Shown here piece by piece: positions 1 to 34,857 of a stretch of 34,857 nt of DNA. This DNA comes from an uncultured Pelagibacteraceae bacterium (GTDB lineage: Bacteria > Pseudomonadota > Alphaproteobacteria > Pelagibacterales > Pelagibacteraceae): the NCBI GenBank assembly GCA_902567785.1, contig CACFOR010000007.1, positions 1 to 34,857 on the forward strand, read 5' to 3'. Within the stretch, counting starts at the first letter, position 1. The number at the start of each line of letters is the position of its first letter. A program made the translations under genes and the position numbers. Below the pieces are notes generated by a model. The model did no database searches, was not told where the DNA came from, and was given only the letters and a program-made list of their open reading frames with translations.

Positions 1-316
1 ACCTACTATGGAAAAATATTTTAAAAAAGTTTCTCAAATAAAAAAGGATAAAAAATTCCTCAAAATTTACGAGACAGTTAAAAATGTAATGATTAATAGG
101 AAAGATATCCATCCTAATGTTGATTTTCCCACTGGACCAACTTATCACTTGATGGGATTCGATACGAACTTTTTTACTCCGATATTCGTGTTATCAAGAA
201 TAACAGGTTGGTCAGCTCATATTATGGAACAGCATGCGGCTAATAAATTAATTAGACCGTTATCTAAATACAGTGGAGAGAAGCACCGTAAAGTTATGCT
301 TCTCAACCAAAGATAA
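1..316 (+). CDS. prpC: 2-methylcitrate synthase-type citrate synthase, C-terminal part
   Basis: The frame is open to the left edge, so this is the last ~105 residues of a gene that starts outside the window; the ATG at 8 is internal. The fragment carries the C-terminal citrate synthase signature HPNVDFPTG, whose Asp matches the catalytic Asp of the family, followed by SRITGWSAHIMEQ with the conserved substrate-binding Arg. The wording (YHLMGFDTNFFTPIFVLSRITGW, LIRPLSKYSG) is closer to 2-methylcitrate synthases than to TCA-cycle GltA, which suggests condensation of propionyl-CoA with oxaloacetate, possibly with citrate synthase side activity. Its stop lies 2 nt from the stop of the convergent GYD gene. 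Family is clear; the precise substrate is inferred. Confidence 0.85.
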   Translation, partial: PTMEKYFKKVSQIKKDKKFLKIYETVKNVMINRKDIHPNVDFPTGPTYHLMGFDTNFFTPIFVLSRITGWSAHIMEQHAANKLIRPLSKYSGEKHRKVMLLNQR

Positions 317-318
317 AA

Positions 319-642
319 TTATTTTCCTGGAGCTTTATATGCCCCTGCTATTTTTGCTGCGTTTACTGCAACTTCATTAATATTAATTGCTTCACAAACC
401 GCAATGTTACATAGAGCACCGCTTGCTTCAGTTGCCATTTTTATTCCAGCACCTTGTGCAAAAGTTCCTTCAAACACTGCTAAGAAATCATAAGGTCCTC
501 TTAAACCTGTATATGAAACAAGTTTAGCTCCAACAGCTTCGGCTGCAGCTTGAGCTGCTTTTCCTCTATCTGATTTTGGGTCCTTAATAAAACCCTGAAA
601 TCCCTGAGTAGTATAATTACCTAACGCGTAAAATGTTGCCAT
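319..642 (-). CDS. GYD domain-containing protein
   Basis: This 107-residue protein matches the small GYD family (ferredoxin-like alpha/beta fold, function unknown): YALGNYTTQGFQGFIKDPKSD at the N-terminus, an Ala-rich helix, GAKLVSYTGLRGPYDFLAVFEG in the centre and CNIAVCEAININE near the end. The ATG at 642 is chosen because AAAGGAG lies just upstream on the minus strand; a TTG at 657 in the same frame is less likely. It stands alone between a convergent citrate synthase gene and nrdB, with 59 bp between its start and the nrdB stop. No catalytic residues can be assigned. Confidence 0.85.
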   Translation of the reverse strand: MATFYALGNYTTQGFQGFIKDPKSDRGKAAQAAAEAVGAKLVSYTGLRGPYDFLAVFEGTFAQGAGIKMATEASGALCNIAVCEAININEVAVNAAKIAGAYKAPGK

Positions 643-654
643 TACATCTCCTTT
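643..654 (-). promoter_or_regulatory. Shine-Dalgarno of the GYD gene
   Basis: Minus-strand AAAGGAGATGT precedes the ATG at 642; AAGGAG fits the anti-Shine-Dalgarno and decides between this start and the TTG at 657. Confidence 0.7.
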
Positions 655-701
655 CAATAGATTAGTTTACTAACAGATATGTATTTTAGGAAGTGAATAA
701 A

Positions 702-1706
702 TTATGAAAAAGCTTCTGCCCAAGTACCTTTTGTTGAAGCTTTAGAATACTCTGTGGCTCTACCTTCAAAGAAATTCATATGTTCAACCGCATTAAGCAT
801 TGTGTCTAGCCATGTAAGAGGATTCTTATCTACCTGATATATTGGTTCAAGTCCAAGTTGAATTAATCTTCTATTACCAATCCACCGGATATACTGTTTA
901 ACTTCATCAGCTGTAAGACCATTAATGGGGCCCATTTCAAATGCTAAGTTTATAAAAGCATCTTCGTGAGAAATAATAGTTCTGCATGCTTCATAAATTT
1001 CCTTTTTAAGTTTTTCAGTCCAGATATCGGGATTTTCATCAATAAAAGTTCTAAATAATTTTATCATTGAGTTGCAATGAAGAGTTTCGTCTCTTACAGA
1101 CCAAGTAACAATTTGGCCCATTCCTTTCATTTTATTTTGTCTCGGAAAATTCAAAAGAATTGCAAAACTTGCAAATAGTTGTAGACCTTCTGTAAATGCA
1201 CTAAAAACAGCTATAGTTTTTGCAATGTCGTGATTTGATTTTACATCAAAGCCTTGCATGTAGTCATACTTATCTTTCATTTCTTTATACTTTAAAAAAG
1301 CTGAATACTCTGACTCTGGCATTCCAATAGTATCTAATAAATGAGAATAAGCTGCGATATGTACTGTTTCCATAGATGCAAACGATGACATCATCATTAA
1401 TGTTTCTGTAGGTTTAAAAACATTCATATAATGTCTTATGTAGCAATTACTAACCTCAACATCTGCTTGAGTAAAAAATCTAAATATTTGAGTTAACAGG
1501 TTTTTTTCCGCTTGATTTAAATTTTTTTGCCAATCTCTAACATCATCTCCTAATGGAACTTCTTCTGGAAGCCAATGAATTCTTTGTTGTGTTAACCAAG
1601 CATCATAACACCATGGATATCGAAATGGTTTATAAACTGGATTTCCTGTGAGTAAACCTGACTTTTTTTGACTATCTTTATTCTTTTCTAACTTGACTAC
1701 TGACAT
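702..1706 (-). CDS. nrdB: Ribonucleoside-diphosphate reductase class I, beta subunit
   Basis: This is the 334-residue R2 subunit, which houses the diiron-tyrosyl radical cofactor for reduction of ribonucleotides to deoxyribonucleotides. Visible ligands are Asp82 (TQADVEVSNCY), Glu113 and His116 with radical Tyr120 in the ExxHxxxY pattern, a second-helix Glu (FTEGLQLFASF) and the ExxH of SVRDETLHCNSM. Because Tyr120 is present, it is not a Tyr-less Chlamydia-type R2. The ATG at 1706 overlaps the nrdA end by 10 nt, so translation is probably coupled; a GTG at 1715 would add three residues. Cotranscription with nrdA, and therefore control from the boxes at 3665-3711, is likely. Confidence 0.97.
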   Translation of the reverse strand: MSVVKLEKNKDSQKKSGLLTGNPVYKPFRYPWCYDAWLTQQRIHWLPEEVPLGDDVRDWQKNLNQAEKNLLTQIFRFFTQADVEVSNCYIRHYMNVFKPTETLMMMSSFASMETVHIAAYSHLLDTIGMPESEYSAFLKYKEMKDKYDYMQGFDVKSNHDIAKTIAVFSAFTEGLQLFASFAILLNFPRQNKMKGMGQIVTWSVRDETLHCNSMIKLFRTFIDENPDIWTEKLKKEIYEACRTIISHEDAFINLAFEMGPINGLTADEVKQYIRWIGNRRLIQLGLEPIYQVDKNPLTWLDTMLNAVEHMNFFEGRATEYSKASTKGTWAEAFS

Positions 1707-3628
1707 GATAGACACTCTTCGTAATCTTTATCTTCTTTTGTTTTTTCCATTTTTGGTACTGTTGATAATCCATTATTAACATTTTCTGCTCTCTGTATTG
1801 ATTTTGATCTGCAATAATACAAACTTTTTAGACCTTTTTTCCAAGCTTGAAAATGTATCTGATGTAATTCTTTTTTATGAACGTCCGCTGGTAAAAAAAT
1901 ATTAATCGATTGAGCTTGAGAAACATAAGGAGTTCTTTCAGCTCCTAATTCAATAATCCATTTTTGATCTAATTCAAAAGCTGTTTTAAAGACATCTTTT
2001 TCATGATCTGTTAAAAAGTCTAAATGAGATACAGATCCTTGATTGGTTGTTATTGAAGACCAAACTTCATCGTTGTCCTTATTATGTTTTTTGAGAATAT
2101 TTTTCAAATATCTATTTCTAACATTATAAGAACCCGAAAGAGTTTTATGCGTATAGCTATTGGCAGCTACAGGTTCAACTCCGGGAGAAGCTCCTCCACA
2201 AATTATTGATATAGAGGCTGTTGGGGCAATAGCGGTCTTATTTGAAAATCTTTCTTTTATTCCATACTCTTCAGCGTCTGGGCATGATCCTCTTTCATCG
2301 GCTAATTTTTTTGAAGAAGAATCTACATTCTCCTGTATATGTTTAAAAATTTTGTTATTCCAAACTTTGCTCATTACAGATTCTAAAGGAATAGAATTTT
2401 TTTGCAAAAATGAATGGAATCCCATTACACCTAGACCCACACTTCTTTCTCTCATTGCAGAATATTTCGCATCTTTAAAAGTTTCGGGAGCTCTGTTAAT
2501 AAAATCACTTAAAACATTATCTAAAAATCTCATTACATCTTCAATGAAATTTGGTTGATCTTTCCATTCATCGTATGTTTCTAAATTAAGCGAAGATAAA
2601 CAACAAACAGCTGTTCTATCATTCCCATCTTTATCTATTCCTGTTGGCAATGTTATCTCACTACAAAGATTGGATGTTTTAACATTAAGACCAGCTAGTT
2701 TGTGATGTTGTGGTATAAGTCTATTTACAGTATCAACAAAAATAATATATGGTTCACCAGTTTCCACTCTCGCAGTCAACAACCTTATCCATAAATTTCT
2801 TGCTGATACAGTAGATTGAACTATGCCATCTTTGGGACTTTTTAAAGCCCATTCGGAATTTGTTTCGACAGCTCTCATAAAAGAATCTGAAACCAAAACT
2901 CCATGATGTAAATTTAATGATCTTCTATTGGGATCTCCTCCTGTTGGTCTTCTCATTTCAATAAATTCTTCTATTTCTGGATGATCAATTGGAAGATAAC
3001 AAGCTGCAGAACCTCTTCTTAGGGAACCCTGACTAATTGCCATTGTTAAAGAATCCATTACTTTTATAAACGGGATTATTCCTGATGTTTTTCCAACTCT
3101 ACCAATTTTTTCTCCAATCGATCTAAGATTTCCCCAATAACTTCCAATGCCTCCTCCTTTTGCTGCCAGCCAAACATTTTCACTCCACAAATCTAAGATT
3201 CCATTTAAACTATCACCTGCTTCATTTAAAAAACACGAAATTGGCAATCCTCTTTCTGTTCCACCGTTAGATAAAATTGGTGTAGCTGGCATAAACCATA
3301 AATCACTTATGTAATTATAAATTCTTTGTGCATGCAAATTATTATCAGCATATATGCTTGCCACACGAGCAAACAAATCTTGGTAAGATTCATTTTGACC
3401 CAAATATCTGTCGCTTAAAGTCGCTTTTCCAAAATCAGTTAATTTTGAATCTTTTGATCTATCAATTTTTATAGTTATGCCCTTGTCGTTCTGAAATAGC
3501 TCTGTTTGAGATGTTAACGAAAATAAATCTGGTTTTTTCTCAGCTTTATTATGGTTGATTGGAAAACTATCCCTAGGGTTAATTTTTTCGACAGCTTTCT
3601 CGATGGCTAAAGATAGGTTTTTGTTCAT
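1697..3628 (-). CDS. nrdA: Ribonucleoside-diphosphate reductase class I, alpha subunit
   Basis: This is the catalytic R1 subunit, 643 residues. Active-site features are Cys132 (LPISCFL), the N-x-C-x-E motif Asn320-Cys322-Glu324 (SNLCSE), the partner Cys342/343 (TAVCCLSSLNLE), the radical-transfer Tyr pair in SLYYCRS, and the C-terminal redox pair in EECLSCQ. It is shorter than E. coli NrdA (761 residues). The first ~90 residues do not resemble an ATP-cone, so the dATP overall-activity site seems absent. The ATG at 3628 is used; no convincing Shine-Dalgarno precedes it. Two NrdR-like boxes lie 37-83 nt upstream. Confidence 0.97.
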   Translation of the reverse strand: MNKNLSLAIEKAVEKINPRDSFPINHNKAEKKPDLFSLTSQTELFQNDKGITIKIDRSKDSKLTDFGKATLSDRYLGQNESYQDLFARVASIYADNNLHAQRIYNYISDLWFMPATPILSNGGTERGLPISCFLNEAGDSLNGILDLWSENVWLAAKGGGIGSYWGNLRSIGEKIGRVGKTSGIIPFIKVMDSLTMAISQGSLRRGSAACYLPIDHPEIEEFIEMRRPTGGDPNRRSLNLHHGVLVSDSFMRAVETNSEWALKSPKDGIVQSTVSARNLWIRLLTARVETGEPYIIFVDTVNRLIPQHHKLAGLNVKTSNLCSEITLPTGIDKDGNDRTAVCCLSSLNLETYDEWKDQPNFIEDVMRFLDNVLSDFINRAPETFKDAKYSAMRERSVGLGVMGFHSFLQKNSIPLESVMSKVWNNKIFKHIQENVDSSSKKLADERGSCPDAEEYGIKERFSNKTAIAPTASISIICGGASPGVEPVAANSYTHKTLSGSYNVRNRYLKNILKKHNKDNDEVWSSITTNQGSVSHLDFLTDHEKDVFKTAFELDQKWIIELGAERTPYVSQAQSINIFLPADVHKKELHQIHFQAWKKGLKSLYYCRSKSIQRAENVNNGLSTVPKMEKTKEDKDYEECLSCQ

Positions 3629-3664
3629 ATATATTGTTTATTTCTTTAAAGTTTTGTGTAAAAA

Positions 3665-3711
3665 CAACTACATGTTGTGTACACAATAGTTAAATATACT
3701 ACATGTTAATA
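3665..3711 (-). promoter_or_regulatory. Tandem NrdR-like boxes upstream of nrdAB
   Basis: Two copies of ACTACATGTT (3667-3676 and 3698-3707) are spaced exactly 31 bp apart, about three helical turns. Extended to 16 bp, the nrdA-proximal copy, CAACTACATGTTGTGT (3665-3680), fits the known NrdR box (palindromic, acaCwAtATaTwGtgt-like) at nearly every position and is itself an imperfect palindrome. The distal copy (3696-3711) matches well only in its left half. Paired boxes about 31 bp apart are the usual arrangement for this ATP-cone repressor. The overlapping perfect palindrome TTGTGTACACAA (3675-3686) is also notable. The assignment is by pattern matching. Confidence 0.7.
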
Positions 3712-3802
3712 TAAATCAATAGAACATTACATGAACATTCATTTAATATCAAGGATAAAATTTAAATACTGATAAAGGTTAAAAAATATTAGATAAGAAC
3801 TA

Positions 3803-5257
3803 ATGTCTAAAATTGAAAATAGTAACATAAACCCATTCGGATTTAGAGAGTATGACGCTAGGTGGCTTTATCCAAAAGATATAAACAAAGAGGGAATAAA
3901 AAATGTGGGCCAAGGATTGGGTACACAAATTATTTTAAAAACTAAAAAATCACCTAGAGTAATAGTTGGGCACGATTATAGATCATACAGTGAAGAAATT
4001 AAAAAAAAACTCGTAGAAGGATTAATTGATACAGGATGTAATATTGAAGATATCGGTTTATCATTATCTCCTATGGTTTATTATGCGCAATTTAATCTAA
4101 ACGCAGATGCCGTTGCAATGATTACCGCAAGCCATAATGAGAATGGTTGGACTGGAATAAAAATGGGAATTGAAAAAGGATTAACTCATTCTCCTGATGA
4201 AATGAATGAGTTAAAAAAAATTGTATTAGAAAAAAAATTTATTGAAGGAAAAGGAACCTATAAAGAAATTCAAAACTTTAAAAAAATTTACATTAATCAT
4301 CTAATAAAAGATAAAATTAAAAGGAAACTAAAAGTTATTGTTGCTTGCGGAAATGGAACAGCAGGCGTGTTTGCTCCGGAAGCTCTTAGAGGAATAGGAT
4401 GCGATGTTGTAGAATTAGATTGTAATTTAGACTTCACTTTTCCTAAGTATAACCCTAACCCTGAGGATTTAAAGATGCTTCATGCTATAAGTCAATCGGT
4501 AAAAGAAAATAATGCTGATATAGGTTTTGGCTTTGATGGAGATGGTGACAGAGTTGGAGTGATAGATAATGAGGGAAAAGAAATATATTCAGACAAAGTA
4601 GGTTTGCTTTTAGCAAGAAAAATGTCAACTTTAAATAAAAAAAGTAAGTTCATTGTAGATGTAAAGTCTACTGGCTTGTTTAAAAATGATAAAATTCTAT
4701 TACAAAATGATTGTAAAACAATTTATTGGAAAACTGGCCACTCACATATTAAAAGAAAGGTAAAAGAAACTCATGCTTTAGCTGGATTTGAAAAAAGCGG
4801 TCATTTCTTTTTTAATAAACCATTTGGTCTTGGATATGATGATGGAATTAATTCTGCAATTCAAATTTGTTTTTTATTAGACAATCAAAATAAAAAGATA
4901 TCCGAAATAATAAATGAAATTCCTAAAACTTATCAAACTCCCACTATGGCTCCTTTTTGTAAAGATGAAGAAAAATATAAGGTGGTAGAATCCTTAGTTA
5001 AGAGAGTTGAAGAATTAAAAAATAAAAATACTAAAATAGGTAATCAAAAAATTTCAGATTTATTAACAGTAAATGGTATACGTTTTTCCTTAGAAGATGG
5101 TTCATGGGGTTTAATTAGAGCATCTTCAAATAAACCTTCTTTGGTGATTGTGGCTGAAAGCACATCTTCTGATAAAAGAAAAAAGGAAATATTTGATTTT
5201 ATTGATAAACTTTTAAAAGAAACTGGTAAAGTTGGTGATTACGATCAAAAAATTTAA
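3803..5257 (+). CDS. Phosphomannomutase/phosphoglucomutase
   Basis: This 484-residue alpha-D-phosphohexomutase interconverts hexose 6- and 1-phosphates and so supplies precursors for sugar nucleotides. The phosphoserine loop is ITASHNENG with Ser110, the metal loop is DGDGDR (245-250), and the sugar-specificity loop is FEKSGH (329-334); the phosphate-binding C-terminal domain contains IRASSNKPSLVIVAES. The NENGWTG variant of the active-site loop is, to my knowledge, familiar from alphaproteobacterial mutases. The gene is monocistronic, diverges from nrdA across 174 bp, and its 3' end overlaps the convergent TauE/SafE gene by 4 nt. Glucose versus mannose preference cannot be read from sequence. 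Confidence 0.93.
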   Translation: MSKIENSNINPFGFREYDARWLYPKDINKEGIKNVGQGLGTQIILKTKKSPRVIVGHDYRSYSEEIKKKLVEGLIDTGCNIEDIGLSLSPMVYYAQFNLNADAVAMITASHNENGWTGIKMGIEKGLTHSPDEMNELKKIVLEKKFIEGKGTYKEIQNFKKIYINHLIKDKIKRKLKVIVACGNGTAGVFAPEALRGIGCDVVELDCNLDFTFPKYNPNPEDLKMLHAISQSVKENNADIGFGFDGDGDRVGVIDNEGKEIYSDKVGLLLARKMSTLNKKSKFIVDVKSTGLFKNDKILLQNDCKTIYWKTGHSHIKRKVKETHALAGFEKSGHFFFNKPFGLGYDDGINSAIQICFLLDNQNKKISEIINEIPKTYQTPTMAPFCKDEEKYKVVESLVKRVEELKNKNTKIGNQKISDLLTVNGIRFSLEDGSWGLIRASSNKPSLVIVAESTSSDKRKKEIFDFIDKLLKETGKVGDYDQKI

Positions 5258-6087
5258 ATAGCAAAATATTCGTAAAATAATCTACAAGAAACAAATAAAA
5301 GAAAAACACCAAATAACTTTCCTATTAATTTCCTATCTACCTTATGAACTGTCTTTGCTCCAATTTTTGCCATAAACATTGTTATGGGAACAAATATCAA
5401 AAAAGCTGGAATATTAACAAAACCTAAACTTAGTGGAGCTTCGACATTAAGATAACTGCCGGTAATTGCAAATCCAGTCGCTCCTATCAATGCTATTAAA
5501 AAACCAATTGCTGCTGAACTTCCTATAGCTGTATTAATTGTATATCCAAACATTTTTAATATGGGAGTGTTGATTATTCCTCCTCCTATCCCCATAGGGG
5601 CTGATAGAAATCCAGAAGAAAAACCTAAAATAATTCTAAAAAACAAATTTATTTTTTTTTGTTGAGGGTTTATTTTTTCTTTTGATGTTAGAAAAATCAA
5701 AGCAAAAAACATAGTCATTACTGAGAAAAATAAAATCAAACTAGCTGTTTTTAAATTAGCTGCAAATATAGTTCCTAAAACTACTCCCAAAATTACAAAT
5801 AAACCAAAAGTTTTTACAATTTTTAAATCTACTGCCTTATATTTCATATGTGTCATCGTTGAAATAATGGATGTTGGGATAATAATTGAAAAAGAAGTTC
5901 CTACAGCCAAATGCATTACAAATTCATTATCTAAACCAATAAAATTAAAAATATAAAAAAGTATAGGCACTGTAATTAAGCCTCCTCCTATACCAAATAG
6001 TCCAGCCATAAAGCCAACTGGTATAGCAGAAAATGCCATCACAAAAAAAATGAAAATTATTTGATTTTGATCTAAATTTTCTATCAT
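5254..6087 (-). CDS. TauE/SafE family sulfite/anion exporter
   Basis: A 277-residue polytopic membrane protein with about eight hydrophobic segments and the duplicated TauE/SafE (DUF81) glycine-rich motifs: GFMAGLFGIGGGLITVPIL near the N-terminus and SSGFLSAPMGIGGGIINTPI in the second half. Members export sulfite, sulfoacetate or other organosulfur and organic anions, but the substrate here cannot be assigned. Its ATG overlaps the dusA stop by 4 nt (ATGA), so it is the distal gene of a dusA-led pair. A second, partial family member lies at the right edge of the window. Confidence 0.9.
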   Translation of the reverse strand: MIENLDQNQIIFIFFVMAFSAIPVGFMAGLFGIGGGLITVPILFYIFNFIGLDNEFVMHLAVGTSFSIIIPTSIISTMTHMKYKAVDLKIVKTFGLFVILGVVLGTIFAANLKTASLILFFSVMTMFFALIFLTSKEKINPQQKKINLFFRIILGFSSGFLSAPMGIGGGIINTPILKMFGYTINTAIGSSAAIGFLIALIGATGFAITGSYLNVEAPLSLGFVNIPAFLIFVPITMFMAKIGAKTVHKVDRKLIGKLFGVFLLFVSCRLFYEYFAI

Positions 6088-7070
6088 GAATTAGTTTGAT
6101 TAACTTTTTCGTTATTTTGAACAATTGTCATTATATGCTTTGCTTTTTGAAAATCAGAATCTCTAGCCATCATATGATCACTTAAATATCTTTTCCAATT
6201 TTTTGACCCATCTTGTCCATGATATAAACCAACCGTATGCCTCATTATATGATTTACCTTGGTTCCTAATTTAACTTCTTTCTCTAAATATTTTAACAAT
6301 TCCTTTGCCACTTCTTCTCTTGTTGGACAATTATTAAAATTAAATATTTCTCTTTCTACATCAACCAAAAAGTATGGATTTTGATATATTGCTCTACCAA
6401 TCATTACTCCATTGCATTTTTTTAAATGATTTTTTATCTCTTCGGTTTTAGAGATTCCTCCATTAATAATAATTTCTAAATCAGGATTTTCTTTTTTAAT
6501 CTTATAAACCATTTCATAATTTAATTTTGGTATTTTTAAATTTTCTTTAGGAGTCAATCCATTAAGAATTGCTTTACGTGCATGTAAGATGAAGGTTTGA
6601 CATCCAGCTTCTTTTAATTTTATTACGAATTTATTTAAATAATCAAAATCTTCGGTATCATCAAAACCAATACGTGTTTTGGCGGTAACAGGAATATTGC
6701 ATGAATTTACCATTTCGTTTATACATTCTGAGACTAAGTTAGGTTCTTTCATTAAGCATGCGCCAAACTTATTTTTTTGAACTTTTTTACTTGGACAACC
6801 AAGATTAATATTTATTTCATCGTAGCCCATATCTTCAGCTATTTTAGAGACTTCTGATAGTTCTTTTTTATCCGAGCCACCAACTTGTAATGCTAATGGT
6901 TTTTCTTCAGGACTATATCCTAGAATTTTTTTTCTATCACCGTGAATTGCAGATTTTGTTGCAATCATTTCTGAATACAACATTACATTTTTACTGATTA
7001 ATCTTAAAAAAAAACGGTCATGTCTATCTGTGCAATCCATCATAGGTGCTACAGAAACTGTTCTTTTCAT
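6084..7070 (-). CDS. dusA: tRNA-dihydrouridine(20/20a) synthase DusA
   Basis: A 328-residue FMN-dependent TIM-barrel enzyme that reduces uridines in the tRNA D-loop. The N-terminus SVAPMMDCTDRHDRFFLRLIS is the DusA subgroup signature, followed by PLALQVGGSD, INLGCPSKKVQ with catalytic Cys, and GACLMKEPNL. HARKAILNGLTPKEN and NGGI...NGVMIGRAIYQNPYF are the later FMN/phosphate-binding elements. The gene sits 35 bp downstream of rpoZ, with the same orientation, and overlaps the following TauE/SafE gene by ATGA. Confidence 0.95.
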   Translation of the reverse strand: MKRTVSVAPMMDCTDRHDRFFLRLISKNVMLYSEMIATKSAIHGDRKKILGYSPEEKPLALQVGGSDKKELSEVSKIAEDMGYDEININLGCPSKKVQKNKFGACLMKEPNLVSECINEMVNSCNIPVTAKTRIGFDDTEDFDYLNKFVIKLKEAGCQTFILHARKAILNGLTPKENLKIPKLNYEMVYKIKKENPDLEIIINGGISKTEEIKNHLKKCNGVMIGRAIYQNPYFLVDVEREIFNFNNCPTREEVAKELLKYLEKEVKLGTKVNHIMRHTVGLYHGQDGSKNWKRYLSDHMMARDSDFQKAKHIMTIVQNNEKVNQTNS

Positions 7071-7105
7071 AAACTATTTTTTAAATTTTTTTGAAATAAA
7101 TTTTA

Positions 7106-7567
7106 TTATTCCGTTTTATTTTCTGCTGGTTTTTTTTCTTTTTCAGATTGTTGATCAATTTCTGATGGTTGTTGGGATATTTTTTCTTCTTGCTGATCGT
7201 TGGAAACAGCTTTTACAGGAATTTTCCTCATTCTTTTTGAAGGCAAAATTGCAGCTCCGCTTTTAGAAATTTCACCTTTGTAAATTTTGTCAAAATCATC
7301 TTCTTGCTCTACATCCAAATCTTCTAATTCTTCTGGTTCATCTTTTATTTTTCTCAATTTATTAATAGCGGAATCCTCTATTGTTTTTATTGATATTTTG
7401 CCGTCTCCTATTTCTCTTAATGAGATTACCGTATTTTTATCGTTGTCTTCATTAACCAACGGTTTTTCACCTGAATTTAGTTGAGAAGTTCTTTCTTTAG
7501 CTAATAATACTAAATCATATTGACTGTCTATTTTTTGTAAACAATCTTCTACTGTAATTCTTGCCAT
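7106..7567 (-). CDS. rpoZ: DNA-directed RNA polymerase omega subunit
   Basis: Omega helps assemble and stabilise RNA polymerase by folding around the beta' C-terminus. The first ~65 residues are typical: MARITVEDCLQKIDSQYDLVLLAKERTSQL, then DKNTVISLREI. The protein is 153 residues against about 90 in E. coli. The extra C-terminal half is low-complexity: an acidic stretch (EPEELEDLDVEQEDDFDKIYKG), a basic patch (LPSKRMRKIP), then Gln/Glu/Lys-rich sequence. Extended omega tails are common in alphaproteobacteria. The start at 7567 gives the canonical N-terminus. dusA follows in the same direction. Confidence 0.95.
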   Translation of the reverse strand: MARITVEDCLQKIDSQYDLVLLAKERTSQLNSGEKPLVNEDNDKNTVISLREIGDGKISIKTIEDSAINKLRKIKDEPEELEDLDVEQEDDFDKIYKGEISKSGAAILPSKRMRKIPVKAVSNDQQEEKISQQPSEIDQQSEKEKKPAENKTE

Positions 7568-7609
7568 GCCAGCTGTTTATACTTGGGGATTGAAAAAATC
7601 AAGGAATTT

Positions 7610-8818
7610 CTAAAGATTTATTGGATTTAGTCTTTTTCTTACAAAGATAAGGGCAAGCTGGGAAATAGTTATATATAATCCAGAAATAATAGATATTTGC
7701 TCAATTGAAAATCCCCTATCTATTAAAATACCGAATAATGCTGTGCCAAAGGCAGTTGAAAAAACCATTAAAGCGGTGGTAAGTGCTTTGATTGATCCAA
7801 TATATTTAACGCCATATATTTCTGCCCATGTTGATGATCCCAAAACATTTGCTAAACCATTTGTAATCCCTATTAAACCTAAAAAAATGAATGAATAAAT
7901 TGGGCTATCAAAATAAAAAATGATGATGACAGCTAATAATAAAGGAATATTCATGTAAATTAAAATTTTTCTGCTTGTAAACTTATCTATTAAAAAACCT
8001 GCAAAAAATAAAGTAATTACTGATAATATTGAGTAAGCCATAAATGATTGCGCTATAATGTAAGGTCCCCAATTTTTAGAATTAAGTATAAATGATTGAT
8101 AAACAAATATCCCCGTAGCGATCCAAGGCATTGCGAGCATATTTGCGCATATAATATAAAATCTAAAATCTTTAATAACTTCTATTCTTTTCCATTGTTT
8201 TACATTGTCTTCGTTAAAATTTTTCTCTTTTTCAATTTCTCTGGAATCAAAAGCTAGGTTTTTTACCAAAAAGTACGAAGCTAAAGGTAAAAATAATATT
8301 ACAACAATAGAAATTCCTATCCAAACATTTCTCCAGTCTGTAATTGTTAAAAGATAAATCATCAAAACTGGAAGAATAAATTCTGCTGTAGATAAACCAA
8401 ACCATCCGGTACTTAAAGCTCTACCTCTAGATTTACTAAAAAATCTAGAAATTGTGGTGCTGGCTGTGTGAGACATCATTCCTTGTCCAGAAAATCTCAT
8501 TAAAAAAATTGAAATAAATAAAAATGATATGGATGAAATTTGTGAAAAAAAGAAACATGAAAGCGATAATAATAAAATTACAAAAAATGCAAATTTTGCA
8601 ATATTTATATCGTCTATTTTTTTACCAAACCAAATTAACAGAAAACTACTACATAAAGTTGCAGAAGCGTAAATTGTGCCAAATTGTCCATGACTAATTA
8701 ATAGTTCATTTCTTATATTAGAATTAAAAATTCCTAAAAAAAAACTCTGTCCAAAACTCGAAAAAAATGTAAATATAAACCCAAATATAATTACTTTTAA
8801 ACTTAAATTTTTGAACAT
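7610..8818 (-). CDS. Major facilitator superfamily transporter
   Basis: A 402-residue protein with about twelve hydrophobic segments in two halves separated by a charged cytoplasmic loop (FDSREIEKEKNFNEDNVKQWKR, ~195-217). It has MFS-like loops such as WFGKKIDD between helices 2 and 3 and GFLIDKFTSRK in the second half. The substrate is unknown. The pattern of a transporter next to a hydroxyacid dehydrogenase may suggest organic acid uptake, which is inference only. Its ATG at 8818 and the divergent dehydrogenase ATG at 8826 are only 7 bp apart, so each promoter must lie inside the other coding region. Confidence 0.85.
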   Translation of the reverse strand: MFKNLSLKVIIFGFIFTFFSSFGQSFFLGIFNSNIRNELLISHGQFGTIYASATLCSSFLLIWFGKKIDDINIAKFAFFVILLLSLSCFFFSQISSISFLFISIFLMRFSGQGMMSHTASTTISRFFSKSRGRALSTGWFGLSTAEFILPVLMIYLLTITDWRNVWIGISIVVILFLPLASYFLVKNLAFDSREIEKEKNFNEDNVKQWKRIEVIKDFRFYIICANMLAMPWIATGIFVYQSFILNSKNWGPYIIAQSFMAYSILSVITLFFAGFLIDKFTSRKILIYMNIPLLLAVIIIFYFDSPIYSFIFLGLIGITNGLANVLGSSTWAEIYGVKYIGSIKALTTALMVFSTAFGTALFGILIDRGFSIEQISIISGLYITISQLALIFVRKRLNPINL

Positions 8819-8825
8819 TTTATTT

Positions 8826-9698
8826 ATGAGTTGTAAGGTTTCCTTTATTGGTCTTGGTGTAATGGGTTATCCCATGGCTGGATATATATCAAAAGCTGGA
8901 CATAATGTAACTGTTTTTAACAGAACAAAATCAAAAGCTGAAAAATGGGTAAAAGAATACAAAGGTAAAATCGCAGAAACTCCTGAGGAAGCCGCAAAAG
9001 ATTCAGATTTTATATTTACCTGCGTTGGAAACGACAATGACTTGAAAGAGGTAGCTGCTGGAAAAAAAGGTATTTTTAATACTATAAAAAAAGGATCAAT
9101 TTTTATTGATAACACAACAGCATCAGCTTCTATAGCAAGAGAAATGTATAAAAATTCTAAAAAAAATGGCTTTGGTTTTTTAGATGCTCCTGTTTCTGGT
9201 GGGCAAGCCGGCGCTGAAAAGGGAGCTCTTACTGTTATGGTTGGTGGTGATGAAAAAGATTTTAATAAAGCAAAAAATGTAATTGAATGTTATAGCAAAA
9301 AAGTCCAATTATTAGGACCATCAGGAAGTGGGCAATTAGCTAAAATGGTAAACCAAATATGTATAGCAGGCTTAGTTGAAGGGTTATCAGAGGCAATAAA
9401 TTTTGGATTAAACGCAGGATTAAAAATGGAAGATGTTATAGATGTAATTTCAAAAGGAGCTGCGCAATCATGGCAAATGGAAAACAGATATAAAACAATG
9501 ATTGATGATAAGTTTGATTTTGGTTTTGCTGTTGATTGGATGAGAAAAGATTTAAAAATTGCCATGGATGAGGCAAAAAAAAATAATTCCCCACTGCCTA
9601 TAACTAAAATAGTAGATGGTTATTACGAAGAAATCCAAAAAATGGGCGGTAATAGATGGGATACTTCTAGTTTAATAAGAAGATTTAGAAAAAAATAA
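8826..9698 (+). CDS. 3-hydroxyisobutyrate dehydrogenase family NAD(P)-dependent oxidoreductase
   Basis: A 290-residue beta-hydroxyacid dehydrogenase. The Rossmann motif FIGLGVMG is at 7-14, the substrate-binding DAPVSGGQAG at 120-129, and the catalytic Lys173 lies in GSGQLAKMVNQ. Candidate reactions are oxidation of 3-hydroxyisobutyrate or reduction of tartronate semialdehyde (GarR-like); the sequence does not decide. The ATG at 8826 is preferred to the TTG at 8811 because it places the Rossmann strand four residues from the start, as in relatives, and avoids overlap with the MFS gene. It heads a tightly spaced plus-strand run to 11980. Confidence 0.9.
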   Translation: MSCKVSFIGLGVMGYPMAGYISKAGHNVTVFNRTKSKAEKWVKEYKGKIAETPEEAAKDSDFIFTCVGNDNDLKEVAAGKKGIFNTIKKGSIFIDNTTASASIAREMYKNSKKNGFGFLDAPVSGGQAGAEKGALTVMVGGDEKDFNKAKNVIECYSKKVQLLGPSGSGQLAKMVNQICIAGLVEGLSEAINFGLNAGLKMEDVIDVISKGAAQSWQMENRYKTMIDDKFDFGFAVDWMRKDLKIAMDEAKKNNSPLPITKIVDGYYEEIQKMGGNRWDTSSLIRRFRKK

Positions 9699-10313
9699 GT
9701 GCAAAAAAATAAACCTGATTATTATAACAACTTAGATAAAGTCTATATCAAAATTTGGGAACTTTTAATTAAGGGATTAGAGAATAGAAATGCTCCCTTT
9801 CATATTCCTATTTTTATATGTGGAAACAAAAATAAAGTCGATGGAAGAATAGTTGTTTTAAGAGGTGTAAATGAAAAAGAAAAAAAAATATGGTTTCATA
9901 GTGATATTCGATCTAACAAAATAAAAATTATAAAATCAAATCCTGAATCTGTTTTATTGTTTTATGACAAAGAAGAAAAAATTCAACTAAGAATTTCAGG
10001 TCTTGCTAAAATCAATTACCAAAATGATACAACTCATAATTCTTGGAAAAAAACAGCACACATGAGTCGACAATGTTATTTAGGTGATAAAGCTCCTGGA
10101 AGTACTATTGATATACCTTCTTCAGGATTAACTGAAAATATTGATAATTTAAAATATTCAAAGGAAGAAAGTGAATTTGGTTACAAAAATTTTTGTGTAA
10201 TTGAAACTTTTATAAAATCTGTAGAGTGGTTATATTTAGCTGCTAAAGGACATAGGCGCGCTTATTTTTCTTTAAAAAATAATTCGCTTGAAAAAAAATG
10301 GTTAATTCCTTAA
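9699..10313 (+). CDS. Pyridoxamine 5'-phosphate oxidase-like FMN-binding protein
   Basis: A 204-residue protein with the split-barrel PNPOx-like fold: GRIVVLRGVNEKEKKIWFHSDIRSNKI (barrel strands and phosphate-binding region), then VLLFYDKEEKIQLRISGLA, and a C-terminal SVEWLYLAAKGHRRAYFS resembling the flavin-contacting tail. Such proteins bind FMN or F420 or oxidise pyridoxal vitamers; true PdxH function is not certain. The only plausible start is GTG at 9699, immediately after the TAA of the preceding gene and in the same reading frame, with no clear Shine-Dalgarno. Reinitiation or coupling with the upstream gene is likely. Confidence 0.83.
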   Translation: MQKNKPDYYNNLDKVYIKIWELLIKGLENRNAPFHIPIFICGNKNKVDGRIVVLRGVNEKEKKIWFHSDIRSNKIKIIKSNPESVLLFYDKEEKIQLRISGLAKINYQNDTTHNSWKKTAHMSRQCYLGDKAPGSTIDIPSSGLTENIDNLKYSKEESEFGYKNFCVIETFIKSVEWLYLAAKGHRRAYFSLKNNSLEKKWLIP

Positions 10314-10328
10314 GTAATAGATATTAAT

Positions 10329-10883
10329 ATGGCGCTTACAAAAACACCTGTTTGTAATTTTGGGGAAAAAGCAAAAGATTTCAATTTAAAATCTACTGAA
10401 AATAAAAAAATATCATTAAAAGATATCAAGGGTACAAATGGCACTTTAATCATGTTTATTTGCAATCACTGCCCATATGTTAAAGCTATAATCAAAGAGC
10501 TTGTTAATGATGTAAGAGTTTTAGAAAGTTTAGGAATCAAATCAGTTGGTATAATGTCTAATGATGTGAAGAACTACCCAGACGATTCCTTTGAAAATAT
10601 GATTTCTTTTTCTAAATCACATAATTTTACTTTTCCTTATTTAATTGATGAAACGCAAAATATAGCAAAGCAATATGGTGCTGTTTGCACTCCTGACTTT
10701 TTTGGATACAACAAAAACCTAGAACTTCAATACCGAGGAAGAATTCGAGAATTAAAAGATTTAAAACCGGTCACTAAGGGCGACAGTGATTTAAAAATTG
10801 CTATGAAGATGATAGCAGAAACAGGTAATGGTCCTAAAAATCAGATACCTAGTATGGGCTGCAATATAAAGTGGTTTAAATAA
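10329..10883 (+). CDS. Thioredoxin-fold (AhpC/TSA-like) protein
   Basis: A 184-residue redoxin-like protein with no signal peptide, so probably cytoplasmic. It has a peroxiredoxin-type N-terminus (NFGEKAKDFNLKSTENKKISL), an active-site Cys45-x-x-Cys48 (FICNHCPYVKA), and a later CTPDFFGY holding the cis-Pro region. The family is widespread and is annotated as thioredoxin family or redoxin-domain protein; substrates are unknown. It lies 15 bp after the PNPOx-like gene, and its stop overlaps the next ATG by one base (TAATG), which suggests a single transcript. Confidence 0.87.
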   Translation: MALTKTPVCNFGEKAKDFNLKSTENKKISLKDIKGTNGTLIMFICNHCPYVKAIIKELVNDVRVLESLGIKSVGIMSNDVKNYPDDSFENMISFSKSHNFTFPYLIDETQNIAKQYGAVCTPDFFGYNKNLELQYRGRIRELKDLKPVTKGDSDLKIAMKMIAETGNGPKNQIPSMGCNIKWFK

Positions 10884-11980
10884 TGTTTCTAATGGTAACA
10901 AGAAACTATCCTCCAGATGTGGGGGGAATGCAAATGCTAATGGGTGGCTTGTCTGAAAGTTTATTAAATCATGGTCCAGTAAAAGTATTTACTTATGAAC
11001 ATCATGACTCTCAAATTTATGACAAAAAAACATCAATTAGTATTGAAAGAGTAAAAGGAATTAAACTTTTTAGAAAATATAGAAAGGCCAACTTAATTAA
11101 TAATTTTATTAATGCAAATCCAAATATCAGAGCATTATTGGCAGATCACTGGAAAAGCTTAGAATTAATAAAAACTGAAAACTTAAAAAAAATTAAAACA
11201 TTTTGTTTGCTCCACTCAAAAGAAATTAATCATGAAGTAGGATCAATACTAAACAAAAGAGTAATTAAAAGTACAAATAACGCAGATTATATTATCGCAA
11301 ATTCAAATTTTACAAAAGAATTGGCAATTAAAATAGGAATAAATCCAAAAAAAATTAGTGTAATTTTTCCGGGTATAACAAAACCTATTCAAGTAGAAAA
11401 CATTGATAAAATAAAAGCAGAAAAAGTTTTTGGAGATTCTTTTCCAAAAATAATTACTGTTTCAAGACTCGATAAAAGAAAAGGTCATGATAAAATTCTT
11501 ATGTCAATAAAAAACTTAAAAACAAAATTTCCAAAAATTAAATATGTATCTGTAGGTTTTGGTAAAGAAGAAAACAATTTGTTAAAACTTATTAAAGAAT
11601 TAAAACTTGAAAAAGAAGTAATTTTTTTAAAAAATATTGATTTTAATTTTAAAGTTGCGCTAGTTTCTGAATCAAATTTATATCTTATGCCTTCCAGAAT
11701 AGAAAAAAAATCCGTTGAAGGATTTGGAATTTCTTTTATAGAGGCAGCTTCTTATGGGATAGGATCTATAGGAGGTAAAGATGGTGGTGCCTCTGATGCA
11801 ATAAAACATAAACAAACAGGTTTAATTTGTGATGGAAATGATCTTAGCTCGATATATGAATCGATATTAAAATTCTTTGAAAACGAAAATTTTCTTGAAT
11901 ATGGAAAAAATGCTAAAGAATTTTCTAAAAATTTTTACTGGGATAAAATTGTTAAAAATTATCTTAAATTAATCAATTAA
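10883..11980 (+). CDS. Glycosyltransferase family 4
   Basis: A 365-residue GT-B glycosyltransferase. The N-terminal domain begins VTRNYPPDVGGMQMLMGGLSE, the usual GT4 acceptor-side loop. The C-terminal donor domain starts at KIITVSRLDKRKGHD and contains the E-x7-E motif (EGFGISFIE) followed by GKDGGASDAIKHKQTGLIC for nucleotide-sugar binding. It probably adds a sugar to a cell-envelope glycan or lipid. The 1-nt overlap with the thioredoxin-fold gene implies coupling. The 3' end overlaps the convergent GT9 gene by 12 nt. Confidence 0.92.
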   Translation: MFLMVTRNYPPDVGGMQMLMGGLSESLLNHGPVKVFTYEHHDSQIYDKKTSISIERVKGIKLFRKYRKANLINNFINANPNIRALLADHWKSLELIKTENLKKIKTFCLLHSKEINHEVGSILNKRVIKSTNNADYIIANSNFTKELAIKIGINPKKISVIFPGITKPIQVENIDKIKAEKVFGDSFPKIITVSRLDKRKGHDKILMSIKNLKTKFPKIKYVSVGFGKEENNLLKLIKELKLEKEVIFLKNIDFNFKVALVSESNLYLMPSRIEKKSVEGFGISFIEAASYGIGSIGGKDGGASDAIKHKQTGLICDGNDLSSIYESILKFFENENFLEYGKNAKEFSKNFYWDKIVKNYLKLIN

Positions 11981-12907
11981 TTCTATTTCATCCTTTATTT
12001 GAAAATATAATTTCTCTGCTGTAAGATTTTTTAAATCATTTGAAATTATAGCTCTAAATTTTTTTGTTTCTATTGAAACTTTTGTAGGTGTAGTATGATG
12101 TCCAAAGATCACCACACCTTTTTTTCCAAGATGCGCACTAATATGTGCCGGGCCAGTGTCGTTAGCTATAACATAACTGGATTTATCAATTAAACCTGAC
12201 AATTCCATAATATTGAGTGGCATCCCTTCATTGGTTATTGAAACAGCATTAATATTTTTTGCTTCTTCAATTTCATTGGGTCCCGGAGCTATTGCAATTT
12301 CAATATCAGAATATTTTGTTTTTATAATGCCTATTAAATTATTAAAATAAGGCCACTTTTTGTGCTTAAGATCAGGTGAACAAAATGGAAAAAGTAAAAT
12401 AAATTTTTTCCCAAAATATTTATTAACTATTTTATCAACATTAGTTTTTGCCCAAGAAAAATCTGGGTTTAAAGTGTAGTTAGTTTTAACTTCTGATTTT
12501 TGCATCTGAATCTTAAACCTCTCTAGAACTGATTCATTATCGAAATCTTCTTTTCTTTCACCTTTTTTTAATATTGTTTCTGTACTACTCCAATTGGAGA
12601 TTTTAAGTAAAAACTTTCTGTAAAATGAAGTTCTTGAAGAATTTTGCAGATCATAAACTTTAACAAAATTATATTTATTTAATAATTTTTTTAATTTAAT
12701 TAAATATAAAATGTTCCATCTCGGGAGTCTTTTATCTATTAAAACAACATCCACGTATGGACACCCACTTAGTAGTTCAACATACTGAAAAGTGGTCAAC
12801 ATGAAGATTTTCTGATCTTTGTGAGATTCTCTTATATCTCTCAGTACACCACTTATTTGAGAAATATCACCTAAAGAACCATGTTTTATAATCAAAATAT
12901 TTGACAT
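11969..12907 (-). CDS. Glycosyltransferase family 9 (heptosyltransferase-like)
   Basis: A 312-residue ADP-heptose:LPS heptosyltransferase-like protein. The N-terminus ILIIKHGSLGDISQISGVLRDIRE is the GT9 signature; the C-terminal domain has LLFPFCSPDLKHKKWP, AIAPGPNE and VIANDTGPAHISAHLGKKGVVIFG, which carries the conserved D-x-GPAH motif. It likely builds the lipopolysaccharide core or a related glycan, but the donor is unproven. It diverges from a DUF6165 gene across only 37 bp, which must hold both start regions. Confidence 0.9.
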   Translation of the reverse strand: MSNILIIKHGSLGDISQISGVLRDIRESHKDQKIFMLTTFQYVELLSGCPYVDVVLIDKRLPRWNILYLIKLKKLLNKYNFVKVYDLQNSSRTSFYRKFLLKISNWSSTETILKKGERKEDFDNESVLERFKIQMQKSEVKTNYTLNPDFSWAKTNVDKIVNKYFGKKFILLFPFCSPDLKHKKWPYFNNLIGIIKTKYSDIEIAIAPGPNEIEEAKNINAVSITNEGMPLNIMELSGLIDKSSYVIANDTGPAHISAHLGKKGVVIFGHHTTPTKVSIETKKFRAIISNDLKNLTAEKLYFQIKDEIELID

Positions 12908-12944
12908 AAGTTAATTAAATTTAGTAAATCAATTTAGCACACAA

Positions 12945-13346
12945 ATGGATAACAAATCTAAAAAAATAGTAACACAAATATCAGCTGGTGAATTGTTAGA
13001 TAAAATAAGCATTTTAGAAATTAAATTAGATAAAATTAAAAATAAAGCCAGTTTAGAAGAAATTAATAAAGAATATAAATTGTTAAAAGAAGTCGAAAAT
13101 TCAAATATAGAAGTAACGGAAGAAATTAAAAAACTTTATGAAGAAATAAGAAAGGTAAATCTTGCTCTTTGGGATATTGAAGATAAAATTAGAATTTGTG
13201 AAAAAGATAAAGATTTTGGTAAAAAATTTATAGAACTAGCTCGTGCTGTATATTCCACTAACGATAAAAGATCTGAAATTAAGTCTAAAATTAATGAAAC
13301 GTTAGGTTCAAATATTAAAGAAATAAAGCAATACGTCGACTATTAG
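12945..13346 (+). CDS. DUF6165 family protein (copy 1)
   Basis: A 133-residue, charged, mostly helical cytoplasmic protein with no signal or membrane segment. Recognisable parts are SAGELLDKISILEIKLDKI at the N-terminus, a central NLALWDIEDKIR, and a C-terminal ARAVYSTNDKRSEIKSKIN...SNIKEIKQY. I recognise it as DUF6165, which has no known function. A clear paralog lies at 30707-31087, and both copies have a GT9-like gene nearby. The 3' end overlaps the convergent permease gene by 4 nt. Confidence 0.8.
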   Translation: MDNKSKKIVTQISAGELLDKISILEIKLDKIKNKASLEEINKEYKLLKEVENSNIEVTEEIKKLYEEIRKVNLALWDIEDKIRICEKDKDFGKKFIELARAVYSTNDKRSEIKSKINETLGSNIKEIKQYVDY

Positions 13347-14017
13347 CTGTAGTTGTATTTTTTTTCCAAAAATTTAATAAAGTTATGAATTATAAAAGTC
13401 ATTATTAAATATATACTTCCCGCTACAATAAATACTTCCACAGGCCTAAAAGTTGTAGATATAATATGTTTAGCTACTCCTGTAAGATCAAGCAAAGTAA
13501 CAGTGCTAGCCAAAGAAGTGCCTTTTAACATCAGTATCATTTCATTTCCATAAGCAGGCAAAGATTGTCTAATAGCTATAGGCAGTTTGATTTTAAAGAA
13601 AGTATTTATTTTACTTAAACCAAGTCCTTCAGCAGCTTCCACAATTCCTTTATTAACAGTTTCAAAAGCTGATCTAAATATTTCCGATGAGTAAGCTCCG
13701 GTGTTTAAGGTAAACGCTATGATTGCACATGAATAAGGTTCTTTTAGTACTATCCAAAGAAAAGATTCTCTTATCCATTCAACCTGACCTAGGCCAAAGT
13801 AAATTATAAAAATTTGAACTAATAATGGAGTTCCTCTTAAAATGTAAGAATAATAGTACGATATATAATAAAGAATTTTATTACCACTTGTTCTTAGTAT
13901 AGCAAAAAAAACACCAACGAAAATACCAAAAAAGAGTGATAATAGAGTTAATTGAATAGTTATTTTTGTTGCCTGCAATAACCTTGGTAAATGTTCTAAC
14001 ATAAAATCTAAATCCAT
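13343..14017 (-). CDS. Amino acid ABC transporter permease (HisM-like)
   Basis: A 224-residue inner-membrane permease of the polar amino acid uptake family, with about five hydrophobic segments. The coupling EAA loop reads GIVEAAEGLGLSKINTFFKIKLPIAIRQSLP. The N-terminal part LLQATKITIQLTLLSLFFGI is typical of HisM/ArtM. The start at 14017 directly follows the stop of the sister permease (TAA-ATG with no gap) and has AAGGGG upstream on the minus strand. It is the third gene after the binding protein; no ATPase gene follows, since the downstream gene is convergent. Confidence 0.93.
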   Translation of the reverse strand: MDLDFMLEHLPRLLQATKITIQLTLLSLFFGIFVGVFFAILRTSGNKILYYISYYYSYILRGTPLLVQIFIIYFGLGQVEWIRESFLWIVLKEPYSCAIIAFTLNTGAYSSEIFRSAFETVNKGIVEAAEGLGLSKINTFFKIKLPIAIRQSLPAYGNEMILMLKGTSLASTVTLLDLTGVAKHIISTTFRPVEVFIVAGSIYLIMTFIIHNFIKFLEKKYNYS

Positions 14018-14710
14018 TTAATACCCCTTGCTATAATTTTTTTCTAATCTGTTAAACATTTTCATACTGAGAAAAGTTAGAAATAAATATAAAACCGCAG
14101 CAAAAGAATAAAAAAATAAAGGATCTCTTGTATAGCCTGCCGCTATATAAGATTGTCTCATAATTTCTACTAACCCTGTAACCGAAATCAAAGAAGTATC
14201 TTTTAGCGTTATTTGCCAAACATTGCTTATGTTTGGCAATGCTAATCTCAACATTTGAGGAATTATTATTTTGTAATAGTAAATTTTCTTTTTAAATCCT
14301 AAAACTTCCGAAGCTTCAAATTGTCCTTTGTCAATAGATTGTACTGCCCCTCTAAATACTTCAGTCGAATACGCTCCTGATATTATTCCTATTGAAATAG
14401 CTCCTGTTAAAAAGGCATTAACTTCAATATATCCATCGTAACCAAATATTTTGGCTACATACATCACTGCTCCACTTCCGCCAAAAAAAAATAAATATAT
14501 TACCAAAAGTTCAGGAACACCTCTAAAAACAGTTGTGTAAAAACTTCCAATTAAATTTAATATTTTATTTTTAGATAATTTAAATGACGCAAAAATTGCG
14601 GCTAAGAAAAAACCAATAAATATAGCTGCTAATGCAACTGCTATGGTCATGAGAGTCGCAAAAAAGAGCTCGTCTCCCCAACCTGTATCACCGTAAGTTA
14701 AAAGTCCCAT
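14018..14710 (-). CDS. Amino acid ABC transporter permease (HisQ-like)
   Basis: A 230-residue permease, sister of the HisM-like protein, expected to form the heterodimeric membrane channel. The EAA loop is GQFEASEVLGFKKKIYYYKIIIPQMLRLALPN; the upstream FRGVPELLVIYLFFFG and YSTEVFRGAVQS are typical of HisQ/ArtQ. The start codon at 14710 lies three bases after the base of a 14-bp hairpin (14714-14748) and has no free Shine-Dalgarno, so its translation may depend on that structure or on coupling to the binding-protein gene. Confidence 0.93.
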   Translation of the reverse strand: MGLLTYGDTGWGDELFFATLMTIAVALAAIFIGFFLAAIFASFKLSKNKILNLIGSFYTTVFRGVPELLVIYLFFFGGSGAVMYVAKIFGYDGYIEVNAFLTGAISIGIISGAYSTEVFRGAVQSIDKGQFEASEVLGFKKKIYYYKIIIPQMLRLALPNISNVWQITLKDTSLISVTGLVEIMRQSYIAAGYTRDPLFFYSFAAVLYLFLTFLSMKMFNRLEKNYSKGY

Positions 14711-14713
14711 AGA

Positions 14714-14748
14714 TTTTAAGGCGATAGAATAAAACTATCGCCTTAAAA
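14714..14748 (-). promoter_or_regulatory. Intercistronic hairpin between binding protein and permease genes
   Basis: The arms at 14714-14727 and 14735-14748 are perfectly complementary over 14 bp (core AAGGCGATAG / CTATCGCCTT) with a 7-nt loop. It is the most GC-rich stem seen in the window's intergenic DNA. On the minus-strand transcript it follows the binding-protein stop by 8 nt and ends 3 nt before the permease ATG. The A4/U4 flanks also make it look like a bidirectional terminator. By analogy with hisJ-hisQ-type operons it probably blocks 3' exonucleases or attenuates, keeping the binding protein in excess. Confidence 0.75.
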
Positions 14749-14756
14749 ATAAATTA

Positions 14757-15587
14757 TTACATTGAAGCGTCAAAGCCAAACCACTTGATGGCTAATTCGC
14801 TAATTTTTCCATTTTTTCTTGCAGTATTAATGGCTTTGTTAAATCTTTTTAAAAGATCAGTATCGTCTTTTCTAATACCTACACCAACACCATTACCAAA
14901 TGCTCCACCAGAAAAAGTTGGTCCAACAAGAACAACTGGTTTTCCAGATTTTTCAGCATAGTCAGTAAAAGCTACTGCAGCAGCTAGTGCTGCATCTATT
15001 CGTCCTGCAGCCAAATCTAAATTCACTTCATCTTGAGTTTTGTAAGTTCTAATTTTTACATCACCTACATCTCCGGACTCTAGAAAGTTTTGGTGAATAG
15101 TTGCTGTTTGAACTCCAATAGTTTTTCCAGCAAGTGCAGCTGTTAAAGTTTTTAGTGCTTTCTTAACATCTCCACCTCCTGTAGATAAGTTTATAGCCTT
15201 AGGAGTATCCATTCCTTCTAGACTTGAACCTTTCATTACTGCTAATGAAGCAACTTCGTCTGCATAACCTTGAGAGAAATTAATTGTTTTCATTCTCTCA
15301 TCTGTAATTGACATTCCAGCCATGATCGCATCATACTTTCTCATGATTAGTCCAGGAATCATTCCATCCCAATCTTGTTCAACAATCGTGCAATCAGCTT
15401 GCATGTAAATACAGAGAAAATTAGCAAGCTCAACTTCGAACCCAATTAATTTTCCAGATTCATCTTTTGCATTCCAAGGTGGGTAAGCACCTTCTGTTCC
15501 TATTCTTATACTATCCGCTTGCGCGCTTGAAAAAAATATCATTAACGCAGCTATAGAAGATAGGAAAAATTTAAATATGTTTTTCAT
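14757..15587 (-). CDS. Periplasmic amino acid-binding protein (HisJ/LAO/ArgT-like)
   Basis: A 276-residue exported solute-binding protein with a signal peptide (MKNIFKFFLSSIAALMIFFSS, cleavage likely after AQA at ~24). Aligned by eye with LAO-binding protein it keeps RIGTEGAYPPW, the paired Cys of FLCIYMQADC that form a disulfide in LAO, SITDER with the ligand-carboxylate Ser/Arg, the amino-group Asp in AGRIDAAL, and GVGIRKDDTDL. This supports an L-amino acid ligand, perhaps basic. There is a short insert rich in Gly, Asp and Lys around residue 135. AAAGGGGG at 15591-15598 is a strong Shine-Dalgarno. It heads the transporter genes. Confidence 0.92.
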   Translation of the reverse strand: MKNIFKFFLSSIAALMIFFSSAQADSIRIGTEGAYPPWNAKDESGKLIGFEVELANFLCIYMQADCTIVEQDWDGMIPGLIMRKYDAIMAGMSITDERMKTINFSQGYADEVASLAVMKGSSLEGMDTPKAINLSTGGGDVKKALKTLTAALAGKTIGVQTATIHQNFLESGDVGDVKIRTYKTQDEVNLDLAAGRIDAALAAAVAFTDYAEKSGKPVVLVGPTFSGGAFGNGVGVGIRKDDTDLLKRFNKAINTARKNGKISELAIKWFGFDASM

Positions 15588-15590
15588 ATT

Positions 15591-15611
15591 CCCCCTTTAT
15601 AAATAATTATA
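15591..15611 (-). promoter_or_regulatory. Shine-Dalgarno and candidate -10 for the binding-protein gene
   Basis: Reading the minus strand, TATAAT occurs at 15611-15606 (within TATTATAAT) and AAAGGGGG at 15598-15591, three bases before the ATG. No good -35 is visible. If the -10 is real, the leader is only about a dozen nucleotides and the gene is expressed separately from speDE upstream. The Shine-Dalgarno is clear; the promoter call is tentative. Confidence 0.45.
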
Positions 15612-15671
15612 ATAGTAGGGTTAAAAAAAAGATTATTCCAGAAAAATTAATACGTGAAATAGTTGAATTAT

Positions 15672-16715
15672 TTAAGAATTCATTATGGAAGAGGCAAAAT
15701 TCCAACGACAATCAAAGCTTGGTATTACTACTTCGTCCAATTTAGAGTTACCAAAGTTATCTGAAAGGACTTTTAACCAATTATTAACCTGCTTAGGCTT
15801 TTTGGATAAAGTTCCTACTTGAGCAGTTATAACTCCTCCTGGCTTAAGTATTCTTTTTAAACTTTTCATATTTTTTGCAGCTAAATCTATGCAAAACTGA
15901 TCGTCATTGAGGTCAACAAAAATTTTATCATACTTTGAATCTTTAACTTTTTTAATACTTTCAAAAGCATCGCCCCAATATGTTTTAACATTATTATTTG
16001 CTTTTACATCTCCAGAAATTTTTGGAAGATGTTTTTGACAAACTTTTACTACTTCAGGATCTAGTTCGTACCAATCAATTAGATCGAAACCTTTTGACAA
16101 ACATTCTCTAGCAACTCCTCCATCCCCTCCACCAATTATTGCTGCGCTTGAATTTTCTTTAGATAAACTAAGTGCTGAATTAACAAATTGTCCGCTATAT
16201 TTTTTTTCATCTTTTTCAGCAACCTGTAATTCACTATCTATAAATAAAGCGTTACCAAATTCTTCTAGTTTCATTATTTCAATATGCTGACCTACCTTTG
16301 ATACAAAATTTTCTAATACATCGTTAACAATATAATATTTTTGGTGGCCTGGTGAACTGTATATATCTTCGTACAAACCTTTATTGCTTCTATCAAAATT
16401 TCTAACTACTGCTCTCTCATGCTTAATTTCATTTTTTAATATATCTAAAGCTGCTGTTGGTGAAATCTTTCCACAAGTAAAAAAGTCAAAACTAATTATT
16501 CCTCTTTCTGGAAAAGTATGAAAACTCATGTGGCTTTCAGCTAAAAGAGCGACGCATGTATATCCTTGGGGTTTAAATACTTTTTCAGAGATATTAAGAA
16601 CCTCGATTTTGGCCTTTTTTGCTATTTTATATATAACTTTATTGTAAAATTCAGGAGTATACTCTCTTTTTACCCCTAAAAAATCTATTGTTACGTGTTC
16701 TCCAACTTTTTTCAT
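15672..16715 (-). CDS. Bifunctional S-adenosylmethionine decarboxylase / spermidine synthase fusion
   Basis: This 347-residue protein joins two polyamine enzymes. Residues ~1-105 are a class 1B AdoMet decarboxylase: LLAESHMSFHTFPE with the autocleavage/pyruvoyl-forming Ser61 and FFTCG with catalytic Cys81. Residues ~120-347 are an aminopropyltransferase: IIGGGDGGVARE (193-204), YELDPEV with the acidic SAM-binding residues, WGDAFE, and FVDLNDD (266-272), where relatives usually have DxTDP. The fusion would make decarboxylated AdoMet and transfer its aminopropyl group to putrescine, releasing methylthioadenosine. Such fusions are described from Pelagibacter and Delftia. The binding-protein gene follows 84 bp downstream on the same strand. 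Confidence 0.93.
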   Translation of the reverse strand: MKKVGEHVTIDFLGVKREYTPEFYNKVIYKIAKKAKIEVLNISEKVFKPQGYTCVALLAESHMSFHTFPERGIISFDFFTCGKISPTAALDILKNEIKHERAVVRNFDRSNKGLYEDIYSSPGHQKYYIVNDVLENFVSKVGQHIEIMKLEEFGNALFIDSELQVAEKDEKKYSGQFVNSALSLSKENSSAAIIGGGDGGVARECLSKGFDLIDWYELDPEVVKVCQKHLPKISGDVKANNNVKTYWGDAFESIKKVKDSKYDKIFVDLNDDQFCIDLAAKNMKSLKRILKPGGVITAQVGTLSKKPKQVNNWLKVLSDNFGNSKLDEVVIPSFDCRWNFASSIMNS

Positions 16716-16765
16716 TTTTTTAACGACTCTCTACATTTTTTTTAACTTGTTATTTTATTTTTTAC

Positions 16766-16798
16766 AACTAAAAATTAGTTTGAAAAACTAAAAATTAG
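16766..16798. repeat. Tandem 13-bp repeats in the speDE / aldolase divergent region
   Basis: AACTAAAAATTAG occurs at 16766-16778 and 16786-16798, 20 bp apart (about two helical turns). Each contains CTAA/TTAG half-sites, and TTAGTTT/AAACTAA across 16775-16791 forms a 7-bp inverted repeat. The spacing on one face of the helix between divergent genes is what a dimeric regulator would need, but the sequence is so AT-rich that chance similarity is possible. Confidence 0.4.
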
Positions 16799-16811
16799 AT
16801 GTGAATAAGTT

Positions 16812-16827
16812 AAAGGAGTTTTGAGTG
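16812..16827 (+). promoter_or_regulatory. Shine-Dalgarno and GTG start of the aldolase/SDR gene
   Basis: AAAGGAG at 16812-16818 lies 6 nt before GTG 16825, one of the few strong ribosome sites in the window, and it fixes the start. No better in-frame ATG lies nearby. Confidence 0.75.
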
Positions 16828-18858
16828 AAAAATAATTGGTCAAAAAAAGTAGCAAAAAAATATATAAAAAAGTACCAAAAACTTGGGTTTTCTGGCGATT
16901 TAGCGCTTAGAGTCTATACGACTCGACTTTTAGGAAGAAATAAAGAGTTAGTTCTACATGGTGGAGGTAATACTTCTGTGAAGACCACGATTCAAGACAT
17001 TGATGGAAAAAAATATAAAGTTTTGTGTGTAAAAGGAAGCGGATGGGATATGGCAGATATAGAACCCCCTGGACTTCCAGCTGTAAAACTTGAACCTTTG
17101 TTGGCACTAAAAAATAAAAAATACTTGTCTGATGAGGATATGGTTGCTTATCAAAAAAGAAATCTTATTGATATTAAATCGCCAAATCCTTCTGTGGAAA
17201 CATTTTTGCATGCTTTTCTTCCTTTTAAATATGTCGATCACACTCATGCTGATGCTGTATTAAATGTAACTAATAGACCTGGTGGATTAAATTTTTGTAA
17301 AAAGATATTTGGAAACAAAGTGAGTATAGTCCCATACGTAATGCCTGGTTTCATGCTTGCCAAAAAAATACATGAAACTTACACGAAAAATCCAAATATA
17401 AATTGTTTAATATTAATGAATCATGGAATTTTTACTTTTGCTAATGATGCCAAGGAAGCTTACGATTTAATGATTAAATACGTATCTAAAGCTGAGAAAG
17501 CAATAAACAAATTAAAAACAAAGAAAATAAAACAAATTAAAAAATTCTCACCAAAATTCAGCGTTCATGAGGTCGCTCCGATAATTAGAGGTCTTTTATC
17601 TGAAAACAAAGATCAAAAATTTGTAATTAATTATAGACTTAATAAACATTTAAAATATTTCATAAATGGCAAGAACGTTAGATCATACTCTACAAAAGGA
17701 ACAGCTACTCCGGATCATGTTATTAGAGTTAAACCTTTTCCTTTAATTATAACTCCAACGAAAAATTCTTCTGTTGAAGAATTTAAAAAAACAGCAAGAA
17801 AAGCGTTTGAAAATTATAGGAAAAAATATGTAAATTATTTTAAAGTAAACCACAAAAAGGCCAAAGAAAGAAAAACAATGTTGGACACATCTCCAAGAGT
17901 AGTTTTAGTACAAAATGTTGGTATGTTCAGTGTAGGTAAAGATTTAAATGCTGCAAAAATTGCTGGAGATTTAACCGAAACTAATGCTAGAGTTATTTCT
18001 TCAGTCGAAGAAACCTCTACTTACAAATTTATTCCTGAAAAAGATCTATTTGATGTTGAATACTGGTCTTTAGAACAAGCAAAAATTAAAAAGAACAAGA
18101 AACTCCTTGAAGGCAATGTGGCTGTCATTACTGGAAGTACAGGAACAATTGGGTTTGAAACTTATAAATTATTTAAAAATTATGGAGCTGAAGTTGTTTT
18201 ATTGGATAATAACTCTGAACGTTTAAAAGAAGTTCAATCAAAAATTAAAGATCTTTGTATCCATTGTGACGTGACAAATAGAAAAAGCGTAATAAAAGCT
18301 TTCAAACAAATCTGTGAAAGATTTGGAGGTATTGATATATTAATTTCAAACGCAGGTACAGCACCTGGTGGTGCTATTGGTGAAGTAAGTGATGATGTTT
18401 TGCGAAAAAGTTTTGAAATAAATTTCTTTGGTCATCAAAACTGTGCCTCGGAGGCAATCAAAATAATGAAAAAACAAAATATTAATGGGTGTTTACTTTT
18501 CAATATCTCAAAACAATCTGTAAATCCTGGAAAAAATTTTGGGCCTTATGGATTACCTAAATCTGCATTGCTTAGTTTGTGCAAACAGTATGCAGTAGAT
18601 TATGGTTCTTATGGTATTAGATCAAACGGAGTTAATGCTGATAGAATAAGAAGTGGTTTAATGACAGATAAAATGATTAAGACAAGAGCCAAAGCAAGAT
18701 CAGTTACTACTAACGATTATATGAAGGGAAACTTATTATTAAACGAAGTGAAAGCAGAAGATGTTGCTAAAGCTTTTTTTCACTTAGCTGTTTCTAAGAA
18801 AACTACAGGAGCTGTCCTTACAGTTGATGGGGGGAATATAGCGGCTTCATTAAGATAA
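16825..18858 (+). CDS. Bifunctional class II aldolase / short-chain dehydrogenase
   Basis: A 677-residue fusion. Residues ~1-240 are a class II (zinc) aldolase with phosphate-binding HGGGNTS (45-51), catalytic Glu125 in NPSVE, and metal ligands His139, His141 and His200 (HTHAD, MNHG). Residues ~430-677 are an SDR with TGSTGTIG (436-443), SNAG (508-511), Ser562 and YGLPK (Tyr575, Lys579). The arrangement equals rhamnulose-1-phosphate aldolase/dehydrogenase fusions. GTG at 16825 follows AAAGGAG (16812-16818). With spermidine synthase on one side and mtnA-mtnP on the other, methylthioribulose-1-phosphate is a candidate substrate; rhamnulose- or another deoxyketose-phosphate is the alternative. 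Confidence 0.9.
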   Translation: MKNNWSKKVAKKYIKKYQKLGFSGDLALRVYTTRLLGRNKELVLHGGGNTSVKTTIQDIDGKKYKVLCVKGSGWDMADIEPPGLPAVKLEPLLALKNKKYLSDEDMVAYQKRNLIDIKSPNPSVETFLHAFLPFKYVDHTHADAVLNVTNRPGGLNFCKKIFGNKVSIVPYVMPGFMLAKKIHETYTKNPNINCLILMNHGIFTFANDAKEAYDLMIKYVSKAEKAINKLKTKKIKQIKKFSPKFSVHEVAPIIRGLLSENKDQKFVINYRLNKHLKYFINGKNVRSYSTKGTATPDHVIRVKPFPLIITPTKNSSVEEFKKTARKAFENYRKKYVNYFKVNHKKAKERKTMLDTSPRVVLVQNVGMFSVGKDLNAAKIAGDLTETNARVISSVEETSTYKFIPEKDLFDVEYWSLEQAKIKKNKKLLEGNVAVITGSTGTIGFETYKLFKNYGAEVVLLDNNSERLKEVQSKIKDLCIHCDVTNRKSVIKAFKQICERFGGIDILISNAGTAPGGAIGEVSDDVLRKSFEINFFGHQNCASEAIKIMKKQNINGCLLFNISKQSVNPGKNFGPYGLPKSALLSLCKQYAVDYGSYGIRSNGVNADRIRSGLMTDKMIKTRAKARSVTTNDYMKGNLLLNEVKAEDVAKAFFHLAVSKKTTGAVLTVDGGNIAASLR

Positions 18859-18859
18859 A

Positions 18860-19072
18860 CTAATAGTCTTCTTTTTGTTTTCTGACTTCTTCTTCGCAAT
18901 ATTTTTTGGATTTTTCTAAATCAAAAGTTTCTGAAGTTCTTTTTTGAGCAACCACACATGCTGAGATAGATTTTTCTAAATTATATTCACTAAATTTATC
19001 TTTAAAAAAATAAAAATAAGCGGTTATTACCCCAACTAATATGATGATAAATTTTAAAAAGTTTTTTTTCAT
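18860..19072 (-). CDS. Small single-span membrane protein, function unknown
   Basis: A 70-residue protein with a Lys-rich start (MKKNFLKF), one hydrophobic helix (~9-25) and a charged C-terminal region that is probably outside or in the periplasm by the positive-inside rule, with two Cys (SACVVAQ and KYCEEE). I do not recognise a family. The ATG at 19072 is preferred because it lies one base after the stop of the SMR-like gene; a TTG at 19093 would overlap that gene. It ends 1 bp from the aldolase-SDR stop (convergent). It is the last gene of the mtnP-mtnA-SMR set. Confidence 0.6.
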   Translation of the reverse strand: MKKNFLKFIIILVGVITAYFYFFKDKFSEYNLEKSISACVVAQKRTSETFDLEKSKKYCEEEVRKQKEDY

Positions 19073-19073
19073 T

Positions 19074-19412
19074 TTAATGATTAGTTTTACCAATCAAATT
19101 TACCATTAAAACTCCAGCTATAATTAATCCTAATCCAATAATAGTATAAAGATTTGGCATTTGATTAAATTTAAAAACTCCAACAAGAACAGTGGCTACA
19201 ATACATAGTCCAGCAAATGAAGCATAGGTGATACCAACAGGAATTACTTTCATTACAAGCGATAACGTAAACATACATAAAACAATTGTAATTGCTGTGA
19301 TAATACTTGGAATTAACACTGTAAATCCTTGCGCACTCTTTGCAAAACCATTTGCTGCTGTGCCTAAAGCAACCGCTATAATTAAAATTATGTAAGCTGA
19401 AATATTACTCAT
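19074..19412 (-). CDS. SMR-like four-helix membrane protein lacking acidic residues
   Basis: A 112-residue protein with four hydrophobic helices and the layout of small multidrug resistance proteins (short TM1 ending in AKSAQGFTVLIPS, then VMKVIPVGITYASFAGLCIVA, and C-terminal GLGLIIAGVLMVNLIG). It contains no Asp or Glu at all, so the membrane-embedded Glu of TM1 (Glu14 of EmrE) that couples proton and substrate is missing, and the TM3 Trp is replaced by Phe. It cannot work like EmrE; a neutral-metabolite or lipid-linked role is possible. Its ATG overlaps the mtnA stop by 4 nt, tying it to MTA salvage. Confidence 0.8.
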   Translation of the reverse strand: MSNISAYIILIIAVALGTAANGFAKSAQGFTVLIPSIITAITIVLCMFTLSLVMKVIPVGITYASFAGLCIVATVLVGVFKFNQMPNLYTIIGLGLIIAGVLMVNLIGKTNH

Positions 19413-20485
19413 TTAAATAATTTTTTTAATCCTTCCTTCGAAGCTTCGCAAATACCTTTTTCGGTTATTAATCCTGTAACATATTTGGCGGGAGTAACAT
19501 CAAAAGCTAAATTCATTGCTTTACTTTTTTTTGGATAAATTTTTATTTTTTTTACCTTATTGTTTTCATCTAGCCCTTCTACATGAGATAATTCTTCAGT
19601 ATTTCTTTCTTCTATGGGAATATCTTTAAAATCTTCTATTTTCCAATCAATTGTTGAACTAGGTAAAGCAACATAAAATGGAACATTATTATCTTTTGCT
19701 GCTAAAGCTTTTAAATAAGTTCCGATTTTATTGCAAACATCTCCCGTCGATAAAGTTCTATCAGTACCAACAATACACATATCCACTTCTCCTCTTTGCA
19801 TCAATATTCCCCCAGTATTATCTGCAATAATTGTATTAGGAATTTTTTCTTCATTTAATTCGTATGAGGTTAGATTCGCCCCCTGATTTCTTGGTCTTGT
19901 CTCATCAACCCAAACATGAACTGGAATTCCTTTTTTATGTGCATGATAAATCGGAGATGTAGCTGTTCCCCAATTAATCGTCGCAAGCCAACCCGCATTA
20001 CAATGGGTTAAAATATTTACTTTATCTTTCTTTTTATTATAAATTTCTTCAATAATTTTTAATCCATTTAACCCAATATTTTCACAAAACTTAACATCTT
20101 CTTCGCAAATTGCTTTTGCCTCATCTAAAGCTACTTTTAATAATTCATTATTGTTAACCCCAGATAGTTTTTTCATCAAACGATCGACGGCCCATTTTAA
20201 ATTAATCGCTGTTGGCCTTGATTGAATTAATTCTTCTGAGCTTTTCTTGATAAAATTAGGATCATTTTTTTCCATAATAGCTAAAACAATCCCGTAGGCA
20301 GCAGTTCCTCCTATTAACGGCGCTCCCCTAACCTCCATAACTTTTATTGCATTAATTGAATCTTTTACTGTCTTAAGATCTTTAATTATGAATTGATGAG
20401 GAAGTTTTGTTTGGTCAATAATTTTTACAGCTTGACTTTGTTCGTCAAACCAAATTGTACGATATTCTTTTCCTTCTATTTTCAT
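19409..20485 (-). CDS. mtnA: S-methyl-5-thioribose-1-phosphate isomerase
   Basis: A 358-residue enzyme converting 5-methylthioribose-1-phosphate (MTR-1-P) to 5-methylthioribulose-1-phosphate. The eIF2B-like fold is shown by MEVRGAPLIGGTAAYG (N-terminal), the catalytic Cys in LTHCNAGWLATINWGTA, HVWVDETRPRNQGA, and the catalytic Asp with its loop in VGTDRTLSTGDVCNKIGTY (relatives usually read GADRIAANGDVANKIGTY). It starts inside the end of mtnP (ATGA) and ends inside the start of the SMR-like gene (ATGA), so the three are cotranslated. No mtnB, mtnC, mtnD or kinase mtnK follows. Confidence 0.95.
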   Translation of the reverse strand: MKIEGKEYRTIWFDEQSQAVKIIDQTKLPHQFIIKDLKTVKDSINAIKVMEVRGAPLIGGTAAYGIVLAIMEKNDPNFIKKSSEELIQSRPTAINLKWAVDRLMKKLSGVNNNELLKVALDEAKAICEEDVKFCENIGLNGLKIIEEIYNKKKDKVNILTHCNAGWLATINWGTATSPIYHAHKKGIPVHVWVDETRPRNQGANLTSYELNEEKIPNTIIADNTGGILMQRGEVDMCIVGTDRTLSTGDVCNKIGTYLKALAAKDNNVPFYVALPSSTIDWKIEDFKDIPIEERNTEELSHVEGLDENNKVKKIKIYPKKSKAMNLAFDVTPAKYVTGLITEKGICEASKEGLKKLFK

Positions 20486-21354
20486 TTATTTAGAACTCTT
20501 CCAGCTACTGTTTTTAATTTTTTAATTGTTTTTTTAGTTCTTTTTTCTGGAGCTGTAATAATTGCTACATCTAAACAATTATTTGTAGGATCTTTAGGAT
20601 CTATATGGTTTTCAAAGTTTTCTATAATATTTTTAACCATATTTTTTGCCTTTGCAGCATTACCTAATAAAACTTTAATAACTGTTTGCACATCAACGTT
20701 TTCATGGTCTGGATGCCAACAATCATAGTCCGTTACCATAGAAACAGATGCGTATCTAATTTCTGCTTCTCTTGCTAATTTTGCCTCTGGCATATTTGTC
20801 ATTCCAATAACATCAGCCTTCCACGATCTATATAAATTAGATTCTGCCAAAGTTGAAAATTGAGGTCCTTCCATAACTACATAGGTGCCTCCTCTTTGAT
20901 AATCTATTTTTTCTTTCTTTATTGCTTCTTCGCACGCATTCATTAAACCATTTGATGTTGGGTGAGCCATCGAAACGTGAGCAACAATATCTTCATCAAA
21001 GAAAGTTTTTTTTCTAGCAAAGGTTCTGTCTATAAATTGATCAACTATTACAAATTTTCCCGGTGGTAAATCTTCTTTTAATGAACCAACCGCAGATACT
21101 GAAATAATATCTGTTACACCTAATTGTTTTAAAGCATCTATATTAGCTCTAAAATTTATATTAGAAGGTGAAATTTTATGTCCTCTTGCGTGCCGTGGCA
21201 AAAAATAAACTTCTTTCTCTTTATAATTAAAATTTAATATTTGATCAGATGGTTTTCCCCATGGAGTTGTTATTGTTTTCCACTTTGGACTTTCTATTCC
21301 TTCAATTTCATAGAGGCCACTTCCCCCTATTATTGCTAGTTTGTTTTTTGTCAT
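20482..21354 (-). CDS. mtnP: 5'-methylthioadenosine phosphorylase
   Basis: A 290-residue phosphorylase that splits methylthioadenosine into adenine and MTR-1-P. It has IIGGSGLYEI, phosphate-binding FLPRHARGH, SAVGSLKEDL, and the active-site stretch VVMEGPQFSTLAES followed by MTNMPEAKLAREAEI. The TDYDCW motif carries the Asp pair that recognises the 6-amino group of adenine, separating MTAP from guanosine/inosine phosphorylases. It leads the minus-strand unit mtnP-mtnA-SMR-small protein and diverges from apt across 49 bp, so the adenine it releases is plausibly reused by Apt. Confidence 0.96.
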   Translation of the reverse strand: MTKNKLAIIGGSGLYEIEGIESPKWKTITTPWGKPSDQILNFNYKEKEVYFLPRHARGHKISPSNINFRANIDALKQLGVTDIISVSAVGSLKEDLPPGKFVIVDQFIDRTFARKKTFFDEDIVAHVSMAHPTSNGLMNACEEAIKKEKIDYQRGGTYVVMEGPQFSTLAESNLYRSWKADVIGMTNMPEAKLAREAEIRYASVSMVTDYDCWHPDHENVDVQTVIKVLLGNAAKAKNMVKNIIENFENHIDPKDPTNNCLDVAIITAPEKRTKKTIKKLKTVAGRVLNK

Positions 21355-21403
21355 AATTTATTATAATTAATATGATCTTTTTTATTAACTTTGAAGTAAA
21401 AAA

Positions 21404-21931
21404 ATGGATTTAAAAAAATATATACGATCAATTCCTGATTATCCTAAAAAGGGAATTTTATTTAGGGATATAACTACTTTAATTAAAGACAAAAATGCAT
21501 TTAAAAATTGTATTGATCAAATGTCAAAAATAATGACTAAATTAAATTATGATAAAATAGCAGCTATCGAGTCTAGAGGATTTATTTTTGCATCGCCTCT
21601 TTCTTATAATTTATCAAAATCTTATATTTTGCTGAGAAAAAAAGATAAGCTACCTGCAGAAAGGTATTCTGTAGATTTTGAGCTTGAATATGGAAGCGCA
21701 ACTTTAGAAATTCACAAAGACTCTATCGGTCAGAAAGAAAAGGTTGTCATAATAGACGATTTAATCGCAACCGGAGGTACAGCAGAAGCTGCTGCTAAAC
21801 TTGTTGAAAAATCTGGAGGTGTGGTTGCTGGATTTATTTTTGTAATAAATCTTTTTGATTTGGGAGGTAAAGAACTTCTTGAAAAGAAAGGATACAAAAG
21901 TTTTTCTTTAATGGATTTCCCTGGACATTAG
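21404..21931 (+). CDS. apt: Adenine phosphoribosyltransferase
   Basis: A 175-residue type I phosphoribosyltransferase that converts adenine plus PRPP to AMP. It shows IPDYPKKGILFRDITTLIKD (adenine-binding and APT-specific start), IAAIESRGFIFASPLSYNL, LLRKKDKLPAERYSVDFELEYGSATLEIH, and the PRPP loop VVIIDDLIATGGTAEAAAKL. It diverges from mtnP, and the pair forms an adenine-salvage module with the spermidine synthase nearby. The stop overlaps the convergent GT2 gene by 4 nt. This is the last core metabolic gene before the polysaccharide island. Confidence 0.97.
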   Translation: MDLKKYIRSIPDYPKKGILFRDITTLIKDKNAFKNCIDQMSKIMTKLNYDKIAAIESRGFIFASPLSYNLSKSYILLRKKDKLPAERYSVDFELEYGSATLEIHKDSIGQKEKVVIIDDLIATGGTAEAAAKLVEKSGGVVAGFIFVINLFDLGGKELLEKKGYKSFSLMDFPGH

Positions 21932-22800
21932 TCTTCAAGATTTGGTCTATACCATGAAGTTTTTCCAGATAAAGAATTATAAAAACCTGATGCTCTATTG
22001 AAATATATTTTTTTCTTAAAATCATTTTTTGTCAGAGAATAAAATAAAAATTTAAACACAGCTGAGATATATGTTGGCAAATTTTCCTTAATTGCTTTTA
22101 AATAACCATAATGCTTTTTATTAAAATAAAATTTTGACCAAACCCAATGCCAATTTCTTGATAATTCTATTTCTTTCTTAAATTTTTCATCTATAGTTTT
22201 TGCACCCAAATGTTTTATTTTTGATTTTGGAATAACAAATATAGATCCCCCATCTTTTTTTACTCTTAAACATAAATCATTATTTTCTAGATACAAAAAA
22301 AAATTTTCATCGAAATATATATCATTTTTAAATTTTCTTTTATCGATAAGCATTGCAAATCCATCTACATAATCGACTTTAAGAGGAGTTTGATTTATCT
22401 CAGGTTTGCTCTTATTGAACATTCCATAATTTGGAAAATCAGGGTTTGATGAAATTGGTGATATAATAGAAAAATCAGAAATTTTTTTTGAACCTAAATA
22501 AAGTTCATTCAATGTATCAGACTCCAACTGAACGTCTGGGTTAATTATTAATACATAATCTGTTTTTGCAAATTTTATACCAATATTATTTCCTGCTCCC
22601 ATTCCTAGATTTGACATTGATAAAATACATTTTAAATTTGGGTATTTAGATTCCAGTTCATTTTTAAATTTTTTGTTATTCGAATTTTCAACAACAATTA
22701 CAGGTATGCTTTTATCAATAGATTTTATGCATTCATCTATCACTTTTTCACTTTTTATGGTCACGATAACTATTGATAAATTTTGCCTAGATATTGACAT
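21928..22800 (-). CDS. Glycosyltransferase family 2, rhamnosyltransferase-like
   Basis: A 290-residue GT-A glycosyltransferase. The N-terminal nucleotide-binding part reads LSIVIVTIKSEKVIDECIKSI and VIVVENSNN; MSNLGMGAGNNIGIKFA precedes the metal-site IINPDVQLE; FFLYLENNDLCLRVKKDGG holds the acidic ED-type catalytic region. This layout is typical of WbbL/RfbF-like rhamnosyltransferases. It diverges from rmlB across 70 bp, so dTDP-rhamnose (or a related dTDP-deoxysugar) is a likely donor. It has a long Lys- and aromatic-rich C-terminal tail, perhaps for membrane attachment. Confidence 0.88.
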   Translation of the reverse strand: MSISRQNLSIVIVTIKSEKVIDECIKSIDKSIPVIVVENSNNKKFKNELESKYPNLKCILSMSNLGMGAGNNIGIKFAKTDYVLIINPDVQLESDTLNELYLGSKKISDFSIISPISSNPDFPNYGMFNKSKPEINQTPLKVDYVDGFAMLIDKRKFKNDIYFDENFFLYLENNDLCLRVKKDGGSIFVIPKSKIKHLGAKTIDEKFKKEIELSRNWHWVWSKFYFNKKHYGYLKAIKENLPTYISAVFKFLFYSLTKNDFKKKIYFNRASGFYNSLSGKTSWYRPNLED

Positions 22801-22870
22801 AGTGTAATGAATACTGACGTTTTAGATTAAGAAGTATACTAATAGTTTTTACTAATGTAAAAAACAAAAT

Positions 22871-23887
22871 ATGAAAAAAATTATAGTAACTGGTGGAGCA
22901 GGATTCATTGGGAGTAATCTAATCAAACATTTGCTTAAAAAAAAATACTTTGTAATTAATATTGATAAGCTTAGCTATTCAGCGAATCCTTATAATCTAA
23001 AAGCTCTAAAAGGAAACAAGAATTATATTTTTTTTAAATCTGATTTAAATAATAGAAAAAAAATCACTAATATATTAAAAAAATATAAACCAGAAGGTAT
23101 ATTTAACTTAGCTGCAGAAACACATGTTGATAGATCAATAGACGAGCCAAAAAATTTTATTTTGAGCAATATTCTAGGAACATATAGTTTATTAGAATCT
23201 GTTTTAAAATTTAATAAAAAAATAAAAATTGTTCATGTTTCAACTGATGAAGTTTATGGTGATATAATTAAAGGAAGATCTAGTGAAAATTACCCTTATA
23301 GTCCTAGCTCACCTTATTCGTCTTCAAAAGCAAGCGCAGATCATCTAATCAAAGCATACATCAGAACATACAAAATGAACGCCGTTATATCAAATTGTTG
23401 TAATAATTATGGACCCAACCAATTTCCTGAAAAACTTATTCCAAAATTAATTTTCAATATTATTAATAACAAACCTTTGCCTATTTATGCTAAGGGAAAA
23501 AACTCTAGAGAATGGATGCATGTAAAAGATCATTGTGATGCTCTACTTTTAATCTATTTAAAGGGTAAATCTGGAGAAAGTTATAATATTGGATCTGGAA
23601 AGAATTTTATGAATAAAGACATTGCAACTAAATTAATTAGAATAGCAAAAAATAAATCCTTAAAACTAGGTAAAAAAGTAAAAATTAATTTTGTTAAAGA
23701 TAGACCTGGTCATGATTTTAGATATGCTTTAAATAGTAAAAAAATTCAGAAAAAATTAGGATGGAAAGCAAAGATATCTCTTCAAACAGGTTTGTTGCAA
23801 ACTTTTAATTGGTATTTAAATAATAAAAATTTTTTTAATAGTGTTTCAAAAAAATATTATATAAATAGACTTGGTTTAACTAAATGA
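22871..23887 (+). CDS. rfbB: dTDP-glucose 4,6-dehydratase
   Basis: A 338-residue extended SDR that dehydrates dTDP-glucose to dTDP-4-keto-6-deoxyglucose. It has the NAD motif VTGGAGFIGSNLI, NLAAETHVDRSID, the STDEVYGDI catalytic Thr-Asp-Glu, YSSSKASAD with catalytic Tyr-x3-Lys, RTYKMNAVISNCCNNYGPNQFPEKLIP, and REWMHVKDHCDAL. It is the first gene of a four-gene B-A-D-C set and overlaps rmlA by 4 nt (ATGA). The DNA here is visibly more AT-rich than the core genes, with long poly-A runs. Confidence 0.96.
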   Translation: MKKIIVTGGAGFIGSNLIKHLLKKKYFVINIDKLSYSANPYNLKALKGNKNYIFFKSDLNNRKKITNILKKYKPEGIFNLAAETHVDRSIDEPKNFILSNILGTYSLLESVLKFNKKIKIVHVSTDEVYGDIIKGRSSENYPYSPSSPYSSSKASADHLIKAYIRTYKMNAVISNCCNNYGPNQFPEKLIPKLIFNIINNKPLPIYAKGKNSREWMHVKDHCDALLLIYLKGKSGESYNIGSGKNFMNKDIATKLIRIAKNKSLKLGKKVKINFVKDRPGHDFRYALNSKKIQKKLGWKAKISLQTGLLQTFNWYLNNKNFFNSVSKKYYINRLGLTK

Positions 23888-24756
23888 TAAAAAAAGGAAT
23901 TATTTTAGCTGGTGGTTTGGGTACAAGAATGAGCCCTCTTACTAAAGCCGTAAATAAACATTTGCTACCTATTTATGATAAACCCGTATTTTTTTACCCT
24001 TTGTCTGTTTTAATGTTATCTGGAATAAAGGATATCTTAATCATTGTAAACAAAGGTCAGCTAAGTCAATTTAAAAAAATACTACCTAATGGAAATAATC
24101 TTGGTATCAAAATTACATATGCAGAACAAAAAAATCCAAAAGGCTTGCCTGATGCTTTTTTGATTGGTGAAAAATTTATAAATAAAGATAATGTAGCTTT
24201 AATTTTGGGAGATAATTTTTTTTATGCACAAAGCTTAACAAAAAAATTAAAAGAATGCGTCAAACTTCATAAGGGTGCTACTGTAATACTTCATCCGGTA
24301 AGGAATCCTTCCTCTTACGGGATAGCTAGTATTAATAAAAAGAATAAAATAAGAAAAATTGTTGAAAAACCAAAAAAAAGTTTTTCAAATCTTGCAGTAA
24401 CAGGTTTATATTTTTTTGATAACAAGGTAATAAACTACAGTAAAAAATTAAAGCCTTCAAAAAGAAATGAGTTAGAAATTATTGACTTATTAAAAAAATA
24501 TAAAAATAATAATAAGTTAACAGCTCAATTTTTGGGTCGAGGAGGAGCTTGGCTGGATACAGGATCTATCAATGATTTTTATGATACATCAGCATTTGTT
24601 TCAGCTTTAGAAAATAGACAAGGTCTAAAAATTGCTTGCCTAGAAGAAATAGCCTTAAATAATGGATGGATTAATAAAAAAAACATAGAAACAGCAATTA
24701 AATTTTATGGTAAATGCAGCTATTCACAATATTTGTCTACTCTAATAAAGAAATAA
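23884..24756 (+). CDS. rfbA: Glucose-1-phosphate thymidylyltransferase
   Basis: A 290-residue nucleotidyltransferase making dTDP-glucose from glucose-1-phosphate and dTTP. The signature is GIILAGGLGTRMSPLTKAVNKHLLPIYDKP, with LILGDNFFYAQ (metal Asp), HPVRNPSSYGIASIN, VEKPKKSFSNLAVTGLYFFDN and GRGGAWLDTGSINDFYDTSAFV. The length matches RmlA. It takes the glucose-1-phosphate that the mutase at 3803-5257 could provide. It overlaps rfbB by 4 nt and is followed after 9 bp by the RmlD-like gene. Confidence 0.96.
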   Translation: MIKKGIILAGGLGTRMSPLTKAVNKHLLPIYDKPVFFYPLSVLMLSGIKDILIIVNKGQLSQFKKILPNGNNLGIKITYAEQKNPKGLPDAFLIGEKFINKDNVALILGDNFFYAQSLTKKLKECVKLHKGATVILHPVRNPSSYGIASINKKNKIRKIVEKPKKSFSNLAVTGLYFFDNKVINYSKKLKPSKRNELEIIDLLKKYKNNNKLTAQFLGRGGAWLDTGSINDFYDTSAFVSALENRQGLKIACLEEIALNNGWINKKNIETAIKFYGKCSYSQYLSTLIKK

Positions 24757-24765
24757 TTGAAGTAA

Positions 24766-25482
24766 ATGATTAAAAAAAACAAAATTGTAGTTACCGGTGG
24801 ATCAGGAAGATTTGCACAAAGTTTAAAGAAAATTAAAAATAAATATAATTTTATTTATCCAAGTAAAAAAAAACTAAATATAACAAAAATAAAAAGCATT
24901 ATAAATTTTTTAAAAAAAACAAAACCAAAGTCAGTTTTGCATCTTGCTGGTTTATCTAGACCAATGATCATTCATGAAAAAAAAATTAATAAAAGTATTG
25001 ATTTAAATATAATTGGTACATCAAACTTAGTTAAGGCATGCTCAAAGCTAAAAATAAAATTAATATATTTTTCAACTAGCTATGTTTATCCAGGAAGGAA
25101 AGGAAATTACAAAGAATCTGACCCGGTGTTTCCGTGGAACAATTATGCCTGGTCGAAACTCGGAGGTGAATGTGCGGTTCAAATGTATAAAAATTCACTA
25201 ATTCTCAGAGTTTGTATGACTGAAAAACCTTTTATTCACAAAAAAGCTTTTGCAAATGTTAAGTTGAATTTTATTTTTCATGATGAGTTAGCAAAAATTT
25301 TAATGAAAATTCTTCATAGAAAAGGAATTATTAATATTGGGGGTCAAACTAAAACTGTTTATAACTTTGCTAAAAAATACAATCCCAAAGTAAAAAAAAT
25401 ATTTAATAATAATAAAAAAATAAATGCATTTCCTATGAATCCTTATATGAACTTATCAAAACTAAATAAAATGATAAAATAG
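24766..25482 (+). CDS. dTDP-4-dehydrorhamnose reductase-like sugar-nucleotide SDR (short)
   Basis: A 238-residue SDR with the Rossmann start IVVTGGSGRFAQSL, LNITK and VLHLAGLSRP (strand-4 region), FSTSYVYPGRKGNYKESDPVFPWNNYAWSKLGGE with the catalytic Thr/Ser, Tyr and Lys (YAWSK), and LILRVCMTEKPF. Position between rmlA and rmlC implies the RmlD step, NADPH reduction of the 4-keto sugar. It is shorter than usual RmlD (~290-300), with a reduced C-terminal substrate domain. The product could therefore be dTDP-L-rhamnose or another 6-deoxyhexose such as 6-deoxy-talose. Confidence 0.75.
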   Translation: MIKKNKIVVTGGSGRFAQSLKKIKNKYNFIYPSKKKLNITKIKSIINFLKKTKPKSVLHLAGLSRPMIIHEKKINKSIDLNIIGTSNLVKACSKLKIKLIYFSTSYVYPGRKGNYKESDPVFPWNNYAWSKLGGECAVQMYKNSLILRVCMTEKPFIHKKAFANVKLNFIFHDELAKILMKILHRKGIINIGGQTKTVYNFAKKYNPKVKKIFNNNKKINAFPMNPYMNLSKLNKMIK

Positions 25483-25485
25483 TCT

Positions 25486-26022
25486 ATGAAAATAGTCGAT
25501 ACTAATATTAAAGGTTTAAAAGTTATTATCCAGAAAAAACATGGTGATCCAAGAGGTTACTTGAGAGAAACCTACAGAAAAAAAATAATTAAATGGAATA
25601 ATTTAATTTTTGATTACGCTACCACGTCAAAAAAAAACGTTCTCCGAGGTTTTCATTTTCAAACTAAATTTAAACAAGCAAAATTTGTGAGTGTTCTAAA
25701 AGGAAAAATTTTAGATTGTGTAATAGATCTTAGAAAAAACTCAAAAACATTTGGTAAAAGCTTTTGCATTGAACTATCTGAAAAAAATTGTAAATCTTTA
25801 TACATTCCCGAAGGTTTTGCCCATGCTTACTATAGCTTTTCTAATTTAAATATAATTTATTATAAATTATCAAATTATTATTACCCTAAATATGAGGATG
25901 GAATTATATGGAAAGATATTTCTGTTAAAAAAAAATGGCCAACCAAAAGACCGATTGTATCAAAAAAGGATCAAAAATTAAGAACTTTAAATAACTTTAT
26001 AAAAATATTTAAAGGACTCTAA
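25486..26022 (+). CDS. rfbC: dTDP-4-dehydrorhamnose 3,5-epimerase
   Basis: A 178-residue cupin-fold epimerase. It has GDPRGYLRETYRKK, TSKKNVLRGFHFQTKFKQAKFVSVLKGKILDCVIDLRKNSKTFGK with the catalytic His in RGFHFQ, IPEGFAHAYYSFSNLNIIYYKLSNYY and DGIIWKD. It acts between RfbB and the RmlD-like reductase to set the L-configuration. It lies 3 bp after the reductase and its 3' end overlaps the convergent DUF4422 gene by 4 nt, closing the plus-strand set. Confidence 0.94.
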   Translation: MKIVDTNIKGLKVIIQKKHGDPRGYLRETYRKKIIKWNNLIFDYATTSKKNVLRGFHFQTKFKQAKFVSVLKGKILDCVIDLRKNSKTFGKSFCIELSEKNCKSLYIPEGFAHAYYSFSNLNIIYYKLSNYYYPKYEDGIIWKDISVKKKWPTKRPIVSKKDQKLRTLNNFIKIFKGL

Positions 26023-26840
26023 CTTAAGTCTTTTCTTATATCGTGAAAAATTATTGGCATAATTGTGCTTTTTGTATTTTTTTTAAACCAATAAGGCATA
26101 AATCTTTCAGCAAGAAAAGTATATATTCTTATTTTTCCAAAACCTTTTAAATTTTCGAAACCAAATAATTTTTCACATTTTTCCAACCAAGGAAAAAGAT
26201 CATCATAATATTCTTTTAACTTATTTTTGGATTTGCAAATAAACATATTATGAGGGCTAAATGATACCTCTTTATTGACAAATTTTTTAAAGTCATCTTT
26301 GTTTTTATCATCTAATAAATTTATTGCATTTAGTAAATTATTCTCTCCATGCATTAAATCAAAATGAAAATTTATATTCCTTTTTTTTTTACTTAATATT
26401 AATGCTGGATTTTTCATGATAATCCTTGATCCCTTTTTAATAAATTTCATTGCTTTAAAATTATTAGTATAAATAGGTACACCTAATATAGAATCATATT
26501 CTTCATAATTTTTTGGTACATCTTTTAAAACTTGTGATGGCAAGCTTTCTATGTTTATGTTTTTTATATCATGATCTTTAATACTCCAAAATTTTCTATA
26601 CTGACAAAATCCTATCCAACCATCGTCTAATTTATCTAGATAATTTTTCCATATCCAATAATGAAATGTATATTCACCATAATTTTTGTTTTTTTTAGAA
26701 ATATTTTTTCCGGATTTATCTGAAAACCATTCTTTATTAAAGGAATTGTCTCCTAGACCAACTGGTAAATATCCTAAATTTCTTATAAATCCATAATGAT
26801 TTGGATCCAAAGTTATACAAAACATCGTTAATTTTCTCAT
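26019..26840 (-). CDS. DUF4422-like glycan-biosynthesis protein
   Basis: A 273-residue soluble protein with YGEYTFHYWIWKNYLDKLDDGWIGFCQYRKFW, resembling the DUF4422 core (HYWxWKN...IGxxxYRRY) found in capsule and LPS clusters and thought to be a glycosyltransferase. SPHNMFICKSK and ERFMPYWFKKN near the C-terminus also fit. Catalysis is unproven. It is the last gene of the minus-strand GT39-GT61-DUF4422 group, 2 bp after the GT61 gene. The coding strand carries an A10 run (plus-strand T10 at 26381-26390). Confidence 0.65.
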   Translation of the reverse strand: MRKLTMFCITLDPNHYGFIRNLGYLPVGLGDNSFNKEWFSDKSGKNISKKNKNYGEYTFHYWIWKNYLDKLDDGWIGFCQYRKFWSIKDHDIKNINIESLPSQVLKDVPKNYEEYDSILGVPIYTNNFKAMKFIKKGSRIIMKNPALILSKKKRNINFHFDLMHGENNLLNAINLLDDKNKDDFKKFVNKEVSFSPHNMFICKSKNKLKEYYDDLFPWLEKCEKLFGFENLKGFGKIRIYTFLAERFMPYWFKKNTKSTIMPIIFHDIRKDLS

Positions 26841-26842
26841 TT

Positions 26843-27964
26843 TTAGCTCTCTATCTTTTTTATTAATTCTTTAATTGGTATTTGGTGACTTCCTTGTTGA
26901 TTTGGAAAATCAATTTTATATATCTGTTTAGAATCTACAATTATTGGATCGTAATTTAAATTATTTTTTTTAGAAATATTTTTTATTGAATCGCCTGAAG
27001 TTGGACTTCTTAATTCTACAACTTTTGTACCAGGTTTACAAAAAACTAAATTTGCAAATCCTGCTCCATGTAAACCTACTACACATTTTGCATTATAAAA
27101 CAAATTTACCTGTTCTTTAAAACTTATATTGTGTAGTTTTACGGGAGTAAAATTATTTTTCACCAATTCTTTTTTGACATCATCTTCGTTAGCTATTGTT
27201 CTTTGAGGTTTTTTATTTGTTTCTATGCTTCTGTCTATATAAATTTTATTTTCTCCTTGTTTTTCAGTAACTATATTTGGTTTTATAAAACTATCCCTTA
27301 ACCACTTTGCTATCCAAGCAGGTTGATTATTATTATCGACCGAAGCATTTCCGCTAACAACGACTGGATGATCAGTTACTATTAAATCTTTAGTTGTTAT
27401 ATGTCTGAATTTTTCACTCGATAACCTTTTGCTTTGAGGAATATTTAAATAATTTAGAGTTTCAATTTGAAACTTCTTGGATAAATTGGGAAGTAAAAAA
27501 AAATCTACGTCATTTAATTTAATTGTTTTGCTGCACAAAAATAGTCTGGGTAATACATCAAATAACCAATGCCAATAACTTTCGTTTCCTCCTCCACCCG
27601 TTAATAAAGACAATGTGATTCCATTCAGTTTTTTTATCTTTCTTGGTGTACCTTTTTCAAAAACTATATTATCGTTTGCTTGTGAGTTATACATTTGGGA
27701 ATCTTTAAAATATCTGTGTTGAAAAGATGGGCCTTCAATTATTTTTTTATCAAGTATAACGGCAGTATCATGAATACGATCAGTATATAATCTTCCATCA
27801 ATAATTTTATATACTTTATATTTTAAAATTTTTTCTACATCTATCGTATTAATTTTAATTCTATTATCATTATCAGCTTGAATTATACCTTCTATTTTAC
27901 CATGTATTTTTAAAAAGACAGAATAAGATATATTTTTAAATATTTTTTGTAATAATTTTCTCAT
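26843..27964 (-). CDS. Glycosyltransferase family 61 protein
   Basis: A 373-residue GT61 (DUF563) protein: SYWHWLFDVLPRLFLCSK, KIYIDRSIETNKKPQRTIANEDDV, and the C-terminal VGLHGAGFANLVFCKPGTKVVELRSP, which holds the family's HGA motif. Bacterial members transfer pentoses or other sugars in O-antigen or capsule assembly. Its ATG overlaps the GT39-like stop by 4 nt, and DUF4422 follows after 2 bp, so the three act as one unit. The N-terminal ~60 residues are not conserved to my eye. Confidence 0.88.
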   Translation of the reverse strand: MRKLLQKIFKNISYSVFLKIHGKIEGIIQADNDNRIKINTIDVEKILKYKVYKIIDGRLYTDRIHDTAVILDKKIIEGPSFQHRYFKDSQMYNSQANDNIVFEKGTPRKIKKLNGITLSLLTGGGGNESYWHWLFDVLPRLFLCSKTIKLNDVDFFLLPNLSKKFQIETLNYLNIPQSKRLSSEKFRHITTKDLIVTDHPVVVSGNASVDNNNQPAWIAKWLRDSFIKPNIVTEKQGENKIYIDRSIETNKKPQRTIANEDDVKKELVKNNFTPVKLHNISFKEQVNLFYNAKCVVGLHGAGFANLVFCKPGTKVVELRSPTSGDSIKNISKKNNLNYDPIIVDSKQIYKIDFPNQQGSHQIPIKELIKKIES

Positions 27965-29541
27965 ATATTTTTTCTTCTAATAAGCGAAAGATTTAAACCC
28001 ATTCTTTCTACTGAAGATATAGTTGTGCCAGTAAACTCCTCGTAACAAGTTTTAAAATCATCTTTATTTGGATCTACATAAACTCTATTTGTCATCATTA
28101 TATAATCATAATTATCTTCTAAAGGTACGATTGTTATATTTTTAAATTTATATTTTTTTAAAACATATTTTATGTGACCTTTACCCAAGCCGCAAAGTGC
28201 TATTTTTTTATGCTTATCTTTTTCAAATTGTGTTTTTTTAAGTAACTCTATGATAGAAGTTGAAAAATAATCACTTTCAAATTTTTTATCTGTTTCAGAA
28301 AATTTTCCACTAAAAGAATTTAAATATGTATACTGGTATGGGGTTAATGAAAAAAAATTGTATAAAGAATATATAAATAATATAGATAATAAAACCGACA
28401 AAATCTTATTTATTTTATACTTCATATTTTCTAATAAATAAAAAATTATGATTCCGGGTAATATACTTAGATATGGGATTAAATATAAAAATAGTCTTAA
28501 ATTATCATAAATAGAATAGGGAGAAACTAGCAAAATTAAATTTGGAAAAGTTATAATAAAAATTATCAAAAGTATTTTATAATAAAAATTATTAAATACT
28601 TCTTTAAAATAAATTGATTTAGCTGTTGAAATTATTAAAAATAAAAAATAACTTAAAATTAAATACTCTGGCAATTTGTAAAAAAGAAAAATTAAAATGT
28701 AGTTTGCTGGTGGATTTGCTGTGTCAAAAACTACCCCATTAATCAGTCCTTTGGGAACGCCAAATGAAAAATTAAAGCTTTCATAAAAAAACTGAAAAGG
28801 CAATATAAGTATGTTTGGATATACCTCTGGCCAACAAATTATTAAAATAACATATGCAATAAATATTGATATTAGAATATCTTTTATAAACCTGTTTATT
28901 AATATTTTTTTTTTACATATTTTTCTTTGATAAAAAGAATCAATTAATAAAAAAATAAAAATTGGAATTATTGTAACAAAAAAAGAAACTCTAACACTTA
29001 AACCCAAGCCAAATAATAAACCTATAAAAATTACAAATCTTTTTTTTTTGTTTTCAAGATGATGATATTTAAAGTACTTTATTAAGGAATAACTCATCCA
29101 AACATTACAAAAAGCCCAGATTATATCTCTAGTACTAATTGCCATATGACCAAAAAAAATAGGGTTAAAAAAACTAATAATAAAAACAATGTAACCGATT
29201 TTTTTATTAAAAAGTTCTCTTGCTATTTTCGAAACCCCAAAAATTGTACTGATACCAATAAATGTATTTAATATATGTAAAGTTTCTATTTCAAAATTTT
29301 TTGGAAATAATTGCGTAATAAACATTACAACAACTGAATATGTTCCTGGATATAGTCTGATATAAAAACTAAACGGATCTGATTGGTAATCCTGTAATCC
29401 TAATGAAAAAAAATACTTTAAACGTAATTTACCCATTTGAATTGTTGTACTTTCATCCCAACCAATTCCAATAATAATTGCTGAATATAGAGAGAATAAA
29501 ACTAATGAGTATAAAAAAACGTTAATGTAAATTTTTTTCAT
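27961..29541 (-). CDS. GT39/ArnT-like integral membrane glycosyltransferase
   Basis: A 526-residue GT-C type protein with around a dozen hydrophobic segments. The first periplasmic loop contains GWDES (Asp29-Glu30), the acidic pair that is catalytic in ArnT/PMT enzymes, followed by FYIRLYPGTYSVV. The DE motif, ISTRDIIWAF and the topology suggest transfer of a sugar from a polyprenyl-phosphate donor on the periplasmic side. The C-terminal ~130 residues (after residue ~400) are mostly soluble. Hydrophobicity explains several T10 runs in the plus-strand sequence (28905-28914, 29040-29049). Confidence 0.78.
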   Translation of the reverse strand: MKKIYINVFLYSLVLFSLYSAIIIGIGWDESTTIQMGKLRLKYFFSLGLQDYQSDPFSFYIRLYPGTYSVVVMFITQLFPKNFEIETLHILNTFIGISTIFGVSKIARELFNKKIGYIVFIISFFNPIFFGHMAISTRDIIWAFCNVWMSYSLIKYFKYHHLENKKKRFVIFIGLLFGLGLSVRVSFFVTIIPIFIFLLIDSFYQRKICKKKILINRFIKDILISIFIAYVILIICWPEVYPNILILPFQFFYESFNFSFGVPKGLINGVVFDTANPPANYILIFLFYKLPEYLILSYFLFLIISTAKSIYFKEVFNNFYYKILLIIFIITFPNLILLVSPYSIYDNLRLFLYLIPYLSILPGIIIFYLLENMKYKINKILSVLLSILFIYSLYNFFSLTPYQYTYLNSFSGKFSETDKKFESDYFSTSIIELLKKTQFEKDKHKKIALCGLGKGHIKYVLKKYKFKNITIVPLEDNYDYIMMTNRVYVDPNKDDFKTCYEEFTGTTISSVERMGLNLSLIRRKNI

Positions 29542-29561
29542 TTCAAACTTTGAGCAATATT

Positions 29562-29888
29562 TTAAAGTTTGCTTTTATCTATTTCTTTAAATTCTTCCTT
29601 AATTTTTAAATATAATTTAAATAAAAGTATTTTATCTTGCTCGCTAATCAAATTTTCCTGTTCTAAACTTTTTTCTAATTCCAATCTTATTTTATCTCTA
29701 ATTTCAAATCTTGTATCTCTGTCTCCAACACCTAGAATTTTATCAATGCTTTCTAACCTATCAGATAAAATCATATTAAATATAAAATTAATTATAAGTA
29801 TGATTGCAATTGATATTGAAAATAACTTTATAAAAAAAAATTTTAAACTACTATTAGATGGGTTTCTATTTTGGTTTTTATTATCCAT
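29562..29888 (-). CDS. Small membrane protein of unknown function
   Basis: A 108-residue protein: a polar N-terminus (MDNKNQNRNPSNSS), a hydrophobic helix at ~18-44, then a charged helical region rich in Glu, Lys and Asp (SLEQENLISEQDKILLFKLYLK). I recognise no family. The opposite strand is also open over nearly the same span, but the polar/hydrophobic/charged order of this frame and its place 20 bp before the GT39-like gene favour it. It may be an accessory subunit of that enzyme, which is inference. Confidence 0.55.
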   Translation of the reverse strand: MDNKNQNRNPSNSSLKFFFIKLFSISIAIILIINFIFNMILSDRLESIDKILGVGDRDTRFEIRDKIRLELEKSLEQENLISEQDKILLFKLYLKIKEEFKEIDKSKL

Positions 29889-29908
29889 TTAAATTCTTTT
29901 TTAAAGTA

Positions 29909-29922
29909 AGTTATATATAACT
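29909..29922. repeat. 14-bp perfect palindrome
   Basis: AGTTATATATAACT is a perfect inverted repeat between the tRNA gene and the small membrane-protein gene. It could be an operator or part of a weak terminator, but it contains only two G/C pairs and AT-rich DNA makes such palindromes easily. Confidence 0.3.
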
Positions 29923-29963
29923 AGCAATTAAAATGAAATGAATATTTAGTTTTAGTCTTTATT

Positions 29964-30040
29964 TGGTAGCGGGAGTCAGAGTCGAACTGACGACCTCCGG
30001 CTTATGAGTCCGGCGCTCTAACCAACTGAGCTATCCCGCC
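29964..30040 (-). tRNA. tRNA-Met (anticodon CAU)
   Basis: Minus-strand cloverleaf of 77 nt with an encoded CCA. Acceptor arms are GGCGGGA and UCCCGCU (G1-U72 wobble), D-arm GCUC...GAGC, anticodon loop CUCAUAA, T-loop UUCGACU closed by GUCAG/CUGAC. The anticodon stem CCGGA/GCCGG has an A31-G39 mismatch. G1-U72 rather than C1-A72 argues against the initiator. CAU could also be tRNA-Ile2, read as lysidine after TilS modification; elongator Met is my preference. It sits inside the polysaccharide gene region. Confidence 0.92.
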
Positions 30041-30056
30041 TTTTAATTTATGTTGA

Positions 30057-30084
30057 TATATAATACTTTTTATTAATGAAGCAA
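30057..30084 (-). promoter_or_regulatory. Candidate promoter of the tRNA gene
   Basis: On the minus strand, TTGCTT (30084-30079) and TATATA (30062-30057) are separated by 16 bp, and the mature tRNA begins 16 nt further on, a suitable distance for a sigma-70 type start. AT-richness makes false matches common. Confidence 0.4.
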
Positions 30085-30102
30085 TCAATAATTTTACTTA
30101 TC

Positions 30103-30540
30103 TTACTTTTTAATTTTTATCTTTCCTTCATCAACCTCATTGAATTTAGTTTTATCAAGCAAAGGATTAAAAGGACCTTGTTTAATTTCTATAAGTGAAC
30201 ATTTTTTTAATACTTTAAAACCATGTGAACCTTCAATGATAATAGCAATACTATTTTTTTTTAATATTTTGCTGAATAAGTATTTTTTATTATTTGTATA
30301 AAAGTCAATTCTTAAAACCCCTTTTTTAACAAAAAGCACTTCGGCTGTTTTGTTTATTTTTCTTAAATAATTTCTATGAGTATGTGGTTTTATAATATGA
30401 TTTTGCGCATGATTCATGAAGCCCAATTGTATAGAAAAAAAATCAGGCGTAATAAAATTTATACCACCTTTTTTTTCATATTTTTTTTCATTCAAAATTA
30501 TTGCTAATATTTTTTTTTTATAAACTATTTTTTCAACCAT
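30103..30540 (-). CDS. Cupin-fold protein, glycan-cluster type
   Basis: A 145-residue protein with a cupin-like pattern: NHIIKPHTHRNYLRKINKTAEVLFVKKGVLRIDFY (His-x-His, a later Glu, then Gly) and a second motif around EGSHGFKVLKK, enough for a metal-binding jelly roll. Similar proteins occur beside sugar-nucleotide and methyltransferase genes, sometimes as sugar isomerases or carbohydrate-binding proteins; the role here is unknown. It stands alone, 62 bp from the tRNA and 166 bp from the divergent DUF6165 gene. A plus-strand T10 run (30510-30519) lies close to its start. Confidence 0.6.
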   Translation of the reverse strand: MVEKIVYKKKILAIILNEKKYEKKGGINFITPDFFSIQLGFMNHAQNHIIKPHTHRNYLRKINKTAEVLFVKKGVLRIDFYTNNKKYLFSKILKKNSIAIIIEGSHGFKVLKKCSLIEIKQGPFNPLLDKTKFNEVDEGKIKIKK

Positions 30541-30706
30541 AAATTTAAACCATTTTCATATCAAAATAACTCAATATTTATTATCAACTTTTTTATCTTT
30601 TCGACATAAATAGATACTAATACATTAATTATCAGGAAGTTAAAATTAAGTAAATTTAAATTAAGTAGACTTAAAGGCATTTTTTTTGGTATTAAAGTAA
30701 ATAAAA
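30541..30706. other. Divergent intergenic region
   Basis: This 166-bp spacer between the cupin and DUF6165 genes should carry both promoters. Two copies of AAATTAAGTA (30643-30652, 30658-30667) are 15 bp apart, and TTAAAGG lies ~30 bp before the DUF6165 ATG. No clear hairpin, promoter pair or RNA is visible. Confidence 0.35.
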
Positions 30707-31087
30707 ATGAAAAAAATCTATACAGAAACTTCAGTGGGTGAAATAATTGATAAAATCACAATTTTGGAAATTAAAAAAAAAAGAATTTCTGATAAAAAAA
30801 GTCTCTCTCAAATCAACAAAGAATATTCAGTACTTAAAAGTACGATTAGAAAAAATATAAAAATTAACACAAAATTAAGGAAATTGTGGAAAAATTTAAA
30901 AGATACAAATCTTAAAATATGGGAAATGGAAGATCAAAAAAGATATACTCAAAAATATTTAGAAAGTCTTTCGAAATTAGCAAAGGACGTTTATAAATTT
31001 AACGACCAGAGGGCAAATATAAAATCAAAAATAAATAAAATTACCAAATCAAACTTGAGAGAAATAAAAAGGTACGCTAAATATTAG
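30707..31087 (+). CDS. DUF6165 family protein (copy 2)
   Basis: A 126-residue, Lys-rich helical protein, clearly paralogous to the product of 12945-13346: both share VGEIIDKITILEIK-type starts, NLKIWEMEDQKR in the middle and YKFNDQRANIKSKIN...SNLREIKRY at the end. Copy 2 is richer in Lys and Arg, matching the AT-rich island it lies in. Function is unknown. A TIGR04325-like methyltransferase gene starts 4 bp after its stop, so the two are probably cotranscribed. Confidence 0.8.
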   Translation: MKKIYTETSVGEIIDKITILEIKKKRISDKKSLSQINKEYSVLKSTIRKNIKINTKLRKLWKNLKDTNLKIWEMEDQKRYTQKYLESLSKLAKDVYKFNDQRANIKSKINKITKSNLREIKRYAKY

Positions 31088-31091
31088 TTTA

Positions 31092-31832
31092 ATGAAAATT
31101 AAACTTTTTAAATTTTTAGAAAAAAATCATACTTCTGAATATGGGAAAAAATTTTTTTCTTTTGGTGCAGCAAAAACTCATTCGGACAAGATTAGTACTT
31201 ATTTTGATAAAAGATTCACAGCATTTGAGGGACCAAATAAAGTTGAACTATCAGATAGATTTTATGTTGCATCTATTTTGGCAACATTAGTAAATAAAAA
31301 AAAACCAAATATTTTGGATATAGGTGGCGGTCCTAATCCAATCTACAGTTATATCAAAAAGTCTACAAATATCACCACAAAATGTTTTGTTTTGGATACA
31401 AGCAAGTTGGTAAAGATAATTAAAAATAAAATACCAAAAAAATTTAAAACAGATATTAAATATATCGTCTCGTTAAATGAAATTAAATTAAAATATTTAG
31501 ATATAGTCTATTTCAATAGCTCCTTGCAGTACTTAGAAAATTATGAACTAATAATTAAAAAAGTAAGCAAATATAAACCTAGATATATTCTTGTCAGTTA
31601 CACTCCATTACACTTTGAAAATAAAAACTACTATTCAGTGCAGTATGGTATACCTGGTAGTACACATCCTATAATTTTTTTTTCTGTAAAAAAATTAAAA
31701 AAACTATTATCAGTCTATAATTATAAATCTATATATGAAAATAAATATATAAATAATAATCAAAAATATACATCTCTAGGATCAAGTAATTTTTTCTATG
31801 GTGATATTTTATTCAGAAAGCGTGGCAATTAA
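31092..31832 (+). CDS. SAM-dependent methyltransferase, TIGR04325-like
   Basis: A 246-residue class I methyltransferase. The SAM-binding motif I is ILDIGGGPNPIYSYI, with VLDTSKL as the acidic strand-2 residue, DIVYFNSSLQYLENYELI (strand 4/5) and ILVSYTPLHFENKNYYSVQYGIPGSTHPIIFFS, which resembles the TIGR04325 putative-methyltransferase family of LPS/O-antigen loci. The acceptor is probably a sugar or lipid-linked glycan; this is inferred. It follows the DUF6165 gene by 4 bp and converges on the GT9-like gene with a 3-bp gap. Confidence 0.75.
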   Translation: MKIKLFKFLEKNHTSEYGKKFFSFGAAKTHSDKISTYFDKRFTAFEGPNKVELSDRFYVASILATLVNKKKPNILDIGGGPNPIYSYIKKSTNITTKCFVLDTSKLVKIIKNKIPKKFKTDIKYIVSLNEIKLKYLDIVYFNSSLQYLENYELIIKKVSKYKPRYILVSYTPLHFENKNYYSVQYGIPGSTHPIIFFSVKKLKKLLSVYNYKSIYENKYINNNQKYTSLGSSNFFYGDILFRKRGN

Positions 31833-31835
31833 AAA

Positions 31836-32771
31836 TTAATTGCTGTTATATAAGATTTTAAAAAATTTTTCGAAGTGAACTTGGTAGTAAAAATCATATG
31901 CACTCTTCCCATGCACTTGTCTGGCTGGGAAATGTGGACAAGCTTCTAAAAGTCTTGGGACTTTTAGTCCTTCAGCAATATCTATACCTAAGGATGAATT
32001 TCCAACAAAAAGCTTGCTCGATTTAACTATCATTGCCATTTCTAAAAAATCTTTACAGTCATAAAATTCTAAATTATTAATTTCTTTTTTTAAATCTTCG
32101 TACTCATCTCTTGTGCCTATATATAAAAGATCTTTATAATTTTCTAAAAAATTATAATTTATAAACTGATTTCTATACCGAGGTGACCTGAGAATTGTAA
32201 TTTTGTTATTAATTTTACCATGCGGCTGAACATTTAAATACGGTTCATCTATATTCGGTTGTATACCTGCTATTTGAAAACCATATCTTAAATTGTCAAA
32301 AAGTAAATTAATTGGAAGTTCTCTTATGATATCGAAATTTATATCAATATGGTTTTTATTATATACTTCAACTTTGCTAATATATTTTTGTGATCTTAAT
32401 AAAGGTGACAACATATTAAAGATTTTTTCATTTATAAAAACATTTCCACCCTGGTGTCGGTGATGTTGTGCATTGAGTGGTTTATCAACTCCTATATAAA
32501 AATTACATTTATGTGTTTTTGACAATTCTTTTATTACAGGTAAAACATTAATAATATCTCCAATATGTCCGGAATGAAGAAAAGATAATTCTTTTTTTTT
32601 ATTAATTACGTTTTGTATTTCGTTAATATAATTTTCGTATTTTGTTTTAAAAATTTTAGAACTTTTATTAATACTCTCTATACTTTTGTATTGCTGGTAG
32701 TTTTCTTTATTTGTAAATTTATACCAATATCTTTTAAAAAGATTACGTAAAGTTTTTTTATCTACTTGCAT
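31836..32771 (-). CDS. GT9-like glycosyltransferase (heptosyltransferase-type)
   Basis: A 311-residue GT-B-like protein with a ~55-residue Lys/Tyr-rich N-terminal extension, then LSFLHSGHIGDIINVLPVIKELSK, the GT9-type acceptor-side loop, and a C-terminal SKLFVGNSSLGIDIAEGLKVPRLLEA in place of the usual ANDTGPAHIA, so the D-T-G-P-A-H motif is altered (GNSSLGIDIAE). It may use a different donor or be a divergent family branch. It is transcribed alone on the minus strand, convergent with the methyltransferase gene. Confidence 0.72.
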   Translation of the reverse strand: MQVDKKTLRNLFKRYWYKFTNKENYQQYKSIESINKSSKIFKTKYENYINEIQNVINKKKELSFLHSGHIGDIINVLPVIKELSKTHKCNFYIGVDKPLNAQHHRHQGGNVFINEKIFNMLSPLLRSQKYISKVEVYNKNHIDINFDIIRELPINLLFDNLRYGFQIAGIQPNIDEPYLNVQPHGKINNKITILRSPRYRNQFINYNFLENYKDLLYIGTRDEYEDLKKEINNLEFYDCKDFLEMAMIVKSSKLFVGNSSLGIDIAEGLKVPRLLEACPHFPARQVHGKSAYDFYYQVHFEKFFKILYNSN

Positions 32772-32898
32772 TTTTAAAGCACCTTACAATATTTTTTATT
32801 TTCTATACAATAAAAGTATTATCTAAAAGCACCAAAAGTTATCTTATAGTTAACTTAAAGGGCGACTGATAGTCATATACTCCATTTTTCATATCTGG
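32772..32898. other. Spacer between GT9-like and FkbM genes
   Basis: This 127-bp gap on the minus-strand run contains no open frame of note. AAAGCACC appears twice (near 32777 and 32827) and GACTGATAGTC near 32863 could form a 4-bp hairpin. I see no convincing terminator or promoter. Confidence 0.35.
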
Positions 32899-33687
32899 TT
32901 AATTTTTTTCATCAAAATACAATTTTACGTCTTCAGCTCTTTTTGCATTTGGAGAATCTAAACCAGAAATTGGATAATTTTTATTATTAACTTCACTAAA
33001 ATTTTTAAGAAGTTTTGTATGACAAAATGTCATTTCCAAAGTAAGAGGGTATCTTTCGTTATCTATAGCAAGATTATTTCCATGTATATGTATTAATTTA
33101 TAATTTGTACAACTTTTTATAAATTCTTTAACATCGTTTAACTTATTTTTTAAGTCATGAAATTCAATAGCAAAACCATTTATATGGTCAGGATATTTTT
33201 TCAATTCATTCAATATTTCGTATTCTGATCCCTCTATATCTATTTTACAAAAAATATTTTTTTTTTCTATATGTTTTTTTATAATCGCATCAAATGAAAT
33301 ACTTTTATGATTATTAATTCCTACCCTCTTTAAATGAAAATTAACATTTTTTTTTTTAAAAAAAATTAAAAAATCTAAATATTTAAACATATCAACTAAT
33401 CTTTTTGGCTTAAAAATTTTTAGAGATATAAATTTAATAAAGTCTTTTTTAAATCGATTTAACCAAAATTCACTATTTATTGAATCGTCATACGCCTCGA
33501 TTGAACAATTAGTTAATTTATATAGATGCTTCTCAAATTCCCAATTATCTGAAATACCCAAGCTGATCAGTAAATCCAAATCTTTAAGCAAATTTTTTGA
33601 CAATATATATCCACCATCATTTAAAGAGCCTATTCTAATCAAATTAGCATTGTCTAAATAAATTGGTTTAAAAATTTTGGGCAACAT
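32899..33687 (-). CDS. FkbM family methyltransferase
   Basis: A 262-residue protein whose central IFCKIDIEGSEYEILNELKKY is the FkbM methyltransferase signature (DIEGSE), followed by INGFAIEFHDLKN. The N-terminal DGGYILSKNLLKDLDLLISLGISDNWEFEKHL is the SAM-binding region. Such enzymes O-methylate sugars in surface glycans. The coding strand has runs of A10 and A11 (plus-strand T10 at 33257-33266 and T11 at 33347-33357). The upstream neighbour on the same strand, 29 bp away, is a second FkbM-type gene, so they probably share a transcript. Confidence 0.8.
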   Translation of the reverse strand: MLPKIFKPIYLDNANLIRIGSLNDGGYILSKNLLKDLDLLISLGISDNWEFEKHLYKLTNCSIEAYDDSINSEFWLNRFKKDFIKFISLKIFKPKRLVDMFKYLDFLIFFKKKNVNFHLKRVGINNHKSISFDAIIKKHIEKKNIFCKIDIEGSEYEILNELKKYPDHINGFAIEFHDLKNKLNDVKEFIKSCTNYKLIHIHGNNLAIDNERYPLTLEMTFCHTKLLKNFSEVNNKNYPISGLDSPNAKRAEDVKLYFDEKN

Positions 33688-33716
33688 AATTAAATATAGT
33701 TTTTTCTAGCAATCAT

Positions 33717-34592
33717 TTACAGATTTTCAAACTTAAAATTTTTCATTTCTTTTTTTATTATTTCAGACTGTTCTTCAGTTAAAAATCTATTTGCAAATTT
33801 CCAACTTTTAATTGGTGACAAAATTTCAAATTTATTTGAAAATTCTTTTTTAACATAAAAAGCATTTGTTCCAGAGCTATCTACCGCAATAAGGTCAAAA
33901 CCTTTTGAGTTTAAAAGCTCTGTTAAACTAAGGAGCGATGCACCGAAAAAACCATTATTATTAAATTTATGATGAGGGTTGTAGGGTATTGTTTTTTTCT
34001 CATCTTTATCTAGCCACTTATTATATTCACAACAAATAACATTAATTTTTTTAAGATCTAAATCTTTTAAGACCCAGTAGTCATTACCATCTATATCTAA
34101 TGAGAAGAAATCAATAATTTTTCCGTCTGTATTTGAATAAACTATATCATTTACATTTTCTTTATTAACACCTTTTGCTAAAATTTTTGCGTTTGTATTT
34201 GGAAAATAATGTTTTAGTAAACTTTTTAAAGCGAAACATTCGTCCTGATTAAAATCTATTAATTTGCCATTCCAATTATTCTTTATTAAATTAAGACTAT
34301 TAAATTCATATAAATCAAATCCGATTTCTACAAAAAATTTATTATTAGGAATTTTTTTAAATATATGCTCAATTATTCCATCTTCATTGTTCTGTGAAGT
34401 AATTTTATACTCAAATTCATTAATTTTATCTAAATTACTAGAAAATTTAGCATATGATTTTTCTTTATTTATTTCTTTTTTAAATTTTCTAAACGTTCTT
34501 AAAAAAAGAACTTTTGAATAAATATTTTCTGATAAATACTTTTTGGTAAAATTTAATATAAATCTAGTGAATATTTTTTTTGATCTTTTCAT
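33717..34592 (-). CDS. FkbM-like methyltransferase
   Basis: A 291-residue protein: a basic N-terminal ~60 residues, then ITSQNNEDGIIEHIFKKIPNNKFFVEIGFDLYEFNSLNLI (SAM-binding strand VEIG), FSLDIDGNDYWVLKDLDL corresponding to the FkbM D-I-E/D-G-N motif, and FGASLLSLTELLNSKGFDLIAVDSSGTNAFYVKK near the end. SQNNEDGIIEHIF is common in O-antigen-linked FkbM-type proteins. Substrate unknown. It precedes the FkbM gene at 32899-33687 by 29 bp and appears to lead that pair. Confidence 0.7.
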   Translation of the reverse strand: MKRSKKIFTRFILNFTKKYLSENIYSKVLFLRTFRKFKKEINKEKSYAKFSSNLDKINEFEYKITSQNNEDGIIEHIFKKIPNNKFFVEIGFDLYEFNSLNLIKNNWNGKLIDFNQDECFALKSLLKHYFPNTNAKILAKGVNKENVNDIVYSNTDGKIIDFFSLDIDGNDYWVLKDLDLKKINVICCEYNKWLDKDEKKTIPYNPHHKFNNNGFFGASLLSLTELLNSKGFDLIAVDSSGTNAFYVKKEFSNKFEILSPIKSWKFANRFLTEEQSEIIKKEMKNFKFENL

Positions 34593-34645
34593 TTGTAAAA
34601 TAATAATACCTTAATTATTCTTTATGAAGAAGCTTTATTATAATT

Positions 34646-34857
34646 TTAAAATAAACGAATACCCATTCTGATCGCAACAAAAAGGACTAGACAAGAAGTT
34701 AATAAAGCTAAAATTCTTGCAGGAAAAATTTTTAAATTTAAAAAATTTCCAAGTTGTCCACCAACTAAAACTACTGCAAATAAATACCAATAATTTAAAA
34801 CTTCTAACAAAACATAATTTTTGTTTAACTGTCCAAAAATACCAAAAATTGAATTAA
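34646..34857 (-). CDS. TauE/SafE-like permease, C-terminal part
   Basis: The minus strand is open from the window edge to a TAA at 34648-34646 and encodes 70 residues ending FAVVLVGGQLGNFLNLKIFPARILALLTSCLVLFVAIRMGIRLF. The GG-x-LG followed by a short polar link (LKIFPARI) and a last hydrophobic helix ending in GIRLF is the usual C-terminus of TauE/SafE (DUF81) permeases. The start lies beyond the right edge, so the gene is partial. The family is assigned from this tail only. Confidence 0.65.
   Translation of the reverse strand, partial: NSIFGIFGQLNKNYVLLEVLNYWYLFAVVLVGGQLGNFLNLKIFPARILALLTSCLVLFVAIRMGIRLF

Follow-up and report, generated by a model that had tools for sequence, protein, structure and literature searches.

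The window, that is, the whole 34,857-nt stretch of DNA analysed here, contains two DUF6165 genes, the first resident at a conserved locus and the second situated in a surface-glycan gene island. The relevant features are as follows:

11969..12907, minus strand: canonical GT9, divergent neighbour of DUF6165 copy 1, retaining DTGPAH (PF01075, 51.3 bits)
12945..13346, plus strand: DUF6165 copy 1, resident at the conserved locus, 133 aa (PF19662, 43.6 bits)
21928..34857 (approximate), no strand: surface-glycan gene island containing copy 2, with low GC and GT61, PMT_2, cupin and FkbM matches
29964..30040, minus strand: tRNA-Met(CAT), inside the island (ARAGORN; Rfam RF00005, 68.4 bits)
30103..30540, minus strand: WbuC-like cupin, divergent neighbour of copy 2 (TIGR04366, 26.6 bits, below the cut-off of 42)
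30707..31087, plus strand: DUF6165 copy 2, probably acquired, 126 aa (PF19662, 31.5 bits)
31092..31832, plus strand: TIGR04325-like methyltransferase (TIGR04325, 68.7 bits; cut-off 80)
31836..32771, minus strand: glycosyltransferase-like protein of predicted GT9 fold, with GNxS replacing DTGP

Copy 2, the methyltransferase and the GT9-like ORF were all found where a sequence-only reading of this DNA had placed them. Both DUF6165 copies exceed the PF19662 gathering cut-off of 27 bits and share 45% identity over 128 columns, which confirms copy 2 as the second DUF6165 that had been proposed. With the DUF4254 model (PF14063, cut-off 27 bits), copy 1 scored at the cut-off (27.0 bits) and copy 2 below it (23.6 bits). 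The spacing between copy 1 and the canonical GT9 is 37 bp. Copy 2 is adjoined by no recognised GT9; its stop codon is separated by the claimed 4 bp (TTTA) from the start of the methyltransferase, and the GT9-like ORF is convergent with the methyltransferase, lying 3 bp past its end. The tRNA gene is located about 0.7 kb from copy 2.

The methyltransferase shares a 171-residue match with TIGR04325 (E 4.1e-19), but its score remains under the curated cut-off, so it fails membership and the label "TIGR04325-like" is apt; Methyltransf_23 reached 20 bits, under its cut-off of 27. Relatives of this gene occur in 3 other genomes of 60. The methyltransferase and copy 2 are probably carried on one transcript. 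The GC content of the island is mostly 0.21–0.27, compared with about 0.28–0.35 across most of the left part of the window. Hypervariable regions of SAR11 have been described as containing recently acquired glycosyltransferases (PMC4053759), and the island has both glycan genes and low GC in common with such surface-glycan regions. However, HVR2 is described in the same source as flanked by rRNA genes, while a search of the 34,857-nt window found none. Therefore, the island is likened here to the hypervariable regions and not equated with HVR2.

AlphaFold2 predicts copy 2 to be a four-helix bundle (pLDDT 90.7, pTM 0.84). Residues G11, E39, N68, E75, R79, N99, R102, K106, N110, S115, E119 and K121 do not vary across 64 DUF6165 sequences of cellular and viral origin, and polar residues predominate in the conserved set. 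A sequence search for a homologue of solved structure returned nothing convincing, the best match (a C-type lectin chain, E 0.00099) being taken as a coiled-coil composition match. Fold comparison likewise gave no outstanding hit, with a best Foldseek E-value of 1.5 and a best VIA Z of 7.4, the latter within noise for helical bundles; such missing matches rule out no relationship.

Within this SAR11 family, a canonical GT9 divergently adjoins 154 of the 162 DUF6165 genes, with gaps at the family loci ranging from −81 to 64 bp (median 34). Among 197 genomes, 162 carry both genes, 8 GT9 without a detected DUF6165, 1 DUF6165 only and 26 neither, a co-occurrence which is not independent of adjacency, given the linkage of the two genes and the incompleteness of many of the assemblies. 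In four genomes (G073, G041, G095 and G135), the sole DUF6165 lies on a different contig from GT9. Evolutionary distances at 116 canonical loci correlated between DUF6165 and GT9 with r = 0.731, and exactly the same value was obtained between DUF6165 and the neighbouring GT4-type gene (partial r of 0.247 with GT9 vs 0.11 with the GT4-type gene). In the absence of an excess over the neighbouring glycosyltransferase gene, GT9-specific co-divergence at this locus was discarded; the equal correlations mean that co-inheritance of the cluster is sufficient. Because the canonical GT9 retains DTGPAH, the supply of ADP-heptose was also probed, and neither the GmhA model nor RfaE domain I exceeded its cut-off in any of 14 genomes.

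Outside the family, 30 genes immediately next to DUF6165 were scanned at 16 alphaproteobacterial loci, and 8 of them are GT9. These 16 come from 27 non-family loci, after exclusion of near-duplicates, missed or overrun DUF6165 frames and two short neighbours. A GT9-type motif is present at 8 of the 27, and any sign of GT9 at 10, when two matches to the GT9 profile are added. Viral relatives were not detected when copy 2 was used as a single sequence, whereas the alignment retrieved 522. In a set of 37 representatives of 79 viral loci, GT9 makes up 4 of the 31 downstream neighbours scanned (out of 37) and 4 of the 32 upstream ones (out of 36), short or duplicate ones being omitted; other glycosyltransferases occur upstream as well. 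Most immediate viral neighbours are not GT9, and methyltransferases, sulfotransferases, an epimerase/aminotransferase and other glycosyltransferases occur among them. The classical GT9 motif lies within 2 kb at only 2 of the 37 dereplicated loci; no GT9-type motif was matched in 69 control viral windows. One viral contig (L454) contains a GT9-DUF6165 fusion frame, cut by the end of the contig. Four other apparent fusions (L426, L501, L511 and L512) were dismissed as wrong-frame extensions in high-GC DNA. In 50,697 phage records, DUF6165 appeared twice, both times in entries of Synechococcus phage S-SRM01, and PHROGs had no match for the 10 proteins submitted.

A second family of unknown function shows the same association. 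DUF4254 (PF14063) and DUF6165 consist of homologous halves in opposite order: all 8 sequences compared behaved as circular permutants, scoring 14.7–24.7 bits when permuted at residue 51 and 7.7–13.9 bits in native order, with a null maximum of 8.8 bits. In hhalign, the probability was 92% for the permuted and 23% for the native order. Judged from these alignments, the two are circularly permuted versions of one family. GT9 then follows DUF4254 at 5 of the 8 loci examined and was not found at the other three (L519, L520 and L522). For Flavobacteriales, one published statement gives DUF4254 as "Linked to ADP-heptose:LPS heptosyltransferase, RfaF" (PMC9425974). When the DUF4254 search was extended to the class of genome G645, 2 of 48 genomes were positive, the same two as before. 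Six of seven plasmid records with DUF4254 were used, the omitted one (H4) being a second B. multivorans, and a scan of viral contigs with a single DUF4254 sequence gave no matches. Literature searches, which did not extend to subscription journals or preprints, found no work on DUF6165 by name, a single one naming DUF4254 (the source just cited) and, by title, nothing relevant on circular permutation together with heptosyltransferase.

The presence of two DUF6165 genes in the window had been interpreted as a duplication, which the phylogeny contradicts. In a tree of 50 hand-picked rows out of 162, copy 2 forms a six-row clade with five DUF6165 genes of genus g2 that adjoin GT9 (support 100/98), while copy 1 is sister to the copy of the same-genus genome G108 (99/97). 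A sister pair of copies 1 and 2 was rejected (AU p = 0.00445). Since copy 2 falls within the g2 clade and the sister pair is rejected, local duplication is ruled out, and copy 2 is, on the evidence of the tree, a xenologue acquired horizontally into the surface-glycan island, having been an ordinary GT9-adjacent copy in its source lineage. It is present in only 1 of the 197 genomes searched. It lies off the conserved GT9 site, has a private 3-residue deletion and carries changes of near-invariant residues at about positions 82–93. Its terminal branch is long (0.68–0.78 in two trees). It keeps 24 of 31 near-invariant columns, and the seven changes (L13I, L71I, E82Q, F84Y, F88L, R93K and I117L) are all conservative; the deletion and conservative changes surround the H3-H4 connection. 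Among seven accessory copies, copy 2 alone has lost several near-invariant residues.

The protein encoded at 31836–32771 indeed contains GNSSLGIDIAE where DTGPAHIA is usual. However, its description as altered does not hold, since the motif is the family-wide state and not private to this gene: an alignment of 22 SAR11 members shows G257 and N258 in every one and a consensus of the type GNxSxGxxIAE, and N258 and S260 are invariant across the family including 26 viral relatives. The pair G71-D72, close to the N-terminal end of the GT-B domain, is also invariant in the 22 SAR11 homologues. PF01075 did not match this protein even at E = 1 (model threshold 22 bits), and the family aligned with the canonical SAR11 GT9 in hhalign over only 52 columns (probability 15.6%); a PDB sequence search with the family gave nothing useful. 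The AlphaFold2 model (pLDDT 86.7, pTM 0.84), in contrast, was nearest to 3tov (Z 17.1; 233 residues, rmsd 3.2), WaaF (Z 16.7) and WaaC (Z 16.4). GT9 structures fill the first six places of the VIA ranking (Z 16.1–17.1), level at 16.1 with a plant NDH-complex chain (7wff); UDP-GlcNAc 2-epimerases come next at 11.5. According to its model, the family has the GT9 glycosyltransferase fold, in common with heptosyltransferases such as WaaC, WaaF and TibC, and escapes the Pfam GT9 model. It differs from these enzymes by about 58 additional residues that form a helical extension at the N-terminus and by GNxS in place of DTGPAH, the donor-site motif as known from WaaC. The gene occurs in 29 other genomes and its relatives in 73 viral contigs, while none was found in 50,697 phage records. 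In a tree of 29 rows (one fragment shorter than 150 aa omitted, some rows beginning at a later start codon), the protein of the window is sister to that of G154 from genus g4 (98/92). As copy 2 is nearest g2, the nearest lineages differ, and the proposed co-divergence of copy 2 with the GT9-like protein is not observed.

Combined, these results make it reasonably probable that copy 2 is a transferred member of a four-helix-bundle accessory family of GT-B glycosyltransferases in surface-glycan synthesis. DUF6165 and DUF4254 bundles would assist GT-B glycosyltransferases, chiefly GT9, during the assembly of LPS or surface glycan. From the linkage and the one fusion frame, we propose that the bundle may bind the GT9-type enzyme as an accessory subunit, contributing to stability, to membrane or acceptor positioning, or to acceptor hand-over. 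Resident copy 1 would serve the conserved GT9, its divergent partner. Copy 2 would have come from a lineage in which it was resident, entered the glycan island and acquired its changes near the H3-H4 connection; most likely, it serves a glycosyltransferase of its island. The specialised pairing of DUF6165 with glycosyltransferases that had been suggested thus survives as a general tie to GT9 (154 of 162 loci, 5 of 8 DUF4254 loci and one fusion), but not for copy 2 and the GT9-like gene. A dedicated partnership of these two, in which the H3-H4 region would have been adapted to the GNxS protein, would agree with their position one gene apart, with an independent case in G079 and G176, where DUF6165 is likewise one gene from a GT9-like homologue, with viral contigs L400, L401 and L404, where DUF6165 directly adjoins or overlaps relatives of the GT9-like gene, and with the residues lost in copy 2 alone. 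It is nevertheless unlikely, since the trees conflict, the two genes are on opposite strands with the methyltransferase in between, G079 and G176 are the only two of the 29 other genomes in which DUF6165 was seen one gene away, and only 3 of 73 loci in the viral scan for GT9-like relatives have a DUF6165/DUF4254-like gene.

It is a somewhat doubtful possibility that DUF6165 instead acts in the same glycan pathway as an enzyme or by binding a ligand, through its invariant polar residues. These seem to go beyond what a pure scaffold would need, and viral DUF6165 genes sit amid varied glycan enzymes; the GT9 fusion, the strong GT9 bias at cellular loci and the lack of an outstanding match to a solved enzyme fold speak against it. 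Copy 2 could also be without function, carried along in the turnover of the island and drifting before its loss, as its long branch, private deletion, changed near-invariant positions and restriction to one genome would allow. This seems improbable in view of an open frame without stops, the conservative nature of all its changes, the confident fold model and the tight spacing to the methyltransferase. The accessory-family reading can be extended to DUF6165 and DUF4254 as obligate non-catalytic subunits of GT9-type enzymes in Pseudomonadota, Bacteroidota and phages, with acquired copies as orthogonal subunits that are exchanged by horizontal transfer or phage and re-target surface-glycan assembly, copy 2, with its remodelled H3-H4 region, having been adapted to the neighbouring GNxS GT9-like enzyme. 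In this full form, the proposal is speculative and quite unlikely.

Two families of unknown function are hereby merged through circular permutation and tied to one enzyme family, so that "function unknown" becomes a testable statement with GT9 as the partner. DUF4254 or DUF6165 of Bacteroides and Caulobacter together with GT9 would offer a tractable system for a question on ocean bacteria that are very abundant but difficult to grow; Caulobacter vibrioides possesses a DUF6165 member. In addition, SAR11 glycan islands and 73 viral contigs contain a family of predicted GT9 fold without the usual donor motif, whose members, as far as they were tried, went unrecognised by the Pfam GT9 model. The DUF6165 family itself appears to be a widespread companion of enzymes that add sugars during construction of the cell surface.

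From about 22 kb onward, the GC content of the window, which spans 34,857 bp of one contig from a 63% complete genome of 819,593 bp with relatives in the Pelagibacteraceae (SAR11), drops to mostly 0.21–0.27. The island genes scanned are of the glycan type (GT61, PMT_2 and a WbuC-like cupin under its cut-off), and of two FkbM methyltransferases in the island, one lies above the Pfam cut-off and the other just below. PMC4053759 describes SAR11 hypervariable regions as holding surface-glycan genes and acquired glycosyltransferases. Since no rRNA gene was found within the window, we do not call this island HVR2. The relevant features are as follows.

Features of the window
11969-12907, divergently transcribed from copy 1: canonical GT9 (PF01075, 51.3 bits)
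12945-13346, + strand: DUF6165 copy 1, 37 bp from the divergent GT9
29964-30040, - strand: tRNA-Met(CAT) of the glycan island, flanked by a 108-aa ORF and by the cupin that neighbours copy 2
30707-31087, + strand: DUF6165 copy 2 (PF19662, 31.5 bits; cut-off 27)
31092-31832, + strand: methyltransferase (TIGR04325, 68.7 bits; under the cut-off of 80)
31836-32771, - strand: GT9-like gene (PF01075, no match)

The tRNA gene is a possible integration or recombination site.

PF19662 is present in 161 of the 197 family genomes (70 of the 77 good ones), and copy 2 as query finds matches in 163. Among 162 DUF6165 genes placed, namely 160 fetched loci and the two of the window, the adjacent, divergently transcribed gene is the canonical GT9 in 154, with a median gap of 34 bp (range -81 to 64 bp, from approximate start calls). 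Copy 2 is one of the exceptions. The two copies of the window share 45% identity. In a quick tree of all 162 rows, copy 2 clusters with five GT9-adjacent copies from genus g2 (SH-aLRT 97), to which it is 55–61% identical, and a more careful analysis, on 50 selected rows, recovers this six-row clade with a support of 100/98. The branch to copy 2 is long (0.68), so its exact place within the clade is tentative. In the same tree, copy 1 is the sister of the DUF6165 from G108, a genome of the same genus (99/97), and a constraint forcing copies 1 and 2 together was rejected (p-AU 0.00445). The duplication proposed in the sequence-only reading is thus rejected, and copy 2 is, from these phylogenies, an acquired gene. 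The case is real but was misread: it is island turnover, with an acquired DUF6165 among unrelated glycan genes. Separately, one genome bin (G011) holds two GT9-DUF6165 pairs (loci L100 and L101), and the L101 copy lies very near that of G042, which reflects either contamination or recent transfer.

Of the 197 genomes, 30 carry a homologue of the GT9-like gene (the one studied here among them), and 73 viral contigs (L332-L404) encode distant relatives; PHROGs gave no match for the two viral members tried and Pfam none for one. The motif GNSSLGIDIAE had been taken as an alteration in this gene, but it is a feature of the whole GT9-like family, in which N258, S260 and R150 are invariant, 26 viral relatives included. 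In the AlphaFold2 model (pLDDT 86.7, pTM 0.84), residues 1 to ~58 form helices, mostly of low confidence. The best Foldseek matches are GT9 enzymes (3tov, E 2.9e-5; WaaC, E 3.6e-5), and structural comparison gave a top Z of 17.1 with 3tov (rmsd 3.2 over 233 residues), with WaaF at 16.7, WaaC at 16.4 and UDP-GlcNAc 2-epimerases trailing at 11.5. On this model, the protein would have a GT9 fold and probably works like a GT9; we name it GT9-fold rather than GT9 because it lacks both a PF01075 match and the DTGP motif. Its donor likely differs from ADP-heptose, since the donor-site motif is replaced. In the canonical GT9, DTGP-x-H is invariant in 30 aligned members. Here too the donor may be other than ADP-heptose, because none of the 14 genomes tested for GmhA, all with the canonical GT9, reaches the GmhA cut-off (nine have nothing above 25 bits).

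It was also proposed that copy 2 is a specialised partner of its GT9-like neighbour, with which it co-diverged. The trees do not back this: the GT9-like protein is closest to the homologue of G154, a genus g4 genome (98/92), and not to any g2 one, so the two genes have different nearest lineages, the outcome that the sequence-only reading had named as its refutation. A degree of association persists: two other genomes, G079 and G176, have accessory DUF6165 genes that lie one gene from a GT9-like homologue and form their own clade (99/98), and in three viral contigs (L400, L401 and L404) a DUF6165/DUF4254-like gene adjoins or overlaps a GT9-like relative; L401 and L404 match the DUF6165 profile weakly (E 0.00045 and 0.00068), and the L401 ORF passes the DUF4254 cut-off with 35.7 bits. 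Overall, we consider such a pairing improbable. The overlapping L401 ORF (3453-3707, 84 aa) has its match confined to the first half of the DUF4254 profile and is perhaps a half-length module. The G079 and G176 loci (L099, L208) share a cassette of, by inspection, a GT9-like homologue, aminotransferase-like, DUF6165, methyltransferase-like, aminotransferase-like and dehydratase/epimerase-like genes.

Outside the family, 16 alphaproteobacterial DUF6165 loci yielded 30 immediate neighbours, of which 8 are GT9; a GT9-type motif (forms like DTAIAHLA included) occurs at 8 of 27, and two further loci (L486, L508) have GT9-profile matches. GT9 directly follows DUF4254, at gaps of -14 to +11 bp, in five of eight loci examined (L521, L523-L526; not found in L519, L520 and L522). 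A Burkholderia multivorans plasmid carries a fusion of DUF4254 with a GT2 domain (L521:3896-5647), with GT9 genes on both sides, and PMC9425974 lists DUF4254 as linked to RfaF in Flavobacteriales. In one viral frame, truncated at its 5' end where the contig stops (L454:1-1158), the C-terminal part of a GT9 (22.3 bits, cut-off 22; SDTAIAHLAGALG) is fused to DUF6165 (33.4 bits). Viral DUF6165 genes lie in tight same-strand runs beside varied glycan genes; among their neighbours, GT9 accounts for 4 of 31 on the downstream side and 4 of 32 on the upstream side. In Synechococcus phage S-SRM01, the gene is annotated as hypothetical and has a 4-bp overlap with a glycosyltransferase gene. Pelagimyophages encode many LPS-type glycosyltransferases (PMC7029224).

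Across 116 canonical loci, DUF6165 distances correlate equally with those of GT9 and of the gene that follows, judged by inspection to be a glycosyltransferase (0.731 each); therefore, cluster co-inheritance accounts for the pattern, and no specific pair is needed. Co-occurrence (197 genomes: both 162, GT9 only 8, DUF6165 only 1, neither 26) largely follows from adjacency and genome incompleteness. In G073, G041, G135 and G095 (L112, L190, L193, L198), the sole DUF6165 found is on a different contig from the canonical GT9, so the two can part with both kept. The most likely function of DUF6165/DUF4254, which we favour with some reserve, is that of a putative accessory to GT-B/GT9 glycosyltransferases that build surface glycan.

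Copy 2 is confidently modelled as a four-helix bundle (pLDDT 90.7, pTM 0.84; helices 10-26, 30-50, 55-81 and 85-113), and no PDB relative of DUF6165 stands out. It retains 24 of 31 columns conserved at ≥97% across 155 other copies, compared with 29–31 in six other accessory copies. All seven changes are conservative; E82Q, F84Y, F88L and R93K cluster with a 3-residue deletion around the H3-H4 connection.

The C-terminal half of both DUF6165 copies aligns to the N-terminal part of PF14063, the DUF4254 profile (63-121 to 6-64; 67-129 to 6-65), and the N-terminal halves of other DUF6165 proteins align to its later part (L454, 266-317 to 76-125; L509, 77-112 to 76-111). DUF6165 profiles were cut and rejoined at 26 points and scored on eight DUF4254 proteins (two Pseudomonadota genomes, Burkholderia, Legionella, Phocaeicola, Prevotella, Bacteroides and Parabacteroides). 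The native profile reached 7.7–13.9 bits, one half at a time, whereas cuts at 46-66 (approximately the H2-H3 loop) gave a single continuous alignment in all eight (14.5–24.7 bits). The cut at residue 51 scored 14.7–24.7 bits, against null maxima of 8.8 bits (3,498 unrelated genes) and 8.3 bits (1,600 shuffles). The hhalign probability rose from 23% (E 8.9e-4) to 92% (E 6e-7) upon permutation. Such a permutation would be sterically natural, since an up-down four-helix bundle has both termini at the same end. Tracing DUF6165 outward thus unites two families of unknown function through a circular permutation, both tied to GT9.
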